In this document: piece after piece, positions 1-64,000 of the stretch | Numbering within the stretch: the first letter of the stretch is position 1 | Layout: the number at the start of each line of letters is the position of its first letter | From: Gaiellaceae bacterium | GTDB lineage: Bacteria; Actinomycetota; Thermoleophilia; Gaiellales; Gaiellaceae | Assembly (NCBI GenBank): GCA_030446625.1 | Contig: JAUJMY010000013.1 | Coordinates: forward strand, 1-64,000 | Reading direction: 5' to 3' | DNA length: 64,000 nt | The notes under the pieces: generated by a model | What the model saw: the letters and a program-made list of their open reading frames with translations, nothing else | Databases searched by the model: none | What the model was told of the DNA's origin: nothing | Position numbers and translations under genes: made by a program

Positions 1-109
1 TCCCCCGAAAGGGGTACTTGCACTTCGCGAAAGCTGCGCTACCCTCCCCGCACGCGACCAGGCGCCGAGGACATCGTGGCCTGCTCGAAAATCGAAGAGG
101 GGGTCACCC

Positions 110-1690
110 GTGAAGAAGGCGTTCCTGGCTTTCCTGGCCGTGCCCGCGCTGCTGCTGGCGGCGACTGCGGCGGCCGCACCCGAGCCTCGTGCGCAGGGCA
201 ACGCGAACGAGCGCTTCCTCGTCGGCTTCGATCGCACGCCCGGTGCTGCCGAGCGCGCGCTCGTCGCCCGTTTCGGGGCGACCGTCCGCCACGCGTTCCC
301 CGAGCAGGCTGCGCTCGCGATCGAGGGCTCGCCGTCGAGCATCGGCCAGCTCGCGCGCGAGGGCGGCGTCGCGTACGTCGAGAAGGACGAGTGGCGCGTT
401 CCGCTCGGACTCGCGGACGCACAGCTCACGCCGTCGATGTCGAACGGCCTCTACGGCCTCCTGACGACGCGCGCGACCAGGGTCCACAGCCGCAACGTGA
501 CCGGCGCCGGCATCAAGGCGTGCGTCGCGGACACCGGCCTGGACTACAACCATCCCGACATCGCCGGGAACTACAAGGGCGGCATCGACACGATCGACAA
601 CGACAGCGACCCGACGTGGAACAGCGTCCCGGGCGACCCGGAGTCGCACGGCACGCACGTCGCCGGAACAGTCCTCGGCGTCTACAACACGCAGGGCGTC
701 TACGGGGTCGCGTACAACGCGCAGCTCTACCACGCGCGCGTGCTGAAGAACTCCGGCGGCTTCTCGAGCGACATCATGGACGGCGTCCGCTGGCTCGTTC
801 AGACGGCCGGCTGCAAGGTCGTCAACATGAGCCTCGGCGGTGGCTTCAAGTCTCGCACCGAGGAGAACTTCTACAAGGAGATGCGCAGCAAGGGCGCGCT
901 GATCGTCGCGGCTACCGGAAACGACAGCTCGACGAAGATCAGCTTCCCGGCGGGCTACGCCGTGAACATCGCCGTCGGGGCCGTCGACCGGAACAAGGCG
1001 CACGCATCGTTCTCGAACACGGGCCGCAACATCGACGTGAGCGCCCCCGGCGTCACCGTGCTCTCGTCCGTTCCGTCCAACCACGGGTCGGAGGCTTCGG
1101 CGAGCGCGGGCGGCACGACGTACACCGCCTACGGCATGGAGTACGCCGGCAAGACGAGCGGCACTTCGGGCACCCTCGTCGACTGCGGGCTCGCGAAGGC
1201 CGCGAGCGACTGCGGCGCCAACCCGCCGGCAGGCTTCGTCGCGTTGATCCAGCGCGGAGAGATCAGCTTCGCCGACAAGGTCACGAACGCGATGAATGCG
1301 GGCGCGGCCGCGGCGATCATCTACAACAACGCAGCGGGCGAGTTCACCGGCACCCTCGGCGCCGCCACGACGTCGGACGGACGCGCGTGGATCCCGGCGG
1401 TCTCGACCTCCGGCACGGACGGCGCGTCGCTGAAGAACAGCGTCGGCACGTCGGCGACGGTGACGAACATCGTCTCCTCGTGGGATCACTACGACGGCAC
1501 GTCGATGGCGACGCCGCACGCGGCGGGCGTCGTCGCGCTGATCTGGTCGGTCAACCCGCTGATGAGCAACTCGACCGTCGAGGACCACCTGTTCAAGACG
1601 GCCGAGGACCTCGGCGCGGCGGGCTACGACACGACGTACGGTCACGGCCACGTCAACGCTGACGCGGCTGTCGCGCGCGCCGGCGGCTAG
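110..1690 (+). CDS. secreted subtilisin-like serine protease (S8) with PA domain
   Basis: Predicted exported serine endopeptidase of the subtilase (S8) family. A GTG start preceded by a purine-rich Shine-Dalgarno region opens a signal peptide (KK, then a hydrophobic stretch to about residue 22). A propeptide-like region (about 30-100) precedes the catalytic domain. The triad is visible: Asp141 (VADTGLDYNHP), His180 (SHGTHVAG) and Ser465 (GTSMATPH), with the oxyanion Asn271 in ATGN. A protease-associated (PA) domain is inserted at about 330-455, between the oxyanion Asn and the catalytic Ser, as in several large secreted subtilases. At 526 aa it is full length. It is transcribed alone and followed by a strong hairpin. 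Substrate unknown; extracellular protein degradation is the simplest role. Confidence 0.95.
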   Translation: MKKAFLAFLAVPALLLAATAAAAPEPRAQGNANERFLVGFDRTPGAAERALVARFGATVRHAFPEQAALAIEGSPSSIGQLAREGGVAYVEKDEWRVPLGLADAQLTPSMSNGLYGLLTTRATRVHSRNVTGAGIKACVADTGLDYNHPDIAGNYKGGIDTIDNDSDPTWNSVPGDPESHGTHVAGTVLGVYNTQGVYGVAYNAQLYHARVLKNSGGFSSDIMDGVRWLVQTAGCKVVNMSLGGGFKSRTEENFYKEMRSKGALIVAATGNDSSTKISFPAGYAVNIAVGAVDRNKAHASFSNTGRNIDVSAPGVTVLSSVPSNHGSEASASAGGTTYTAYGMEYAGKTSGTSGTLVDCGLAKAASDCGANPPAGFVALIQRGEISFADKVTNAMNAGAAAAIIYNNAAGEFTGTLGAATTSDGRAWIPAVSTSGTDGASLKNSVGTSATVTNIVSSWDHYDGTSMATPHAAGVVALIWSVNPLMSNSTVEDHLFKTAEDLGAAGYDTTYGHGHVNADAAVARAGG

Positions 1691-1722
1691 CGGCGGAACG
1701 CAGCAACCTTCACGGGTGAAAC

Positions 1723-1746
1723 GGGGCCCGCCGCAAGGCGGGCTCC
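1723..1746 (+). terminator. hairpin terminator after the subtilase gene
   Basis: A 10-bp stem (GGGGCCCGCC / GGCGGGCTCC, one G-T pair) closes on a GCAA tetraloop about 33 bases after the subtilase stop codon. The T-tract is weak (GTCGTTCTC), as is common in GC-rich genomes. The rest of 1747-1928 holds no gene I can support. Confidence 0.7.
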
Positions 1747-1928
1747 GTCGTTCTCGGCGCGGCTAGCGGCGCCCTGAACTTCTAGGGATCCACGAGCGCC
1801 TGCAAGAGTGCCGCATCGACGACGACGACGAGCTCCAGAAGTACCAGGGCGAGCAACTGGACGACGACCCGCGCACTGCCACAGCGCCTTCCTACCCCGG
1901 CGCCCGCTACGGAGAACGGCGACTACTA

Positions 1929-3200
1929 CTAGGCGGCGCGCGCCGCCGCGGGCTCGTCCGCGGCGGGCGCGGCGGCGACGCGAGGCCGCCGCGTCCACGC
2001 GTACATCGCCATCACGAGCCCCGTCACGCCGCCGACCGTGAAGGCGAGCTGGGTGCCGCCGACCTCGACGAGCCAGCCGGCGAAGAGGCCGCCGAGGGGC
2101 GCGAGGCCGGCGAAGGCGAACATGAACAGGCTCATCACGCGGCCCCGCAGCTCGTCGGGCGCCGTCAGCTGGAGCGTCGCGTTCGTGTTCGAGATCCAGA
2201 GCGTGAAGCTGACGCCGGCGAAGACGAGCACGATCGCCGCGGCCGCTGCGGACTCGAGCGGCGCGAGCGCCAGCGTCCCCACGCTGAACCCGCCGAGCCC
2301 GGCGGTGAGCGCCTTCCAGCTCGCGCGGCCGAGTGACGCCGTGAGGAGCGCGCCGACGAGCGCGCCGGCGCCGAACGCCGAGCCGAGGACGCCGAGCACC
2401 TCCGGCCCCGCCTCGAGCGTCTCGGAGACGAGGAGGGGCAGGATGACGTGGAAGTTCAGGCTGATCGTGCTCACGACGGCGAGGATGACCAGCGCGGCGC
2501 GAATCTTCGGCTCGCGGCGCGCGTACGCGATCCCCTCGCGGATGCCGTTCAGCACCGTCTGCCGCTCCCGCGAGCGCTCCACCGCGAAGAGCTCGGTCGT
2601 CCGCATCAGCAGGAGCGCGGTGAGGACGGCGAGGAAGCTCACGGTGTTGACGGCGAAGCAGACGCCGACGCCGAACGCGGCGATCAGGACGCCGGCGATC
2701 GCGGGCCCGATGATCCGCGCGCCGTTGAAGAGGCCGGCGTTGAGCGCGATCGCGTTCGGAAGCTCGTCGCGCCCCACCATCTGGTAGGTCAGCGCCTGCC
2801 GCCCCGGCGCGTCGAAGACCATCGCGACGCCGCCGGCGAGCGCGAGCGCGTACGCCGCGAGGATGCTGTCCCAGCCGGAGAAAGCGAGCGCCGTGAGCAG
2901 CAGCGACACGGCCATCTGCGCGACCTGGGTGACGATCACCAGCCGCCGGTTGTCGAAGCGGTCGGCGATCACGCCCGCGAACAGCCCGAAGAACATGAAG
3001 GGCGCGAAGCGCGCGAAGGCGAGCCCGCCGACCGCGAGCGGCGAGTCCGTGAGCTCGATGATGAACCACGCGAGCGCGATGTTCTGCATCCACGTCCCGG
3101 CGAGCGACACGACCTGGCCGCCGAAGAACAGCCGGTAGTTGCGGTGCTTGCGCAGGCTCGCGAACGTGCGCGCGTTCAGGCGAAGCAGCGCGGCTGTCAC
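1929..3200 (-). CDS. MFS transporter (EntS-like exporter type)
   Basis: Integral membrane transporter of the major facilitator superfamily, about 12 predicted TM segments. The N-terminal part (RNYRLFFGGQVVSLAGTWMQ) and the loop FDNRRLVIV are typical of the exporter subgroup related to EntS and macrolide efflux proteins. I place the start at GTG 3200, overlapping the stop of the MarR gene by 4 bp (GTGA). The longer open frame upstream is arginine-rich, does not look like protein and lies inside the marR coding region. Translational coupling to a MarR regulator suggests a drug or metabolite efflux pump under that repressor. The substrate cannot be told from sequence. Confidence 0.9.
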   Translation of the reverse strand: MTAALLRLNARTFASLRKHRNYRLFFGGQVVSLAGTWMQNIALAWFIIELTDSPLAVGGLAFARFAPFMFFGLFAGVIADRFDNRRLVIVTQVAQMAVSLLLTALAFSGWDSILAAYALALAGGVAMVFDAPGRQALTYQMVGRDELPNAIALNAGLFNGARIIGPAIAGVLIAAFGVGVCFAVNTVSFLAVLTALLLMRTTELFAVERSRERQTVLNGIREGIAYARREPKIRAALVILAVVSTISLNFHVILPLLVSETLEAGPEVLGVLGSAFGAGALVGALLTASLGRASWKALTAGLGGFSVGTLALAPLESAAAAAIVLVFAGVSFTLWISNTNATLQLTAPDELRGRVMSLFMFAFAGLAPLGGLFAGWLVEVGGTQLAFTVGGVTGLVMAMYAWTRRPRVAAAPAADEPAAARAA

Positions 3201-3643
3201 TCGGCCTGCTCGAGGAGCTGCGCGAGCGGCTCGATCGCCTCTTCGACCGCCGCGAGCTGCTCCGGCGTCAGTTCCTTCAGCCGCGCCGCGAGCCACGCCG
3301 TCCGCCGCCGCTTCACGGTCCGCAGCACGCTGTCGCCCTCGGGCGTCAGCGTCAGCACCTGGCGGCGCCTGTCACTCGCGTCCTGCATCCGGATCACGAG
3401 CCCGGCCTTCTCGAGCCGGTCGACGTGCCCGGACATCGCCGCCGGCGACATGTTCTCGCGCGCGGCGAGCTCGCGGACGCCGATCCCGGGGTGCGCGTTG
3501 ATCTGGACGAGCAGCGTCACCTGCCCTGCGCGCACGCCCAGCGCGTGCGACTCCCGCCGCAGCTCGCGGCTCAGCTTGAGGAGGACGGGCCGGAGGCGGT
3601 TCGCGACTGTGAGGTGATCGTTAACTCGCTTAACGTTAACCAC
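3197..3643 (-). CDS. MarR family transcriptional regulator
   Basis: Winged-helix regulator, about 148 aa. The MarR core is clear: recognition helix region MSPAAMSGHVDRLEKAGLV, then the wing DASDRRRQVLTLTPEG, then C-terminal dimerisation helices. The only start codon in the right place is GTG 3643, which lies inside a cluster of GTTAAC palindromes and has no clear ribosome-binding site; the message may be leaderless. The gene is divergent from the AAA+ ATPase gene at 3710 and overlaps the downstream MFS gene by 4 bp. By family precedent it represses its own operon and is released by a small ligand. The start is uncertain by a few codons. Confidence 0.88.
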   Translation of the reverse strand: MVNVKRVNDHLTVANRLRPVLLKLSRELRRESHALGVRAGQVTLLVQINAHPGIGVRELAARENMSPAAMSGHVDRLEKAGLVIRMQDASDRRRQVLTLTPEGDSVLRTVKRRRTAWLAARLKELTPEQLAAVEEAIEPLAQLLEQAE

Positions 3644-3649
3644 GTTAAC
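3620..3649. promoter_or_regulatory. GTTAAC palindrome cluster, likely MarR operator
   Basis: Three copies of the 6-bp palindrome GTTAAC lie at 3620-3625, 3635-3640 and 3644-3649, and TTAACGTTAA at 3630-3639 forms a 10-bp perfect palindrome. The AT-rich block stands out from its GC-rich surroundings and straddles the predicted marR start, where an autoregulatory operator is expected. Assignment to this MarR protein is inference. Confidence 0.6.
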
Positions 3650-3709
3650 GAGATTAGCGGACTTTGCGCGGCGTCGTTCCAGATCGCGGCGAGCGGGCAC
3701 ACTTGACGG

Positions 3710-4726
3710 ATGCCGAGAAAGCCGCTCGAGGAGGTCGTCGGGAGTATCCGCGCGCTGAGCGAGCACCTGCGCAAGAGCGCGGGCACCGACCTCGACCGCG
3801 TCGCGGACGCACTCGACCGCACGCCGCCGCCGCGGTCGCTCCACGAGCTCCAGGCCGAGCTCGACGCGCTCGTCGGACTCGAGACGGTGAAGCAGCAAGT
3901 GCGCGCGCTCGTCGCGTTCCTCCAGGTGCAGGCGCGACGCAAGGAGCACGATCTGCCGGAGGTCGCGACGAGCCAGCACCTCGTCTTCCTCGGCAACCCG
4001 GGCACGGGCAAGACGACGGTCGCGCGCCTCCTCGCCCAGATGTACCGCTCGATGGGGCTACTGAAGCGCGGCCACCTCGTCGAGGTCGACCGCGCCGGCC
4101 TCGTCGGTCAGTACGTCGGCACGACGGCGATCAAGACCGACCGCGCCGTGCGGCGCGCGCTGGACGGCGTCCTCTTCATCGACGAGGCGTACTCGCTCGC
4201 GCCCGAGGCGGGGCAGCTCGACTTCGGCCCCGAGGCGATCGAGACGCTGCTCAAGCGGATGGAGGACTACCGCGAGCGTCTCGTCGTGATCGTCGCGGGG
4301 TACCCGAGGCTCATGCACCGCTTCCTGGAGTCGAACCCGGGGCTACGGTCGCGCTTCTCGCGCGAGATCACGTTCCCGGACTACGCGACCGAGGAGCTGC
4401 TGGCAATCACGCGCAAGTTCGGCGCGGATTACGAGTACGTGCTCGAGCTCGGCGCCGAGGGCGCGCTGCGGCGGATCTTCGACGCGGCGCCCCGCGGCGA
4501 GGGCTTCGGGAACGCGCGCTACGCGCGGACGATCTTCGAGCAGGCGCTGAACGCGCAGGCGCTGCGGCTCGCCGGCGTCGCCGAGCGCGCGCTCGACGAG
4601 CTCGAGCCGGGGGAGCTGACGACGCTGACGGAGGAAGACGTCGCGGCGGCCGCGCGTGCGCTCGGCGAGGAAGCCGCGACCGGTGCGCCGCGAGCGCCCC
4701 GGTGGCGCCGCCGGCGCGCTTCCTAG
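3710..4726 (+). CDS. AAA+ ATPase, CbbX/SpoVK type
   Basis: Single AAA+ module of the CbbX/SpoVK class, 338 aa. Walker A is [13 protein letters not shown] (about residue 91 on), Walker B is [12 protein letters not shown], and the second region of homology has [15 protein letters not shown] with arginine-finger candidates. A short N-terminal helical region (1-60) comes before the ATPase. In this family the ATPase remodels protein partners (for example red-type Rubisco activation by CbbX), but there is no Rubisco or sporulation gene here, so the partner is unknown. It is transcribed away from the MarR gene and has no evident operon partner; only a decayed fragment follows. Confidence 0.9.
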
Positions 4727-4772
4727 CGAAGGCTTCGTCACGTACACGTACCGGCGGTGGGGCGGGGCGTCG

Positions 4773-4868
4773 ATGAAGCTGCTCGGCGAGCGCAACCGGT
4801 ACCTGCTGCGCCGGCTCGGCTGGCTGCCCCGCCGTGAGCGTGGAGGGCCGGAGCCCGCGCGCCGCTGA
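4773..4868 (+). pseudogene. C-terminal remnant of an MMPL/RND transporter gene
   Basis: A 31-codon open segment begins MKLLGERNRYLLRRLGWLP. This matches the conserved cytoplasmic tail of MMPL-family exporters, which usually reads like MKLLGxxNWYLPRWLxWLP. Nothing upstream in any frame restores the membrane domains; the preceding bases are the end of the AAA+ gene. I read it as the 3' scar of a deleted transporter gene. A fortuitous 31-aa ORF is the alternative. Confidence 0.5.
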
Positions 4869-4882
4869 CGGCGTGCGTCTCT

Positions 4883-5335
4883 CTAGCGCTTCCGTTCCGC
4901 GAGGCTCTTCCGCCGCAGCTCCTCCAGCGCCTCCGGCGTCTTCGCGAGCCCCGCGACGCCCATCCCGCGCAGGATCTCCGGCGCCTTCGTGAACTGGATC
5001 TCGCGGTAGTCGACGACCTGCACGGAGTTCCCCCACGGGTCGTGGAAGTCGAGCCCTCCCGACGCCTGCACCGGCACGCCGGCATCTAGGAGCGCGCGCC
5101 GCGCGGCCTCCTTGTCGTCCACCACGAGGCCGAAGTGGCGGTGCCGGTCGGGCTCGTGCGCGCCACTCGACGAGAGCGCGATGAACTGGTCGCCCATGTC
5201 GACGAACGCCGCGCCCGGCCTCCGGCTGCGCAGCTCGAACTCGAAGAAGCGGCCGTACCACTCGAGCGCCTCGTCGACGTCGCCGACCTCGAGTGCGACG
5301 TGGTTGATCCCGATCAGGCGCGGCTTCTCGGTCAC
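4883..5335 (-). CDS. VOC (glyoxalase/dioxygenase fold) protein
   Basis: Small metalloenzyme-fold protein, about 150 aa from GTG 5335; the longer frame adds an arginine-rich, non-homologous extension. The N-terminal module (INHVALEVGDVDEALEWYGR) carries the first His ligand typical of vicinal-oxygen-chelate proteins. The second module (RHFGLVVDD to DPWGNSVQVVDYREIQF) has the DPxGNxxQ signature. The helical C-terminal tail (APEILRGMG to the end) is characteristic of a lactoylglutathione-lyase-like subgroup. The reaction is unknown; VOC proteins include isomerases, dioxygenases and resistance proteins. It is transcribed alone. Confidence 0.85.
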   Translation of the reverse strand: MTEKPRLIGINHVALEVGDVDEALEWYGRFFEFELRSRRPGAAFVDMGDQFIALSSSGAHEPDRHRHFGLVVDDKEAARRALLDAGVPVQASGGLDFHDPWGNSVQVVDYREIQFTKAPEILRGMGVAGLAKTPEALEELRRKSLAERKR

Positions 5336-5499
5336 GAGCAGATTGTGCCGACGCCGCCGCGGGTCGACGCGCGCACTCGGCGCGGCGGAAAGATGCACTC
5401 CCCCTCGGGGGCAGCGAAAGCCCCTTCCGGAACGTTAGGCGCCGCGCGCGGCCTGAGGTGTGGCGGGGGCGTGCCGAGAGCGTGCCGATGCTCCGCGGG

Positions 5500-6765
5500 C
5501 TACAGCTGCCAGCGGCCGCCCGCGATCAGCGGCACGCGCCGTCCGTCCGCGGTCGTCCCCGTGGCCTCGAGCTCGTCCGTCCCGATCATCACGTCGAGGT
5601 GCAACCCGGACCGGTTGACGCCGCGCGCGCCGCGCGCGTTCGGGTCCGGGAGCCGCGACTGGTCGTTCCCGAAGCCGAACGCCATGTGCGCGGCGGCGTT
5701 CTCGTCGACGAGCGTGTTCCAGTAGACGCGGCCTGTCTGCCCGATCCGGGACGAGCTGTCGACGAGCGCGATCTCGCCGAGGCGGCTCGCGCCGCGATCG
5801 GAGTCGAGGAACGCCGCGAGGAAGTCGCGATCGGCGTCGCGGCTGGCCTCGAGGCGCACGAGCCGCCCGCGGTGGAACTCGCCGGCGATGCCCTCGATCA
5901 TCCGGCCGCGGAACGAGAGCGGCCGCGAGCAGCGGAACGTGCCCTCCGTCGAGTTGGCGTCCGGGCTCGTGAAGTTCTCCTCGGTCGGGAAGTTCGGCGC
6001 GGTCGTCTGCCCGAACGCGTTCTCGCGTGGGCCGCCGAGCCAGCGCGAGCCGGGGACGATGCGTAGGTCGAGGCTCGTGCCGGGGCCGCGGAGCTCGAGC
6101 CGACGGAGGTCGAGCTCGGTGAGCGCGCGCCCGCGCTCGTTCAGGCGCGCCGTGTGCGCGGCCCACCCCTCGAAGCCGGGCGGGTCGTCGGGGCCGAGCC
6201 TGCAGAACCAGAGGAGGTCGCGCCCCAGCCGTCGCTGCGCCTCGAGCGGCTCGTCGCCCGGATACACCTGGGTCGCCCACGGTTCCGTCGGCCACGCGAC
6301 GACCGTGCCGCGGCGGCGGCCGCGCATGAACGCGCGGCGAAGCGCGCGCAACTGCCGCGCCGTGGCGCCGTGGTCGGCGGCGACGCGCTCTGGCGGAACC
6401 CCGTCGAGGACGCCCGGCTCCGTCTCGCCGGTGACGTTGACGTTCGCCAGACCCGGCGAGAGCTGCGCGCGGTAGCGCCGGACCTCCCAGGGCGGAATCC
6501 GCCCGAGATCCTCGTCGCGCGCGTAGCGGACGCGGGCGGCGCGGGCACGGGGATCCGCGTAGGCGATCTCCGCGAGTCCTGCGCCGGCGCGGTAGCCGGC
6601 CTCGACGAGCCCGACGAGGAGCTCGCGGTGGCCGGGCTCGCCGTGGACGAGGAGCTGGTCGCCCTCGCGGAGGTCGAGGCACGCGCGCACGATCGCGTCC
6701 GTGTAGCGCTCGAGCTCCGCCGGCGCGAGCACCCGGCGGTCTCGCTCGACGCTCAGATCTGCCAT
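5500..6765 (-). CDS. M29 family metalloaminopeptidase (copy 2)
   Basis: Aminopeptidase of peptidase family M29 (AmpS/AmpT type), 421 aa, full length. The signature block NFPTEENFTSPD carries the first metal-binding Glu, and GRVYWNTLVDENAAAHMAFGFG with GLHLDVMIGTDELE carries the His and Asp ligands of the two-metal site. Family members remove N-terminal residues from peptides in the cytoplasm. The start overlaps the end of the upstream M29 gene by 13 bp. The two proteins share most motif blocks and clearly arose by tandem duplication. Together they end the minus-strand block that starts with the sugar ABC importer. Confidence 0.92.
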   Translation of the reverse strand: MADLSVERDRRVLAPAELERYTDAIVRACLDLREGDQLLVHGEPGHRELLVGLVEAGYRAGAGLAEIAYADPRARAARVRYARDEDLGRIPPWEVRRYRAQLSPGLANVNVTGETEPGVLDGVPPERVAADHGATARQLRALRRAFMRGRRRGTVVAWPTEPWATQVYPGDEPLEAQRRLGRDLLWFCRLGPDDPPGFEGWAAHTARLNERGRALTELDLRRLELRGPGTSLDLRIVPGSRWLGGPRENAFGQTTAPNFPTEENFTSPDANSTEGTFRCSRPLSFRGRMIEGIAGEFHRGRLVRLEASRDADRDFLAAFLDSDRGASRLGEIALVDSSSRIGQTGRVYWNTLVDENAAAHMAFGFGNDQSRLPDPNARGARGVNRSGLHLDVMIGTDELEATGTTADGRRVPLIAGGRWQL

Positions 6766-8021
6766 TCGCCGTCCGCGATCAGCGGTACGCGGCCACCGCT
6801 CCCGTCGACGCCGGTCGCCTCCAGCTCGTCCGCGCCGATCATCACGTCGAGGTGGAGGTCCGCGTCGTTGACGCGGCGCGCGCCGCGAACCCCCGCAACG
6901 CGCGTCTGCCCGAACCCGGAGCCGAACGCGATGTGCGCGACAGCGTTCTCGTCGATCAACGTGTTCCAGTAGACGCGCTCCGTCTGCCCGATGCGCGAGG
7001 TGCGGTCGACGAGCGCCACCTCACCGAGCCGGTCTGCGTTCTCGCCGCCGTGGATGAACGCCCCCAGGAAGTCGCGGTCGTCGTCGCTCGCGGCGTCGAG
7101 CCGGACGAGCCGCCCGCCGCGGAACTCACCCGCGATCCCGTCGATCTCCCGCCCGCGGAACGACAGCGGTCGCGAGCAGCGGAAGGTGCCCTCCGTGCCC
7201 GCCGGATCGGGGCTCGTGAAGCTCTCCTCCGTCGGGAGGTTGGGCGCGATCAGCTGGCCGTGCGCGTTCTCCTCCTGGCCGCCGAGCCAGCGCGTCCCGG
7301 GCGAGAGCCGGAATGTGAGCTCTGTGCCGGGGCCGCGCAGCTCGAGCCGCTTCAGCTCGAGCTCCGTCAGCGTGCGCGCGCGCTGCGCCACCGTCTCGAC
7401 GTGGCGCGTCCAGCCCTCGTGGCCCGGTGGATCGTCGGGGCCGAGCCGGCAGAACCAGAGGAGGTCCTGCGCGAGCCGCCGCTGCGCCTCGGCCGGATCG
7501 GCATCGCGATAGACCTGCGTCGCCCAGTACGGCGTCGGCCAGGCCGCTCCCGCCCAGCGGCGCCTCCCTTCCCGCGCGGCGCGCACGAACCAGCGGGTGC
7601 TCGCGTACGGCCGCATCGCGTCCGCCGCGACGCGCTCCGCCGGCAGCCCGTCGAAGACACCCGGCTCGCTCTCGCCGATGATCGTCGCGACCGCGGTCTC
7701 CGGCTTCAGCTGCTCGCGCAGCCGGCGGACGCGCCAGGGCGTGACGGGGCCGAGGTACTCGTCGCGGTGGGCGTTGCGGATCCGTGCCGCCTGCGCCGCC
7801 CGATCGAGGTACTCGAGGTCCACGAGCGACGCACCCGCCTGATAGCCGGCTTCCACGAGCGCGATCGCGAGCTCGCGGTGCGCGAGGTCGGCTTGCACGA
7901 TCAGCGTGTCGCCGCGGCCGAGGTGGAGGCAGCCGCGCACGACGGCGTCGGCGTAGCGCCGGAGCTGCTCCGGCTCGAGCACCGCCTCCGCGGGCGCCGG
8001 CGACGCGCTCTCTACGGCCAT
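6753..8021 (-). CDS. M29 family metalloaminopeptidase (copy 1)
   Basis: Second M29 metalloaminopeptidase, 422 aa, paralogous to the gene directly downstream. The metal-site blocks are NLPTEESFTSPD, ERVYWNTLIDENAVAHIAFGSG and DLHLDVMIGADELEATG. Alignment by eye shows near-identical spacing of motifs but considerable divergence elsewhere, so the duplication is not recent. It lies only 13 bases after the stop of the DUF4032 gene and is probably co-transcribed with it. M29 enzymes form dimers with a narrow entrance and favour short peptides; specificity cannot be predicted here. Confidence 0.92.
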   Translation of the reverse strand: MAVESASPAPAEAVLEPEQLRRYADAVVRGCLHLGRGDTLIVQADLAHRELAIALVEAGYQAGASLVDLEYLDRAAQAARIRNAHRDEYLGPVTPWRVRRLREQLKPETAVATIIGESEPGVFDGLPAERVAADAMRPYASTRWFVRAAREGRRRWAGAAWPTPYWATQVYRDADPAEAQRRLAQDLLWFCRLGPDDPPGHEGWTRHVETVAQRARTLTELELKRLELRGPGTELTFRLSPGTRWLGGQEENAHGQLIAPNLPTEESFTSPDPAGTEGTFRCSRPLSFRGREIDGIAGEFRGGRLVRLDAASDDDRDFLGAFIHGGENADRLGEVALVDRTSRIGQTERVYWNTLIDENAVAHIAFGSGFGQTRVAGVRGARRVNDADLHLDVMIGADELEATGVDGSGGRVPLIADGEWQI

Positions 8022-8034
8022 CGCGGGATGACTA

Positions 8035-9273
8035 TCAGCTTCCGCCGTCGTCGCCGCCGGCGCCCGGCTTGATCACGGCGCGCTCGTCCGGGACGTGGCG
8101 CAGCACGTCGTCGACGTACGACTTGACCGCCGTCGCCAGGCCGACGTCCCGCCCGGCCTCCTCGGAGAGGAACCAGCGGTGGTCGAGGATCTGGTGGAAC
8201 AGCTCGGCCGCCTCGAGCTTGCCGTGCAGCTCGGGCGGCACGGCCGCGATCGCCGGCTCGAACACCTCCGAGAGCCACTTGTACGCGACGACCGTCTCGG
8301 GAAGCGGCCCCTCCCCGGCCTGCTCGAGATGCGCGCGGAACGACGCGAGGTCGTTGAGCATCCGTCGCGCCTGGTTCTCCTGCGTCTGGAGCCCCGTCAG
8401 CATGAGCAGGCGCCGGCGGTGGTGGCCGGGCTCGACGACGTGCGGGTTCAGGCGGAGGCGGAACCCGTCCTCGGCGCCGTCGAGCTCGATCTCCTCGACG
8501 TCGAAGCCGAGCTGGTTCAGCCTGCGCAGCCGCTCGTCGATGCGCCAGCGCTCGTTCGGCGCGAACGTCTCCTCTCGCGTCAGCTCGCACCACAGCGTTG
8601 CGTAGCGGCGGTCGAGCTCCTCCGCCGTCACCTCCGGATCGAGGTCCCCGGGCACGCGCCCCTGCGCCTGGAGGTCGAGCAGCTCGCCGACGACGTTCCC
8701 CATCGCGACGTAGACGTCGTGGGAGCGCTGCCCGTCGGACAGCGACGAGTGCAGCTCCCCCGTCTCGGCGTCGACGAGGTACGCGCTCAGCGCGCCGGCG
8801 TCGCGCCGGAAGAGCGTGTTCGAGAGCGAGCAGTCGCCCCAGAAGAAGCCGGCGAGATGCAGCCGGACGAGCAGCTCCGCGAGCGCGTCGAGGAGGCTGT
8901 TCAGGAGGTTCCCCGGGCCGTCGCGGCCGAAGAGCGCCCGGTACGGGAGCGAGAAGTCGAGGTGGCGCGTGATCAGCACCGCGTCGAGGTCGCCGCCGCG
9001 GCCGGTGACGACGCCGACCGCGTCGACGACCGGCATGCCGTCGGCCGCCAGCCGGCGCAGCAGCCCGTACTCGCGGCGCGCGAAGCGCTCCGACTCCTCC
9101 TTCAGCGCGTAGATCGCGCCTTCGTAGTTCACGAAGCGCACGACGTGCCGGCTGATCCCGCGCACCAGCTCGACGATCCGCTCGGAGCGCCACTCCGCGA
9201 GCGGCTGCTCCCACGGCAGGTCGAGGAAGTCCGGGTGGCCCGTGCGCGCGACGAGCTGGAAACGCGCGGGCAT
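8035..9273 (-). CDS. DUF4032 / LPS-kinase-like protein
   Basis: 412-aa cytoplasmic protein with a kinase-like fold of the lipopolysaccharide kinase (InaA) type followed by a DUF4032-type C-terminal region. Visible motifs: VRFVNYEGAIYALKEE (ATP-site Lys region), LHLAGFFWGDCSLSNTLF (catalytic loop with D and N) and AYLVDAETGE (DFG-like Asp). The start ATG 9273 overlaps the stop of the upstream gene (ATGA). It lies in one transcription unit behind a sugar ABC importer, a position in which I recall DUF4032 genes in other actinobacteria. Its substrate is not established; a sugar or lipid-linked sugar is a reasonable guess. Confidence 0.82.
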   Translation of the reverse strand: MPARFQLVARTGHPDFLDLPWEQPLAEWRSERIVELVRGISRHVVRFVNYEGAIYALKEESERFARREYGLLRRLAADGMPVVDAVGVVTGRGGDLDAVLITRHLDFSLPYRALFGRDGPGNLLNSLLDALAELLVRLHLAGFFWGDCSLSNTLFRRDAGALSAYLVDAETGELHSSLSDGQRSHDVYVAMGNVVGELLDLQAQGRVPGDLDPEVTAEELDRRYATLWCELTREETFAPNERWRIDERLRRLNQLGFDVEEIELDGAEDGFRLRLNPHVVEPGHHRRRLLMLTGLQTQENQARRMLNDLASFRAHLEQAGEGPLPETVVAYKWLSEVFEPAIAAVPPELHGKLEAAELFHQILDHRWFLSEEAGRDVGLATAVKSYVDDVLRHVPDERAVIKPGAGGDDGGS

Positions 9274-10574
9274 CAGCTGCGCTCGATCGTCGCGTTGATG
9301 AACGAGCCGATCCCGGCCGCGCTCGAGGCGATCTCGTTGTCGCCGACCTCGGCGTTCGCCCAGTAGTGGGCGACGATCGCGTAGCCGGCGCGCGTCGGGT
9401 TGCCGGACGCCCGGTCCGGCCGCGTGTCGCGCACGGTGTTCTGGTCGATCTCGCACATGGAGTAGTCGCCGCAGAAGATGCCGATCCCGAGCGCCGAGCG
9501 GACCTCGTTCTTCTCGACGTTCCCCATCGACATCTCCGTGACCGCGATCGCGCGCAGCCCCGTGCCGCTGACGCGGTTGTGGTGGAAGTGCACGCGCGCG
9601 AGGTGCGAGACGATGCCCTCCGCTCCGCCCGTCACCGTGCATCCGTGGACGACGCTCGGCGCGAGCTGGAGCGCGAAGGAGACGTCGATGCCCTGGGCCC
9701 GGTCGCCGGCCGAGCGCACTGCGCAGTCCCTGATCGTGACCGACGCGCGCCGGACGCTGATCCCGTCGAGCTCGGCGCCGCGGACCTCCACGCGCTCGAG
9801 CAGCACGCTCTGTGCGTCCCGCACCTCGATCCCGTGCTCGCCTCCGGACACGGTCAGGTCGCGCACCACGACGTCGTCCGCGGTGATCAGGATCCCGCCG
9901 CGCACCACGGTGCCGGGCGAGCCGACGAGGCGCTGCGCCCGGTCCAGCACGAGCGGCCCCTCGTGGACGCCGGCGGCGAGCCGGATCGTCGGCGGGCGCT
10001 GCTCCCAGCCGAATCCGGTCGCGACGGCGACGAGCGCGACCGCCGCGCCGGCGAGCGCGAGGCGCCGCGGCGTGCGGAGCTCCCAGAGCCGCCGGTGCAG
10101 CCCGAAGCCGAAGTAGCCGCCGAGCACGAGCGCGAAGACGAGCGTGTTCAGCGCGAAGTGGAGCTCGACGAGGCTGAAGTGGTGCCCGAGGATCCCCGGC
10201 GTCGGCGAGCGGCGGCCGTTCGCGAACCACTGCGCGAGCTTCTCGGCATGCTCGACGACGTGGTAGCCCTGGATCGCGATTCCGGCGCCGAGCGAGCTCC
10301 ACGCTCCGGGGTGCCGCTCGCGCCACGCGCGGCGCCAGAGGCCGAAGCCGACGACGAGCGCGACGAGCGCGGCGAGGATCGACGCGTTGTACGCGAAGTG
10401 GATCCACTCGAGGTCGAACGCGAACCCGAGGAGGCCGCGGCAGTCGTTCGGGCAGCTGGCGCCGAGCGCGTCCTTCTGCACCACCTGTGCCACGTGCTCC
10501 GCCTCGTGCGCGGCCATCACCGCGACGAGCAGCGTGAACGCGACGGCGAGCGCGGCAGCCGCGCGGCGGGTCAT
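9273..10574 (-). CDS. membrane protein with right-handed beta-helix (copper-site NosD-like) domain
   Basis: 433-aa protein in two parts. The N-terminal half has about five TM segments and a His-rich helical region (HEAEHVAQ, HVVEHAEK, ILGHHFSLVELHFALN). The C-terminal half is a parallel beta-helix: repeated short strands such as GGILITADDVVVRDLTVSG, HGIEVRDAQSVLLERVEV, GIFCGDYSMCEIDQNTV. Such domains resemble NosD/carbohydrate-binding repeats and would sit outside the membrane. The start ATG 10574 overlaps the permease stop (ATGA), so it is translationally coupled to the importer. The histidines could bind metal or heme; function unknown. Confidence 0.8.
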   Translation of the reverse strand: MTRRAAAALAVAFTLLVAVMAAHEAEHVAQVVQKDALGASCPNDCRGLLGFAFDLEWIHFAYNASILAALVALVVGFGLWRRAWRERHPGAWSSLGAGIAIQGYHVVEHAEKLAQWFANGRRSPTPGILGHHFSLVELHFALNTLVFALVLGGYFGFGLHRRLWELRTPRRLALAGAAVALVAVATGFGWEQRPPTIRLAAGVHEGPLVLDRAQRLVGSPGTVVRGGILITADDVVVRDLTVSGGEHGIEVRDAQSVLLERVEVRGAELDGISVRRASVTIRDCAVRSAGDRAQGIDVSFALQLAPSVVHGCTVTGGAEGIVSHLARVHFHHNRVSGTGLRAIAVTEMSMGNVEKNEVRSALGIGIFCGDYSMCEIDQNTVRDTRPDRASGNPTRAGYAIVAHYWANAEVGDNEIASSAAGIGSFINATIERS

Positions 10575-11461
10575 TTCACGGAGCCTGCGAGGAGCCCCTG
10601 GACGAAGTACCGCTGGAAGGCGGCGAAGACGATCAGCGGGATCACGGCGGAGAAGAACGACGCCGGCGCCAGCACGTCCAGGTTCGAGCCGAACTGGCGC
10701 AGCTGCGACGCGAGGTGCGGGGCGATCGGCTGGTTGTTCTGCGCGAGCACGAGCCCGATGAGGAGGTCGTTCCAGACGAAGAGCACCTGGAAGATCGCGA
10801 GCGACGCGATCGCGGGCAGCCCGAGCGGGAGCACGACCTTGAAGAAGAGGCGGATCTCGGACGCGCCGTCGATCCGCGCCGCCTCCATCAGATCCTTCGG
10901 GATCCCGGCGAAGAAGTTCCGCAGCAGGAAGATCGCGAACGGGAGCGCGAACGCGGTGTGGAAGAGGATCAGGCCGGGGATCGTGTCGAAGAGGTTGAAG
11001 CGGTTGTAGAGCGAGAAGATCGGGATCAGGGCCATCTGGATCGGCACCAGCAGCAGGCCGACGACCGCGAGGAAGAGCCAGTCGCGCCCGGGGAACTCGA
11101 TCCACGCCAGTGCGTACGCCGCCAGCGCGGCGACGAGGATCGGCAGCACGGTCGCGCCGATCGTGATCTGCGCGGTCCGCAGGAGCGCGTCGACGATGCC
11201 CTCGTTGTCGAACATGCGCCGGTAGTTCTCGAACGTCCACGTGCTCGGCTTGGCGAAGAAGTTCCACCACCCGCCCTGCGCCTGGTCCGAGGCCGTGAGC
11301 AGCGACGTGACGAAGAGGCCGGTCGTCGGGATCAGCCAGAAGAGCCCGATCAGGATCAGCACGAGGTGGACCGGGGCGCGGCCGAGAGCGCGCAGGATCT
11401 TCGGGGCGAGCCCCTCCTCGATCACGACCGGCTGGGCTCTGTCGATCGCAGCGGTGGCCAT
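10571..11461 (-). CDS. sugar ABC transporter permease, MalG type
   Basis: Inner-membrane permease of a carbohydrate (CUT1) ABC importer, 296 aa with six predicted TM helices. The EAA loop that docks the ATPase reads EAARIDGASEIRLFFKVVLP, at the usual distance from the C terminus. It pairs with the MalF-type permease at 11625, the binding lipoprotein at 13071 and the ATPase at 14390, which form a complete importer. It is separated from the MalF gene by a 163-base gap holding a long imperfect palindrome, so its expression may differ from the genes before it. The substrate is probably an oligosaccharide; which one is not readable. Confidence 0.93.
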   Translation of the reverse strand: MATAAIDRAQPVVIEEGLAPKILRALGRAPVHLVLILIGLFWLIPTTGLFVTSLLTASDQAQGGWWNFFAKPSTWTFENYRRMFDNEGIVDALLRTAQITIGATVLPILVAALAAYALAWIEFPGRDWLFLAVVGLLLVPIQMALIPIFSLYNRFNLFDTIPGLILFHTAFALPFAIFLLRNFFAGIPKDLMEAARIDGASEIRLFFKVVLPLGLPAIASLAIFQVLFVWNDLLIGLVLAQNNQPIAPHLASQLRQFGSNLDVLAPASFFSAVIPLIVFAAFQRYFVQGLLAGSVK

Positions 11462-11492
11462 TACGGGTGACCCTTCCGGTGGCGTCGCCGAG

Positions 11493-11602
11493 CTTCTGGC
11501 GCGCGAAAAGCGAGTGAGTCAAGGACGCAGGGAGCGGGCGTACTTGTAAGTACGGCCGCGACTGAGGACGCAGAACCGCGAAGCTTTGCAGCCGCCCAGA
11601 AG
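11493..11602. repeat. 110-bp imperfect palindrome between the two permease genes
   Basis: The gap between the MalF and MalG genes is an extended inverted repeat. It ends in CTTCTGG (11493-11499) and CCAGAAG (11596-11602) and is centred on CGTACTTGTAAGTACG (11539-11554), a 7-bp stem with a 2-base loop. The arms also carry matching AAAGC/GCTTT blocks and two copies of GGACGCAG. It could be an RNA structure that tunes permease expression or a small inverted-repeat (MITE-like) insertion. Confidence 0.6.
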
Positions 11603-11624
11603 CCGGTGGACGTCGCGGGGAGGG

Positions 11625-12974
11625 TCACTTCGTGTCGGCGCGGAAGCGCCGGATGTTGACGATCAGGAACGGGATGAAGAGGAGGAGCAGGAAGGTCGAG
11701 ATCGCGGCGCCGAGCCCGAACAGGTTCTGGCCGCTGAACGACCGCTGCCACATCACGTAGGCGAGCGTGGAGGCGTCGTCGACGCTCGAGCCGGGCGCGA
11801 TCGCGAGCACGAGGTCGAAGATCTTGAGGACGCCGATGATCTGCGTCACGAAGACGACGGTCAGCACGGGAGCGAGCAGCGGGACGGTCACGCGGCGGAA
11901 GATCTGCCACTCGGTGCCGCCGTCGGTCCGCGCCGCCTCGAGCACGTCGCGCGGGATCGCCGCGAGTCCGGCGCCGATGATCACCATCGCGAAGCCGGCG
12001 GTGACCCAGATGTAGGAGAACATGATCGCGGGGGTGATCAACTTGTCGCCGAGCCAGTTCACGCCCTTGAACGGCGCCGCGAACGTCCCCTGGCCGACTG
12101 CGACTGCGGTCGCGCCCTCCGGCACCTCCGCGAACGCGAACGTGCCGTCCTCGGCCGTCCTCGTCGAGTCGAGCTTCTTCCCCCGCTCGTCGCGCAGCTC
12201 GACCGTCGCGCCGGGGATGCCCAGCTCCCCGGGGTCGACCTTCCCGGTCGTGCCGCCGCGAGGGCTGAAATCGCGCCAGACGACGCCCGTGATTCCGTTC
12301 TCGAGCGGCCCCGGCAAGACGGCGTCCTTCGCCTCCTCCGGGATCTCCGGTGCTCGGATCGCCGTCAGCCCGAGCGGCGCGACCGCGCCGGGTGCGACCG
12401 CCCTTCTGAAGGTGAAGCCCTGCGCCGGCGATCCCTGGAGCATCTCCGTCGACGGCTGCGCCCTCGACAGCACGCCCTCCTCGGCGACGAACCCGCGCGC
12501 TCCCGCGAACGCGGCGTTGATCGCGCCTCGCTCCGGGTCCTGCTGGTACATGATCCGCCAGATCACGCCGACGGCGAAGAGCGAGACCGCGAGCGGCATG
12601 AAGACCGCGATCTTGAACGCGACCGACCACCGGACGCGCTCGACGAGCACGGCGAAGACGAGACCGACCGCGGTCACCGCCGCCGGGATGATCAGGACCC
12701 AGAGCGCGTTGTTCTTGATCGACTCGAAGATCAGGTCGTCGGTGAACAGCCGCTTGTAGTTCTCGATCCCGACGAACGCGTCGCCGCGGTCGCTGAAGAG
12801 GCTCCGCCACATCGTCGCGATCGTCGGATAGACCATCCAGATCCCGAGCAGCAACAGCGCGGGGGCAAGGAACCCGAGCGGGATGAGCAGGCCGCGCCAC
12901 GCGGCCCCCCGGTGCGGCTGGGGGACGGTTCCCGGCTCGTGCGGGAACTCGACGCGTGGCGCAGCGCTGGTCAC
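11625..12974 (-). CDS. sugar ABC transporter permease, MalF type, with inserted beta-sandwich domain
   Basis: First permease of the CUT1 importer, 449 aa, longer than the usual 300 or so. The extra length is an extracytoplasmic insertion at about residues 150-305. Residues 226-293 of it (GITGVVWRDF to AFAEVPEGATAVAV) read like a B-type/SdrD or carboxypeptidase-regulatory domain: GxVWxD, D-rich turn, GIPGATVELRD, TAEDGTFAFAEVP. The membrane part is normal, with the EAA loop EAARTDGGTEWQIFRRVTVPLL. E. coli MalF also has a large periplasmic loop that touches the binding protein, so the insertion may play the same part here; that is inference. Confidence 0.9.
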   Translation of the reverse strand: MTSAAPRVEFPHEPGTVPQPHRGAAWRGLLIPLGFLAPALLLLGIWMVYPTIATMWRSLFSDRGDAFVGIENYKRLFTDDLIFESIKNNALWVLIIPAAVTAVGLVFAVLVERVRWSVAFKIAVFMPLAVSLFAVGVIWRIMYQQDPERGAINAAFAGARGFVAEEGVLSRAQPSTEMLQGSPAQGFTFRRAVAPGAVAPLGLTAIRAPEIPEEAKDAVLPGPLENGITGVVWRDFSPRGGTTGKVDPGELGIPGATVELRDERGKKLDSTRTAEDGTFAFAEVPEGATAVAVGQGTFAAPFKGVNWLGDKLITPAIMFSYIWVTAGFAMVIIGAGLAAIPRDVLEAARTDGGTEWQIFRRVTVPLLAPVLTVVFVTQIIGVLKIFDLVLAIAPGSSVDDASTLAYVMWQRSFSGQNLFGLGAAISTFLLLLFIPFLIVNIRRFRADTK

Positions 12975-13008
12975 ACCGCTCCTTGCAGCTCACGCGGCGC
13001 AGTTGCCT

Positions 13009-13028
13009 GAGGGGCTGCTTCGCCCCTC
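13009..13028 (-). promoter_or_regulatory. intercistronic stem-loop behind the binding-protein gene
   Basis: A perfect 7-bp stem (GAGGGGC / GCCCCTC) with a 6-base loop lies between the binding-protein stop and the MalF start. Such stem-loops in ABC operons often protect or partly terminate the message so that the binding protein is made in excess of the permeases. No T-tract follows on the minus strand. Confidence 0.5.
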
Positions 13029-13070
13029 CGGCCAAACTGGACGCGTAGCGTACTGGTCATTGCGTTCCGG

Positions 13071-14389
13071 CTACCCCTTGTAGGCGGCCGCGGCCGCCCG
13101 CTCGAGCTTCTGCGCCGTCCCGTTCACGTCCTTCGGGTTCTTCAGGAAGTCCTGCAGGATCGTGAACATCGCGTCGCTGCCGAACGCCGCCGGCTGGAGG
13201 TCCGAGAGGTCGAACCGGAACTCCTCCGCGGCGCCGAGGCCCGCGGCCGCCTTGCGCGTGATCTCGTCCGGATACGCGTCCTCCGACACGTTCTTGCTCG
13301 GCGCCGTGAAGCCGCCGCGCTTCGCCCAGATCTCCTGCGCCTCCGGGCTGCCGAGGTACTGGATCAGCGCCCGGGAAGCGGGCGTGTCCTTGAACATGAC
13401 GACGACGTCGCCCGCGCCGAGCGCTACGGACTCCGAGTCGCCGATCGCCGGGAAGTCGAAGACGCTGTAGCCCGTCTCCGGCTGCGCCTGCGTCTCGGCC
13501 TTGATCACGCCCGCGACGAAGTCGCCCTCGAAGACCATCGCAGCCTTCGGCGGGTCCGCGTAGACCTGCGTGACGGAGGTCGGGAAGTCCGTCTGCAGCG
13601 CGCCGCTCGTCCCGCCGGCGACGTTCTCCGTGTCGCCGAGGATCTTGCCCATCTCCGTCAGGGCCTCCTTGACCGACGCGTCCGTCCACGGGATCTCGTG
13701 TGCCGCGAGCTGGTCGTACTTCTCGGGGCCGGCCGTGCGGAGGTAGACGTTCTCGAAGAGGTCGGTGAGCGTCCACCCGTCCGCGCCGCCGATCGAGTAG
13801 GCGGGAACGCCCGACGCCTTCAGCGTGTCCGCCGCCTCGAGCAGCTCGTCCCAGGTCGTGGGCGGCTCGATGCCTGCGTCTTCGAAGGCGGCGACGTTGT
13901 ACCAGACCGTCGACTTGTTCACGCCCTTGAAGAAGACGCCGTACAGCTTGTCGTCGACAGTGCCGAGGTCGAGCCACGACTGCGCGTAGTTCTCCTGGAG
14001 CGACTCGCGCGCGAAGTCGATCGGCTTGATCGCGCCGCGGCCCGCGAAGTCCCTCATCAGGCCCGGGTTCGGAAGTGCCGCGACATCAGGCGGGTTCCCG
14101 CCCTCGACGGCCGTCGAGAGCACGGCGGCCGGGTCCTTCGCGGACTTGTAGCTCACGGTCACGTCGGGGTTCTGCTCCTTGAAGCCGTCGAGGACGGCCT
14201 GGAACGCCTCGCCCTCCGCGCCCGTCCAGACCGCGAGCACGTTGACCGACCCCGAGACGGCCTCCCCCCCTTCCTCGGCCGTCGTCTCGCCCCCGCCGCC
14301 GCCTTCCTCGTCGCCGCCGCCGCAGCCCGCGGCGACCGCGCAGAGGAGGAGGACGAGCAGGAGCGCCAGCAGGTTCCAGCGGTGCTTCT

Positions 14390-14393
<4 letters not shown>
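13071..14393 (-). CDS. sugar ABC transporter substrate-binding lipoprotein
   Basis: 440-aa extracellular solute-binding protein (family 1, maltose-binding type). ATG 14393 opens a lipoprotein signal peptide: KKHRWN, a Leu-rich core, then the lipobox VAAGC, with a Gly/Glu-rich linker tethering the domain. The mature domain begins [22 protein letters not shown] and has the expected [13 protein letters not shown] and [20 protein letters not shown] segments. The start overlaps the stop of the ATPase gene (ATGA). It delivers sugar to the two permeases downstream. Confidence 0.94.
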
Positions 14394-15619
<1,226 letters not shown>

Positions 15620-15748
15620 AGCGCCCCCAAAGTCGCTTGTTGAGCGATTCTTACCAGCGCGAACACGAGCCGCAAACGCGACGCGTCGCGTCGGTCGACG
15701 CCGGCGGCTCGCGTTTTGAACGCCGCCGCGCCGGTGACACGGAACGGC

Positions 15749-17023
15749 ATGTCTCCCTTCCGCCGCAGGCGCCGGACCGTCGCGGAGCGCACCGAGGTCG
15801 CGCCGCCGCCACGCCGCCGCGTCGTCGACGAGGAGGTCGTGGCGCCGCCGCGGCGCCGCCCGCCGCGCCTCTGGCCGTGGCTCCTGCTGCTCCTGCTCCT
15901 CGTGCTCGCGGGGCTCGGCGCGCTGTACTTTCTCTCCCAGGCCGACGAGGACAAGGAGACCGTGCCCGCGGTCGTCGGGCTCTCCGTCGACGACGCGACC
16001 GAGCGGCTGACGGCGGACGGCTTCCGCACCGTCGTCGAGCGACGCGCGAGCGTCCGTCCCCGCGGCCGCGTCTTCGCGCAGCGCCCGGGCGGCGGGAGCC
16101 AGCTCGACGAGGGTGAGGCGGTGACGATCCTCGTCTCGCGCGGTCGCGAGCTCGTGACGGTCCCGAGCGTCGAGCGCCTGCGCGTCGAGGAAGCGGAGTC
16201 GCGGCTGCGGCAGGCGAACCTGACGGCGCGGCGACGCGGCGTCTTCTCGGAGCAGCCGGTCGGCGTCGTGGTCGCGCAGGATCCGCGTGGGGGCGAGCGC
16301 GTCGCGCGGGACACGACCGTGCGGATCAACGTCTCCAAGGGCACCGGTCGCGTCGCGGTGCCCGACGTCGTCGGCCAGCAGGCCGCGGCTGCAGGCGCGA
16401 ACCTGCGCAAGGTCGGGCTGCGGCCGAGGGTGTTCAACGTGCCGTCCCCCGAGCCGGAGGGCACGGTCGTCGCCCAGAACCCGCTACCGGGTGGCGAGCT
16501 CGCGAAGGGCGACTTTGTCCGGATCAACGTCTCGACCGGCGAGCCCGCCGGGGGCGGCACCGACACCGGCACGGACACTGGAACGACGGGCGGGGTGGCC
16601 GGCGCGCGGCGCGTCTCCGTTCCGGAGACGGTCGGTCAGTCGCTGAACGCGGCGCAGGACCGGCTGCAGCGTGCGCGTCTCGTCGCGCGCGTCGACTTCG
16701 TCCCGTCGCAGGAGCCCGCAGGGCGCGTCGTCGCGCAGAACCCCGTCGCCGGGACGAGCGTGCGGCCGGGGGCGAGCGTGCGTCTGAACGTCTCGGAAGG
16801 CCCGGCTCCCGGCACGCGCATGGCAGTTCCGGACGTGGTCGGCCTGAGAGAGCAGGAGGCGAGGCGCGAGCTGACGGCGTCGGGGTTCCGGGTGCGGGTC
16901 CTGCGCGAGCCGACGCCCGACCCCGCCGAGGAAGGCGTCGTCGTGCGGCAGGAGCCGCAGGCGGGCCGACGCGCGCCGCGCGGCGCGCAGATCACGATCT
17001 ACGTCGGCGAGCCGGTCGCCTAA
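15749..17023 (+). CDS. membrane-anchored protein with five PASTA domains
   Basis: About 424 aa. A basic, Pro/Arg-rich cytoplasmic tail (about 50 residues) is followed by one TM segment ([20 protein letters not shown]) and five extracellular PASTA repeats, each opening with a VPxVxG-like turn (VPAVVGL, VPSVERL, VPDVVGQ, VPETVGQ, VPDVVGL). A Gly/Thr linker separates repeats 3 and 4. PASTA repeats bind peptidoglycan fragments or lipid II and normally sit on Ser/Thr kinases or PBPs, but no kinase domain is present here. I chose ATG 15749; an earlier in-frame start at 15716 would add 11 residues. Confidence 0.9.
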
Positions 17024-17098
17024 CCGCTGCTTTCCTCGACCGGCTCCGTGCGTCTCGACGACCGCGCCCTCCTCGGGGGTCGCGCGCCAGGCTTGCTT

Positions 17099-18886
17099 CT
17101 AGCCCCTCGCCCTCACCACCAGCGCGCTCCCGCCGCCGCGCCGCACAGGCTCGGCCGCGGCGAGCACGCGCGCGCGCGCGAGGAACTCGATCGCGGTCGC
17201 GGCGCCGATCTCCGCCGGCGCGCCGAAGACGTGACCGCGGTTCCGTAGCGCCGTCGCCTCGGGAAGCTGGAGGAACCCGGCCTCGACGCTCGTCGTGGAC
17301 GTGTTCCGCTGGCTCGCGCGCGGCGCGGCGAGCGCCTGCGGTAGGGGAACGCGGAAGTCGAGCCGGTCGACGAGGATCTGGAGCACCGTCGTGATGATCG
17401 TCGACCCGCCCGGAGATCCGAGCGCGAGGACCGGACGCCCGCGCCGGAGCACGATCGTCGGGCTCATCGAGCTGCGTGGCCGCTTCCCGCCCTCGACGCG
17501 GTTCGGGTGCGTCGTCGAGTTGAAGTTGAAGTCCGTCAGCTCGTTGTTGAGCAGGAAGCCGTAGCCGGGGACGACGAGCCCGGCGCCGCCGGTGGACTCG
17601 ATCGTGAACGTGTAGGAGACGACGTTGCCCTTGCGGTCGGCGACCGTCAGGTGCGTCGTCGTCCCGGCGCGCGTGGACGTGACCGACGCCTGCGCGCCGC
17701 CCGGAGCGACGGCGGTCTGGTACGGGTACGGGTCGCCCGGTGCGACGACGCCGGCGGCCCGCTCGGTGATCAGCGCCCGGCGTGCCTCCGCGAAGCGCTT
17801 CGACGTCAGCCCGCGCAGCGGGACCTGGAAGAAGGCGGGGTCGGCGACGTAGGCGCCGCGGTCGGCGAACGCGTAGCGGGACGCCTCGAGGTAGAGGTGG
17901 AGCGCCAACTCGCGCCCCAGGCCGCGCAGGTCGTAGCCCTCGAGGATGTTGAGGGCCTCGGCGATCGTCGGCCCGCCGCTCGACGGGGGACCCATGCCGA
18001 AGACGTCGTAGCCGCGGTAGCTCGAGCGGACGGGCGCTCGCCAGGGCGCGCCGTAGGTCGCCAGGTCGCTCGCGCTCATGACGCCGGGTCGCCAGCGGTG
18101 GTTCGCGTTCGCGCCGACCGGCGGTCGCTGGACCGTCTCCACGATCTCCGTCGCCAGGCGCCCCGTGTAGAAGGCGCGCGCGCCTCGCCGCGCGATCAGC
18201 TCGTACGTGCGCGCGAGGTCGGGGTTGCGGAACGTCGTCCCGACGTCGCGCGGCGTCCCGTCCGGATCGAGGAACAGCGCCGCCGTCGCGGGGAGGTCGT
18301 CGAAGTAGTCGACGTTCCCCTGCGTCTGCTCGAAGAACGTCTGGTCGACGACGAACCCGTTCCGCGCCACTCGAATCGCAGGGGCGAGGACGCGCGCGAG
18401 CGACATCGTCCCGTACCGGCGCAGCGCCTCCGCCCACCCCCGGACGGTCCCCGGCACGCCGACCGAGAGGCCGCTGTACCGCGCGTCGTTGAAGCTCAGC
18501 ACTTGCCCGTTCTCGATGAAGGAGCCCGGGTGCATCGCCGCCGGCGCGCGCTCGCGGTGGTCGGACGTCGTCACGAGGGCGCGGCGCTTGCCCGGCCGGT
18601 AGACGACCATGAAGCCGCCACCGCCGATCCCGCACGAGAACGGCTCCGTCACGCCGAGGACGGCGGCCGCCGCGACTGCCGCGTCCACGGCGTTGCCGCC
18701 GCGGCGCAGCGTCTGGATCGCGGCGAGGCTGGCCGCGCGGTCGACGGTCGCGGCCGCGCCTCCCGTGCCCGTCGAGGTGGGCGGGTTCGAGGAGGGCGAG
18801 CTCGGCGCGGCCGCGGCGACGGCAGCGACGGCGACGAAAGCGGCCACGAGCGTGCAGGCGAGGAAGTGAGGTCGGAGCCGCGTCAT
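17099..18886 (-). CDS. ggt: gamma-glutamyltranspeptidase
   Basis: 595-aa secreted gamma-glutamyltransferase/hydrolase. A signal peptide (to about residue 27) is followed by the large subunit region (GGNAVDAAVAAAAVLGVTEP, GIGGGGFMVVY) and the autocleavage site. The predicted nucleophile is Thr410 at the start of TTHLTVAD. The small subunit has the substrate loop PRSSMSPTIVL and SPGGSTIITTVLQ. The enzyme cleaves glutathione and other gamma-glutamyl compounds and releases or transfers glutamate outside the cell. It is alone on its strand, convergent with the PASTA gene. Confidence 0.95.
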   Translation of the reverse strand: MTRLRPHFLACTLVAAFVAVAAVAAAAPSSPSSNPPTSTGTGGAAATVDRAASLAAIQTLRRGGNAVDAAVAAAAVLGVTEPFSCGIGGGGFMVVYRPGKRRALVTTSDHRERAPAAMHPGSFIENGQVLSFNDARYSGLSVGVPGTVRGWAEALRRYGTMSLARVLAPAIRVARNGFVVDQTFFEQTQGNVDYFDDLPATAALFLDPDGTPRDVGTTFRNPDLARTYELIARRGARAFYTGRLATEIVETVQRPPVGANANHRWRPGVMSASDLATYGAPWRAPVRSSYRGYDVFGMGPPSSGGPTIAEALNILEGYDLRGLGRELALHLYLEASRYAFADRGAYVADPAFFQVPLRGLTSKRFAEARRALITERAAGVVAPGDPYPYQTAVAPGGAQASVTSTRAGTTTHLTVADRKGNVVSYTFTIESTGGAGLVVPGYGFLLNNELTDFNFNSTTHPNRVEGGKRPRSSMSPTIVLRRGRPVLALGSPGGSTIITTVLQILVDRLDFRVPLPQALAAPRASQRNTSTTSVEAGFLQLPEATALRNRGHVFGAPAEIGAATAIEFLARARVLAAAEPVRRGGGSALVVRARG

Positions 18887-18938
18887 CGTCGTCCTCCTGG
18901 TCGGATTCCCTAGCGTACGCCTCGCCGCGCCCCCCTCG

Positions 18939-20540
18939 CTACCGCCGGAGGAGGCGGCTGCCGAAACTGCGCCCGCCTGCGGCCTCAGCGACGGTGGCGC
19001 AGAGCCGCGCGTGCGCGTCCAGCTCGCGTTCGACGGGCACGAGCACGAGCTCCTGCGCGACGGCCTCCACCTCGCGTCGCAGCGAGCGCGCGGCCGCGCG
19101 CGCGCGGCGGCGGGCGCCGAAGCCGTTCGCGATGCGCGTGAGGAGGGCGAGCAGGACCCCGGCGGCGGCGCCGCCGAGGAGGAGCCACGTCGGCAGCGGC
19201 ACGCCGCGGATCTCCGGCAGCGGCACGACGTCGTCGACGCGCAGGTAGCCGAGCACGGCGAGCGCGAGCAGCCACAGCGCGCCGACGACGAGCGTCAGCG
19301 CGAGCAGCTTCTGGAGCAGCCGCGCCGCGCTCCACCAGCGCGGCCGCCCGACGTGGAGGTCGGCGCCCGCGACCGCGCGGTCGAGCCGGTCCGCGACCTG
19401 CTCGTCGGCGGCCGTCGCGGCATCGCGCACGAGCCGGGGCCACGGCGGCGGCAAGCCCTCGGCGGCGCGATCCGCCAGGCGCCGCGCGGCCGTCGCGACC
19501 TGCGCGGTCTGCGCCTCCGACGGCGGCGGGAGCGACGTCTTCACCATCGGCTGGGGCGTCTCGGGAACGCGGAGGCGGCGCAGCGGGTCGGGACGCAGGC
19601 GGCGGACCCAGCGCACGAAAGGCCAGCCCGTCGCGAGCGCGCCGCGGCGGCGGTGCGCCGCGTGCACGGCGCGCACGACCGCCGGCACTCCGGCCGCGTC
19701 CTCGAGCGCGGCGAGCAGCCGCTCGCGATCCTCGCCGCGGACCCCGGCCGCGCGGCCCTCGCCGCACGTGTGCGCGAGCGCGCTCGCGGCCGCGTCGACG
19801 TCCGCGGACAGGCGCGCCACCGCGGCGCCGCGCTCCGCGACGCGCTCCGCGAGAACGCGTCGCAGCCGGTCGACTCCGTCTCCCGTGCGCGCCGAGACGA
19901 CGACGAGCGGCACCCCGCGCAGCCCGTCCTCGCTGAGCAGCCGCTCGGCGTCACGCCGCCACGCAGCGACGTCCGCCTCTCCGAGCAGGTCTGCCTGGTT
20001 CAGCACGACGCCCATCGCGGCGGAGTGCGAGGCGAGCGGGCGGAGGTAGCGCTCGTGGAGCGCGGCGTCCGCGTACTTCTGCGGCTCGACGACCCAGAGC
20101 ACGAGATCGGCGAGCGCGACGACGCGGTCGACCTCGAGCCGGTGCGCCGTCTCGACCGAGTCGAAGTCCGGGAGATCGAGCAGCACGAGCCCGCGGAGCC
20201 CGTCGGCGTCGAGCCGGTGCCGGCGCGGGATCTCGAGCCAGTCGAGGAGCGGGTCCGCGCCGTCGCCCCATGCCGCCGCCTGGCCTGCCGAGGTCGTGGG
20301 GCGGCGCCGGCTGACCGAGGCGAGCTCGGTACCGGTCAGCGCGTTGAAGAGCTGCGACTTGCCTGCTCCCGTCGGCCCGGCGAGCGCGACGACGGTCGTC
20401 TCGATCCCGAGGCCGAGCCGGGCGCCGGCCTTGGCCGTCACGGCCCGCGCGTCCGCCACGACGTCGGCGTCCAGCCGGCCCTCGGCCAACTCGCACGCGC
20501 CGGCGAGCGCGGTGAGGCGCCGGTCGAGGTCGCGACTCAC
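18939..20540 (-). CDS. dynamin-like/YfjP-type GTPase, membrane anchored (partner 2)
   Basis: 533 aa from GTG 20540, overlapping the stop of the upstream GTPase gene by 4 bp. GTPase motifs: P-loop LAGPTGAGKSQLFNALTG, G3 LLDLPDFDS, G4 LNQAD. After the G domain come long helical stretches and two TM segments near the C terminus (LLALTLVVGALWLLALAVLGYL and TWLLLGGAAAGVLLALL), then a basic tail. The layout fits bacterial dynamin-like proteins, which often occur as tandem non-identical pairs in actinobacteria and remodel membranes at division or during membrane stress. The actual role here is inferred. Confidence 0.85.
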   Translation of the reverse strand: MSRDLDRRLTALAGACELAEGRLDADVVADARAVTAKAGARLGLGIETTVVALAGPTGAGKSQLFNALTGTELASVSRRRPTTSAGQAAAWGDGADPLLDWLEIPRRHRLDADGLRGLVLLDLPDFDSVETAHRLEVDRVVALADLVLWVVEPQKYADAALHERYLRPLASHSAAMGVVLNQADLLGEADVAAWRRDAERLLSEDGLRGVPLVVVSARTGDGVDRLRRVLAERVAERGAAVARLSADVDAAASALAHTCGEGRAAGVRGEDRERLLAALEDAAGVPAVVRAVHAAHRRRGALATGWPFVRWVRRLRPDPLRRLRVPETPQPMVKTSLPPPSEAQTAQVATAARRLADRAAEGLPPPWPRLVRDAATAADEQVADRLDRAVAGADLHVGRPRWWSAARLLQKLLALTLVVGALWLLALAVLGYLRVDDVVPLPEIRGVPLPTWLLLGGAAAGVLLALLTRIANGFGARRRARAAARSLRREVEAVAQELVLVPVERELDAHARLCATVAEAAGGRSFGSRLLRR

Positions 20541-22213
20541 GAGGCGCGCCGGACGCCCTCGACGGCTGCGTGGAGGCGCGCGAACCCGTCCGCGTCGGGT
20601 GCCGCGGTCTCGAGCAGCGCCTCGTAGCGCTGCGCGTCGGCCCGGAGCAGGCGCTCGGTCCGCACGACGAGGTCCTCGCGCGCGCGAGCGGCGAGCGTCC
20701 GGACGGCCTGGTCGCCGAAGATCGCCTCGAGCAGCTTCTGGCCGACGGCCGACGTTCCGCCCGCGACGGCGACCTCGGCGCCGGTGAGGCCGCCCGTGTG
20801 CGCGAAGACCGCGATCATCACCGTCAGCCCCGCACCGTTCACACCGAGCGAGGCAAGGCGCGCCGTCGTGCGTTTCGACGCTCCCTCCGTGCGGACGAGG
20901 TCGAACACGAAGCCCTGCCACGCCCGGACCTCTTCCTCGGTGGCGGCATCGAGTTCTTCCGAGGCGCGCTCGAGTCGGGCGTCCGCGAGCAGCGCCTTGC
21001 CGGGAACGCGGTCGCGCCATGCGCGCGCGGTGCGCTCCGAGGCTCGCTCCGCGGCCGCGCGGATGACGGCCTCGACGCGGTTCTCGACGGCCACGCGCAG
21101 CTCTTCGTCGCCGGCCGGCTTTCCCGTGACGAGGCTGCGCAGACGGTCGCGTGCCCAGCCGACGCGCGACTCGAGCGCGCGCATCAGGTCTCCGGTGCCG
21201 ACGACCTCGTGCCAGCGGGCGAGCACCTCGCCGCGCAGGAGCGACCCGCTCCGGAGCGCCGCCTCCACCTCGCGCAGCGCGTCGCCGTACGCCGCGTCGG
21301 CCTCCGCCCGCAGCTCCGCCGCGGCCGTGATCTGCTCGAGTGCCGCCCGCTCCACTGCGCCGGCGCGCGCGGGCAGGCTCGCGAGCGCGCCGCGCAGGGT
21401 CCTGCGCACGAGCGTCGCCCGCGCCTGCGCGTCGGCTGCGAGGTCGTCGAGCCAGCGCCGCACCGGGCGCAACGCCGGCTCGGGAAGGAGGTCGCCGACC
21501 AACTCCGTCTCGGGCACGACGAAGAGCTCCGCATCGCCGAGGCCTTCGTCTCGCAACATCTCCCGCAGGTGCGTCGGCACCTGGCGCCCAGCGTCGTCCG
21601 GCACGCGGTTCAGCACGATCGAGAGCGCAGTGCCGCGGTCCTGTGCTGCATGAAGGAACTCCCATGGGACGGCGTCCGCGTAGCGCGCCGCGGTGGTGAC
21701 GAAGAGCCACGCGTCCGCGGCTGCGAGCAGCTGGTTCGCCAGCGCGCGGTTCTCGGCGAGCACCGAGTCGATGTCGGGCGAATCGAGCAGCGCGAGGCCG
21801 GTTGGAAGCGCGTCCGTCGGCAGCAGCTGAAGCGTCCCCGGCGCGGGCGAGCCGCCGGTGGCGCGCGCGAGGCTGGGCAGGATCCGCGGGTCGTCGAACC
21901 AGCGCACGTCGCTCGGGTTGCACGCGAGCACCGGCGCCCGCGTCGTCGGCCGCAGCACGCCGGCGGGGCTGACGACGGAGCCGACGAGGCTGTTCACGAG
22001 CGTCGACTTCCCCGCGCCGGTCGACCCGCCGACGACGATCAGCGCGGGTGCGTCCATTTGCCGCAGCCGCGGGAGCAGGTAGTCGTCGACCTGCGCGACG
22101 AGGTCGTCGCGGACGCGCCGCGCCTCTTCGGACCCGGGAACGTCGAGGTCGAGCCGGACCTCGCGCAGATCGTCGCGGAGGCGGCCGAGGGCTTCGGCGA
22201 CGTCGGCGCTCAT
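20537..22213 (-). CDS. dynamin-like GTPase (partner 1)
   Basis: 558-aa GTPase encoded first in the two-gene operon. P-loop VVGGSTGAGKSTLVNSLVG at about residue 61, switch II ALLDSPDIDS, G4 LNRVPDD. The rest is mostly amphipathic helix with a hydrophobic hairpin (LGVNGAGLTVMIAVFAHTGG) that could insert into membrane. It differs from its partner in lacking two clear TM segments. The pair probably forms a heteromeric membrane-remodelling GTPase, as described for actinobacterial dynamin pairs. ATG 22213 is the only good start; the divergent gene at 22298 shares the short upstream region. Confidence 0.85.
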   Translation of the reverse strand: MSADVAEALGRLRDDLREVRLDLDVPGSEEARRVRDDLVAQVDDYLLPRLRQMDAPALIVVGGSTGAGKSTLVNSLVGSVVSPAGVLRPTTRAPVLACNPSDVRWFDDPRILPSLARATGGSPAPGTLQLLPTDALPTGLALLDSPDIDSVLAENRALANQLLAAADAWLFVTTAARYADAVPWEFLHAAQDRGTALSIVLNRVPDDAGRQVPTHLREMLRDEGLGDAELFVVPETELVGDLLPEPALRPVRRWLDDLAADAQARATLVRRTLRGALASLPARAGAVERAALEQITAAAELRAEADAAYGDALREVEAALRSGSLLRGEVLARWHEVVGTGDLMRALESRVGWARDRLRSLVTGKPAGDEELRVAVENRVEAVIRAAAERASERTARAWRDRVPGKALLADARLERASEELDAATEEEVRAWQGFVFDLVRTEGASKRTTARLASLGVNGAGLTVMIAVFAHTGGLTGAEVAVAGGTSAVGQKLLEAIFGDQAVRTLAARAREDLVVRTERLLRADAQRYEALLETAAPDADGFARLHAAVEGVRRAS

Positions 22214-22297
22214 CGTTCGGGATTACCCGCAGACAGCGGGGTTCGAATCGTCACCGCGCGGAAGAACGGCCGGAACACGCGACCGAGGAGGCCGTTC

Positions 22298-22723
22298 ATG
22301 GCGAGCTTGACCGAGCAGGAGTGGGACCAGCTGCGGAAGGGCGTGACGGGTGCGGGCCTGCTCGTGTCGCTGAGCGACCGCAGCTTCTTCGACAGCTTCA
22401 AGGAGGCCGGCGCGCTCGCGAAGCACCTCGTCGACGCGCGCCAGAACAACGACAGCGAGGTCGTGCGCGAGCTTGCGGAGGGGTCGGGCACGGGGTTCGG
22501 CCTCACAGCCTCGCCGGACGCCGTCGAGAGCGAGACGGTCGAGGCGCTGCGATCGTCGATCGCGACGCTCGAGGCGAAGGCGCCCGACGAGGCCGACGCG
22601 TACCGCCGCTTCGTCCTCGACGTGGCGCAGTCGGTCGCGTCCGCGGCCGCGGGCGGCGACGCGAGCGAGAGCGGCGCGCTCGACAAGATCCGGTCGGCCC
22701 TCGCCGGTAGCGCAGCGGCCTAG
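22298..22723 (+). CDS. hypothetical acidic helical protein
   Basis: 141 aa from ATG 22298, with a GAGGAG ribosome-binding site just upstream. It begins ASLTEQEWDQLRKGVTGAG and is predicted to be almost all helix (repeated A/E/D-rich segments such as SETVEALRSSIATLEAKAP and FVLDVAQSVASAAAGGDAS). No signal peptide, TM or catalytic motif. I do not recognise a named family. The stop codon overlaps that of the convergent cupin gene inside the palindrome CTAG. It is divergent from the dynamin-like operon. Confidence 0.75.
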   Translation: MASLTEQEWDQLRKGVTGAGLLVSLSDRSFFDSFKEAGALAKHLVDARQNNDSEVVRELAEGSGTGFGLTASPDAVESETVEALRSSIATLEAKAPDEADAYRRFVLDVAQSVASAAAGGDASESGALDKIRSALAGSAAA

Positions 22724-23349
22724 ACGAGCCGCTCGCGCACCGAATCGAGCAGCGGCTCGGCCGCGACCTCGTCGCGGGCCCATTCGCCGAAGTCGGGATC
22801 GTCGAACGCGCGCCCGAGCAGGGCGACCGCCTCGTCGTGCGCGCCGCGCTGCGCGGCCACGCACGCCTTCCCGACGAGCATCGTCACGTGCTCCCCGTAC
22901 GTCGCGACTCCCTCCTCCGTCACCCGCTCGAGCTCGTCGAGGTCGCCGAGCGCGCGCGCCCGCCGCGCCCGCGCGCCGTACTCCCACGGCGCGACGCGGT
23001 ACGTCTCGTCCACCGGAGCGCCGGCCGCGAGCACGACCGTCCCCGGCTCCTTCGCCCGCGCCTCCCGCCGCTCGCCGCGCTCGACGAGGACGAGCGTCCC
23101 CGCCGGCGCGTCGAATGTCTCGTCCTCGACGGTGAAGCTCGCGCGTCCGGTGAGCACGACGTAGAGCTCCTGGTGCTGGCCCGCACCGCCGCCCGACTCC
23201 GCGTGCCGCGGGACGACGATCTCGCCGGTCTCGCCGAGGTAGCCGCTGAGCCCGAACGCGCGGAGGCGCAGCTCGGCGCGAAGCGGCAGCCAGCGGCCGC
23301 CGACCTCCGACGGCCCAGGCTGGACGTCCGAGACGTGGAGCCGCTGCAC
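22720..23349 (-). CDS. cupin-domain protein with helical C-terminal region
   Basis: 209 aa. The N-terminal half is a single cupin barrel: GQHQELYVVLTGRASFTVED carries the HxE part of motif 1 and DAPAGTLVLVERGERREARAKEPGTVVLAAG forms motif 2. The metal set is incomplete, as in many regulatory or sugar-binding cupins. The C-terminal half (ARRARALGDLDELERVTEEG to the end) looks like TPR-type helices. Function unknown. It is convergent with the helical protein at 22298 and sits just downstream of the DUF2382 genes on the same strand. Confidence 0.8.
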   Translation of the reverse strand: MQRLHVSDVQPGPSEVGGRWLPLRAELRLRAFGLSGYLGETGEIVVPRHAESGGGAGQHQELYVVLTGRASFTVEDETFDAPAGTLVLVERGERREARAKEPGTVVLAAGAPVDETYRVAPWEYGARARRARALGDLDELERVTEEGVATYGEHVTMLVGKACVAAQRGAHDEAVALLGRAFDDPDFGEWARDEVAAEPLLDSVRERLV

Positions 23350-23360
23350 GAGACGCTACG

Positions 23361-23813
23361 TCACGAGTCGACCTCTTCGACGAGCAGGCCCTCGTCCGCC
23401 TCGAAGTCGACGTGCTCCTTCCTGATCTCGGTCTCGACGCGCTCCTCCGTCGTCACGAGGTGCTTGCGGACGAGCACCCGCTCCCGTAACACGGTCCGCT
23501 TCACGACCACGAGCTCCTCCTCGAAGATCGGGATCGAGATGGTGCCGTCGGGCAGCGTCTGCACGCGCCCGTCGTCGTCGGGGTCGACGTCGACGCGCTC
23601 GACGTTCAGCTCCTCGAGGTTGCGCGGGACGAGCTCGCTGACGCGCGTCGTCGTGTACGTCTTGCGGCCGCGGAGGGTGCCGATCGGGCGCCAGCGCTTG
23701 CCGACGTCCGCCTCCTCCTCGTGCGCGCGGATGACGAGCGCCTCCTGCAGCTGCTGCGTCGGCGCGTCCTCCGCGCGGACCTCGGTCGTCCGGTCCTCTT
23801 CGTGCGAGCTCAT
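23361..23813 (-). CDS. DUF2382 (YsnF-like) stress protein
   Basis: 150 aa, start ATG 23813 overlapping the upstream stop (ATGA). The C-terminal two thirds show the DUF2382 pattern of alternating charged beta strands: ISIPIFEEELVVVKRTVLRE, RVLVRKHLVTTEERVETEIR, KEHVDFEADEGLLVEEVDS. Family members accompany PRC-barrel proteins and are associated with general stress in Bacillus (YsnF) and with desiccation-tolerant actinobacteria. The biochemical function is not known. It forms a pair with the PRC-barrel/DUF2382 protein encoded just before it. Confidence 0.85.
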   Translation of the reverse strand: MSSHEEDRTTEVRAEDAPTQQLQEALVIRAHEEEADVGKRWRPIGTLRGRKTYTTTRVSELVPRNLEELNVERVDVDPDDDGRVQTLPDGTISIPIFEEELVVVKRTVLRERVLVRKHLVTTEERVETEIRKEHVDFEADEGLLVEEVDS

Positions 23814-24520
23814 TGCTCCTCCTCCACCTCGACGCGCTCCTTGCGGATCTCTTCCCTGATCGTCGTGCGATCCGCCTCGAGCTCCCTGTCCACGACGATC
23901 TGCTCCTTCGCGACCACGTCCTTGCGGACGACGGGCTCCTCCGCGTGGACGGGGATGTCGATGTCCTCGTTGCGGAACTCGTGCAGCCCCACGTACGCGT
24001 TGACGGGCTCGCGGACGATTCGCACCGCCTCGCGCGCGAGCTCCACGTCCACGGCGACGGGCTCGCTCTCGACCCACTTCCGCAGCCGGACGCGGCCGTG
24101 CTCGACGACCTTCTTGTCGACGACGAGCTCCTCCTCCGACCGCGTGATCTCGACGCGGTCGTGGTCGCGCGGCTCTCGCTCCTCGTACTCCGCGACCCCG
24201 ACGACCTCCTCCTCGGAGATCCCGTAGTGCGCGTAGGCGAAGCGCTCGACGTCGGGCGGGATCTCGTCTCCGCCGGCGGTCGGCGCGCTCACGATCCGGT
24301 CGCTCGGCCACGGCACGCGAACACCGTCCCCGTCGACCTCGGTGCGGTAGAGCGGGACGAGTGCGGGCGCGCCGTCGCTGGTCACGACACGTAGCCACTC
24401 GGGCTCCCGGGTCACGCGGTCGTAGTAGACGGCGTCGAGCACGCCGACGGCGCCTCCGTCGCTCGCGTAGACGGGGCGTCCCCGCGCCGCGAGTATCTGT
24501 TGCATCCGGTTCTCGTTCAA
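23810..24520 (-). CDS. PRC-barrel plus DUF2382 protein
   Basis: 236 aa. Residues 1-75 form a PRC-barrel (RGRPVYASDGGAVGVLDAVY, EWLRVVTSDGAPALVPLYR). A linker follows, then a DUF2382 region with repeated strands (RVEITRSEEELVVDKKVVEH, VRLRKWVESEPVAVDVEL, EEPVVRKDVVAKEQIVVDRE, TTIREEIRKERVEVEEE). Very acidic overall. It is the first gene of a two-gene operon with the shorter DUF2382 protein. By family association it is a stress-related structural or binding protein; no enzyme motif is visible. Confidence 0.87.
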   Translation of the reverse strand: MNENRMQQILAARGRPVYASDGGAVGVLDAVYYDRVTREPEWLRVVTSDGAPALVPLYRTEVDGDGVRVPWPSDRIVSAPTAGGDEIPPDVERFAYAHYGISEEEVVGVAEYEEREPRDHDRVEITRSEEELVVDKKVVEHGRVRLRKWVESEPVAVDVELAREAVRIVREPVNAYVGLHEFRNEDIDIPVHAEEPVVRKDVVAKEQIVVDRELEADRTTIREEIRKERVEVEEEQ

Positions 24521-24621
24521 CGTCAGGCTCCTCCCCGGACGTTCGCCAGGACTTGGACGTACCCGCGCGCGTGCTCAGCTAACGGGCTTCCCCGCGCGAA
24601 GCTCGCCTAGGCTTTGCGCGC

Positions 24622-25113
24622 GTGAGCGTGATCGACGACCTGCTGGCGAACAACCGCGCCTACGCGTACGCGCTCGAGGAGCGCCACGTGCGCGCCCGCC
24701 CGGCGCGCGCGCTCGCGATCGTCGCGTGCATGGACGCGCGGCTGGACGTCTTCGCCGCGCTCGGGCTGCGCGCGGGGGACGCGCACGTCCTCCGGAACGC
24801 CGGCGGTGTCGTCAGCGACGACGTGATCCGCTCCCTCGCGATCTCGCAGCGGCTGCTCGGGACGCGCGAGGTGATGCTGCTCCACCACACCGACTGCGGG
24901 ATGGAGAAGCTGAGCGACGACGGCTTCCGCGCGGAGCTCCAGGCGGAGACCGGGCTCGCGCCGCCGTTCGCGATCGAGTCGTTCAGGGACGCCGACGACA
25001 ACGTGCGCCAGTCGATCCTGCGCGTGCAGCGCTCCCCGTTCCTGCTCCACCGGGACAGCGTGCGAGGCTTCGTCTACGACGTCGACACGCACCGCCTCCG
25101 CGAGATCGTCTAG
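24622..25113 (+). CDS. beta-class carbonic anhydrase-like protein
   Basis: 163 aa, GTG start (a second GTG lies two codons later). Zinc-site motifs of beta-carbonic anhydrases are present: ACMDAR (Cys and the Asp-Arg dyad) and LLHHTDCG (His and Cys), with LRNAGGVVSDDVIRSLAIS between. The protein is shorter than plant-type enzymes and matches the compact actinobacterial subgroup. It should interconvert CO2 and bicarbonate in the cytoplasm. The gene ends about 40 bases before the start of the LuxR-type regulator on the same strand. Confidence 0.9.
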   Translation: MSVIDDLLANNRAYAYALEERHVRARPARALAIVACMDARLDVFAALGLRAGDAHVLRNAGGVVSDDVIRSLAISQRLLGTREVMLLHHTDCGMEKLSDDGFRAELQAETGLAPPFAIESFRDADDNVRQSILRVQRSPFLLHRDSVRGFVYDVDTHRLREIV

Positions 25114-25152
25114 GGCTTGAACCGCGGCGCGGCGCCGCGGCACGATTCGCTG

Positions 25153-27692
25153 GTGCTCCTAGAACGCGAGAATCTGCTCGAGCAGCTGGACGCGGCCCGC
25201 GCCGAAGGCGGGCGCCTCGTGTTCCTCGGCGGCGAGGCGGGCGTCGGGAAGACGTCGCTCGTGCGCGCCTTCGCAGCACACGCCGGCGCGGACGTGCTCG
25301 TCGGGTCGTGCGAGAACCTGACTACGCCGACGCCGCTCGGGCCGTTCCTCGACATCTCGCCGCGCGCTGCCGCCGCGGGCGAGCCGCGCCGGGTCGGGGG
25401 CGCGCTCCTCGAAGAGCTCGCGTCGCCGCACGTCGTCGTGCTCGAGGACCTGCACTGGGCCGACCAGGCGACGCTCGACGTGTTACGCGTACTCGGTCGG
25501 AGGTTGGAGCGAACCCGCTCGCTCGTCGTCGGGACGTATCGAGACGACGAGATCGAGGGGGATCATCCGCTCCGCGTCGTCCTCGGCGAGCTCGCGTCGG
25601 CGCCCGCCGTCTCCCGCCTCACCGTGCCGCGCCTGTCCGTCGACGCCGTTCGCGTGCTCGCGGAGCCGCACGCCGCGAATGCCGACGCCGTCTACGACCT
25701 GACGCGCGGGAACGCCTTCTACGTCACGGAGATCCTCGCGACGGGCACGGACGCGCTGCCTCCGACGGTCAGCGACGCCGTGCTCGCACGCGCAGCCGCG
25801 CTCGATGCGCCGGCGCGGCGGCTCCTCGACGTCGTGGCACTCGTTCCCGCGTCGGCCGAGCTGTGGCTGCTCGAAGCAGTCGCGCCGGCGGAACTCGCGT
25901 CTCTCGACTCATGTCTCGCGTCGGGCGTCCTGCACGCGGACGGCGACGCCGTAATGTTCCGCCACGAGCTCGCGCGGCTCGCCGTCGAGAGCGCCGTGCC
26001 ACCGCAACGGCGCCGCGAGCTGCACAACGCGATCCTGCCGCGCTCGCTTCGCCCCCGCACGGCGCGTCTGATCCCGCGCGGCTCGCGCACCACGCGGAGC
26101 TGGCGGGCGACGCCGCCGGCGTGCTCGAGCACGCGACGGCGGCCGCCGTCGCGGCCGCGGCGAGCGGCGCGCACCGCGAGGCGGCGGCGCAGTACGCGCG
26201 CGCGCTCCGCCACGCGGGCTCGCTTCCGCCGGAGGAGCGGGCGCGGCTCTTCACGGCACACGGCGACGAAGCTTCGGCCACCGGGCTCTTCGAGGACGCG
26301 ATCCATGCGCGCGCCGAAGCCGCCGCGCTCTATCGCACGCTCGGAGACCGCCTGAACGAAGGCCTGCTCCTGTCGCGGCTGACGCTGCCGTACATGCGCA
26401 CCGGCCGGAACGCGGAAGCCGAGGCCGCGAGCCGCACCGCGATCGAGATCCTCGAAGCGCTCCCCGCCGGGCGCGAGCTGGGCGAGGCGTACGCCCACCA
26501 GGCGTACGCGAGGATGCTGGCGCGCGACAACGCGGAAGGAGTCGCGTGGGGCGAGCGAGCGGTTGCGCTCGCCGAGCGGGTGCGCGACCACGACACGCTC
26601 GCGTACGGCCTCTGCATGATCGGCACCTCGCGCGTCATGGCAGGCGAGATCGAACGCGGCGTCGCCGAGCTCCTGCACAGCCTCGAGGTAGCAAAGGCGC
26701 ACGAGCTCGAGCATCGCGTCTACGCGGCATACGGGATGCTCGGGAGCGGCCTCGGCGAGATGTACGAGCTGGAGCGCGCGGAGCGTTACCTCCTCGAGTT
26801 CATCCGCTTCGCGGAGGAGAACGAGCTGACGCCGTGGTACGGCGTCTCGTGGCTCGCGCTCGTCGACGTCTACCGCGGGCGGTGGGACGCGGCCGCCGCG
26901 CGCGTCGCGCGTGTACTCGCCGGCCCCTCCGATCCGATCAGCCGGATCAGCGTCCTGATCGCGCTCGGGCGCGTCCGCGCCCGCCGCGGCGACCCCGGCG
27001 CGATGGACGCGCTCGACGAGGCGCTCGAGCTTGCTCGTCCCGGTGGGCACCTCCAGCGGCTCGGCCACGTGCACGCTGCACGCGCGGAGGCGGCGTGGCT
27101 CGCCGGCGATCGGGAGCGCGCGCTCGCGGAGGCACGCGCCGTCTACCCGCTCGCGCTCGAGAAGCGCCACCTGTGGTTCGCGGGCGAGCTCGCGTACTGG
27201 CAGTGGAAGGCGGGCGGCCTCGACACCGCGCCGGACTGGATCGCCGAGCCGTACCGGCTCCAGCTCGCCGGCGACGCGGAGGGCGCAGCGGACGCGTGGG
27301 ATAGGCGCGGGTGCCCGTACGAGACCGCACGCGCACGAGCCGAGGCCGACGCCGCCGACGCGGCGATCGACGCCCTCGCGGCGTTCGACGGGCTCGGCGC
27401 ACGGGCCGCGGCCACGCTTACCCGCGAAGCGCTGCGTGCCCGCGGGTTGCCCGTTCCGCGCGGGCCGCGGCCGGCGACGCGGTCGAATCCGGCCGCTCTG
27501 ACGGCTCGAGAAATCGAGGTGCTTCGACTCGTCGCGGACGGGTGCCGAAACGCCGACGTCGCCCAGAAGCTCGTCCTCTCACGCCGTACCGTCGACCACC
27601 ACGTCTCGTCGATCCTGCGCAAGCTGGCGGTGCGGACGCGCGGGGAGGCTGCAGCGGCGGCTGCGCGCCTCGGCCTGCTCCAAGATCGGTAG
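25153..27692 (+). pseudogene. LuxR-family ATPase regulator (LAL type), frameshifted
   Basis: Large regulator with an N-terminal AAA/NACHT-like ATPase (LLERENLLEQLDAA, Walker A GGEAGVGKTSLVRAF, Walker B VVVLEDLHWADQ), a long TPR-like middle and a C-terminal LuxR HTH (LTAREIEVLRLVADGCRNAD, QKLVLSRRTVDHHVSSILRK). The start is probably GTG 25153, since family members begin LLERE. The reading frame shifts between about 26030 and 26056: the frame ending RRELHNAIL continues one frame over as ALASPPHGASDPARLAHHA. Either side alone is clearly homologous. It is a true frameshift mutation or a single-base sequence error; unrepaired, the protein would be cut before its DNA-binding domain. Confidence 0.75.
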
Positions 27693-27780
27693 CCGCGCGC
27701 TCCAACATCGGTAATCACGCCGATGAGGCGCGGAGCGTCCGCTTCTAGCGTCGAACGCGACATTCGACGAAAGGAGACGG

Positions 27781-28074
27781 ATGGAGACGTACGTGATCCT
27801 TCGCCGCGGCGGGTGGCGCACGGCCGACGATCTGCAGGAGGCGGCAGCCTGCTCCGCCGCCGAGGGCGACCGGATGTCCGGCGACATCCGCTGGATCCGG
27901 AGCTACGTCACGGCCGAGCCGGACGGGTCGGTCGGCACCGTGTGCATCTACCAGGCGAGCAGCCCCGAGGCGATCCGCGAGCACGCGCGAGCGGCGCAAC
28001 TGCCGGTGGACGAGATCGTCGCGGTGGCGGACACGGTCGTCGTCGGCCCCGACCCGGCGCCGGCAACGGTCTAG
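27781..28074 (+). CDS. DUF4242 (SCO4226-like) small protein
   Basis: 97 aa, preceded by a good AAGGAG ribosome-binding site at 27770. It begins ETYVILRRGGW and shows the DUF4242 pattern: a ferredoxin-like beta-alpha-beta fold, WIRSYVTAEPDGSVGTVCIY and SSPEAIREHARAAQLPVDEI. Streptomyces SCO4226 of this family binds nickel; whether this one does is unknown. It follows the LuxR-type regulator and precedes an exported protein, perhaps in one transcription unit that ends at the hairpin at 28450. Confidence 0.85.
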   Translation: METYVILRRGGWRTADDLQEAAACSAAEGDRMSGDIRWIRSYVTAEPDGSVGTVCIYQASSPEAIREHARAAQLPVDEIVAVADTVVVGPDPAPATV

Positions 28075-28095
28075 AACGAGACGAGAGGAGAGGTC

Positions 28096-28431
28096 ATGAG
28101 AAGGACGATCGGGATTGCGGTTGCGGCCGCGTTGACGGCGCTCGCGTCGGCGGCAGGCGCGGGCGCGCAGGCGGGGGAGCCGACCTGCGCATCCGTGCTA
28201 GGGATCGCGAACCACGGGCAGCACGTCGTCGGCGACTACGTCACCGGCACCGGGCATGACAACCTCGGCTGGCCGCCGAACGGCCGCAGCGTCGGCGAGG
28301 CGGTCGCGGGATCCGGCGCCGCCGTCCCGGGTGGCCCCGGTCCGGGGTTCCACTTCCCGAACGGTGTCGCCCCGGGCGCGTCGTTCTGCAACGCGCAGTC
28401 GCAGTCGCCCGGCTTCCACGTCGGGGGCTGA
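28096..28431 (+). CDS. small exported protein
   Basis: 111 aa with a clean signal peptide (RRTIGIAVAAALTALASAAGAGAQA). The mature part has two cysteines (PTCASVLG near the N terminus and SFCNAQ near the C terminus) that could form a disulfide, and is rich in Gly, Pro and His (GFHFPNG, GFHVGG). I do not recognise the family. A ribosome-binding site (GAGAGGAG) lies upstream and a strong terminator follows 18 bases after the stop. Confidence 0.75.
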   Translation: MRRTIGIAVAAALTALASAAGAGAQAGEPTCASVLGIANHGQHVVGDYVTGTGHDNLGWPPNGRSVGEAVAGSGAAVPGGPGPGFHFPNGVAPGASFCNAQSQSPGFHVGG

Positions 28432-28449
28432 TCCGGTAGGGCGGCGACG

Positions 28450-28480
28450 AGGAAGCGCCGGCACGAAGCCGGCGCTTCCT
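28450..28480 (+). terminator. strong intrinsic-type hairpin
   Basis: A perfect 13-bp stem (AGGAAGCGCCGGC / GCCGGCGCTTCCT) with a 5-base loop (ACGAA) lies just after the exported-protein gene. No U-tract follows, but the symmetry and position between convergent units suggest it ends transcription from the plus strand and perhaps also the minus-strand methyltransferase gene. Confidence 0.75.
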
Positions 28481-28608
28481 CTCGCGATCGCGTCGACCGC
28501 GGCCGCGTGAGGACGGGATCTTCGCCGTCTCGCTCGCCGTCGACAGCGGCCTTCAAGTACCTGTCCGTCGCGCCGTACGTCGACGTCTGGCCGCGCGGCT
28601 GGTTCGCG

Positions 28609-29442
28609 TCACTTCCGCGCCACGACGAGGAGGTACTCGGCCTCGACGCAGACGCCGTCTCCGTCGGCGCGGTCGAACTCGGAGGCGATCCGCTCGTTGT
28701 CCCTGACCCACGACGCCCACTGCTCTGGGCCGAGGATCGACTTCAAGTACTGCTGAGCCGGGATCTTCTCCTCGCGGTCCCGCGAGTACTCGGCCATCGA
28801 CTCGTAGCGCAGGTACATGTTCTCCCTGCGCATCTCGAGCGACGACACATGCGGCTCGAGGCGGACGCGGACGGTGGCCTCGGCGCCTCAGCTGTCGGGG
28901 TCGTGCGCATCCGGGTCGCCCTCGCTGAGGTATTCGTGCGCGAGGACGTTCAGCCGGCCGACGTATCCTTCGGGCGTCCACGCAGTGAAGCCGACCGCGC
29001 CGCCCGGCCGGAGGACGCGCAACGCCTCGCCGACGACCACCTCCGGCCGCGGCGCGTAGATGAACCCGAACGCCGAGAGCACGACGTCGAAGTCACGGTC
29101 CGGGAACGGCAGCGCTTCCGCGTCTGCTTCGAGCCACGTCACCGCGAATCCTTCGCGCTCGCTCCGGCGGCGCCCGAGCTCGACCTGGGCGCGCGTGATG
29201 TCGGTGGCCGTCACCACGGCACCGCGGCGCGCGGCAGCCAAGGCGCAGTTGCCGTCACCCGCCGCCACGTCGACGACGCGTGTGCGCGCGGTCACACCCG
29301 TCGCGTCGACGAGAGCTTCGGCCGACGGCGCGAACAGCTGCGAGAGGTACGAGTAGTCGCCCATCGAGTACATCGCCTTCTGCTGCTCCTTCGCAGCCGC
29401 GACCGCATCCGCTGCCGCATCTCCCGTTGAGGATCCGCCCAC
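28609..29442 (-). pseudogene. SAM-dependent methyltransferase interrupted by an in-frame TGA
   Basis: Class I SAM methyltransferase reading frame of 277 codons. Motif I is VVDVAAGDGNCALAAARRG, followed by DITRAQVELGRRR, AEALPFPDRDFDVVLSAFGF and LRVLRPGGAVGFTAW. The frame is interrupted by TGA at 28888-28890 and then continues in the same frame with GAEATVRVRLEPH and on to a normal C terminus (AEYLLVVARK). The family usually has WG at this point, so TGG to TGA is the obvious change: a nonsense mutation or a sequence error. A short active form ending at 28888 would keep the SAM fold but lose the substrate-binding end. Confidence 0.8.
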
Positions 29443-29457
29443 CAGGCCTCCGCGCCG

Positions 29458-29886
29458 CTACGCCCGCTGCCGGAAGGCTCGCGCGGCGAGCGCGAGCAGC
29501 GTGACGGCGATCGCGATCCACACGATGCCCGAGACGACGAGCACTCCTTTCGGCGTGTCGGTCGTTCCCTCGGCAACGAGTTCGCCGATCCCGCCGACGA
29601 GGAACAGCGCGGCCGTCGCGCAGACGCCGACGAGCCCGACGACCGCCATGCGGCCGCCGCGCCACACGAGCAGGAGCGAGACGGCGAGGATCGCGATCGG
29701 CAGCAGCGGCGCCGAGATCGCGGTTCCGCGCGTCACCAGCTCGTCACCCGCGTCGGTTCCGACCCCCCCGAACTGCGACGGCCAGTTGACCGCGACGGCG
29801 ATCGCGGCTGCGACGAGGTTCAGAAGGAGAAGAACGACGCCGAACGCGAGGAGGTTCCGCTGCGCCGTTGGTACGTCGCCGTTCAC
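29458..29886 (-). CDS. hypothetical four-TM membrane protein
   Basis: 142 aa with four predicted TM helices (LLAFGVVLLLLNLVAAAIAV, LLPIAILAVSLLLVW, VVGLVGVCATAALFLVGG, VSGIVWIAIAVTLLALAA). Short loops, no charged residues within helices and no recognised motif. It lies 15 bases upstream of the methyltransferase gene on the same strand and may be co-transcribed with it. The first tRNA-Asp fragment starts about 100 bases upstream, so this is the last ordinary chromosomal gene before the integration region. Confidence 0.7.
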   Translation of the reverse strand: MNGDVPTAQRNLLAFGVVLLLLNLVAAAIAVAVNWPSQFGGVGTDAGDELVTRGTAISAPLLPIAILAVSLLLVWRGGRMAVVGLVGVCATAALFLVGGIGELVAEGTTDTPKGVLVVSGIVWIAIAVTLLALAARAFRQRA

Positions 29887-29984
29887 GGTTCGAGCATACG
29901 ACGCCGCCGTGCCGATAGGCGGACACGGGCACGTGCTTCACGCGCCTGCCGCGAAGAACCGCCGCAGCGCGAGCTTGATCGAAC

Positions 29985-30030
29985 GGGAGCGACGGGACTC
30001 GAACCCGCGACCTCCGGCCTGACAGGCCGG
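29985..30030 (-). repeat. tRNA-Asp(GTC) 3' fragment, copy A (integration scar)
   Basis: Read on the minus strand this gives an anticodon arm CCGGC-CTGTCAG-GCCGG (anticodon GTC), the variable bases AGGTC, the T-arm GCGGGTTCGAGTCCCGT and the acceptor strand CGCTCCC. The 5' half (acceptor, D-arm) is missing. This is the usual product of tyrosine-integrase insertion into the 3' end of a tRNA gene. Two TGCGGGAT direct repeats follow at 30148 and 30159. The remainder of 30031-30226 shows no gene. Confidence 0.85.
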
Positions 30031-30226
30031 GCTTGGCGCTTCCGGCTCGGGCGGGGGATAGGCGGGAATTCCTACCGTGAGCAGGCTCTTTCGCCGCTGG
30101 CGTTACCGGGGATCTGCCGCTACCGGCGGGGGCTTCCGGCGGCCTCCTGCGGGATAAGTGCGGGATGCGTCGTTGCCTTGGCTGACGACTCGGCACGCCA
30201 GCGGTCGGTGCTCGTCACCGGGCGGT

Positions 30227-30720
30227 TCAGTGAACGAGCTTCTCGAGAAGCAGGAGGACGATGCCGAGTGCTCCGTCCACCGCGGCGAAGAGGCCGGCGC
30301 GCAGCCATGACCATCCGGCGCGACGGCCGGCGACGAGCACCCACCCCGTGATCTGGAGCACCGCCGCGGCGAGCGCGAGCTCGGCGCCCGTCTCGCGCGA
30401 CCACACGCCTGCCCAGGCGAGCGCGAGGAGGAGCGTGGGCACGACGGCCGCTTCGCCCAGTGGCCACTCGCGATAGGCGACGACGAGAACGTCGCGATGT
30501 CGGAACCCCTCTCCCCTCGAGATCTGCTCGCGAGGACTTCCGACCACCAGTGCGCGAGCCAGAAGACGAGCGCGGAGCCGAACGCGGTCGTGGTCAGGAT
30601 TCGAGCGTCTTGCCCGGTCTCGAAGGCGACGCCGATGACCGAGGTGACGAGAAACGAGCCGTAGACGGCGGCTCCGAACCGGATGTTCGCGCGCGGCGTG
30701 GCAGCGGTCCGGCGGGGCTG
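30227..30720 (-). pseudogene. frameshifted membrane-protein gene
   Basis: Two frames together read as one membrane protein. The upstream frame has ANIRFGAAVYGSFLVTSVIG, FETGQDARILTTTAFGSALV and FWLAHWWSEVLA. The downstream frame continues FRHRDVLVVAYREWPLGEAA, TLLLALAWAGVW, AVLQITGWVLVAGRRAG and ends LLLLEKLVH. The switch lies at about 30500-30540. About five TM segments in all, family not recognised. It sits between tRNA scars A and B and looks like passenger DNA in decay. The 5' end is not resolved. Confidence 0.6.
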
Positions 30721-31065
30721 CGCGACAGGCTGCAGTCGGCACTCCGCCGTTGACCGCCACGTGGCCGACAGCGCCGCATCAGCCGCTATGTCTGCGCGGG
30801 AATGACGTTGTCGAACACCAGCAACGACCCACGGAGCAGCCAAACGCGAGCGGGATCTGCGCGGGATGACCGAAGACGCGCAACACGTCTGCCGCCTAAC
30901 CAGCGACAGAAGATGCCCGTTGCAGCACTTTTCGGCTGCTGACACGCGCTGATTTCTGGCGGAATCCGCGCGAGAGGCCGGCGGAAGCCGGCGGTCGTCT
31001 TCGCCGAAGATCAGCGACAAAAGATCCGGTAGTGGGTTCGGTTTCGAGGTGACCCACCTACCCCC

Positions 31066-31093
31066 GGTCGCGGGTTCGAGTCCCGTCGCTCCC
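31066..31093 (+). repeat. tRNA-Asp 3' fragment, copy B, opposite orientation
   Basis: The bases GGTCGCGGGTTCGAG plus TCCCGTCGCTCCC repeat the variable loop, T-arm and acceptor strand of the tRNA-Asp fragment, this time on the plus strand and without the anticodon arm. Two GCGGGAT repeats (30850 and 30861) lie to the left. The gap 30761-31235 contains nothing else I can support. Confidence 0.75.
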
Positions 31094-31235
31094 GTATCAC
31101 CTTCTCGACGTTACGAGGTTGCCGCCCGCGACGCGCGTTTGACGGCTTTGCAAACTCGCGCCTCGTACGGGTGTGACTCCGCGGTAGTAGTGGCAAGAAG
31201 TCGCCTGAGCGGCTCACCCCTACCACGGAGACTCC

Positions 31236-31982
31236 ATGGTCAAGACCCTCAGCGACTGGCTCGAATCAGACGTACGCAACGTGCGCGACAAGTCCCTCCA
31301 CTGGCTGTCCACCCAGTACTTCTTCCGCGACCCCTCGCGGCCCGCGTATTCCGACCTGGGCTTCTTCTTCGCGCCGGCGGACGGCATCATCCTGTACCAG
31401 GAGGAGGTCGATCCGGCCGAGACGCTCATCGACGTCAAGGGCCGCGCCTACACGCTCCACCAGGCGATGCGCGACCCGCACTACGACAGGCGGAGCTTCG
31501 TCGTCGGGATCTTCATGACGTTCTACGACGTGCACGTGAACCGCGTCCCGTACCCGGGGCGGCTGTCGTACAAGAAGCTCGAGTCCATCAGCACCGTCAA
31601 CCGGCCGATGCTGTCGGTCGAGCAGGGGCTCCTCGACGAGCTCCGGCTCCGCCTCGGGAACGCGGACTACCTGCGCGACAACCAGCGCGTGCTGAACCGC
31701 GTGTGGTCCGATCATCTCGGCGACGCCTACTACGTCCTCCAGATCGCCGACTACGACGTGGATTCGATCACGCCGTTCGAACTCAACCAGAACGAGCCAA
31801 TGGGCCAGGGGCAGCGGTTCTCACAGATCCGCTACGGCTCACAGGTCGACCTGATCGTGCCGCTGTCCGAGCGCTTCGACTACGAGCCCGTGCACGAGAC
31901 GGGGATGCACGTCGAGGCTGGAATCGACCCCGTGCTCCGCATCCACCCGAAGGACGAGACCAGGAGGAACGACGGTGCCTGA
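31236..31982 (+). CDS. phosphatidylserine decarboxylase-family enzyme
   Basis: 248 aa with the PSD proenzyme layout: FFRDPSRPAYSD, APADG with Asp49, FMTFYDVHVNRVP with His100, and a late self-cleavage-type site YGSQVDLIVPL with Ser202. Typical PSDs have GST at cleavage; here it is GSQ, so processing or substrate may differ. The protein is soluble-looking, with no N-terminal TM. PSD-fold enzymes include amino-acid decarboxylases (tryptophan decarboxylase PsiD), so the substrate need not be a phospholipid. It overlaps the next gene by 8 bp and starts a three-gene operon ending in a MATE exporter, which suggests a small-molecule pathway. Confidence 0.82.
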   Translation: MVKTLSDWLESDVRNVRDKSLHWLSTQYFFRDPSRPAYSDLGFFFAPADGIILYQEEVDPAETLIDVKGRAYTLHQAMRDPHYDRRSFVVGIFMTFYDVHVNRVPYPGRLSYKKLESISTVNRPMLSVEQGLLDELRLRLGNADYLRDNQRVLNRVWSDHLGDAYYVLQIADYDVDSITPFELNQNEPMGQGQRFSQIRYGSQVDLIVPLSERFDYEPVHETGMHVEAGIDPVLRIHPKDETRRNDGA

Positions 31983-32994
31983 GATGACGACGAACCCCGC
32001 CGCCGCCCCAACCGAGGCCGTGTGGCCTGAGACGATCGAGCGGCTCACCACCTCGCAACCCGCCGCGGGGGGGACGACGCGGACTCCAAGCCGCCTCCAG
32101 CGGCCCGCGTATCTCCTGTGCCCGCCGTTCACGTACGGGACGAGCGTCGCAAACAACGTCTGGATGGAGGAGCTCGAGCCGGACAAGCGGCAGCCGGATC
32201 CGGAGCGGGCGATGGCGCAATTCCTCGAGCTCTACCGCTTCCTCGCGGCCGAGTCGCTCGTCTACCTCCTCCCCGCGCCCGGCGATGCGCCGCTCCAGGA
32301 CCTCGTCTTCACGGCGAACCTCGGCGTGGCACTGGACCATGTGGACGGCGACGGCACGGTTGTCATCTCGAACTTCACGTCGGAGCCGCGGCGCGGCGAG
32401 ACACCGGTGGGGGTGCGCTTCTTCGAGGAGTTCGGCTACGACGTCCACGTCGCGCCCGCCAAGTTCGAGGGCGACGCGGACCTGAAGCACCTGCACGACA
32501 ACGTCTACGTCGGCGGGTACGGGATCCGGTCAGAGCGCGAGACGTACGACTGGATGGAGGAGACCTTCGACATGGAGGTCGTCAAGGTCAGGATGACCGA
32601 CGACTACCTCTACCACCTCGACTGCTCAATCTTCCCCCTCACGCGCGAGGACACGCTCGTCTGCACGCAGCTCTACGAGAAGGACGAGGTCGCGGCGCTC
32701 GAGCGGCACACGAACGTGATCGACGTCGCGCCGGAGGAGGCGTACTCGGGGATCTGCAACTCCGTTCGGCTCGGGAACGTCATCCTGAACAGCTCCCACA
32801 TCCACGAGCTCAAGGCCGGGAGCAACGAGTACAAGGAGGAGCTCGCGAAGAACCGCAAGCTCGAGGACATCGCAGTGGAGCACGCGTTCGAGGTCGCGTA
32901 CTTCAACCTCAGCGAGTACCACAAGGGCGGCGCGCTCCTCTCCTGCATGGTGATGCACCTGAACCGGCACTCGTACGCGTTCCGCCTTGTGTGA
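31975..32994 (+). CDS. amidinotransferase/DDAH-superfamily enzyme
   Basis: 339 aa, guanidino-group-modifying (pentein) fold. Repeated beta-beta-alpha-beta units are visible: DLVFTANLGVAL with a substrate-binding Asp109, HDNVYVGGYGIRSERETYDW, YLYHLDCSIFPL with catalytic His214, SGICNSVRLGNVILNSS, and a C-terminal LLSCMVMHLNR with catalytic Cys324. The family includes arginine deiminase, dimethylarginine hydrolase and glycine amidinotransferase; the sequence alone does not choose between hydrolase and transferase. The start may be GTG 31975 or ATG 31984. Its place between a decarboxylase and an exporter suggests modification of an arginine-like compound. Confidence 0.85.
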   Translation: MPEMTTNPAAAPTEAVWPETIERLTTSQPAAGGTTRTPSRLQRPAYLLCPPFTYGTSVANNVWMEELEPDKRQPDPERAMAQFLELYRFLAAESLVYLLPAPGDAPLQDLVFTANLGVALDHVDGDGTVVISNFTSEPRRGETPVGVRFFEEFGYDVHVAPAKFEGDADLKHLHDNVYVGGYGIRSERETYDWMEETFDMEVVKVRMTDDYLYHLDCSIFPLTREDTLVCTQLYEKDEVAALERHTNVIDVAPEEAYSGICNSVRLGNVILNSSHIHELKAGSNEYKEELAKNRKLEDIAVEHAFEVAYFNLSEYHKGGALLSCMVMHLNRHSYAFRLV

Positions 32995-34388
32995 GCCTGC
33001 GGCGTGACGCGCCGGGGCGTCCGCGATCGGCGGCCGCCCCGGCGCACGAGACGGACGCCTCACCGCACGGACTCGCGCGCCTCATCTGGGCGCTCTGCGT
33101 GCCGATCCTCTTCGTCGAGATCGGCGACACGATCATCGACATCACGGACGTCCTGTTCCTCGCTCGCGTCGGCACGACGGAGCTCGCGGCGCTGGCGCTT
33201 GGAAACATCGCGCTCGACCTCGCGATCGTCCCGGTGATAGGGATCGCCGAGGCAGCGCAGGTCGTGATCGCGCGCCGCCTCGGCGAGCGGCGGGAGCAGC
33301 TCGCCGGAGCGACGTTCATGCGCGCGCTCGGCCTCGTGTTCGCACTGTCCGTCGCGGTCGCGGCCGTCGTGTCCCTGCTCGCGCGGCCGATCGCGGAGCT
33401 GACAGCCGGATCCGACGCCGTCGCCGAGGAGCTCGAGCGGTTCCTCGAGATCGCTGCGTTCGGCCTCGTCCCCTTCTCGCTCAACCTTGTGTACGCGTCG
33501 CTGTACGTCGGACTCGCGAGGGGGCGCGCCCTCATCGGCGCGACCGTGGCGCTCACCGTCACCAACGTGATCGCAGGCTACGCCCTCATCTTCGGCGCGC
33601 TCGGGTTCCCCGAGCTCGGGATCCGAGGGGCCGCGCTGGCGTTCGTGGCCGCCGAGGTGGTGGCGCTTGGGTACCTCACGGCGAACACGCTCCGACGGCT
33701 CGACCGGCCGAGCATCGGGCTGACGCGCGGCGGCGCGTCCGACGCCGCGGGTGCGCGCTCGCTCGTCCGCATCGGCATCCCCTTCTCCGGGCAGAGCGCG
33801 GTGGAGGCCGTTCGCTGGACGGTGTTCTTCCTCATCCTTGCGCGGATCAGCGACACGGCCCTCGCGTGGTCGAGCATCGCGTATGCCTGCTTCGCGCTCT
33901 TCCTCATCCCGGCGAGCGCGTTCGGCGAGGTCGCGTACTCACTCGTCTCGAACGCAATCGGGCGGGGGAGTGGCGACCGGATCGGGTGGCTCATGCGACG
34001 GATCGTCAGCGCCGCGGCGGTGGCAACGGTCCCGCTGGTCGCGGTCACGGTCGCGTTCCCGCGCGAGGTCGTAGGCCTCTTCAGCCCAGAGGAGGCCGTC
34101 GCGGAGGGGACGATGGCGACGCTGGTGGTGGTGGCCGCCGCGATGGCGCTCGTGGTCCCGGGTGAGCTCTGGCTCGCGGCGCTCTTCGGCACGGGAGACA
34201 GCGACGCCGCGATGGGGATCGAGATCCTGGCGACCTCGACCATGCTCGCGTTCGCAGCGGTCGCGACCTTCGCACTCGAGCTCGAGCTCCACTGGATCTG
34301 GCTCGGGCTCCCGCTCGCGTCCCTCGTCACGCTCGCCGCGTCGTACGGCTGGATCCGCGGCGGCCGCTGGCGGCGTCGCGCGGTCTGA
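32991..34388 (+). CDS. MATE family efflux transporter
   Basis: 465 aa from GTG 32991, overlapping the previous stop by 4 bp. Twelve predicted TM helices with MATE features: ALCVPILFVEIGDTIIDITD at helix 1, FLARVGTTELAALALGNIA, and the symmetric second half starting RSLVRIGIPFSGQSAVEAVR. MATE proteins exchange H+ or Na+ for drugs or metabolites. Tight coupling to the PSD-like and pentein enzymes suggests it exports their product. The next 180 bases (34389-34569) hold no gene. Confidence 0.92.
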   Translation: MSLRRDAPGRPRSAAAPAHETDASPHGLARLIWALCVPILFVEIGDTIIDITDVLFLARVGTTELAALALGNIALDLAIVPVIGIAEAAQVVIARRLGERREQLAGATFMRALGLVFALSVAVAAVVSLLARPIAELTAGSDAVAEELERFLEIAAFGLVPFSLNLVYASLYVGLARGRALIGATVALTVTNVIAGYALIFGALGFPELGIRGAALAFVAAEVVALGYLTANTLRRLDRPSIGLTRGGASDAAGARSLVRIGIPFSGQSAVEAVRWTVFFLILARISDTALAWSSIAYACFALFLIPASAFGEVAYSLVSNAIGRGSGDRIGWLMRRIVSAAAVATVPLVAVTVAFPREVVGLFSPEEAVAEGTMATLVVVAAAMALVVPGELWLAALFGTGDSDAAMGIEILATSTMLAFAAVATFALELELHWIWLGLPLASLVTLAASYGWIRGGRWRRRAV

Positions 34389-34569
34389 GCTAGGGCAGCG
34401 CGCGCCGCGACGGCGGCGCCACGCGCGCACCAGGAGGTACGTCAGGAGCGCCCAGGCGCCCGGGATCGCGAGCTCGGTCGTTGCCGACGCGTCCGCGGCG
34501 AGCGCGACCTTCCAGACGAAGAAGAAGGGCCTCGTCTACATCTCGTCCGTGACGTGCGCGAGAACTTCC

Positions 34570-34818
34570 CGCCGGGGGCGCCGCCTCGTCGGTGTCGGAA
34601 TGGTTCCGCGCGGTGCGGTCGGAATCATCGTCGCCGGCCGCGGCCAGGCCGCAGGCGTGATCGAAGGCCGCCTGTTCGCCGTCGTGATCGGCATGTCCAT
34701 CGCAACGACCCTCCTCGCCCCGCCGCTCCTCCGCCGCGAGCTACAGCGGGAGCAGGACCAAAGCGCTCGGCTATTGGACTCCGAAAGAGAGGAGGAGGAG
34801 GATCGGCTTGGTGGGTGA
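34570..34818 (+). pseudogene. C-terminal remnant of a cation:proton antiporter
   Basis: The segment around ATG 34600 reads MVPRGAVGIIVAGRG, then GVIEGRLFAVVIGMSIATTL and LAPPLLRREL. This is the last TM region of CPA-type Na+/H+ antiporters, where family members have GMxPRGEVGLIVA. Upstream sequence does not continue the protein in any frame. A 3' scar of a deleted gene, lying between tRNA scars B and C. Confidence 0.6.
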
Positions 34819-35071
34819 GCGATCCCTAGCCAGCTCTTCAAGGTGCAGGCCAACATCGACCCCCGCCAGCGCGAACGCGTCGCCTTCCCTGCGCGTCTGC
34901 TCCGGCCGCAACGATCCTGCGTCAGCTTGTTCCGCGTCGACGAACGGGACGCCGGATCCGCACGGGATGGCGATCACCGAGGGTTGCCCGCCAGGCAGAG
35001 TCCCTGCAAGCGCGCCTTTCCGCGGCCGGCAGCAAAGTAGACCTCCGGTTAGTTGGGCCGCTCGTCCATGT

Positions 35072-35122
35072 TGCGGGATCACTGGGTGCGACCGGGTGCG
35101 TGCGGGGATTCTCGTGCGGGAT
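35072..35122. repeat. TGCGGGAT direct repeats, possible integrase arm sites
   Basis: TGCGGGAT occurs at 35072-35079 and 35115-35122 with a near copy (TGCGGGGAT) at 35101-35109, about 100 bases from tRNA fragment C. The same octamer flanks fragment A (30148, 30159) and its core is repeated at 30850 and 30861 before fragment B. Repeats at fixed distance from an att core fit arm-type sites of tyrosine integrases. The rest of 34819-35541 shows no gene. Confidence 0.45.
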
Positions 35123-35211
35123 TTGCACGGAATCGGAAAGAGGTCGACGGTCGTCTGCGCCTGAGCAGGCAACACAAACTGTGATTTACAGGAAGTCTGC
35201 GAAGTTTGGGC

Positions 35212-35249
35212 GGGAGCGACCGGACTCGAACCCGCGACCTCCGGCGTGA
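35212..35249 (-). repeat. tRNA-Asp 3' fragment, copy C
   Basis: Minus-strand reading gives the end of the anticodon arm, AGGTCGCGGGTTCGAGTCC and the acceptor CGCTCCC, with one change from copies A and D in the 3' arm of the T-stem. It breaks off after GGCGTGA, inside the anticodon loop. Confidence 0.75.
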
Positions 35250-35541
35250 TCGTTACGCGCCGCGAGTTGCGGTTGGTGCTCGTGAGCGCCCTCAGTAGCT
35301 GTTTAGGCGTTTCTCGCGCGGTTCGAGTCGCCGCCGGTTGCCGCCGCTCCGTTCCACACCGTCCCACGCCGCGCAGGACGGCCACGATCATCGCTGGCGC
35401 GTCAAAGGGTACGGGGGGAATATCAGCGCGGCGGGCTCGCGACCGCCGGGCGGGAGTCGGGTGCCGCTCGTCCTTTCGTCGGGCACGCACCCGGCCTCGG
35501 TCTCCCGTCGATAGGGTGCCCGGCAATGGAGCCCGGATAGC

Positions 35542-36417
35542 GTGAGCAAGCCGCCAACGGGTGGGGAGCAGGGACCGGTCCGCGACCGTGAGCCGTACCC
35601 GCGGGGACACTTCTACTCCCCACTCCCGGACGTCGACGACGTCCGCGCGCGGTCGCCGGCGCTCTTTCGCAGGGACGTCGACGAGGTCCCGGGCGTCGAC
35701 CTTCGCGAGTCGTCGCAGCGCGCGCTGCTAGCGGAGCTGGCCGCGTTCTACCCGGAGTTCGACTGGCCGCCGGACCCGTCTCCGCGCCTCCGCTACCACA
35801 CCGGCAACAAGATGTTCGGTGCCGGGAGCGGGTTCACTCTCTACGCGATGCTCCGGCGGTTCTCACCGGAGAGAGTGATCGAGATCGGCTCCGGCTTCTC
35901 CTCGGCGCTGATGCTCGACACGAGCGAGCGCTTCTGCCGCGACGCGATCGAGCTGACCTTCGTCGAGCCGAACGACGAGCGCCTGCTCTCGGTCCTCCGC
36001 AGCGACGACCGGTCCCGCTGCCGCGTCGTGAGGGAGATCGTCCAGGCCACCGACGTCCGTGAATTCCGGACGCTCGCGGAGAACGACTTCCTCTTCGTCG
36101 ACTCCTCGCACGTCGCGAAGGCGGGAAGCGACGTCAACTTCATCTTCGCGCAGGTCCTGCCCGCGCTGAGGCCGGGCGTGATCGTGCACTTCCACGACAT
36201 CTACTGGTCCTTCGAGTATCCGGAGAGCTGGATCGTCGAGCGCCGTCGCGCGTGGAACGAGGCGTACGTCCTGCGCGCGTTCCTCCAGTACAACGAGCGC
36301 TTCGAGATCCTCCAGTTCAACGACTACCTCGCCTACCGCTTCCGGGACTTCTACGAGCGGCGCCTCCCGACGCTCGCGGACGCTGCCGGAAGCTCGTTCT
36401 GGATGAGGAAGCGCTAG
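35542..36417 (+). CDS. class I SAM-dependent methyltransferase (Methyltransf_24-like)
   Basis: 291 aa, GTG start. The SAM fold is visible as VIEIGSGFSSALMLDTSERF (motif I), ELTFVEPNDERLLSVL (acidic residue after strand 2), DFLFVDSSHVAKAGSDVNFI and PGVIVHFHDIYWSFEYP. The N-terminal 90 residues (GHFYSPLPDVDDVRARSPAL) are typical of methyltransferases found in glycan and natural-product clusters. The stop overlaps that of the convergent APH-like gene inside CTAG. The next genes form a surface-glycan-like cluster, so a sugar or aglycone O-methyltransferase is plausible. Confidence 0.85.
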   Translation: MSKPPTGGEQGPVRDREPYPRGHFYSPLPDVDDVRARSPALFRRDVDEVPGVDLRESSQRALLAELAAFYPEFDWPPDPSPRLRYHTGNKMFGAGSGFTLYAMLRRFSPERVIEIGSGFSSALMLDTSERFCRDAIELTFVEPNDERLLSVLRSDDRSRCRVVREIVQATDVREFRTLAENDFLFVDSSHVAKAGSDVNFIFAQVLPALRPGVIVHFHDIYWSFEYPESWIVERRRAWNEAYVLRAFLQYNERFEILQFNDYLAYRFRDFYERRLPTLADAAGSSFWMRKR

Positions 36418-38762
36418 GACGCGGCTGCGAGCGCCGCGGCGGCAGCTGCGACCAGGCGCTCGGGCACACCCTGCGCGGCACCTCTCTCGGCCTCCGCGGC
36501 AGCGAGCCGCAGGAGCGCAGCGGCCTCGAACGCCGCCAGCTCGCGGCGGTCGCCTCCGCCACCCGCGACGTACTCGCGCCGGAAGCGCCTCGCCGCCTCC
36601 CCCAGCATCTCGTCGTCGCCGGCTTCCATGCCGATGAGCGCGAGCCGCGCGAGGAAGTCGCCGGCGTCGAGCCGCGGGTCGGAGAGAGCGAGCGCGCTCA
36701 CGTCCGCGATCGCGACCGCGTCGCCGTCGACGAGGACCTGGCGCGGATCGAGCGTCGAGAAGACGACGGACGTCGTGCCCGCGGCCGCACGGACGCTCTC
36801 GACCTCGGCAAGCAGCGAGTGTGCGCGCGTGTACAGCGCGCGCCGCGTCCGGTAGAGCCTGTCGACCGCCCGCCGAAGCGCGTGCAGCTCGTCCTCGAGC
36901 GAGCGCACTGCGTCGACCTCGATCGGCACGTCGCGCAGCACGAGCAGCGCTCGCGCGAGCTTGGCTGCGGCGTCCGCGCCGGCAGGGGTGTGAATCAGCG
37001 ACGACAGGCGCTCGCCGCGCGGCTGCTCCAGCACGAGCAGGGCGAGCTTCGAGACGTAGGCGACGGGCGTGGGCAGGAGCGGCGCTTCGGCTAGCCCGTG
37101 GAGCGCCGCCCTCAGCGTCTTCACCTGTTCGCCGAGGCGGCGTCCTCTCCCCTCGCGCCGGATGAGGCCGACGGCCGATGCGCGCCACTTCTCGCCGGCG
37201 CGCCAGCCCGAAAGGCGATACGAGATCCGGTAACCGTCGTCCCTCTCGCGGACGGAGCGCACGCTGCACGCCGTGACGTCTGCACCGTGGAGCTCGCGGA
37301 GGTGCGGATCGAGCATCGCCTGCATGTAGACGGGGTCTGTCGCCCACTCCCTCCGCTCGGTGTGCGACATGCGCGCCTGCTCCGGAGCCTCGCGCCGCCG
37401 CCCGCCGGCGTCGCCGGCGAGTGCGAGCGTCCGCTCCGCCTCCTCGACCAGGAGGCCCGCCGCCCGCTCCCACCCGGCGCGCTGGAGCCGGAACGGAGCC
37501 GCCGCCGCGATCAAGAGCGAAGCCGCCTCGAACAGGCGCGCGCTCGCCTCGTCGCCCGGCGCCGCGTGCAGGTACTCGTCGAGGAACGCATCCTCCGCGT
37601 CGAGCAGGCCGGCGGGGTCGGCGAACACACGCATGGCCGAGACGCGCAGCGAGGCCAGGAACCGCCCGACGTCGACGAACGGGTCGCTGACGGAGACCTC
37701 GTCGAGGTCGATGAGCGTCACGTCCTCGCCCGCCGTGAGGACGTTCCCCGGATGGAAGTCCCCATGGATGGGGCCAGCTTTCACGGCGCGCTCGCCGAGA
37801 CCCGCGACGAGACGATCGCCGAGGCGCTCGACGCGGGTGGTCAGGTCGGGTCGGATGGCGGCGACCGTCTCGGTCCAGCGTGCCACGACGCGCAGCTCCT
37901 GCTCGGGGCCACGCCGTCCCTTCAGCGGCAGCGCGAGGTGGTGGACCGCGGCGATCGACCTCGCTGTCTTGCGCACGAGCGGGACGAACGACGGCGTTCC
38001 CGCGAAGTTTGCGAGACGCTCGCCCCGGACCTCCTCCTGCAGCGTCATCCGCAGCGGCGCGATGTAGGCGACGAGCCCGGCGAGCCCGACCGTGCCGTTC
38101 GCCGCTCGCCCGAGCGCCCAGGCGTTGGCGAAGAGCTTGTCGGGCGGCTTCGAGAAGTGCGTCTTCGCGACGAGCCTCCGCGCCTCGACCTCGCCTGTCT
38201 CCTTGTCCTCGGCGAGGACGTGGTAGAGCATCGTCGCGCGCGACTGCGGCGTGTACCCGAGGATGTCGGTCGTCACGCGACCGATGCGGAGCTTCCGCTG
38301 GCCCCAGGCGCGCTGGAGATGCCGCTTGACGAGTCTCGAGTCGATCGCGTCGAACAGCCACGGCAGCCGCGGGTCGACGGGGAACTGGTAGACGGTCAGG
38401 TGCTCGTCGGGCGCGTCGAAGACGGGTGTCCGGGCGACTTTCCTCCGGTACCCCTCGTAGCGGTCGAGCAGCTCGCTGGGCGGCGGGACCCGCTCCTCGT
38501 CCGCGCGCCACGCGCGACCCGAGACGAACCGCCGCGTCGTGCGCCCGCTCAAGCGGTGACGGAAGACGACGCGGTAGAGGACGAGGCAGCGCGAGCGCGG
38601 CCTGTAGTCGACGTCGGCGATCCTCGCGTCGACGACCTCCCACTCCTCGCCGCGCGCCTCGAGCTCGCTGCGGAGGAGCCGCAGGAACGCGGGCACGTCG
38701 AGGGCGGTCGCGAGACCGGGCAGCGCTGCGTCGGCGACCGTGGCCATCGCGCGCCTACCCAC
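36414..38762 (-). CDS. double APH-fold protein: active N-terminal and degenerate C-terminal kinase domains
   Basis: 782 aa with two aminoglycoside-phosphotransferase-like (APH) domains in tandem. The first has an intact catalytic loop HGDFHPGN (333-340) and metal site IDLDE (351-355). The second, in the C-terminal third, has the corresponding segments VVFSTLDPRQVL and VAIADVSALALSDPRLDAGD: the HxD is lost and the Asn is replaced by Gln, so it is probably a pseudokinase. APH-fold proteins phosphorylate sugars, choline or antibiotics. The gene overlaps the upstream ABC exporter by 8 bp and is the last gene of the glycan cluster, which suggests a polymer- or lipid-linked sugar substrate. Confidence 0.83.
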   Translation of the reverse strand: MGRRAMATVADAALPGLATALDVPAFLRLLRSELEARGEEWEVVDARIADVDYRPRSRCLVLYRVVFRHRLSGRTTRRFVSGRAWRADEERVPPPSELLDRYEGYRRKVARTPVFDAPDEHLTVYQFPVDPRLPWLFDAIDSRLVKRHLQRAWGQRKLRIGRVTTDILGYTPQSRATMLYHVLAEDKETGEVEARRLVAKTHFSKPPDKLFANAWALGRAANGTVGLAGLVAYIAPLRMTLQEEVRGERLANFAGTPSFVPLVRKTARSIAAVHHLALPLKGRRGPEQELRVVARWTETVAAIRPDLTTRVERLGDRLVAGLGERAVKAGPIHGDFHPGNVLTAGEDVTLIDLDEVSVSDPFVDVGRFLASLRVSAMRVFADPAGLLDAEDAFLDEYLHAAPGDEASARLFEAASLLIAAAAPFRLQRAGWERAAGLLVEEAERTLALAGDAGGRRREAPEQARMSHTERREWATDPVYMQAMLDPHLRELHGADVTACSVRSVRERDDGYRISYRLSGWRAGEKWRASAVGLIRREGRGRRLGEQVKTLRAALHGLAEAPLLPTPVAYVSKLALLVLEQPRGERLSSLIHTPAGADAAAKLARALLVLRDVPIEVDAVRSLEDELHALRRAVDRLYRTRRALYTRAHSLLAEVESVRAAAGTTSVVFSTLDPRQVLVDGDAVAIADVSALALSDPRLDAGDFLARLALIGMEAGDDEMLGEAARRFRREYVAGGGGDRRELAAFEAAALLRLAAAEAERGAAQGVPERLVAAAAAALAAAS

Positions 38763-40599
38763 CTTGCCGGCCGAGCCAGCGCCGGAATCGTGCCTCGGGG
38801 GCGAGCAGGGGAGCCCGCGTGCCGTTCTCGACGATGCGACCGTCGTCGACGACGACGACGCGATCCGTCTGCAGGCCCTGGAGGTGATGATGGCTGATGA
38901 TGATCACCGTTCGACCCTCCATCAGACGGTCGAGCGCCTGCATGACGAGAGCAGAGGAGCGGCCGTCGAGCCCGACGGTCGGTTCGTCGAGGAGCACGAT
39001 CGGCGCGTCTCTGATCATCGCGCGCGCGATCGCGACACACTGCCGCTGCCCGCCGCTCAGCGTGCCGCCGCGCTCCCCGAGAACGGTGTCGTAGCCGTCC
39101 GGAAGCGCGCTGACGATCCGGTGGATCCCCGCGCGCTCCGCCGCCTCGACGATCTCCTCGAACGGCGCGTACGGCTTCCCGTAGGCGATGTTCTCGCGGA
39201 TCGTCGTCGCGAAGAGCACGGGCTCCTGGAAGACGAGCGCGATGCGCTCGCGGAGCGAGGCGAGCGTCAACTCGCGCACGTCGCGCCCGTCGATGCAGAC
39301 TCGCCCCTGCGTCGGGTCGTAGAAGCGCGGGATGAGCGCGACGAGCGTGCTCTTCCCGGCGCCCGTCGGACCGGCGATCGTGACGCGCTCGCCCGCTGCG
39401 ATCTGCAGGTCGACGTCGAAGAGCACCGGCGAGCCCGGGCGGTACTCGAACGACACCCCTTCGAACGCGATCTCTCCGCGGAAGAGCGGCGCCGCAACGG
39501 CGCCCGGGAGGTCGCGCACCGCGGACTCGACGCGGAGCGTGTCGAGGATCCGCTCCCCCGCCGCGGTCGTCCTCGCCGCGCGCTGGGCCATTCGAGAGAT
39601 CCGCCGCAGCGGCCGGTTGAAGGCCTGGAGATAGAACATGAACACGAGCAGGTCGCCCGGCGACAGCGCGCCCGAGACGACGCGGCGGGCGGCGACGGCG
39701 AAAACGAGCGCGGTCACGACGGCGACCGCGAGCTCCGCTCCCCACCGAAGCTTCGCCTCGACGCGCGCGGCGCGCACGCCCGAGCGCAGGCTCTGCTTGT
39801 TCTGCGCGCCGAAGCGCTCGATCTCGTACGACTCGCGATGGAAGCCCTGCACGACCTTGATCGCGCCGAGGGACTCGGACGCGATCGTCGCGAGCCGGCC
39901 CTCGCGCTTGCGCTGCTTGCGGATCGCCTGCTTCAGCGGCCGCCGGTACGCCTGCAGGAGGATGGCGAGACACGGCAGCGCGATCAGCGCCATGAGCGCG
40001 AGCTGCCAGTCCATGACGAGCATGACGATGCCCATCCCGACGACGAGCATCGCTTCACCGGTCACGGTCACGGGCAGGGTCGTGAACATCTCGCGAAGCA
40101 CCTGGATGTCGCTCGTGAGCCGAGTGATCAGATCGCCCGTTTTGCGCTGCTCGTGGAAGCTGAACGAGAGGCGCTGGAGGTGGCTGTACACGTCCAGCCT
40201 GAGGTCGGCGGCCACCTGCTGCCCGACCTTCGCGACGAGGATCTGCCGGTAGAAGTAGAGGAGCCCGCGCGCGAGCGCGATCACCACGATCGCGGCGACG
40301 AACAGGTTGAGGAGCAGGAGGCGGTCGCCGCCGACCGGGGCGAAGACGGCCGGGAGAGGCTGATCGAGCAGCACGTAGTCGAAGATCGCCTTGATCGGCC
40401 ACGGCTCGAGCAGGCCGAAGGCGACGTAGCCGAGGTCGAGGGCGAGGGCGATACCGAGCTTGCCCTTCCGCTTCCGCACATACGGCCAGAAGCGAGCCGC
40501 GACGTCCATGAACTCGCGCCACTGGCGCCGCCGCTTCCCCCACCTGCGCCGCACGCCGGCGAACAGCGGCACACGCGCGCTCTCCACCTTGCCGTCCAC
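38755..40599 (-). CDS. ABC exporter, fused membrane and ATPase domains
   Basis: 614 aa half-transporter of the MsbA/lipid-exporter type from GTG 40599, whose G overlaps the upstream TAG stop. Six TM helices (residues 1-320) are followed by an ATPase with Walker A GPTGAGKST, Q-loop FQEPVLF, signature LSGGQRQCVAIARAM, Walker B IVLLDEPTVGLD and H-loop ISHHHL. The signature has QRQCV rather than QRQRV, a mild oddity. It probably homodimerises and moves a lipid-linked glycan or similar across the membrane, given four glycosyltransferases upstream in the same operon. Confidence 0.92.
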   Translation of the reverse strand: MDGKVESARVPLFAGVRRRWGKRRRQWREFMDVAARFWPYVRKRKGKLGIALALDLGYVAFGLLEPWPIKAIFDYVLLDQPLPAVFAPVGGDRLLLLNLFVAAIVVIALARGLLYFYRQILVAKVGQQVAADLRLDVYSHLQRLSFSFHEQRKTGDLITRLTSDIQVLREMFTTLPVTVTGEAMLVVGMGIVMLVMDWQLALMALIALPCLAILLQAYRRPLKQAIRKQRKREGRLATIASESLGAIKVVQGFHRESYEIERFGAQNKQSLRSGVRAARVEAKLRWGAELAVAVVTALVFAVAARRVVSGALSPGDLLVFMFYLQAFNRPLRRISRMAQRAARTTAAGERILDTLRVESAVRDLPGAVAAPLFRGEIAFEGVSFEYRPGSPVLFDVDLQIAAGERVTIAGPTGAGKSTLVALIPRFYDPTQGRVCIDGRDVRELTLASLRERIALVFQEPVLFATTIRENIAYGKPYAPFEEIVEAAERAGIHRIVSALPDGYDTVLGERGGTLSGGQRQCVAIARAMIRDAPIVLLDEPTVGLDGRSSALVMQALDRLMEGRTVIIISHHHLQGLQTDRVVVVDDGRIVENGTRAPLLAPEARFRRWLGRQGG

Positions 40600-41810
40600 T
40601 AGGCGATTCCCTTCGCGAGCTCGACGATCTCCCCGGCGCGCCGCGACCACGTGTGCTCGCGGCGCGCTTCGGCGGCCGCGTTCTCGCCGAGCGTCGCGCG
40701 CAGGCGCGGGTCGGTCGCGAGGGTCCGCACCGCGTCGGCGAGCGCGAGCGCGTCGCCGGGCGGCACGAGGAGCCCGGTCTCGCCGTCGCGGATCAGCTCG
40801 ACGAGCTGCCCGATCCGCGACGCGACCGTCGCGCGTCCCGCCGCCATGTACTCGAGCACCTTCAGCGGCGAGAAGTAGAAGCGGTCGAGAACGGGATACG
40901 GCGCGACCGCGACGTCGATCGCCCGGACGTATTCCGGGACCTCGGCGAGGGGGACGGCGCCCGCAAGCGTCACCCGGCCTGGAAGCTCCTCCTCGAGAGG
41001 CCGGATCGTGCGCGCCATCGGGCCGTCGCCGACGATCAGCAGGTGGAACCGCTCGTCCGCCGCCAGGTGCTTGAACGCTTCCACCAGGATCTCGACGCCG
41101 TGCCACGCCTTCAGGCTCCCGACGAAGCCGACGACGAGCTTGTCCTCGAGCCCCGACCGGTATGCCGGGCCGGCCGGGGCGAACAGGCCGGCGTCGACGC
41201 CGTTCGGGACGACCGCGATCTTCGCTTCCGGAACACCCTCGCTCGCGAGGTCGCGTCGCAGCTCCTCGGTGTTCGTGACGATGAGCGAGGCTGACTCGAG
41301 CGCGACGCGCTCCAGGCCCTCGGCCGCCTCCTGCAGCGCTTGGCGCCGATACCGGCTGCCCTCCCAGGCGAGCGGCGCGTGGACGTTCAGGATGTGCGGG
41401 ACGCCGAGCGCCTTCGCCATCGCGCCGCCCGCGACGCCGTACGGGCTGTACACCTCGAACAGAAGATCGGGCCGGTATGCGGGCAGAACCTCTCGCAGCG
41501 TCTGCTCGACGAGCACGTTGTTCCAGACGTGCCCGAGGGCGTGCACGAGCCGCATCCGGTCTCGCTCGACGCTCTTGTCCATGCCTCCGTCCCGCTGCGC
41601 GTCGGCGGTGAGCGCATCGAGGACCTCGGGAGTCGGAACCCGGGCGACCGGGACGCCGAGGTGCGTCGTCCCGTCGGGGGAGGGAGTAACGACCAGGAGC
41701 TCGTGGCCGAGCGCGGCGAGGGCGGCCACGAGGCTGCGGAAGTGCGCCGTCGCGCCGTTGTGCTTGCTCAGCCTGATCCCGCGGTCAGCGCACAGGTAGC
41801 AGATCTTCAA
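40599..41810 (-). CDS. glycosyltransferase family 4
   Basis: 403 aa from TTG 41810, overlapping the previous stop (TTGA), with a purine-rich ribosome site upstream. GT-B fold: N-terminal KICYLCADRGIRLSKHNGAT (nucleotide-sugar glycosyltransferase start, G-rich loop), middle TNTEELRRDLASEGVPEAKI with VVPNGVDAGLF, and the C-terminal sugar-nucleotide site FYFSPLKVLEYMAAGRATVA. It transfers a sugar from an NDP donor to a growing glycan. Donor and acceptor are unknown. Part of the minus-strand operon 45534 to 36414. Confidence 0.9.
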   Translation of the reverse strand: MKICYLCADRGIRLSKHNGATAHFRSLVAALAALGHELLVVTPSPDGTTHLGVPVARVPTPEVLDALTADAQRDGGMDKSVERDRMRLVHALGHVWNNVLVEQTLREVLPAYRPDLLFEVYSPYGVAGGAMAKALGVPHILNVHAPLAWEGSRYRRQALQEAAEGLERVALESASLIVTNTEELRRDLASEGVPEAKIAVVPNGVDAGLFAPAGPAYRSGLEDKLVVGFVGSLKAWHGVEILVEAFKHLAADERFHLLIVGDGPMARTIRPLEEELPGRVTLAGAVPLAEVPEYVRAIDVAVAPYPVLDRFYFSPLKVLEYMAAGRATVASRIGQLVELIRDGETGLLVPPGDALALADAVRTLATDPRLRATLGENAAAEARREHTWSRRAGEIVELAKGIA

Positions 41811-43030
41811 TGCTCCCCCTCGAAGAGGCGCTCGAGCGCCTCCGACGTCCGTCGCAGATCGAATCTCGACTCCACGGACGCGCGGGCGTTCGTCCGCAGC
41901 CGTTCGCGGAGGCGGGGGTTGCGGACGAGCGACTCGATCGCGTCCGCGAGCGCCTCCGGATCGCGCTCCGGGACGAGCAAGCCGTTGTCCTCGTGCCGCA
42001 CGGCCTCGGGAATCCCGGTGACCGGCGTCGTCACGACGGGCAGCCCGCACGCGAGCGCCTCGACCATCGAGACGGGCAAGCCGTCCCGGTTTCCGTCGGA
42101 ATCGACGACGCACGGGAGGACGTACAGGTCGGCGGCGCGGTAGCGCTCCAGGACCTCGAGCTGGGTGTGCGCGCCGAGCAGGTGGACGTGCTCCTGGAGC
42201 TCGAGACGGTCGATGGCCTCCTTCAGCTGTGGCCGCAGTCCTCCCTTTCCGACGATCCAGCACCGGAAGGAGACGCCGCGGTCGCGCAGGCGCGCGCAGG
42301 CGTCGACGAGGACCGGCAGGCCCTTCTTCTCGACCAGCCGCGCGACGGCCAGGATCGTGAACGGCGACGGCGGCCGCCCGTTCGCCGGAGCGAACCGCTC
42401 GAGGTCGATCCCGTTGTAGACGCGGACGACCTTGCCGGCGGCCCCCGGCACCACGCGCTCGAGGTACGCCTTGTTGAAGTCGCTGACGGCGACGACGAAC
42501 CGCGCTCGCTCGATCTTCTCGGCCAGCGCCTTCACGCTCGTCCCGTCACGGTAGATGTCGTACGCGTGCGCCGTGAAGCTGTACGGGATCCGGCTGATCC
42601 TCGACGCGAGCAGCGCGACCGTCGTCGCCCTCGTCGCGAAGTGCGCGTGGAGGTGCGTCACGCCGCGGCGCCGCGCCTCGAGCGCGACGTATCCGCTCTG
42701 GAGGAAGCGCCAGAGCAGGCTCGTGTTACCCGTCGCCGCGACGCGGGCGAGCGTGCGCACGTAGCGCCTGCGGAAGCGGCGGTACGCGTACCTGTTGCGC
42801 TTGAGGAGCGCCGGCACGTCCGACACGTCCGGCACGTAGCTGACGGAGGCCTTCAGCCGGGCGAGGTCCTCGTGGAAGCGGGGGTCGCTCGAGCGCGCGA
42901 GGGAGAAGACGTGCACCTGGATCCCGCGCGCCTCGAGCGCGAGGATCTCCTGGAGGACGAACGTCTCCGACAGGACCGGGAACTTGCGCAGCACGTAGCC
43001 GACGAGGGGTGTCGCCCTATCGCCAGGCAC
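41807..43030 (-). CDS. glycosyltransferase family 4 (WcaL-like)
   Basis: 407 aa. The N terminus VGYVLRKFPVLSETFVLQEI is diagnostic of the WcaL/colanic-acid GT4 subgroup, followed by HLHAHFATRATTVALL and YSFTAHAYDIYRD. The C-terminal half has NGIDLERFAP, LAVARLVEKKGLPVLVDA and the donor-site motif GLPVSMVEALACGLPVVTT. It overlaps the upstream gene by 14 bp and the downstream one by 4 bp. Likely cytoplasmic, membrane-associated, building an exopolysaccharide or glycolipid. Confidence 0.92.
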   Translation of the reverse strand: MPGDRATPLVGYVLRKFPVLSETFVLQEILALEARGIQVHVFSLARSSDPRFHEDLARLKASVSYVPDVSDVPALLKRNRYAYRRFRRRYVRTLARVAATGNTSLLWRFLQSGYVALEARRRGVTHLHAHFATRATTVALLASRISRIPYSFTAHAYDIYRDGTSVKALAEKIERARFVVAVSDFNKAYLERVVPGAAGKVVRVYNGIDLERFAPANGRPPSPFTILAVARLVEKKGLPVLVDACARLRDRGVSFRCWIVGKGGLRPQLKEAIDRLELQEHVHLLGAHTQLEVLERYRAADLYVLPCVVDSDGNRDGLPVSMVEALACGLPVVTTPVTGIPEAVRHEDNGLLVPERDPEALADAIESLVRNPRLRERLRTNARASVESRFDLRRTSEALERLFEGEH

Positions 43031-44342
43031 CGCCGACTCCTTCCCTCGCGTACGCGAGCGCGAGGATCTCGTCCGCGACGCGGTCGACTCCGCGCAGGTC
43101 GACTGACGGGTGGAGGGCGGGCCGCGGACGGGCGAGCGCCTCGGCGACAGCCGCGGCGAGGCATTCGACCGTCAGCGTGCCGGGCTCGAGGAGCGTCACG
43201 AGTCCGAGCCTCGCGAGCGCCTGCGCGCGCACGAGCTGCTCGGCGTCGGCCCGCGCCTTCGCCCGCTCGCTGTGCTCGCCCGACTTCCACGTCCGCGGGA
43301 CGATCACCGCGGGTGCGCGCACGGCGAGCAGCTCCGCAGCCGTGTTGTAGCCACCCATCGCGACGACGACCTCGGCGGCCGCGAGATAGCTCGGGAGGTC
43401 GCGCACCTGGTCGATCACGACGACGGCGGGACGGCGGCTCGCGAGAGTCCGCAGCGTCACGCGGTCGGCAGCGGCCATGAGGTGACCCGTGACGAGCACC
43501 GCGGGGAGCTGCGGGAGCAGCGGCAGCGCCTCGAGGAACGTCTCCAGGAGCGGGAAGCCGTCTCCGCCGCCCCCGACCGTCGCGAGCATGAAGGGCCCGT
43601 CGATTCCGAGCTCCGCGCGGACCTCGGCCTCGGGGCGGATCGCGGGCGCGGACTCCGTCACGTAGCCGCAGTAGCGGACCTTCTCCGCGACGGCGAGCGG
43701 TAACGCGTACGCGTCCGCGACGTCGAGCACGTCTGGGATCCCGTAGACGAGGATGCGGTCGTAGTAGCGCTCGAGGACGTCGTAGATCCCCTGACGCGTC
43801 CAGTCCCTGCGGACGCTCTCGGGCGGGTCGAGCACGTCGCGCACGCCGAGCACGATCCCCGTCGACTGACGCCGGAGCTCTTGTACGGTCGCGAGCAGCT
43901 CGCGCTGGGAGCCCAGCGGGAAGTTGTCGACGAGGAGGACGTGCGGGCCGAACGTGCGCAGCGTCTCGAGGATCACGCGCTCCCGCAGGAAGGTGATCTC
44001 CGCGAGGCCGACGTTCAGCGTCGGCGGGCGCCAGCCCTGCGTCCCCGACGTGACGACCGTCGGGATCTTTACGTGATCCGCGTTCGGCGGCAGGGAGCCG
44101 AGCACGTCCACGGCGGACGAGCCGGTTACGAGGAGGATCGACGAGTCGGGCGCACGCTCGGCGAGCGCCCACGCGATGCGCAGGCAGCGCCGAACATGGC
44201 CGAGCCCGTACGCGTCGTGCGTGAAGATCGCGAGCCGCAGGCGACGGCGGTCGTGCGTGACGAGCATCTCCTCGTCGGCGAGGAAAGCCGCGGGCGACCG
44301 GACGTCGGCGTCCACGGTCTCGGTCACGCGGAGATCGCGCAT
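43017..44342 (-). CDS. MurG-like (COG4671) glycosyltransferase, copy 2
   Basis: About 441 aa. N-terminal GT-B motif LAIFTHDAYGLGHVRRCLRI with the GLGH loop, ILLVTGSSAVDVL, LLVDNFPLGSQREL, and the C-terminal GGGGDGFPLLETFLEAL and VVVAMGGYNTAAELLAVRAP donor site. Arrangement and motifs match its upstream neighbour, so these are tandem paralogues. The start is ATG 44342 or ATG 44381; I prefer the former because the latter overlaps the upstream gene by 32 bp. Confidence 0.87.
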   Translation of the reverse strand: MRDLRVTETVDADVRSPAAFLADEEMLVTHDRRRLRLAIFTHDAYGLGHVRRCLRIAWALAERAPDSSILLVTGSSAVDVLGSLPPNADHVKIPTVVTSGTQGWRPPTLNVGLAEITFLRERVILETLRTFGPHVLLVDNFPLGSQRELLATVQELRRQSTGIVLGVRDVLDPPESVRRDWTRQGIYDVLERYYDRILVYGIPDVLDVADAYALPLAVAEKVRYCGYVTESAPAIRPEAEVRAELGIDGPFMLATVGGGGDGFPLLETFLEALPLLPQLPAVLVTGHLMAAADRVTLRTLASRRPAVVVIDQVRDLPSYLAAAEVVVAMGGYNTAAELLAVRAPAVIVPRTWKSGEHSERAKARADAEQLVRAQALARLGLVTLLEPGTLTVECLAAAVAEALARPRPALHPSVDLRGVDRVADEILALAYAREGVGGAWR

Positions 44343-44349
44343 CGCGTCG

Positions 44350-45534
44350 CTACATGCCGGCGCGCGCGGGCGCGCATTCATCAGCGAGCGTCTCGTCCAG
44401 CTCGGCGGCCGCGCCGGCCAGCCCGTTCAGCGGGATCCGACGACGCGCGGGCGGGTTCGCGAGGACATGCGCCACCTCGGCGAGCAAGCTGCGCGGCGTC
44501 AGATCCGAGGGATGGAGCAGGCGGACGAGACCCCTCCGTCGCAGCAACTCGGCGCGGATCAGCTGCTCCTTCCGGGGTGCGACACGCGGGACGATCACCG
44601 CGGGGCGTCCGCTGGAGAGGATCTCGGACACCGCGTTGTAGCCCCCCATCGACACGACGGCGTCGGCCGCGGCGATGTACCTCGGCAGCTCGTCGAGGAA
44701 GCTCGTGAACGCGACCGACGGCGTTCGAGGGAGCCGGCCGAGAACGCGCTCGCGCTCGGCCGGCGGCATGAGCGGCCCGCCGACGAGGAGCCATTGGACG
44801 CAGCCGTCTTCGCGAGCGAGCGCGGCCGCTTCTGCCGCCACGGCGAGGAGGGCCGAGCCGTCGCCTCCGCCCCCTGCCGTGACGAGCACGAGCCGGCGGT
44901 TGGGAAGCCCGAGCTCCCTTCGCGCCTCCTCGGCGCTCGTCCCGTTCGCCAGACGCCCGATGTAGCCGACGTACCGGACCTTTGCCTCCGCGCGGCGCGA
45001 CAGCCCGTACTCGCGCGCCGCGTCGTAGATCCGCGGGTCCCCGTAGACGAGGATGCGGTGGTAGACGTCGTCGAGCAGCTCGTAGATGCCCGCCCGCGTC
45101 CACGCCGCGCGGACGCGCTGGCCGTCGTCGACGACGTCCCTGAGGCCGAGCACGAGCCGCACGCCCGGGCGCTCGCGGCGGAGGAAGCGGAGCGTCGGGA
45201 CGACTTCGCCATTCACACCGGCGGGCGCGTGGTCGACGATCAGGGCGTGGGGACGAAAGTGGCGCGCCGCGGTGAGGACGAGATCGGCGCGGAGATCGCG
45301 GATCTCGGTCACGTCGAGCGCGAGCGAGCGCGCGCGGTACTCGTCCGCGCCGACCTTCACGACCGCCGGCAGCTTCACGTAGTCGGCGTCCGAGGGGAGG
45401 ACGAGGTCGTGCGCCACGGGCGACCCGGTGACGATCAGCTGCGAGAGTTCGGGCCGCACCGAACGCAGCTGCCGTGAGAGCGCGAGCGTTCGGCTGAGAT
45501 GCCCGAGCCCGTACGAGTCGTGGCAGTAGAGCAT
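44350..45534 (-). CDS. MurG-like (COG4671) glycosyltransferase, copy 1
   Basis: 394 aa, first gene of the glycan operon. Starts MLYCHDSYGLGHLSRTLAL, then IVDHAPAGVNGEVVPTLRF, LGLRDVVDDGQRVRAAWTRA, RRLVLVTAGGGGDGSALLAV and VVSMGGYNAVSEILSSGRPA with the donor-binding Gly-rich and acidic residues. COG4671 enzymes are poorly characterised; they are related to GT28/MurG. The start has little upstream room and the first residues are already in the GT-B fold, so the true start may be slightly upstream of 45534. No promoter recognised. Confidence 0.87.
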   Translation of the reverse strand: MLYCHDSYGLGHLSRTLALSRQLRSVRPELSQLIVTGSPVAHDLVLPSDADYVKLPAVVKVGADEYRARSLALDVTEIRDLRADLVLTAARHFRPHALIVDHAPAGVNGEVVPTLRFLRRERPGVRLVLGLRDVVDDGQRVRAAWTRAGIYELLDDVYHRILVYGDPRIYDAAREYGLSRRAEAKVRYVGYIGRLANGTSAEEARRELGLPNRRLVLVTAGGGGDGSALLAVAAEAAALAREDGCVQWLLVGGPLMPPAERERVLGRLPRTPSVAFTSFLDELPRYIAAADAVVSMGGYNAVSEILSSGRPAVIVPRVAPRKEQLIRAELLRRRGLVRLLHPSDLTPRSLLAEVAHVLANPPARRRIPLNGLAGAAAELDETLADECAPARAGM

Positions 45535-45820
45535 GACCGAACGCGAGCTGCGATCTCGCGATGGCTGCGCTCGGTGAGCGGCGTCGACGCGCCGCCCGCG
45601 TTCGTGCTTGATCTGAATCGGACGGACCCCCTTGAACCCGCCAGTGTGTCACGTATCTGGAGGCGCGGGGCGAAAGAACCTGCGCCGGACCGCTACTTAC
45701 CGCCTGGCGCTCGCGCAGTCCACGCGAACGCGCGCCGGCTTACGGGCGGCGAGGCGCGGGAAGCCGGTCCGGGAAGAACGCCTGCTTGACCGTTTGCTGC
45801 CTGAAAAGGCATGTTACGAC

Positions 45821-45846
45821 GAAAACCCCGCAATGGCAGGGTTTTC
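45821..45846 (-). terminator. hairpin directly downstream of tRNA-Asp fragment D
   Basis: GAAAACCC (45821-45828) pairs with GGGTTTTC (45839-45846) around a 10-base loop. On the minus strand it lies seven bases after the tRNA acceptor strand, where a tRNA terminator belongs. It suggests that copy D keeps the original chromosomal downstream sequence of the tRNA-Asp gene. Confidence 0.6.
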
Positions 45847-45852
45847 TTCGAC

Positions 45853-45898
45853 GGGAGCGACGGGACTCGAACCCGCGACCTCCGGCGTGACAGGCCGG
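45853..45898 (-). repeat. tRNA-Asp(GTC) 3' fragment, copy D (att site of the phage-like element)
   Basis: On the minus strand: CCGGC-CTGTCAC-GCCGG anticodon arm with anticodon GTC and the canonical loop base C38, AGGTC, T-arm GCGGGTTCGAGTCCCGT and acceptor CGCTCCC. The 5' half is replaced by unrelated sequence to the right. With its own terminator on the left, it looks like the displaced 3' end (attR-type) left by an element that extends rightward. TTTGCTGCC repeats flank it at 45793, 46008 and 46021. Confidence 0.85.
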
Positions 45899-46007
45899 TT
45901 CTACAAGCACGCGTTACGCGGCGATGGACTGAACTTGCTGCATCCATGCGGGCTGCGCGCCACGTGCAGCGCCGAAGGTCGCGTGGCTCGCGAGACACCG
46001 ATCGCGG

Positions 46008-46029
46008 TTTGCTGCCCGTCTGCTGCCCG
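46008..46029. repeat. TGCTGCCCG direct repeats, possible integrase arm sites
   Basis: TGCTGCCCG occurs at 46010-46018 and 46021-46029, and TTTGCTGCCTG at 45793-45803 on the other side of tRNA fragment D. Repeats flanking the core on both sides resemble P and P' arm sites of a tyrosine-integrase att region. The remaining sequence from 45899 to 46183 shows no gene. Confidence 0.45.
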
Positions 46030-46183
46030 GGCGAATAGCGTCGTTCAACGTGCGACCGCAGCCAGGATCCGACGGTCCGACGACGTCCCGCCGCGCCCGT
46101 GCTTCATGGTCGGTGCCGGGGGCTAAGCCCCCTGAACTCAACCACACCGAAACCTGCATATTCGGACACCGACTTCCAGCTCC

Positions 46184-46201
46184 GTTGTCTCAATAGACAA
46201 C
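46184..46201. promoter_or_regulatory. dyad GTTGTCT-CAAT-AGACAAC
   Basis: A perfect 7-bp inverted repeat with a 4-base spacer in an AT-richer patch, about 48 bases before the first possible gene of the phage-like segment. It has the size of a dimeric repressor operator; a short RNA hairpin is the alternative. Which regulator would bind is unknown. Confidence 0.45.
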
Positions 46202-46248
46202 ATATCTGTGGTCCGTCAGTAATCCGAACGGCGCGTTACGATTTGGGC

Positions 46249-46629
46249 GTGATCCGTGTCGCGCCGCAGCAGTCACATCCCGCAGGTCGCGCAGCCACCG
46301 TGATCGATGACGATCCCGTCCGGGCCGCGGAGGCGCGCGCGTCGATACGACGCGTCTTCGAACGGCTGGATTGGATGGACCGGATCACGACCGGTGCGCC
46401 GCTTCGCCGGTCGCTGCCACGCGCGGTTGCCGTGCAGCAGCGTCCAGCGCCGAAGCTTCGAATGAGAACGGTTCGCGGGCGGGCGCCGCGGCGGAACCGC
46501 CGCGTTCGCTCCGTCGCGAACCGGCGTGCGGCAGCGCGCTGCCGCCGCCGCGCCCCCCACAGCCCCCCCGCCGCCGCGGGGGGCGCCCGAGCCCGCGGCG
46601 CGGCGACTGGGCGCGGCTGCAGGACGTAA
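46249..46629 (+). CDS. possible small protein upstream of TerS
   Basis: 126-codon frame from GTG 46249 to TAA 46629. The first 60 residues look protein-like (TVIDDDPVRAAEARASIRRV, FERLDWMDRITTGAPL). The C-terminal half is low-complexity Arg/Ala/Pro and could be spurious. No ribosome-binding site is clear. Position just before the terminase genes would suit a small phage protein. Not recognised; doubtful. Confidence 0.35.
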   Translation: MIRVAPQQSHPAGRAATVIDDDPVRAAEARASIRRVFERLDWMDRITTGAPLRRSLPRAVAVQQRPAPKLRMRTVRGRAPRRNRRVRSVANRRAAARCRRRAPHSPPAAAGGARARGAATGRGCRT

Positions 46630-46658
46630 CGCGCCCCGCCGCCGCACGCAGGGCGTGG

Positions 46659-47210
46659 ATGAGCCGGCGCGACGGCGACAACGAGGCGTCCCCCGCACGG
46701 CGGCCGCGTGGCGGTGATCGGCGGCGGCCGACGCAGGCGCAACTGCTCCAGCGGCAGCAGGCGATTCTCGTCGACCGCGACGTTCGCAGCATGAGCTGGG
46801 CGTCGATCGCGCGGAAACATTCGATGGGCGAGAAGGAGGTGCGCGAGACCTACACCCGCTACGTCCGCGAGATCGCGCCGCTCATTGTCGAACAGGCGCC
46901 GGCCGAGAAGGTGTTCGAGTACCTCCGCCTTCTCGAAGGCACGAGGCAGCGCCTCGGAGAGGTCGTTGACGGTGCGGACAACGACAGCGCACGCATCGGT
47001 GGCCTGCGTGAGATCGTGAAGACGATCACGAAAGAGATCGAGCTGCTCGAGCACGCCGGGCTGATGCCGAGGAACCTCGGCCACACATATGCCCGCGCCG
47101 AGCACGAACGGCTCCTGCAACGGATCGAGGAAGTACTTCGTCGGCACGGCGTACCGGCGGAGGTGTACGAGGAATTGGCAGAGACGCTTGAGATCGAGAG
47201 CGAGCGGTAG
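46659..47210 (+). CDS. terminase small-subunit-like protein
   Basis: 183 aa from ATG 46659. After an Arg-rich start, residues about 30-75 form an HTH (AILVDRDVRSMSWASIARKH, SMGEKEVRETYTRYVREI), followed by long helices (LRLLEGTRQRLGEVVDGADN, LREIVKTITKEIELLEHAGL). HTH plus oligomerisation helices directly before a large terminase is the layout of TerS. The stop is one base from the TTG start of TerL. I infer function mainly from position; the sequence is divergent. Confidence 0.65.
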   Translation: MSRRDGDNEASPARRPRGGDRRRPTQAQLLQRQQAILVDRDVRSMSWASIARKHSMGEKEVRETYTRYVREIAPLIVEQAPAEKVFEYLRLLEGTRQRLGEVVDGADNDSARIGGLREIVKTITKEIELLEHAGLMPRNLGHTYARAEHERLLQRIEEVLRRHGVPAEVYEELAETLEIESER

Positions 47211-47211
47211 C

Positions 47212-49065
47212 TTGGCGAAAGATCGCCCGATCCCACCGATCGACCCGAGGCTGCTGGCCCAGCACCTGAGGCGCGCAGCGCGGCAGGCCAATGCGCGCGC
47301 CGCGGATACCGGCGGCCGCGCGACGCTGGGATTCTTTGATTGGGCACGCCGTGTCCCGGAGCCGAAGACCGGCCCGCTCGACTTTAGGCGCTTCCCGTTC
47401 CAGCGTGAGTTGTACACCGAGGGCGCCGAGCTTCCCGAGGTGGCGGTGATGAAGTCGACGCAGGTCGGTGCGTCGGCGTGGATGGCGCGGTGGGCGATCT
47501 ACTGGGCCGACCGCGGCAAGACAGTGCTGTACCTGTTTCCAGGCGAGGAGCAGTTGCGGCCGTTCTACAACTCGCGGATCGCGCCCCTCCTGCGCGGCCC
47601 CCACCTCGCGAAGCGCGTGGCGAACGCGAGCGTGAGCAACGTCAATCAGCGGCAGATCGGCAACGGGTGGCTGAACCTGCGCGGAGCGCAGGCAGTGGCG
47701 GGGTTGGAGTCGGTCGACGCAGACGCTATCGCTATCGACGAATACGACCTGATCCCGCCGGCCGCCATCCCGATCGTCGAGCGCCGCATCTCGGCCCCGA
47801 CCTCGATGGGCCTCATCCGCCGCATCGGCTGGCCGAGCATCGACGACCACGGCATCGCCCGCCAATACGACCTCTCCGACCGGCGCCGCTGGTTCGTGAA
47901 GTGCCCTGCCTGCGGCGAACAGCAGTTCCTCCGCTTCTTCCCGCGCCGCGCCGCGGAGGAGGACGAAGAGGGCGACGGCCTACCAAACGCGACCTCGGCG
48001 TACGTGGATCGCGACGGAGAGCTACTGCGCTGCGGGAAGTGCGAGAAGCCGCTAGCGCCCGACGCCGTGCGCGATGGCGAGTGGGTCGCCGAATTCCCCA
48101 CGCGCGACTCGCGCGGTTACCACGTCCACCGCCTCCTCGTGCCGGCGATAAGCCTGCGCGCGATGATCGAGGCGAGCCGCAGGACCGGCGCGTTCGAGCT
48201 GGAGACGTTTTACAACCGCGATCTCGGCGAACCGTACTCGCCGAAGGAAGGCCGACTTTCGAAGGCCGCGATTGCGGCGGCGCAGTCGGCGGGCGGCAAT
48301 TACCTGCAGGGCCCATGGGACGCCGGCTATGCAGGCGACGGGCTCGTGACGATGGGCGTCGACTCCGCCTCGGCGCGCGACCTGACCGTCCGCATCTCGC
48401 TGCACGCCCACGACCTGTCGACCAAGCGCGCGCTGTTCATCGGCGAGGTCGAGAGCTTCGACACGCTGGCCGAGATGATGGACATCTACAGCGTGCGGAT
48501 GGCCGCGATCGATCACCTGCCCGACGGGCGGCTCGCACGCGACTTCACCCAGCGGTTCTACGGCCGCGCGTACTACGTCCGCTTCCTCCCACCTGCTGCT
48601 CGCGAACCGTTCGGCTTCGACCCCACGGAGCGCTCGGCCGCGATCAACAGGACGGAGGCGATCGACGCGACGCTCGCGCTCATCCGGGCGACGCGCAACC
48701 GGCTGCCGATCGACCTCCCGGAGGGCTACGTCGAGCACATGCGGAACGTGGTTCGCTTCCACGAGCTCGACGACCTCGGCAGACGGACCGTCGGCTACCG
48801 GTCGCTCGGCCCAAACGACTACCTGATGGCGGAGCTCTACGACTACTTCGCGCTCCAACTCGCACAGGTAGAAGTCCTCGCCCACGAGATGGCGCGGCCG
48901 ACGTACGTCCGGTTGGAGGATCACGTTGAGTTCGAGCGGTCGTCGCTTCTGGACCCCGACCCGCCGTATAGCCCGGGGCCCGACGAGGGGGAATACGGCG
49001 CGCTGGGCGTTTTCGGCGACGACGAGGACGTGCGTGACTGGATTGACATGAACGAGTGGCCGTGA
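47212..49065 (+). CDS. phage terminase large subunit (GpA family)
   Basis: 617 aa from TTG 47212. N-terminal ATPase: FPFQRELYTEGAELPEVAVM with the GpA-type Walker A KSTQVGASAW, and Walker B DADAIAIDEYD. A zinc-ribbon insertion (FVKCPACGEQQFLRFF and LLRCGKCEKPL) follows, as in lambda-like GpA proteins. The C-terminal nuclease domain begins LVTMGVDSASARDLTVRISL, with acidic residues near GEVESFD and in LGPNDYLMAELYDYF. TerL cuts and packages phage DNA through a portal. No portal, protease or capsid gene follows, so this is an orphan packaging module in a degenerate prophage or a satellite. Confidence 0.88.
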   Translation: MAKDRPIPPIDPRLLAQHLRRAARQANARAADTGGRATLGFFDWARRVPEPKTGPLDFRRFPFQRELYTEGAELPEVAVMKSTQVGASAWMARWAIYWADRGKTVLYLFPGEEQLRPFYNSRIAPLLRGPHLAKRVANASVSNVNQRQIGNGWLNLRGAQAVAGLESVDADAIAIDEYDLIPPAAIPIVERRISAPTSMGLIRRIGWPSIDDHGIARQYDLSDRRRWFVKCPACGEQQFLRFFPRRAAEEDEEGDGLPNATSAYVDRDGELLRCGKCEKPLAPDAVRDGEWVAEFPTRDSRGYHVHRLLVPAISLRAMIEASRRTGAFELETFYNRDLGEPYSPKEGRLSKAAIAAAQSAGGNYLQGPWDAGYAGDGLVTMGVDSASARDLTVRISLHAHDLSTKRALFIGEVESFDTLAEMMDIYSVRMAAIDHLPDGRLARDFTQRFYGRAYYVRFLPPAAREPFGFDPTERSAAINRTEAIDATLALIRATRNRLPIDLPEGYVEHMRNVVRFHELDDLGRRTVGYRSLGPNDYLMAELYDYFALQLAQVEVLAHEMARPTYVRLEDHVEFERSSLLDPDPPYSPGPDEGEYGALGVFGDDEDVRDWIDMNEWP

Positions 49066-49190
49066 GTGCGCAGCCCGACGTCGTCGGTTTCTGGTGCCTG
49101 ATCGCGTCGTTGGCCGGGGCACGCGAAGTCGCCTTCTGGTAGTGACGAGGCGGGATCGCTGCTCTCGACCTCGCTCACGGCCGTTCATAC

Positions 49191-49222
49191 AACCGCTGCT
49201 CTATCCACTGAGCTACGGGGGC
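49191..49222 (-). repeat. tRNA-Arg-type 5' half (acceptor and D-arm)
   Basis: On the minus strand: acceptor GCCCCCG, TA, D-arm GCTCAGTGGATAGAGC, A, and then GCGGTT of the anticodon arm. This matches the first half of tRNA-Arg(CCT)-type genes. The sequence then diverges and no T-arm or 3' acceptor follows. It is therefore a half gene, opposite in kind to the 3' fragments of tRNA-Asp. The other parts of 49066-49480 hold the hairpin at 49233 and no gene. Confidence 0.7.
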
Positions 49223-49232
49223 TTTTGGCTCA

Positions 49233-49256
49233 ACCAAGCCGTTTGTACGGCTTGGT
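49233..49256. promoter_or_regulatory. 10-bp inverted repeat with ACGGCTT half-sites
   Basis: ACCAAGCCGT (49233-49242) and ACGGCTTGGT (49247-49256) form a perfect stem with loop TTGT. It lies just upstream of the tRNA 5' half on the minus strand. The same ACGGCTT/AAGCCGT half-sites recur in a hairpin at 51228 before the integrase, so a shared operator or recombination role is possible; a terminator is the plainer alternative. Confidence 0.5.
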
Positions 49257-49480
49257 GATCTATTAACTGTACCCCCGACAAGACGAGCTGCTTGTCGCGC
49301 CGCAGTCCCGGCACAGGCGCGCGCTGCAGGCGCCCTGCGGATTGGCGCGACTCGGCGGACGATCGGCGTCGTCGTCATGCTGACTGGTACGGTGGCGTAG
49401 TCCATCAAGAGCGGTCGAGGGAGCCAGCCCGACGACACCGCAGCAACCGGCCTTTGGGCACGGTGCTCCCGCTGGCGGCG

Positions 49481-49783
49481 ATGGGGGTGCTCGTGAAACA
49501 GGATCAATTACGGCGCTGCTGGCAGTGCGGGCGCATGAAGGGCCGGGCGCTCGTTCACGATGCGTGGAGCGGCTGGATCTACCTTCCCGTCCTCTGTCTC
49601 TGCGATGGGATCACGTGCGCGCGATGCAAAGAGGGAGCGATTCACCGTCCAATCTCGAACCGGTTCGACGAGGCGAACGGGACGGTGCTGCACATCCCGC
49701 ACTTCGGTTACCTCTTCCCGTGCATCGCGTGCCGCCGCGCCGAGACGCAACAGGCGCAGCGAGGCCGTGCCGGGCCTGGGTAG
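49481..49783 (+). CDS. small zinc-ribbon protein
   Basis: About 100 aa; start ATG 49481 or one of two GTG codons within the next 12 bases. Three cysteine pairs are visible: RRCWQCGRMKG, CDGITCARCKEG and FPCIACRRAE, enough for one or two zinc sites. The middle contains LVHDAWSGWIYLPVLCL and HIPHFGYLF. The family is not recognised; small cysteine-rich proteins are common in phages near terminase genes. The following 160 bases to 49949 hold no gene I can support. Confidence 0.6.
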   Translation: MGVLVKQDQLRRCWQCGRMKGRALVHDAWSGWIYLPVLCLCDGITCARCKEGAIHRPISNRFDEANGTVLHIPHFGYLFPCIACRRAETQQAQRGRAGPG

Positions 49784-49949
49784 CCGCGCGCGTGAACGCG
49801 AAGCGAAGGCCGAGAGGAACTCTTCGCAGGAGCTGGCGCGCGAGGAGCGGAAGACGCTCACCCGCCGGATGGGTAGCCGCGGTGGCCGTGTAGCCGGGGG
49901 TGTAGCGAGGATGGCGAGCAGTTGTTCGCCGGTGCTGGCCCGATTGTCG

Positions 49950-50198
49950 CTACTCGAGCCGTAGCGCCTCCGCGCGCGCGGCGAGTTCCGATACCCGGAC
50001 CCCGAGCGCTTCAGCGAGCTTCAAGAGGTTCGCGAGGCTCGGATTCCGCTCCCCGCGCTCGATCCCACTGACGTAGGTTCTGTCGAGCTTCGCGATGTGC
50101 GCGAGCCGCTCCTGCGAAATCCCGCGCTGGCCACGCAGATCCCGAAGCGCGTGTCCGTACGCCACGTGCGCGGCTGAACGTTTCGGAGCCACGAGCAT
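49950..50198 (-). CDS. XRE-family HTH repressor
   Basis: 82 aa, single helix-turn-helix domain: LRDLRGQRGISQERLAHIAK, LDRTYVSGIERGERNPSLAN, LLKLAEALGVRVSELAARAE. ATG 50198 lies inside the loop of an inverted repeat that is a good candidate for its own operator. It is transcribed away from the lipoprotein pair. By analogy with phage and plasmid repressors it would silence itself and the divergent promoter. Confidence 0.88.
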   Translation of the reverse strand: MLVAPKRSAAHVAYGHALRDLRGQRGISQERLAHIAKLDRTYVSGIERGERNPSLANLLKLAEALGVRVSELAARAEALRLE

Positions 50199-50209
50199 GA
50201 CCGTGGCTC
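50186..50209. promoter_or_regulatory. operator-like inverted repeat over the XRE start codon
   Basis: GAGCCACG (50186-50193) and CGTGGCTC (50202-50209) are perfect complements with an 8-base spacer that contains the XRE start codon. The right half abuts the -35 box of the divergent promoter at 50211. A dimeric XRE protein bound here would block both promoters. Confidence 0.65.
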
Positions 50210-50210
50210 T

Positions 50211-50239
50211 TTGACGACGTTCAGGCTACGGACTATAAG
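50211..50239 (+). promoter_or_regulatory. near-consensus sigma-70 promoter
   Basis: TTGACG (50211-50216) and TATAAG (50234-50239) are separated by exactly 17 bases. Transcription would start at about 50246-50247, on the GTG start codon of the lipoprotein gene, so the mRNA is predicted to be leaderless. It is among the best housekeeping-type promoters in the window. Confidence 0.7.
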
Positions 50240-50246
50240 TCACATA

Positions 50247-50789
50247 GTGCTCCGCACCGTCGTCGCTTCGGTCGTCCTCGTACTGCTGCTCGGCGGCTGC
50301 GGCGGGGCGACCGGGTCAGACGACGAAGCTGCACGTGCGGAAACGGTCGCCGCGGCTGAGCAGAAGCTCGCCCAGCGACGCGCAGCGGAGGCGCGGTGGC
50401 GAGAAGGCTTCGCTGGGTGGAGTGCCTCCGCGCTCTATGCCGCAGAAGCTGTTACGGGGACGTTCACAAACACGCACACGCTGACGCTGGTGCTCAACGG
50501 GGATCCGCAAGCGCGAGCGGAATTGAACACGAAGCTCGCTCAACTGAAGACCTGCTCGCGCGACGTAGAGCGCCTCGGCAAGGCACCTGCACGATTTCGG
50601 GAGGTACGAGCGGGCGCGATGCGCGCCTGTGCCCACCTTGAAGCGGGCGCGTCACTCGTCCGGCTCGGGCTCGAGGCGCTTCCTGAGCCGCTCGGGGAGG
50701 GGCTGCTCGAGCGCGGCGCGAACGAGCTCGGCGCAGGCACCCAACTCGTTCTCGAGGCGAGCGGCAGTCTGCCCGCGTCAGCGCCGTGA
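50247..50789 (+). CDS. putative lipoprotein
   Basis: 180 aa from GTG 50247 (a TTG at 50211 would fall in the promoter -35 box and is rejected). Signal: RTVVASVVLVLLLGGC with a lipobox Cys, then an acidic linker (GSDDEAARAETVAAAEQKLA). The mature part is helical with two cysteines (LKTCSRDVERL and AMRACAHLEAG) that may form a disulfide. Function not recognised. It overlaps the next lipoprotein gene by 4 bp. Lysogenic-conversion or exclusion lipoproteins are a possibility by location only. Confidence 0.7.
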   Translation: MLRTVVASVVLVLLLGGCGGATGSDDEAARAETVAAAEQKLAQRRAAEARWREGFAGWSASALYAAEAVTGTFTNTHTLTLVLNGDPQARAELNTKLAQLKTCSRDVERLGKAPARFREVRAGAMRACAHLEAGASLVRLGLEALPEPLGEGLLERGANELGAGTQLVLEASGSLPASAP

Positions 50790-51106
50790 CGCGCGCGCTC
50801 GTTCCTGCCGCGCTCGCGCTCCTCGCCGTAGTCGCGGCCGGCTGTGGCGGTGCAGAGACGTCGAACGCGGAGCGGCGGGCAGTGGTGGAGGCGATGATCC
50901 GAACGCAGCTTCCACAGTCTGTGCGCCGGAATAGCGGCGAGGCTGTACTCGTCAAGGACGTGACGTGCGTCGCCGAGAACGAGCGTCGCTACGACTGCAT
51001 CGTCGCCGTCACCGGAACCGACGGCTTGGGCGGCTTGCAGAGCTTCGACGTCGCAGTGACGGCCGCCTGCGACGAGGCGAACTGCACCTGGCGCACGACT
51101 CAGTAG
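50786..51106 (+). CDS. small putative lipoprotein
   Basis: 106 aa, GTG start overlapping the previous stop. Signal peptide RALVPAALALLAVVAAGC with lipobox AAGC. The mature domain has four cysteines (DVTCVAENERRYDCIV, TAACDEANCTW), probably two disulfides, and beta-strand-like segments (GLQSFDVAVTAACDE). It resembles small actinobacterial lipoproteins of unknown function. Co-transcribed with the lipoprotein upstream. Confidence 0.72.
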   Translation: MTRALVPAALALLAVVAAGCGGAETSNAERRAVVEAMIRTQLPQSVRRNSGEAVLVKDVTCVAENERRYDCIVAVTGTDGLGGLQSFDVAVTAACDEANCTWRTTQ

Positions 51107-51227
51107 CGGCCTCTTCTGTTGCGGCGAGCCTTCCGCGCTTGCACACAACCAGGAGGTAAAGACGGCTTCCGCGGCGCTTCCGACGTCCGTTCTCCCGAAG
51201 GCTCTCCCGAGGCGCGGAGCTGGCAAG

Positions 51228-51247
51228 AACGGCTTAGCCAAGCCGTT
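51228..51247. promoter_or_regulatory. hairpin AACGGCTT-AGCC-AAGCCGTT
   Basis: Perfect 8-bp stem with a 4-base loop, 120 bases after the lipoprotein operon and followed by TTCT. It may be the operon's terminator. Its ACGGCTT half-site is shared with the hairpin at 49233, so a protein-binding role is also possible. Confidence 0.5.
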
Positions 51248-51274
51248 TCTGCTACAGTGGCAGCTCATACAAGT

Positions 51275-51303
51275 GGCCGGGCGCTGCCGAAACAGCCCCG
51301 GCC
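51275..51303 (+). promoter_or_regulatory. stem-loop just upstream of the integrase
   Basis: GGCCGGGCGCTG pairs with CAGCCCCGGCC (one bulged base) around CCGAAA. It ends 24 bases before ATG 51328 and leaves the AGGAGG ribosome-binding site (51311-51316) outside the stem. It could control integrase translation or mark one side of an attachment region. Confidence 0.4.
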
Positions 51304-51327
51304 GTGGCACAGGAGGTCTCAGCTCCC

Positions 51328-51440
51328 ATGCACCGCGACTCTAGCCGCACGCGCGCGCGAGGAACAGGCTCGCTACTTCGCCACGGCACCGCTCAGGCGC
51401 CCAAAGTTGGTATGGAAAGTGGTGGATCGACGGCCGGCAG
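51328..51440 (+). pseudogene. N-terminal part of the integrase, separated by a frameshift
   Basis: An ATG at 51328 with a consensus AGGAGG site opens HRDSSRTRARGTGSLL, the usual start of actinobacterial tyrosine integrases. Near 51395-51408 the homologous continuation moves to another frame (WYGKWWIDGRQ, 51408-51440), which runs directly into the integrase frame. The 5' end of the gene is therefore frameshifted, by mutation or sequence error. Confidence 0.6.
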
Positions 51441-52487
51441 GTGATGCGCGTCCTCGGGCCGGTTCGCACTGACGGCTCGGTCAACGGTCTGAGTTCTGCT
51501 GAAGCCGAAGCTGCGCTTCGGCGCGCGATTCTCGCGAGCCAGGAGGTGCGGCGGCCGACGGAAGCGGTCGCACTTGAGGAAGCTGGGAGGAGGTATCTCG
51601 CGAACCGGGAGGCGCTCGGGCTAAAAACCGGCACGCTCAGTGACTACGAGTCATACCTGCGCGTCCACCTCATCCCATTCTTTGGCGAGCGCCCGCTGAA
51701 CGAGATCGGCCTGGAGCTGATCGAGGATTTCGTCGAGAGGAAACGTGCGGAGGGGAAGGCACTGAAAAGCATCAGGAACTACCTCGGCTTGCTGCACGCG
51801 ATCTTTGCGCACGCGCTGAGACGTGGCTGGTGCGCCGGTAATCCGGTCGCCGCCGTAGATAAGCCGCGCGAGCAACGCGCCAACGACATCCGCTACCTAA
51901 CCGCGGCGGAACTTGACGCCCTCGTGGGCGCGACGCCGAACAACCCGCTCGGTCAGCTCGAGCGGGTCCTCTACCTCACCGCGGCCATGACCGGGATGCG
52001 CCGCGGCGAGCTGCTCGCGCTCCGCTGGCAGGACGTCGACTGGAAAGCCGGTGTCATCCGCGTCCGCCGGACGTTCACCCGCGGTCAGTTCGGAACGCCG
52101 AAGACGCGGCGGTCGAGTCGCGCGGTGCCGATCGCCGACCGCGTCCGCGCGGAGCTTCGGCACCACTGCGCTCGGTCGGCGTTCACGGATGAGTTGGATC
52201 TCGTGTTCTCGCACCCCGTATCCGGCAGCGTGCTCGACCCGTCGAAGGTGCGGAAGCGATTCCAGGCGGCGGCCCGGCGTGCGGAACTCCGGCCCATGCG
52301 CTTTCACGACCTCCGGCACACGTTCGGAACCCGAATGGCCGCCGCAGGCGCACCGCTGCGCGCAATTCAAGAGTGGCTCGGGCACAGCGATCAGCGGACG
52401 ACGCTGATCTACGCCGACTATGCCCCTGACCTGACGCAGGGAGCCATGTGGGCAGCACGGGCGTTCGGCGGTGACGATCGCGTCTAG
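51441..52487 (+). CDS. int: tyrosine recombinase/integrase
   Basis: 348 aa in the intact frame, beginning with GTG 51441 just after the frameshift. SAM-like core-binding domain: LSDYESYLRVHLIPFFGERP to ALRRGWCAGNPV. Catalytic domain residues are complete: Arg187 (TGMRRGELL), His289 and Arg292 (HDLRHTFG), His315 (WLGHSDQ) and the nucleophile Tyr324 (TTLIYADY). Missing is most of the N-terminal arm-binding domain, so arm-site recognition may be lost. It should have served the element bounded on the left by tRNA-Asp fragment D. Confidence 0.88.
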   Translation: MMRVLGPVRTDGSVNGLSSAEAEAALRRAILASQEVRRPTEAVALEEAGRRYLANREALGLKTGTLSDYESYLRVHLIPFFGERPLNEIGLELIEDFVERKRAEGKALKSIRNYLGLLHAIFAHALRRGWCAGNPVAAVDKPREQRANDIRYLTAAELDALVGATPNNPLGQLERVLYLTAAMTGMRRGELLALRWQDVDWKAGVIRVRRTFTRGQFGTPKTRRSSRAVPIADRVRAELRHHCARSAFTDELDLVFSHPVSGSVLDPSKVRKRFQAAARRAELRPMRFHDLRHTFGTRMAAAGAPLRAIQEWLGHSDQRTTLIYADYAPDLTQGAMWAARAFGGDDRV

Positions 52488-52671
52488 AGGTCGTCGTGTC
52501 GGCCACGACGCCTACGTCGCTCGCCGTTCGACCGCCGTTGGCGAAGAGGACTCAACGGCTAGCGACAAGCGCGCCGGCCAGCCGAGTTGACACTCTGCGC
52601 GCGACCCGGACTTCGAGAGGCGCCCCTCGACGCGCTTGTCCGTCCCGAGGTCGATCTATGCTGCGCGAGCG

Positions 52672-53250
52672 ATGGCGTCCCGGGCGATCTGGACGATCGG
52701 GCACTCAAACCTTCGGTTTGAGATGTTCGCCTCGCTGCTTGTCTGCCAGAACATCGCATACGTCGCTGACGTCAGGTCTTACCCGTACTCGCGGTTTGCG
52801 CCGCAATTCAACCGAGAAGCTCTTGACGTAGCTCTTCGGGAACGCGGCATCCGGTACCTCTTTCTCGGCGAAGAGCTGGGCGGCCGTCCGTCTACGGCCG
52901 AGCACTACGACGCCGAGGGCCGTGCTCTCTATGGAGCGATGTCGCGAGAGCCCAAGTTCCTAGAGGCCATCACCCGCCTGGTTGCCGGAGCCAGAGATCA
53001 TCGGATCGCCATCGTGTGTAGCGAAGCGGACCCGACTACCTGCCATCGCCGTCTGCTTGTTGGCAAGGTCTTGGCTGAGCATGGTCTTCAGTTACACCAC
53101 ATTCACGCCGACGGGTCCACGACCGTGGAGGATCGCGTTACGTTGGATCCCACTAACCAACGTTCCCTCTTCGAAGAAGGGCCAGAGGCGTGGAGATCTA
53201 CACAATCGGTTTCACACAGACGACGGCTGAACACTTCTTCCGCCGCCTAG
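52672..53250 (+). CDS. DUF488 family protein (1)
   Basis: 192 aa from ATG 52672. DUF488 hallmarks: AIWTIGHSNLRFEMFASLL, VADVRSYPYSRFAPQFN, YLFLGEELGG, and near the end IAIVCSEADPTTCHRRLLVG. The conserved Arg, Ser/Cys and His residues suggest an enzyme, but no reaction is established for the family. A TTGACA box at 52587 could belong to its promoter. It overlaps the second DUF488 gene by 61 bp, an unusually long overlap. First gene of a three-gene cassette. Confidence 0.85.
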   Translation: MASRAIWTIGHSNLRFEMFASLLVCQNIAYVADVRSYPYSRFAPQFNREALDVALRERGIRYLFLGEELGGRPSTAEHYDAEGRALYGAMSREPKFLEAITRLVAGARDHRIAIVCSEADPTTCHRRLLVGKVLAEHGLQLHHIHADGSTTVEDRVTLDPTNQRSLFEEGPEAWRSTQSVSHRRRLNTSSAA

Positions 53251-53627
53251 CTGACGCTCGCGTCGAACGGCTTCTAGACGTACGACTCAACAACTCTTCC
53301 CAGCTCGCGGGGTTCGCGAAGTCACAGGATTTCTCTTACTTCCTTCGCGAGCTAATCGGCGCCTCGTACGAGCACGACCCTCGTCTCGCTCCTACGCAGG
53401 AGCTCCTCGACGAGTACAGGAAGCGCCGAGGGTCGTGGGAAGCCTACGAACACGCCTTCATGAATCTCATGTCTGAGCGGCGGATTGAGTCAACGCTGTC
53501 GCCGTCAGATTTCGAGGTTCCGACAGCTTTGCTGTGCAGCGAGGCAACGGCCAATCGCTGCCATCGACGTCTCGTGTGCGAATACCTCGCCGAGCATTGG
53601 GCCGATGTGCGGGCGGTACATCTCTGA
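53190..53627 (+). CDS. DUF488 family protein (2)
   Basis: 145 aa, GTG start inside the end of the first DUF488 gene. It is shorter and divergent: EIYTIGFTQTTAEHFFRRLA, RLLDVRLNNSSQLAGFAKSQ, DFSYFLRELIGASYEHDP, ALLCSEATANRCHRRLVCEY. The DVR and CHRR motifs are kept. A tandem pair of unequal DUF488 proteins suggests a heteromeric complex. Stop and next start overlap (TGATG). Confidence 0.85.
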   Translation: MEIYTIGFTQTTAEHFFRRLADARVERLLDVRLNNSSQLAGFAKSQDFSYFLRELIGASYEHDPRLAPTQELLDEYRKRRGSWEAYEHAFMNLMSERRIESTLSPSDFEVPTALLCSEATANRCHRRLVCEYLAEHWADVRAVHL

Positions 53628-54325
53628 TGGAGATCATCGTCAACCACTTGACGCGAATGACCGCGCCTCGGATCTGTATCGCTGGCATAGATCCTGCGAC
53701 AGACCGGCATGTGCGCCCGACAACCGCTGCAAGCAATCCGCTCACTCGCAGCCTGCTAGACGAGGAGGGAGGCCCTTTCGGGTTGGGCGCGTGCGTTGAT
53801 CTCGGCGAGGTACGACCCAACCCCTCACGTCCCGAAAGCGAGGATCACCTCTTCTCGCCAGCGGCGGTGACAGCGGTTAGGCAGCTCGAGCCAGACGAGT
53901 ACCTTGACACGCTGGACGATGTGGCCGAAGACGACCTGCATTCAATCTTCGGCCCGGATCTGGAACGGCGCGGCCGCTCGTTCGCAATTGAGGAAGGACG
54001 GGGCGAAGTATCCCTTGGTGTGCTCCGACCGCAGCGAGCGCGGCGCCTACTAATCGACAGTTACGGCAAGCTACGACTGCGGCTGAACGACTTCGACGAA
54101 CCAGCGGACCTCGGTGTCACGGATCTTCGGTTTGTCGAGGCCGATCACTCGACACTCCGACGTGAGGTGATCGACGACTTCCACCGACGATTGAGACGTG
54201 GTGTCGCTGTCCGTCTGATGGTCGGGCTCGCAAGGGCGTTCGTAGCGACAGGGGATGACCGGCGGCGTCACTGGCTACAAGTCAATGGGATCTGTTTGGA
54301 GGACCAGCCACTTCAAAACGCCTAA
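53627..54325 (+). CDS. dual-OB-domain-like protein
   Basis: 232 aa from ATG 53627. The opening EIIVNHLTRMTAPRICIAGI and DPATDRHVRPTTAASNPLTR matches proteins annotated as dual OB domain-containing, which accompany DUF488 genes. The rest is beta-rich (LRPQRARRLLIDSYGKLRLR, GVTDLRFVEADHSTLRREVI). OB folds bind nucleic acids or small ligands. With the two DUF488 genes it forms one translationally coupled cassette, probably one functional unit; the function is unknown and a nucleic-acid role is inference. Confidence 0.75.
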   Translation: MEIIVNHLTRMTAPRICIAGIDPATDRHVRPTTAASNPLTRSLLDEEGGPFGLGACVDLGEVRPNPSRPESEDHLFSPAAVTAVRQLEPDEYLDTLDDVAEDDLHSIFGPDLERRGRSFAIEEGRGEVSLGVLRPQRARRLLIDSYGKLRLRLNDFDEPADLGVTDLRFVEADHSTLRREVIDDFHRRLRRGVAVRLMVGLARAFVATGDDRRRHWLQVNGICLEDQPLQNA

Positions 54326-54418
54326 GCCAGCACGCTCCGCTGTCCTAAACCTCCGTCGGCAGGTCGAGTTCGAAGCGGCAACTGGAGCCGCCGTTGGCGC
54401 GCTCGTCGACTCCTCGGA

Positions 54419-55021
54419 TCATGAGCTCGCGAGCCGCCTTTCGAGGCGCTCCTCCTTAATCGCGATCCAGAGCGCCTCGCGGCTAACGGTGAAGCGACGT
54501 CGGAGGGCTTCGACGTCCGGTGTCTCGCGAACCGCGCGTCGGAGGATCTCTCGCGGGATGAGGAGCGCGCTCGCGAACTGGTTCGCTTCGCTCTCGGAGT
54601 TGTCGTCGGTTCCGCGCGTATGGAGGATCAGATGACCCAACTCGTGCGCGATCGTGAACCGCTGGCGGGTGCGGGCGTGGTCAGCGTTCACGGTGAGGAC
54701 ATCGTCGTCGACGAAGCCATCGATCTCGCCGAGATGCTTGCGTACAACGCGAAGCCCTTCGCCGACCGCAATCCGTTCGACGTCGACAGGCGGTTCGACG
54801 ATCTTGTAGCAGGCGAGTAGCCGCTCAGCTTCGCTGCGAACATCCGCTGCGCGCTGAGAGTGATGCAGTCGCTCCGTAGGAGCGGCTCGCTCCCAGTCGG
54901 CATCCTCGATCTCGACCTCGTCCTCACCGCACGCGGGGCAGCCGCTCATCGCGGCAAGCGCGGAGCGCTCGAAGAAGCGGTGCCCGCATTCGTGGCTCTG
55001 GCAGACGAAGTAGGGCATCAT
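54419..55021 (-). CDS. ImmA/IrrE-type metalloprotease with N-terminal zinc ribbon
   Basis: 200 aa. Residues 1-35 have a zinc ribbon (Cys7, Cys12, Cys28, Cys31). The peptidase domain carries HELGH at 126-130 and a third ligand Glu145 in SEANQFASALL, with the typical HTH-like tail EALRRRFTVSREALWIAIKE. ImmA/IrrE proteases cleave a specific repressor on DNA damage or other stress and so switch on genes. Start overlaps the stop of the anti-sigma-like gene (ATGA). Likely targets are the HTH or anti-sigma-like products nearby. The 94 bases to the convergent dual-OB gene hold no clear terminator. Confidence 0.88.
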   Translation of the reverse strand: MMPYFVCQSHECGHRFFERSALAAMSGCPACGEDEVEIEDADWERAAPTERLHHSQRAADVRSEAERLLACYKIVEPPVDVERIAVGEGLRVVRKHLGEIDGFVDDDVLTVNADHARTRQRFTIAHELGHLILHTRGTDDNSESEANQFASALLIPREILRRAVRETPDVEALRRRFTVSREALWIAIKEERLERRLASS

Positions 55022-56205
55022 CGGCCTGACTTCTCGTCGAGCGCGGCAAGAACGTCGTTGATGTAGGCGCGTTTCCGTCGCTCAACCTCGTCCTGCGTCA
55101 GTGCGGGAGCCGCCGCTTCGAAAGGCCTGCGCATCGCCCTGGCGCGTGCTTGCCCTCGCCGCCCTGACGTTCGCGCGAAGACGCGGCCAGTTCCGGACGC
55201 CCCGACGAGCGCCCAATTAGCGTCTTCGTCGAATGATCGGCTGAGCGCCGCGTCGAGATCGTCGCGATCGAGCTCAGCGTCTCGATAGGGGCCGGTAAGG
55301 ATCGCGGCGACGAGGTCGTGGTTCAGCAGGACGGGGTCGATCCTGTTCGCGCACACAAGCTCAACGTGCCTTCGCTCGAACCCGATCTCGCGCGCGTACT
55401 CCGTTGTCTCGTAGCCCTGCTCGTTAAGCCACTGGGTAAGCAGCGCACCAGCCGTGAGCGCTCCAGCGGCGCGCTCACGAGCTTCAGCATCTGCTTCGAC
55501 AGCGTCTGCTGCGAGAAGCCGAGCCGCGGGGCGATAAAAGCGCTGAGCACGCTCTAGCTCCTCGTCTTGGAAGACTAGGCGCGAATCTTCATCGGCGATG
55601 GTCGGCAGGCCGTCGCCGACCGGCGCAGCCGTTACCTGCGCCTCCTCTGCTACGTCGTCGAGCTCCCCGATCGCGGCTGCGTAGAGGGCGGCCAGCTTCT
55701 CCCAGGCGTTGTCCTCGACGACGCCGCGCTGCTCTTCGAGTTGCTCCCGTAGCAGTGTCCCGTGATTCCAAACCTCGGCCATCACGTCGTAGCCGAGCCG
55801 CGTCTGCGCGCGACCGAGCACGATGTCAGCGTCAGTCGCGAGCTCCGTCTCGGTCGAGAGCGGCGCAACCACGACTCCGTCTGTCCCCGCGGCATCGGAC
55901 TCAGTGTCGAGGACGACAGCGAGAAGGAGCTCGCCTGGAGCCTCCGGACTCGACGCGACAACGACGGCACCCTCACCAACTTCGGTCGGGCGCTGCTCCT
56001 CTTCTGACGATGGCTCGCCAACGGACTGCCGGTCTGCTGGAGCGGCAACGGACGATGGCGGTGACGCGCCTTCCTCGGCAAGAAGTCGAAGAAGCGCACG
56101 GCAGCGGCGGCAGGTCTCGAGATGGCGAGAGACCGCCTCGTTCGCGCTCTCGAGCTGGGCGCGCAGCTCTTCGAGGGTCGGGCAGCTGATGTTGTTCGTG
56201 GTCAC
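55018..56205 (-). CDS. anti-sigma-like zinc protein
   Basis: 395 aa. An N-terminal HxxxCxxC motif (His28, Cys32, Cys35 in SRHLETCRRCRALLRLL) is the mark of zinc-binding anti-sigma (ZAS) domains. A long acidic, Ser/Glu-rich linker (about 45-130) follows, then a helical C-terminal region with an HTH-like part (LNEQGYETTEYAREIGFERR) and a basic end. No TM segment, so it acts in the cytoplasm. The gene follows the sigma-like gene by 6 bases, the classical order for a sigma and its anti-sigma. Function inferred from motif and position. Confidence 0.7.
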   Translation of the reverse strand: MTTNNISCPTLEELRAQLESANEAVSRHLETCRRCRALLRLLAEEGASPPSSVAAPADRQSVGEPSSEEEQRPTEVGEGAVVVASSPEAPGELLLAVVLDTESDAAGTDGVVVAPLSTETELATDADIVLGRAQTRLGYDVMAEVWNHGTLLREQLEEQRGVVEDNAWEKLAALYAAAIGELDDVAEEAQVTAAPVGDGLPTIADEDSRLVFQDEELERAQRFYRPAARLLAADAVEADAEARERAAGALTAGALLTQWLNEQGYETTEYAREIGFERRHVELVCANRIDPVLLNHDLVAAILTGPYRDAELDRDDLDAALSRSFDEDANWALVGASGTGRVFARTSGRRGQARARAMRRPFEAAAPALTQDEVERRKRAYINDVLAALDEKSGR

Positions 56206-56211
56206 ATCCTC

Positions 56212-57165
56212 TTAAGACAGGACGTCGAGGATCTTTTCCAAGATCTCGTCGCGGCTGAAATCGGCAGTGTGCCGCTCAATCGCCTCCCCGGCGCGCCGCA
56301 GCTCGTTATCAACGGTGCCGCGCGAGATGCCAAGCGCAAAGGCGATCGTCTCGAGTGGCTGGTCGCGCTTGCGCAGGATCACCTCAACCTGCCGGTCGCT
56401 GAGCTCGGAGAGGACCGCGATCGCGGCCGCTCGCAGCCCTGCCTCGTCACGGAGCGGATCCTCGTGGCCTAGCAGGCTTTCGTGCTCTTCGTCCAACGGC
56501 AGGCGCGTGGGCTCGTCGAGGTTGAAGCGCCGCCGGAAGACGACGGCGAGATGCCCGAGGGTGAGGAGCGCTTGCGTGCGGCCGAACAGCTTCTCGAGGA
56601 ACCGCCCGAGTACCGCGGTGGCGAGAACAGGGCTGGCGCGCTCAACTGAGGAAGAGTAGGTCCAAAGGACAACATCGCCGATGGCCCAGGCGTGGGCGAC
56701 GAGTTCGTCGTCGCGTCCGCCAAACGGTGGCGGCTGCGTGTCGCCCGCCAGTCCCCACCACGATCCGGCCTGCTGCGGGATCCATTCGCGGAAGCGCGTG
56801 TCGCCGCGCAGGAGGCGCGCGCTCCGCTCAAGCAGGTTGTCGATCTCGCGGCGCTCGCGGTCGTTCTGCAGGTGGTGGCGAAGGTTCCGCTCGAGCGACC
56901 GGATGAACGGGCGGGCGGCACTGGCGTGGTCGAAGGCCGCAGCCAGAGCATTGGTGGCGACGAGCCGCTTTGCCGTCCAGCCGGCGAGGGCTTCCTCAGC
57001 TCCTTCCTCGTCCCATTTCCCCGTCGGCGAATACGCGGGCGGGAAGGCCCGCTGGAAGGCGAGCGTGAAGACGAGACGCCGCAGAAGAGCGAAGAGCTCC
57101 GGATCGATCGCGCCGGTCTCGCGGTAGCGGCGCTTCATCCGACGGAAGGACGCGTCGTTAAGCAT
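56212..57165 (-). CDS. divergent sigma-factor-like protein
   Basis: 317 aa. The C-terminal part has a sigma region 4-type HTH: LSELSDRQVEVILRKRDQPL, ETIAFALGISRGTVDNELRR. The N-terminal half resembles sigma region 2, with helices including TAKRLVATNALAAAFDHASA, RPFIRSLERNLRHHLQNDRE and RREIDNLLERSARLL. The central region is longer than in ECF factors, and similarity to known groups is weak by eye. It overlaps the MazF-like gene upstream by 8 bp and is followed by the zinc anti-sigma-like gene. It is a candidate reader of the shared promoter block at 57729 and 60082. Confidence 0.68.
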   Translation of the reverse strand: MLNDASFRRMKRRYRETGAIDPELFALLRRLVFTLAFQRAFPPAYSPTGKWDEEGAEEALAGWTAKRLVATNALAAAFDHASAARPFIRSLERNLRHHLQNDRERREIDNLLERSARLLRGDTRFREWIPQQAGSWWGLAGDTQPPPFGGRDDELVAHAWAIGDVVLWTYSSSVERASPVLATAVLGRFLEKLFGRTQALLTLGHLAVVFRRRFNLDEPTRLPLDEEHESLLGHEDPLRDEAGLRAAAIAVLSELSDRQVEVILRKRDQPLETIAFALGISRGTVDNELRRAGEAIERHTADFSRDEILEKILDVLS

Positions 57166-57517
57166 CGTGCCTCCGCGTCGTGGTGTGCCGCCGCCACTGC
57201 TCCTTCACCTGCTCGAGATACCGGTTCGGGAGATAGCCGATCGATTCGCAGCGCGCGGTGAGGCTGATCCGCACGGGTGCGCTCCAGGGGACGAACCGAC
57301 CTTCCTTGAGTCCTTCGACGGCACCATCGGGAACGTAAACGCCGCGCGTTCCTTTCGTGCTCTGAGGCACGACCCGGACGCGGCCGCCGAAGGGTTTCCC
57401 GATGACGAGATAGGGGCGGCCCTCTTTCGGGCCGTCCGGTGGGCTGAACTTGTCGAAGCCGGTGTCGACGTCGTTCATGCGGACCAGTTCACCGTCGATC
57501 GGTGCCAGATCCGACAC
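57158..57517 (-). CDS. small beta-rich protein, PemK/MazF-like
   Basis: About 119 aa from GTG 57517 (a later ATG at 57478 is possible; the upstream frame is Arg-rich and unlikely). The pattern GRPYLVIGKPFGGRVRVVPQ, STKGTRGVYVPDG, EGRFVPWSAPVRISL and an end helix LPNRYLEQVKEQWRRH resembles the SH3-like barrel of PemK/MazF proteins. No neighbouring antitoxin of the MazE type is seen. It heads the minus-strand regulatory operon and is divergent from the ubiquitin-like operon. Toxin activity is a guess. Confidence 0.6.
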   Translation of the reverse strand: MSDLAPIDGELVRMNDVDTGFDKFSPPDGPKEGRPYLVIGKPFGGRVRVVPQSTKGTRGVYVPDGAVEGLKEGRFVPWSAPVRISLTARCESIGYLPNRYLEQVKEQWRRHTTTRRHDA

Positions 57518-57728
57518 GCGGTCACCGTAACCGGCTTGTCGGAGCCCCGACGCTCTCCCCTGAGCAGGCTGTGAACCGGAGTCGTCGCTATTGCGGACGC
57601 GGCGAATCGTTTTCTGCCTCCGAGCGTGGGTTGCTGCGTCGCGGCCGTCAGGGCGGCGCGACACCCACACCTCGTTGATGCGCCCGATCTCCTTACTCGC
57701 CGCGCCTTTTCACCTGCCGTGGCCGGTG

Positions 57729-57760
57729 TTGGAAGTCGGCGGCGACGGGCGGTCCTAGGT
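57729..57760 (+). promoter_or_regulatory. shared promoter-like block, copy 1 (ubiquitin-like operon)
   Basis: TTGGAAGT (57729-57736), 14 bases, then GGTCCTAGGT (57751-57760), 51 bases before the GTG of the ubiquitin-like gene. A matching block with the same spacing lies before the 42-residue gene at 60082. Two conserved boxes with fixed spacing fit -35/-10 elements of an alternative sigma factor. The rest of the divergent region 57518-57811 contains nothing else I can name. Confidence 0.65.
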
Positions 57761-57811
57761 GGTCGAGGGCGAGAACGCCTCCACGAAACGACGACCACAG
57801 AGGTGAGACGA

Positions 57812-58078
57812 GTGACAGAGACAGCAGAGAACAGAGCAACAAAGCCGAGGCACACGATCGACATCTCGATCGACGGCGAGATGTACGCGGCGCCGGCGAG
57901 GGAGATGACGGCCGACGACATCCTCCGGCTCGCCGGCATCGACCCGAGCGAGAACTACCTCGTCAAGAAGCGCGGCCGGGACCAGGTCTCGTACCAGGGC
58001 AAGGGCTCCGAGCTGATCAGGCTCCACGAGCGCCAGACTTTCATCAGCGTCCCCACCGGCGACGCGACGGTGTCGTAG
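57812..58078 (+). CDS. ubiquitin-like protein (multiubiquitin-family single domain)
   Basis: 88 aa from GTG 57812; AGAGGTGA at 57799 is its ribosome-binding site, so I prefer it to GTG 57803. Beta-grasp pattern: RHTIDISIDGEMYAAPAREM (strands 1-2), TADDILRLAGIDPSENYLVK (helix), KRGRDQVSYQG and the final strand QTFISVPTGDATVS. It belongs with the prokaryotic multiubiquitin family, here as one domain. There is no terminal Gly-Gly; Gly83 is followed by five residues that a JAB peptidase could trim. It begins the operon with E2-like and JAB-E1 genes, so it is the predicted modifier. Confidence 0.82.
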   Translation: MTETAENRATKPRHTIDISIDGEMYAAPAREMTADDILRLAGIDPSENYLVKKRGRDQVSYQGKGSELIRLHERQTFISVPTGDATVS

Positions 58079-58507
58079 ATGAGCGAGCGCACTGACGACT
58101 TCGTGGCGCAGCTTCGCGCGCTCGCGCACGAGCCGGAGCTGCGCCCGAACGAGTTCGTCGTCTTCGACTACGAGGTCGAGGTCGGGAAGCACACCGGCGA
58201 GTCGGTGAAAGTCGGCCTGCAGGTCCCGGCCGACTGGCCGATGAGTCCGCCCAGCGGCCCGTTCGTCTCGCCCCGCCTGCTGCCGATCAACCCGTCCAGC
58301 GGCCGCGGCCGGCCGTGGGATGCCGTACACGCGGCGCATGGGCGCGGCCTCGACGACCCCCGCGGCGTCTGGGAGTATTGGAGCCGGCCGTTCACCGCGT
58401 GGCCGAGAACCGACCGCAGCGTCAAGGCCTACCTGCGACACCTGCGCACCCTCTTCGCCGAGATCACGCAGGCGGCTGACGAGGATGATGAGGCCAGGGC
58501 AGCATGA
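58079..58507 (+). CDS. E2-like protein (prokaryotic E2 family E) with no cysteine
   Basis: 142 aa; ATG immediately follows the previous stop. UBC-fold features: FVVFDYEVEVGKHTGESVKV, LQVPADWPMSPPSGPFVSPR with the E2-type proline-rich turn, then GRPWDAVHAAHGRGLDD and GVWEYWSRPFTAWPRTDRSV, LRHLRTLFAEI helices. This matches the prokaryotic E2 family E associated with multiubiquitin genes. The whole protein lacks cysteine, so it cannot form the thioester of ordinary E2 enzymes. It may be a scaffold or use Ser/Asp/His chemistry. It overlaps the E1 gene by 4 bp. Confidence 0.8.
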   Translation: MSERTDDFVAQLRALAHEPELRPNEFVVFDYEVEVGKHTGESVKVGLQVPADWPMSPPSGPFVSPRLLPINPSSGRGRPWDAVHAAHGRGLDDPRGVWEYWSRPFTAWPRTDRSVKAYLRHLRTLFAEITQAADEDDEARAA

Positions 58508-60048
58508 ATTACGCGGCAGCGCTGACGCTCGAGACGCACGCCGCGCTCGTCGCGCACCTCCTGCAGCACCACCGCGACGAGGACGTCTGCTTCGCGCTCT
58601 ACCGCCCTAGCCGCGGCCAGACGCGCTTCACCGGACTGATCGCCGATCCGATCCTGCCGCGCGACGGCGAGCGGCGCGTACACGGAAATGCCTCCGTTAG
58701 TGCCGGCTACTTTGAGCGCGCGCTACGGGTCGCGGTTGCTGAGGGTGCAGGCCTCGCGTTCCTGCACAGCCACGCGCGTCGCTCGCGCGGCTGGCAGGAG
58801 ATGAGCTGCGACGACCTCGACACAGAACAGCTCTACGCGCCGCGCGCGCTCGCGATGACGGACCTCCCACTCCTTGGGTTGACGCTTGCAGGGAATGAAT
58901 TCTGGAGCGCGCGCGTCTGGGATAGGTCCGGGCGCAGCGAGTATGCGCGCCATGACTGCGAGAGCGTGCGCGTCGTCGGCGAGCGGCTCGCGCTGTCCTT
59001 CCAGCCGAGGCTGCGGCCGGCGCCGGGCTTCCGCGTGGAGCTCAGCCGCACCGTCTCGGCTTGGGGCGAGCAAGCGCAGACGGATCTCGCCCGGCTGCAT
59101 ATCGGCATCGTCGGCCTCGGGAACGTCGGCGCACTCGTCGCCGAAGCGCTCGCGCGCAGCGGCGTGGCGTGGCTGACGCTGATCGACTTCGACACGGTCA
59201 AACTCGTGAATCTCGACCGGCTGCTCAATGCGACGCTGCGCGACGCCGAGCTCGGTCGCAGCAAGGTCGAGGTCGCGCAGACGGCGCTGCTCGCGCATGC
59301 GACCGCCGCCGACCCGAGGATCGACGCGTACGAGTGGAGCATCGTCGAGGAGGAGGGGTTTCGCGCGGCGCTCGATTGCGACGTCCTCTTCTCCTGCGTC
59401 GATCGCCCGTGGGCGCGCGCCGTGCTCAACTTCGCCGCCTACGCACACCTCGTGCCGGTCGTGGACGGCGGTATCCGCGTGCGGGCGCGGGGCGGACGGA
59501 TGCGCTCTGCCGACTGGAGGGCGCACGTTGCCATGCCGGGTCGTCGCTGCCTTGAGTGCCTAGAGCAGTTCAACCCCGCCTTCGTCACGCTCGAGCGGCA
59601 GGGTGATCTCGACGATCCGTCCTATCTCGACTCGCTTCCCCAGGATCATCCGCTCCGCAGCAACGAAAATGTCTTCGCATTCGGGATGGCGGCCGCCTCC
59701 CTCGAACTGATGCAACTGCTCCAGATGGTGGTCGCGCCAGGCGGAGTCGCAGACGTTGGCAGCCAGCACTACAACCTCAAGACCGGGCTGATCGACCTCG
59801 AGACGCGCGGCTGCGAGCCCGGATGCACATATTCGGAGCGGCTTCTTGGTGTAGGTGAGGACGCCTTCTTCTCTCCGCTTGGCGAACATCCGGTAGCGCA
59901 AGCGGAGCGCGAGGCGCGCCGGCGCGCTCAGCGCGAGCTGCAGCGGTCAGAGGCGCCCGCACCGTCCGTCCGCGGGCGTCTCCAGCGGCTCAAGACCTCG
60001 GCGCTCGAGAGAATCCGCCCTCGCCTGCGGCCGGAGCGGCCGAGCTAG
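58504..60048 (+). CDS. JAB peptidase-E1 (ThiF) fusion
   Basis: 514 aa in two domains. Residues 1-165: JAB/MPN+ metallopeptidase with HSH (88-90), Ser101 and Asp104, and an upstream acidic residue near Glu26. Residues 185-450: E1/ThiF adenylating domain with GLGNVG (204-209), Asp230, NLDR with Arg239, and Lys254 for ATP; Cys298 in FSCVDRP; zinc pairs Cys349/Cys352 and Cys437/Cys441. The C-terminal 60 residues are basic. It should trim and then adenylate the ubiquitin-like protein; the JAB domain may also remove it from targets. One polypeptide thus carries both E1 and processing activities. Confidence 0.88.
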   Translation: MNYAAALTLETHAALVAHLLQHHRDEDVCFALYRPSRGQTRFTGLIADPILPRDGERRVHGNASVSAGYFERALRVAVAEGAGLAFLHSHARRSRGWQEMSCDDLDTEQLYAPRALAMTDLPLLGLTLAGNEFWSARVWDRSGRSEYARHDCESVRVVGERLALSFQPRLRPAPGFRVELSRTVSAWGEQAQTDLARLHIGIVGLGNVGALVAEALARSGVAWLTLIDFDTVKLVNLDRLLNATLRDAELGRSKVEVAQTALLAHATAADPRIDAYEWSIVEEEGFRAALDCDVLFSCVDRPWARAVLNFAAYAHLVPVVDGGIRVRARGGRMRSADWRAHVAMPGRRCLECLEQFNPAFVTLERQGDLDDPSYLDSLPQDHPLRSNENVFAFGMAAASLELMQLLQMVVAPGGVADVGSQHYNLKTGLIDLETRGCEPGCTYSERLLGVGEDAFFSPLGEHPVAQAEREARRRAQRELQRSEAPAPSVRGRLQRLKTSALERIRPRLRPERPS

Positions 60049-60081
60049 TCGGCGCTACCCATGCCGCGCTGCAGCCAGCAG

Positions 60082-60113
60082 TTGGAAGTGCGCAGCGACG
60101 GCTGGTCCTTGGT
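60082..60113 (+). promoter_or_regulatory. shared promoter-like block, copy 2 (42-residue gene)
   Basis: TTGGAAGT (60082-60089), 14 bases, then GGTCCTTGGT (60104-60113), 45 bases before ATG 60159. Box sequence and spacing match the block at 57729; the spacer also shares GCGACGG. It gives the small gene its own start site after the ubiquitin-like operon. Confidence 0.65.
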
Positions 60114-60158
60114 CGTTGATGAAGAGGCAAGCCCCACAGGCGTGGAAGGAGGTGAGAG

Positions 60159-60287
60159 ATGGCCGATCGTCGTGCCGGCAAGGGGCCGTACGTTCGCGAC
60201 GAGGGCGGCGGTAAGCAGCCGCGCTCGCGCAACCAGGACGGCCGGTGGCGCGCGAAGCGCAGCGACGCCAAGAAGACGAAGAGCTGA
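60159..60287 (+). CDS. 42-residue basic protein
   Basis: ATG 60159 is preceded by the best Shine-Dalgarno sequence in the region (AAGGAGGTGAG, 60147-60157). The product starts ADRRAGKGPYVRDEGGGKQP and ends RSDAKKTKS, with 14 Lys/Arg in 42 residues, one Trp and no Cys. It has its own promoter-like block and a 9-bp terminator stem three bases after the stop codon, so it is a real, separately expressed gene. Family not recognised. Lysine-rich and under the same putative control as the ubiquitin-like operon, it might be a conjugation target, a nucleic-acid binder or a regulator. Confidence 0.7.
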   Translation: MADRRAGKGPYVRDEGGGKQPRSRNQDGRWRAKRSDAKKTKS

Positions 60288-60290
60288 GCC

Positions 60291-60318
60291 GGAGCGGGGG
60301 CGGTCCTGTCCCCGCTCC
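60291..60318 (+). terminator. terminator after the 42-residue gene
   Basis: GGAGCGGGG (60291-60299) pairs perfectly with CCCCGCTCC (60310-60318) around a 10-base loop, starting three bases after the stop codon. No long T-tract follows. Confidence 0.7.
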
Positions 60319-60385
60319 GTACCTCCGTGATCGCGGCCAGTTCGACGCCCGGCCACCGTCCGCGCGCGTGCCTACGATCGGCGGG

Positions 60386-60835
60386 ATGAGCGGCGAAGGC
60401 ATCGGCGAGCTTCCTGAGGTTTCGCAGGCGGTGCTCGCCGAGTACCGGCTTGTGCGCGCTCGCATCGCAGAGCAGCGGGCCCAGGTTGACCGCCTGCGCG
60501 CGCTTGTTGAGCGGCTCGAAGAGCAGGTCTCACGCGACGAGCGATTCGTCGGCGAGCTAGAGAGCGCGTGTGGGCTTGCCGATCAGCTGCGGATCGAGGA
60601 GCTCGACCCGATCCTGCGGGGCGAGCGGCTGCGCGAGGTCGCACTCCAAGTACTCGCCGAGGAGGTCGGGCCGGGGCGCGAGATCCACTACCGAGACTGG
60701 TTCGCGCTCGTCCGGCGGGCAGGGCACCAGATCGGCGGCCGCGACCCGCTCGCGACCTTCCTCGCGCAGGTGAGCCGCGCGGAGGGCGTCGTTCCGATCG
60801 GCGGCCGCACCGGGCTCTATCGCCTCGCCGCCTAA
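60386..60835 (+). CDS. coiled-coil plus winged-helix (HARE-HTH-like) protein
   Basis: 149 aa from ATG 60386. Residues 15-65 form a coiled coil (VRARIAEQRAQVDRLRALVE, RLEEQVSRDERFVGELESA). Residues 75-149 look like a HARE-HTH winged helix: REVALQVLAEEVGPGREIHY, RDWFALVRRAGHQIGGRDPL, ATFLAQVSRAEGVVPIG, ending YRLA. HARE-HTH domains occur with restriction and chromatin-type proteins and bind DNA. It lies between the small basic gene and the second sigma module. A short dyad-like region (60862-60900) precedes the next gene. Confidence 0.75.
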   Translation: MSGEGIGELPEVSQAVLAEYRLVRARIAEQRAQVDRLRALVERLEEQVSRDERFVGELESACGLADQLRIEELDPILRGERLREVALQVLAEEVGPGREIHYRDWFALVRRAGHQIGGRDPLATFLAQVSRAEGVVPIGGRTGLYRLAA

Positions 60836-60922
60836 AGCGGCGCCGTACAGCTTATACGGATCGTCATCGCCCACCCGGGACACGCGGGCGAGGGTGATGT
60901 CCGATCGGAGTTGTAGCTTCGT

Positions 60923-61711
60923 GTGACTACGTCTAGCTACAACGCCTCGGGTTCGTCTGACCCTCTGGTCGAGCCGTCCGGCGGGGCGACGGCGCGACCG
61001 ACGACCGGCGTAAGCGACTCCGACCTCCGGCACGAGTCGTCCTCGACGACGCAATCCCGCCCCGCGGACAAAGGGGCCTCGCAGCCCGTGCAGCCAAGAG
61101 ACGATGCTCACGACGCGGACGATGCCGAGCTCCTTCGCGAAATCACGCGGCTACGCCGCGAGCGGGAGATCGTCGCGAGGCTGATCGGCGGTTGGGAGCC
61201 GATCTTCCGCGGCTGGCTTGTCTCCCGCATTGGGCGGCAGGAGGCCGAGGAGGTTGCGAGCCGGATCGTGGTGCGCCTCGTCGAGCTGCTCGCGAGTGGA
61301 CGGACGATACGGGCTGCCTGGGGTGCATGCGTGTGGCGGATCGTTCGCGACGAGGTGTTCACGTACCACCAACGACGGACGAAGTCGCAGCAGCGCGAGC
61401 GCCTCGTGGCTGACGTCTACGCCGCCTCCGGCGAGCGCGAGGTCGCGGATCGCGCCGAGGACATCCGCCTCGATCCTGACCGGGACGCCACACGGCTGAC
61501 CGAGCTTGTGAAGCAGCTCTCCGACCGGGATCAGCGCGTCATCGAGCTTGCGATCATCGAGGAGCGGCCGCGGCCCGAGGCGGCCGCGCTACTCGGGCTG
61601 ACAGTGAACGCTTTCGACCAGGCGCGCCACCGGGCGGTCGAGCACCTCGCCAAGCTCGCCGCTGCGCACGGCGTAAGCGGAAGCGGCAATAGCGACGAGC
61701 AGGAGACATGA
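60923..61711 (+). CDS. sigma-70-like factor with disordered N terminus
   Basis: 262 aa, GTG start. Residues 1-65 are Ser/Thr/Pro-rich and probably unstructured. Region 2-like: WEPIFRGWLVSRIGRQEAEE, VASRIVVRLVELLASG, ACVWRIVRDEVFTYHQRRTK. Region 4-like HTH: LVKQLSDRDQRVIELAIIEE, RPRPEAAALLGLTVNAFDQA, RHRAVEHLAKL. Size and layout fit an ECF-type factor. It opens a plus-strand operon in which four genes overlap (ATGA, ATGA, 8 bp, TGATG). It is the other candidate for reading the shared promoter block. Confidence 0.75.
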   Translation: MTTSSYNASGSSDPLVEPSGGATARPTTGVSDSDLRHESSSTTQSRPADKGASQPVQPRDDAHDADDAELLREITRLRREREIVARLIGGWEPIFRGWLVSRIGRQEAEEVASRIVVRLVELLASGRTIRAAWGACVWRIVRDEVFTYHQRRTKSQQRERLVADVYAASGEREVADRAEDIRLDPDRDATRLTELVKQLSDRDQRVIELAIIEERPRPEAAALLGLTVNAFDQARHRAVEHLAKLAAAHGVSGSGNSDEQET

Positions 61712-62106
61712 GCATCCGCCTCCACCAGCTGGACATCCACTACGCCGCACTGTCGGATGACGAGATCGAGCAGCTGTGGCGCACCTCGACGGCAGGCGAC
61801 CACGACGTGGCAGTTGTGCGCCAACTCGTCCTGCGCGCCCTGGAGGTCATCCATGTCACCTGCGCTGAAGCGGGAAAGGCCGCGGGGTTGACGCAGGACG
61901 ACGTCGTACGCGCGTGCGATGAGGTGGCGGTCAGGCTGTTCGCGCGACTTGGCCGAGATCGCAGCATCAAGAGCGTTCGCGCAGTCGCGCACGCACTAGC
62001 GCTAGAGGTCGTTGCCGATCGGGAGCGCCGACGCTCGCCGACGGAGCCCCGCCTGATCGAGCGCCGACCGCGACTCACGCTGATCGAAGGGAAGGTGCAG
62101 GAATGA
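61708..62106 (+). CDS. small sigma-region-like protein
   Basis: 132 aa; ATG overlaps the previous stop. The middle resembles sigma region 2 helices: VRQLVLRALEVIHVTCAEAG, KAAGLTQDDVVRACDEVAVR, LFARLGRDRSIKSVRAVAHA. No region 4 HTH is present. It could be a truncated sigma paralogue, a co-regulator or an anti-sigma binding decoy. Assignment is tentative. Confidence 0.55.
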   Translation: MSIRLHQLDIHYAALSDDEIEQLWRTSTAGDHDVAVVRQLVLRALEVIHVTCAEAGKAAGLTQDDVVRACDEVAVRLFARLGRDRSIKSVRAVAHALALEVVADRERRRSPTEPRLIERRPRLTLIEGKVQE

Positions 62107-62729
62107 GCGCTTCTGTCGAGCGGGTCTTTCTCGAAGCGCTTGACGATCTTCGCGCCGGGCGCGTCGAGCAGGTCGACCACTATCTGGAACTCGTTCCAGC
62201 ATCGGAGCGCGCAAAGCTGGCCGACCTCCTTGCCATGTACTTCGCCTCACGGCGGCACCCCGTTCGCCACGAGGTGCCACCTGCGACCTACGAGCGGATT
62301 CTCGCCACCCTCGACCGCGTCACCGAGACGGCGGGGCAGTCGGGGACGCTGCCGGGGCTACTCGCAGAGCTTCGACGAACGCGCGGCTTGCGCCGCCAGG
62401 AGATCACGCGCGCCCTCTGCCAGCTCTTGAATCTCGGCGAGGACGCGCTCGTCCAACTCGAGCGGGAATACCACCGTCTCGAAACCGGGCAGCTCGATGG
62501 CCGCCGCCTCAGCCGACGTCTTCTCGAGGCACTGGGTCACATCTTTCGCATGCCGGTCGACGACCTCGCAGCGGCAAGCGCGCCGCTCGGCGAGCAGACG
62601 CCGCCCGCCGCCCGCCGCTTTGCCCGCTCGAAGGGCGCTGTCACTGCCGCCACGCACGCGCCGTCAGCGCAGCCGGAGAAACACGATCCAGAGGTGCGCA
62701 CCCTCTTCTACGGCGGTCGCGATGCCTGA
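62103..62729 (+). CDS. HTH protein, possible ImmR/anti-sigma-like repressor
   Basis: 208 aa. Residues about 20-55 are helical (VDHYLELVPASERAKLADLL). Residues 82-120 have an HTH-like segment: LPGLLAELRRTRGLRRQEIT, RALCQLLNLGEDALVQLERE. The remainder is a linker and a basic C terminus. Encoded directly before an ImmA/IrrE protease and overlapping it by 8 bp, it is the expected position of the repressor that the protease cleaves. No zinc motif is present, in contrast to the minus-strand module. Confidence 0.6.
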   Translation: MSASVERVFLEALDDLRAGRVEQVDHYLELVPASERAKLADLLAMYFASRRHPVRHEVPPATYERILATLDRVTETAGQSGTLPGLLAELRRTRGLRRQEITRALCQLLNLGEDALVQLEREYHRLETGQLDGRRLSRRLLEALGHIFRMPVDDLAAASAPLGEQTPPAARRFARSKGAVTAATHAPSAQPEKHDPEVRTLFYGGRDA

Positions 62730-63261
62730 CCCCGAGGCGGTGGCGATGCAGATTCTCTCGCGCTATGAACAGGACTACTGCTACGACGGAACGCCGCCGG
62801 TTCCCGTCGATGAAATCGCCGCGTCGCTTGCGCTTCTGCACATCGAGGAGGCCGACGATCTGCGGACGGTGCCAGGGGCACCGCTTGGCCTCGGCCGCCT
62901 CTCCGGCCTCCTCCTCACCGAGACGATGACGATCTACGTCGCGCGGGAGGAGGCGGCGCGCAGCCCTGGTCGTCGGCGCTTCACGATCGCCCACGAACTC
63001 GGGCACTGGTACCTGCACGCCGAAGGCGTTAGCGACTTCACCCGCTACTGTCGCGACGCCGACCTCGTCGCCGAGCGCCACATGGAAGGTGAGGCGAATG
63101 CCTTTGCCGCTGCGCTGCTGACGCCCGAGCCGATCCTGCGCGAGCAGGCTGAAGCGACGGGGCTCAACCTGCCGCTACTGGCGCGCCGCTTCGATGTTTC
63201 GCTCCCCGCTCTGCACCTTCGCCTGCTCAAGCTCGACCTTCTACCCGCGTGGATGCGCTGA
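62722..63261 (+). CDS. ImmA/IrrE-type metalloprotease
   Basis: 179 aa from ATG 62722. Zinc motif HELGH at 91-95 in RRFTIAHELGHWYLHAEG, with the third ligand in MEGEANAFAAALL (Glu124). C-terminal helices LPLLARRFDVSLPALHLRLL resemble the HTH-like region of ImmA proteins. It lacks the N-terminal zinc ribbon seen in the minus-strand copy. It is expected to cleave the repressor encoded by the preceding gene on a stress signal. Its stop overlaps the start of the nuclease gene (TGATG). Confidence 0.88.
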   Translation: MPDPEAVAMQILSRYEQDYCYDGTPPVPVDEIAASLALLHIEEADDLRTVPGAPLGLGRLSGLLLTETMTIYVAREEAARSPGRRRFTIAHELGHWYLHAEGVSDFTRYCRDADLVAERHMEGEANAFAAALLTPEPILREQAEATGLNLPLLARRFDVSLPALHLRLLKLDLLPAWMR

Positions 63262-64000
63262 TGCTGATCGCTCACATTTCCGACACGCATCTCGGCCACC
63301 GGCACCTGCACCACGTCGACGGCGAAGGCCGCAACGTCCGCGAACATGACGTCTACGGCGCCTTCAGCGCAGCGATCGACGCGATCATCGAGATCCAGCC
63401 AGCGTGCGTCGTGCACGCCGGAGACTTCTTCGACAGCTACCACCCCTCAACGCGGGCGCTCACGGTTGCACTCGATGGAGTCGCCAAGCTGCGCGACGCC
63501 GGCATCCCCTTCGTGGGGATCGCCGGCAATCACTCAACTCCCCGGCAGCGCAGCACCGAGCACGTCTTCTCGCTTCTCAGCCGCTTCGGCGGCGAGCTCA
63601 TTTGGCAGGAGCCGCGCGTCGTCACGGTCAATGGTCTGGCGGTCCATGGCATCCCGCACCAACACGACGCCGAAGCGCTCGCGGCGACCGTCGCCGCCGC
63701 TTCGCCGGTCGCGGACGCCGACTACAACGTGCTGCTCCTGCACGGCGGGTTCGACACGCTGTCGCAGGTCGGTGCAGGCGAGCCTGGCTCGCTCACGCTC
63801 GACCCTGAAGTCCTGCAGGCAGCGAGCGAGTTCGACTACGTCGCGCTCGGACATCTCCACATCGAACAACCGGCTCGCCTGAACGCCTACTACGCCGGCT
63901 CGCTCGAGCGGCTCACCTTCGGCGACTCAGCGCGCCGCAAAGGCTTTGTCGTTGTTGACCTCGCTCGCAGTCCGACCGACGACGCTCGGCTTCGCCTCCA
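63261..64000 (+). CDS. SbcD/Mre11-like nuclease (partial, runs off the window)
   Basis: 246 codons in the window, no stop. Calcineurin-type metallophosphoesterase motifs in order: HISDTHLGH (Asp8, His10), VVHAGDFFDSY (Asp55), GIAGNHS (Asn90, His91), NVLLLHGGFD (His161) and YVALGHLHIEQP (His198, His200). The order and spacing match SbcD/Mre11 DNA-end nucleases, which act with an SbcC/Rad50 ATPase. Such an ATPase gene may follow beyond the window. Translational coupling to the ImmA/IrrE gene suggests that the nuclease is an output of this stress-regulated module. Confidence 0.88.
   Translation, partial: MLIAHISDTHLGHRHLHHVDGEGRNVREHDVYGAFSAAIDAIIEIQPACVVHAGDFFDSYHPSTRALTVALDGVAKLRDAGIPFVGIAGNHSTPRQRSTEHVFSLLSRFGGELIWQEPRVVTVNGLAVHGIPHQHDAEALAATVAAASPVADADYNVLLLHGGFDTLSQVGAGEPGSLTLDPEVLQAASEFDYVALGHLHIEQPARLNAYYAGSLERLTFGDSARRKGFVVVDLARSPTDDARLRL

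Follow-up and report, generated by a model that had tools for sequence, protein, structure and literature searches.

The window, a stretch of 64,000 nucleotides, encodes a minimal Bub (bacterial ubiquitination-like) operon, BubA-BubB-BubCD, flanked by two modules that each contain a sigma factor and an ImmA-type peptidase. The profiles of relatives together with structures place the three genes in the Bub pathway, and the core operon is a new example of an already described kind. We consider it moderately likely that the operon tags proteins through serine esters formed on Ser102 of the BubB-like protein, under sigma/anti-sigma/CapP-like control that is released by single-stranded DNA (ssDNA). 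The features of the region are as follows.

54419-55021, minus strand: CapP-like ImmA/IrrE (M78) metallopeptidase, 200 aa (Peptidase_M78 1.2e-21)
55018-56205, minus strand: putative zinc-binding anti-sigma, 395 aa, with C..H-x3-C-x2-C at the N-terminus
56212-57165, minus strand: sigma-70-like factor (region 4) of the divergent module, 317 aa
57158-57556, minus strand: small protein encoded first in the divergent sigma module; 132 codons when read from 57556, although the frame stays open to 57670 and the true start is uncertain
57812-58078, plus strand: ubiquitin-like protein (Ubl), BubA-like single beta-grasp, 88 aa, GTG start at 57812, stop ending at 58078
58079-58507, plus strand: E2-like, cysteine-free protein of UBC fold resembling BubB, 142 aa
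58504-60048, plus strand: JAB-E1, BubCD-like fusion of JAB (JAMM) and E1 adenylation domains, 514 aa
60159-60287, plus strand: basic small ORF of 42 codons, 3' of JAB-E1, with AGGAGGTGAG before its ATG
60389-60835, plus strand: protein of 148 aa; its family matches are all weak and of coiled-coil type, and no Pfam family exceeds the cut-off
60923-61711, plus strand: second sigma-70 factor (ECF-like), 262 aa (Sigma70_r4_2 3.3e-8, over cut-off)
61708-62729, plus strand: coupled genes for two small proteins (132 and 208 aa), located between the sigma and ImmA genes where an anti-sigma or repressor would stand
62728-63261, plus strand: second ImmA/IrrE (M78) peptidase, CapP-like, 177 codons, exact start uncertain (Peptidase_M78 6.5e-18)
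63249-64000, plus strand: SbcD/Mre11-like nuclease, continuing beyond the window

ORF analysis of the window resolves the Ubl, E2-like, and JAB-E1 genes as three intact, coupled frames on the same strand. The E2-like ORF begins on the base directly after the Ubl stop (58079) and overlaps the JAB-E1 ORF by 4 bases, and AGAGGTGAG stands before the Ubl GTG start. The order Ubl, E2, JAB-E1 is found again in relatives, and the set is therefore not a chance group of ORFs. Both the coupling asserted in the original prediction and the identities it assigned (Ubl, E2-family-E-like, and JAB-E1) hold, the latter on the strength of family profiles and structures.

The JAB-E1 protein is homologous to Citrobacter BubCD across both halves. 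It matches ThiF in Pfam (4.3e-28) and, as a single sequence, BubCD (4.7e-18), while its family profile reaches BubCD with E=1.3e-51 over positions 7-406 of 487, versus 3.2e-26 for MoeB. In a 15-row alignment that leaves out L022, L023, L039, and L044-L047, the JAMM residues E26/H88/H90/S101/D104 and the E1 nucleotide-site residues G204/G206/G209, D228/D230, N236, R239, K254, and D300 are identical in every row, which confirms the intact metal and ATP sites claimed earlier. The only cysteine columns kept in at least 14 of these rows are 349, 352, and 441, which we take to be the arrangement typical of a MoeB-type zinc site; position 298 is cysteine in 12 rows, and no conserved cysteine of catalytic look occurs among the 15. 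The 25 listed of 32 PADLOC matches for the E1 are all to "E1-E2" models, and PADLOC returns no match for the window E2. Prok-JAB matches are also present on other contigs of the same genome.

The E2-like protein is homologous to BubB by profile, the 17-row family alignment matching Citrobacter BubB 9eae_C with E=3.2e-7; the window sequence alone has no significant PDB match and stays below the Pfam cut-off. Its structural model (mean pLDDT 77, about 47-67 over residues 61-110, Ser102 included) retrieves E2/UBC proteins as most of the 50 listed Foldseek matches, with BubB at rank 3, none of the 298 matches falling below E=0.001 and the best having E=0.02. Judged by its residues, the protein is not a classical thioester E2, because it has zero cysteines, its family has no conserved cysteine column (the fullest is occupied in 7/17 rows, and 6/17 rows have no cysteine at all), and a serine is conserved instead. 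This candidate acceptor, Ser102, sits in YWSRP; its column is serine in 16 of 17 rows and a gap in the other, arginine follows it in the 14 closer rows, and it aligns to the WSR of BubB. The seven relatives with an aligned cysteine carry it about 8 residues before the conserved serine, and a thiol relay in this subgroup is conceivable.

The Ubl is predicted to fold like multi-ubiquitin and BubA domains. Its model (pLDDT 78.6) is a beta-grasp whose best Foldseek match is the multi-ubiquitin 8u38 (E=8e-5), with BubA(155-229) 9ea8_B at E=4.4e-3, so that structure prediction agrees with the original assignment. Profile searches agree in part: JAB-E1 matches ThiF and 13/14 Ubl family rows match Multi_ubiq (best 3.9e-12), but the window Ubl (Multi_ubiq, E=0.0015) and E2 fall below the Pfam cut-offs as single sequences, and it is family profiles and structures that carry their assignment. 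The window Ubl has no terminal GG and ends in ...GDATVS; among 14 aligned rows the tails are VS in 3, VA in 10, and VE in 1. Three rows (L029, L031, and L032) end in GGVA, and trimming to GG is possible for these. The operon had been described as the core of a ubiquitin-type system, a reading that has to be corrected: the E2 without cysteine, the E1 without a catalytic-looking cysteine, and the Ubl without a C-terminal diglycine set it outside the classical E1-E2-ubiquitin pathway.

Citrobacter Bub (PDB 9ea4, 9eae, and 9ea8) has the same JAB-E1 fusion, UBC-fold partner, and beta-grasp Ubl as the window, together with a serine in WSR context. Three features differ: the window Ubl is a single 88-aa beta-grasp, whereas the BubA fragment of known structure extends to residue 229; the window JAMM spacing, HxHx10SxxD, exceeds that of the aligned BubCD segment; and the window operon has sigma-factor modules as neighbours. 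The Bil (bacterial ISG15-like) pathway shares the logic of Ubl, E2, E1, and JAB; the window-family Ubl matches, by profile and fold, the protein deposited as Ubl-BilA (8u38), but for the E1 and E2 profiles the top structure matches are those of Bub. The operon is of type 6e as set out by Iyer et al. 2006 (PMC1779556), combining genes for a Ubl, an E2 without cysteine, and a JAB-E1; that type has 1-3 Ubl repeats, a Cys-less E2/RWD-like protein, JAB N-terminal to E1 in the fusion, and a sporadic, mobile distribution. The same paper describes an additionally encoded zinc protein (C-x3-C-x(35-38)-H-x2-C), which is absent by eye from the downstream 42-aa and 148-aa ORFs and was not seen adjoining the window operon. 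The closest named relatives, which are carried on plasmids, belong to Actinomycetota, and the operon is probably actinobacterial. Peptide-pattern scans of genome and viral contigs with the E1 protein, which find close relatives only, confirmed none, and tblastn of phages gave no relative at E 1e-8.

Two sigma/ImmA modules enclose the operon, as had been predicted. In the divergent module, the sigma-70-like factor matches Sigma70_r4_2 with 1.1e-4 and 22.2 bits against a cut-off of 25.7 (25.3 bits in a genome scan and 25.9 with its neighbours in frame), and it has homologues next to the Bub operon in L019 (5e-57) and in L039 (1.3e-57). The putative anti-sigma has no Pfam match; homologues stand beside the relatives' operons (5.4e-25 and 2.2e-27), and the motif residues C8, H28, C32, and C35 are identical in 3/3 homologues. 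An H-x3-C-x2-C beside a sigma gene defines the zinc anti-sigma motif, and this arrangement is found in all three. The small protein at 57158-57556 has no family over cut-off; it corresponds in place to a 112-aa frame (L019) and a 116-aa frame (L039) and has no sequence match to either. In the second module, sigma models of one further search fall below their own cut-offs for the sigma factor, and the two coupled proteins have no family over cut-off. capP is the best PADLOC model for the first ImmA protein (3.7e-24) and also the best model for the second (1.4e-25). The genome (92.9% complete, 2.71 Mb) holds 4 M78 matches, 2 of which flank the operon (0.015 expected in the 10.2-kb span), and 37 sigma region-4 matches, 2 of them in this span (0.14 expected).

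Locus comparison covers 19 loci, the window and 18 close relatives, several of which are near-duplicates. An XRE/ImmA module adjoins the operon in 11 and a sigma module in 7, giving controller-type neighbours in 18/19; the remaining locus has a Rad50-like part of a module at its contig end. By their coordinates, the controllers lie divergent at the operon 5' end in 16/19 loci, the exceptions being L022, L027, and L028. The setting is therefore not unusual, contrary to what had been supposed: all 19 loci carry such a module next door (one in part), and ImmA linkage is published, PMC4963859 reporting that 70% of PF14452 proteins adjoin COG2856/DUF955 (ImmA) loci. Sigma-factor linkage to Bub operons was not found in the literature searched, and the arrangement with sigma factors may represent a new variant. 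In L019 and L039, the sigma and anti-sigma genes match those of the window and the modules have no M78 gene; they contain a conserved protein of 376/384 aa, 49% identical between the two, with HEMAH and a later EEIACD that read as a zinc-peptidase-like signature, the L019 protein having no Pfam family. Rad50-like genes accompany the sigma modules of L021, L028, and L045. A single family between sigma and ImmA/Rad50 is unsupported, the L021/L028/L045 family giving hhalign E-values of 0.41 and 0.31 against window 62103-62726 and the anti-sigma family, respectively.

In CapH+CapP controllers, known from CBASS and Bub operons, the operon is adjoined by an M78 peptidase of CapP type, a feature shared with the window through both ImmA genes. 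The partner in those controllers is an HTH repressor; in the window, no HTH family is found in 55018-56205 or 61708-62729, and the peptidases are partnered by sigma factors, accompanied either by a putative zinc-binding anti-sigma or by proteins without a name. According to PMC13373217, CapH+CapP or CapW adjoin 219/544 Bub operons and CapP is activated by ssDNA; PMC10904395 likewise describes PprI/IrrE as ssDNA-activated. Because CapP is the best match of each window ImmA protein, we infer that the flanking modules act as a DNA-damage switch for the Bub operon.

In the proposed pathway, the E1 half of BubCD would adenylate the C-terminus of the single-domain Ubl, which would then be passed, in complex with the UBC-fold BubB, to target amino groups. 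Transfer would proceed by ester-type (serine) rather than cysteine-thioester intermediates, with BubB Ser102 as the leading acceptor candidate, and the fused JAMM peptidase would trim the Ubl or take it off targets. By analogy, the chemistry is probably an oxyester relay as in Bub, whose E2s reportedly work through oxyesters (2026 work of Ye et al.). The flanking sigma/anti-sigma modules probably hold expression off and then release it, the CapP-like ImmA peptidase, once activated by ssDNA, cutting the anti-sigma to free the sigma factor.

Canonical thioester conjugation, in which the Ubl is bound in turn to cysteines of E1 and E2, would account for the gene set and fold relations, the cysteine in 7/17 E2 relatives, E1 C298, and the GG two residues from the end in 3/14 Ubl rows; the cysteine-free window E2, the zinc-site look of the best-kept E1 cysteines, and the window Ubl end without GG make it very unlikely. 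A non-catalytic, RWD-like adaptor role for the E2-like protein, with the E1 moving the Ubl directly to lysines, is less remote and still unlikely. The paper of Iyer et al. 2006 (PMC1779556) calls the type 6e E2 catalytically inactive for its missing cysteine, and the window protein likewise lacks one. The near-invariant serine, its following arginine, and their alignment to the BubB WSR argue instead for a catalytic role, as does the oxyester activity that Bub E2s are said to have. It is extremely improbable that the operon is a sulfur-carrier or cofactor system resembling ThiS/MoaD-MoeB: the E1 half resembles MoeB/ThiF, but the fused JAMM domain, the UBC-fold partner, the best structure match to BubCD rather than MoeB, the regulators and defence-type genes among identified neighbours, and the Ubl without C-terminal GG all favour protein tagging.

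A more serious competitor, which we hold to be a substantial possibility short of even, concerns control. The sigma/ImmA modules would be independent addiction/toxin-antitoxin (TA) units of a defence island with no hold over the Bub operon, much as PMC4963859 reads ImmA neighbours as stabilising TA loci. In L030 and L034, RelE-type genes accompany the ImmA gene, the island continues with SbcCD-like and Wadjet-like genes, and no shared promoter motif emerges between the window and L019, L039, and L020, only 14-base stretches with 2 mismatches that are taken as chance. Clustering in a defence island could by itself gather controller-type neighbours around the operon. The divergent position at the operon 5' end and its recurrence with changing module type point to control of the operon, and CapH+CapP, CapK+CapS, and CapW are tested cases of modules controlling an adjacent operon (PMC13373217).

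Extending the preferred reading, a Bub operon controlled by its flanking modules, we tentatively suggest, as a rather doubtful generalization, that actinobacterial Bub operons swapped CapH for sigma switches. Destruction of the anti-sigma would fall to a CapP-like peptidase that ssDNA activates in the window and to a different zinc peptidase in L019 and L039, or the sigma factor would be tied to a Rad50-like sensor of DNA ends (L021, L028, and L045), so that cysteine-free serine-ester tagging would be turned on as a DNA-damage or anti-invader response. According to PMC13373217, Bub, a recently described bacterial relative of ubiquitin tagging, has not been shown to protect against phage. With their sigma/anti-sigma/peptidase and sigma/Rad50-like composition, the neighbours suggest that DNA damage is the trigger and offer a concrete route to the inducing signal, and the minimal set of a single Ubl domain, an E2 free of cysteine, and a JAB-E1 constitutes a small test case for ester-based tagging.

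Downstream of the operon, the 42-residue gene noted in the original prediction exists as ORF 60159-60287; no family or homologue was found for it, and it does not align with the 51-aa ORF that precedes the Ubl gene of L027. A homologue of the 148-aa protein (1.9e-11) lies downstream of the operon in the L039 relative (10223-10945, minus strand). Searches of the window and of L036 gave no tRNA, and therefore no attachment site is proposed. The gene at 63249-64000 and the next one are presumably SbcD/SbcC, as read from their sequences, and their PADLOC matches go to other families (PDC-S10 and mad3). The SbcD-like gene is followed by the SbcC-like ATPase and a Wadjet-like set (L036 3250-13287), with matches to JetC (1.8e-13), JetD (9.8e-13), and JetD_C (5.9e-6).

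The three coupled genes of the original prediction were recovered as open frames with the same boundaries:

Window 57812-58078, + strand: ubiquitin-like protein (Ubl), 88 aa, GTG start with AGAGGTGAG ahead of it
Window 58079-58507, + strand: E2-like protein, 142 aa, first base directly after the Ubl stop
Window 58504-60048, + strand: JAB-E1, 514 aa, overlapping the E2-like frame by 4 bases
Window 60159-60287, + strand: small open reading frame of 42 codons, 3′ of JAB-E1

Because of this gene spacing, the sequence suggests that Ubl, E2-like, and JAB-E1 form a single translationally coupled operon. The three-gene core is a new representative of an already known kind, the bacterial ubiquitination-like (Bub) operons of type 6e. 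Assignment of the window proteins by Pfam family models stood for the E1 half of JAB-E1, which clearly matches ThiF (4.3e-28), and fell short for the JAB half, which is not recognized, and for the Ubl (Multi_ubiq, 0.0015) and E2-like protein (Prok-E2_E, 0.071), both below cut-off. The matches listed for the E1 half are mostly E1/ThiF-type models (best 25 of 34 in NCBIfam, best 25 of 32 in PADLOC), and neither collection has any match to the Ubl or E2-like protein. The identity of the parts is nevertheless settled because family members match where the window proteins alone fall short, with 13 of 14 Ubl rows matching Multi_ubiq and 7 of 17 E2-like rows matching Prok-E2_E.

Against solved structures, the best match of the JAB-E1 profile is Citrobacter BubCD (1.3e-51, over profile positions 7-406 of 487), whereas MoeB scores 3.2e-26; the window JAB-E1 alone matches BubCD at 4.7e-18. 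The E2-like profile likewise finds Citrobacter BubB first (3.2e-7), a match that the window sequence alone does not make, while the Ubl profile gives a weak match to 8u38 (0.0013). Structure prediction upholds the Ubl, whose model (pLDDT 78.6) finds bacterial multi-ubiquitin proteins at 8e-5 and BubA(155-229) at 4.4e-3. For the E2-like model (pLDDT 77, low over 61-110), E2/UBC proteins predominate among the 50 matches listed, with BubB third, and no match scores <0.001.

The metal-site and ATP-site motifs, originally described as intact, are conserved across the aligned relatives, with the JAMM residues E26, H88, H90, S101, and D104 and the nucleotide-site residues G204, G206, G209, D228, D230, N236, R239, K254, and D300 of the E1 half invariant in 15 of 15 JAB-E1 rows. 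Three E1 cysteine columns (349, 352, and 441) are retained in at least 14 of 15 rows and presumably form a MoeB-like zinc site; C298 is retained in 12 of 15. In the E2-like alignment, the Ser102 column, a candidate Ubl acceptor, holds serine in 16 of 17 rows (a gap in the other) and aligns on the WSR of BubB in a profile alignment. Bub conjugation reportedly proceeds entirely via oxyesters (attributed to Ye et al. 2026), which fits the conserved serine. The window E2-like protein has no cysteine, and no cysteine column is conserved across the 17 rows, the highest reaching 7/17, the window not among them. These seven rows (L023, L029-L034) share a cysteine a few residues ahead of the conserved serine. 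Iyer et al. 2006 (PMC1779556) classed this operon kind as 6e and termed its E2 inactive for want of cysteine. Ubl C-termini are VS, VA, or VE across 14 rows; GG just ahead of the end occurs in three (L029, L031, L032) and not in the window. Five Ubls (L023, L029, L031-L033) have two domains, with the tail on the last only.

As originally claimed, sigma and ImmA (M78 peptidase) genes lie on both flanks of the operon. The 2.71-Mb genome has 4 M78 and 37 sigma region-4 matches, and the 10.2-kb span around the operon holds 2 M78 versus 0.015 expected and 2 sigma region-4 versus 0.14 expected. The best-scoring model for both ImmA proteins is capP (3.7e-24, 1.4e-25). Flanks were compared at 19 loci that share a JAB-E1 identity of ~39% or more with the window: the window, L019, L039, L020-L023, L044-L047, and, on plasmids, L027-L034 (the 10 best plasmid matches apart from H5 and H10; neighbors also taken from record annotation). 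At 11 (L020, L023, L029-L034, L044, L046, L047) an M78 peptidase accompanies an HTH regulator or is fused to one, and a sigma gene occurs at 7, with a zinc anti-sigma-like protein (window, L019, L039), a 286-336 aa protein and Rad50-like ATPase (L021, L028, L045), or a 222-aa protein and ImmA (L027); at L022 the contig ends in a Rad50-like gene. The setting thus loses the unusual status first ascribed to it, with ImmA/HTH at 11, sigma at 7, and Rad50-like at 1 of 19 loci, which are not 19 independent events because several plasmid loci are closely related (L030/L034, L032/L033, L029/L031). Among four more distant loci sampled (L005, L013-L016, L018, and other plasmid matches left out), L024 has sigma, L026 has an ImmA-like neighbor, and L025 and L035 have neither. 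JAB-E1 is in pieces at L023 7146-11278, with an IstA/IstB-like transposase pair (by eye) between them, and its frame is split at L039 7178-8736, where two bases are unread.

The window ImmA may control the Bub operon through a switch, by analogy with CapP and PprI/IrrE: it would cut the anti-sigma, and the sigma factor thereby freed would act for the operon. CapP is ssDNA-activated and cleaves the repressor CapH, and of 544 Bub operons, 219 adjoin CapH+CapP or CapW and 59 adjoin CapK+CapS (PMC13373217); PprI/IrrE is likewise ssDNA-activated (PMC10904395). All three zinc anti-sigma-like proteins (window, L019, L039) share the zinc anti-sigma motif C..H-x3-C-x2-C without change. A search for a promoter motif common to the window, L019, L039, and L020 found none. 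The L019 and L039 modules contain no M78 gene. Between Ubl operon and sigma, L019 (5200-7400) and L039 (4095-6083) have three further genes in common (48.9, 52.8, and 69.6% identity), one encoding a 376/384-aa protein with HEMAH and later EEIACD, a zinc-peptidase-like signature with no Pfam family; this peptidase-like gene mildly favors the switch. Three other loci each carry, beside the Bub operon, a single unit that joins a sigma-like gene to a coupled 286-336 aa protein and a Rad50-like ATPase:

L021 3869-7370: sigma/Rad50-like unit
L028 9134-12653: sigma/Rad50-like unit, Rad50 zinc-hook match below cut-off
L045 9822-13284: sigma/Rad50-like unit, Rad50 zinc-hook match

This unit is possibly a DNA-end-sensing sigma switch. 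ImmA linkage to such operons is already published (PMC4963859). No paper placing sigma-factor modules next to Bub operons or multiubiquitin operons was noticed in searches that did not pair exactly these terms and that reached only a minority of subscription papers and preprints; the sigma arrangement is possibly a new variant.

JAB-E1 relatives occur in 3/61 near genomes (E 1e-10), 13/396 of the phylum (1e-15), and 4/399 of the class (1e-30), counts that include the query genome, in 5/394 of another class (1e-40), and in 1/3 and 1/24 of two further classes, each the genome on which the search was centered; genomes overlap between searches. Among plasmid records, 64 of 72,556 carry a relative (1e-15).

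Downstream of the operon, an SbcD-like gene (from 63249, running past the end of the window) and an SbcC-like gene are followed, on the window contig past base 64000 (L036), by a Wadjet-like set:

L036 7350-13287: four consecutive genes directly after the SbcD/SbcC-like genes, the last two matching JetC (1.8e-13) and JetD (9.8e-13), with JetA and JetB assigned by position only

The operon therefore probably lies in a defense island. Upstream are a phage terminase large subunit GpA ATPase (47089-49062, 3.8e-24) and a tyrosine integrase (51441-52484, 5.2e-34), representing a prophage remnant or an integrative element. Two neighboring DUF488 proteins and a dual-OB domain protein form a separate small cluster at window 52636-54322.
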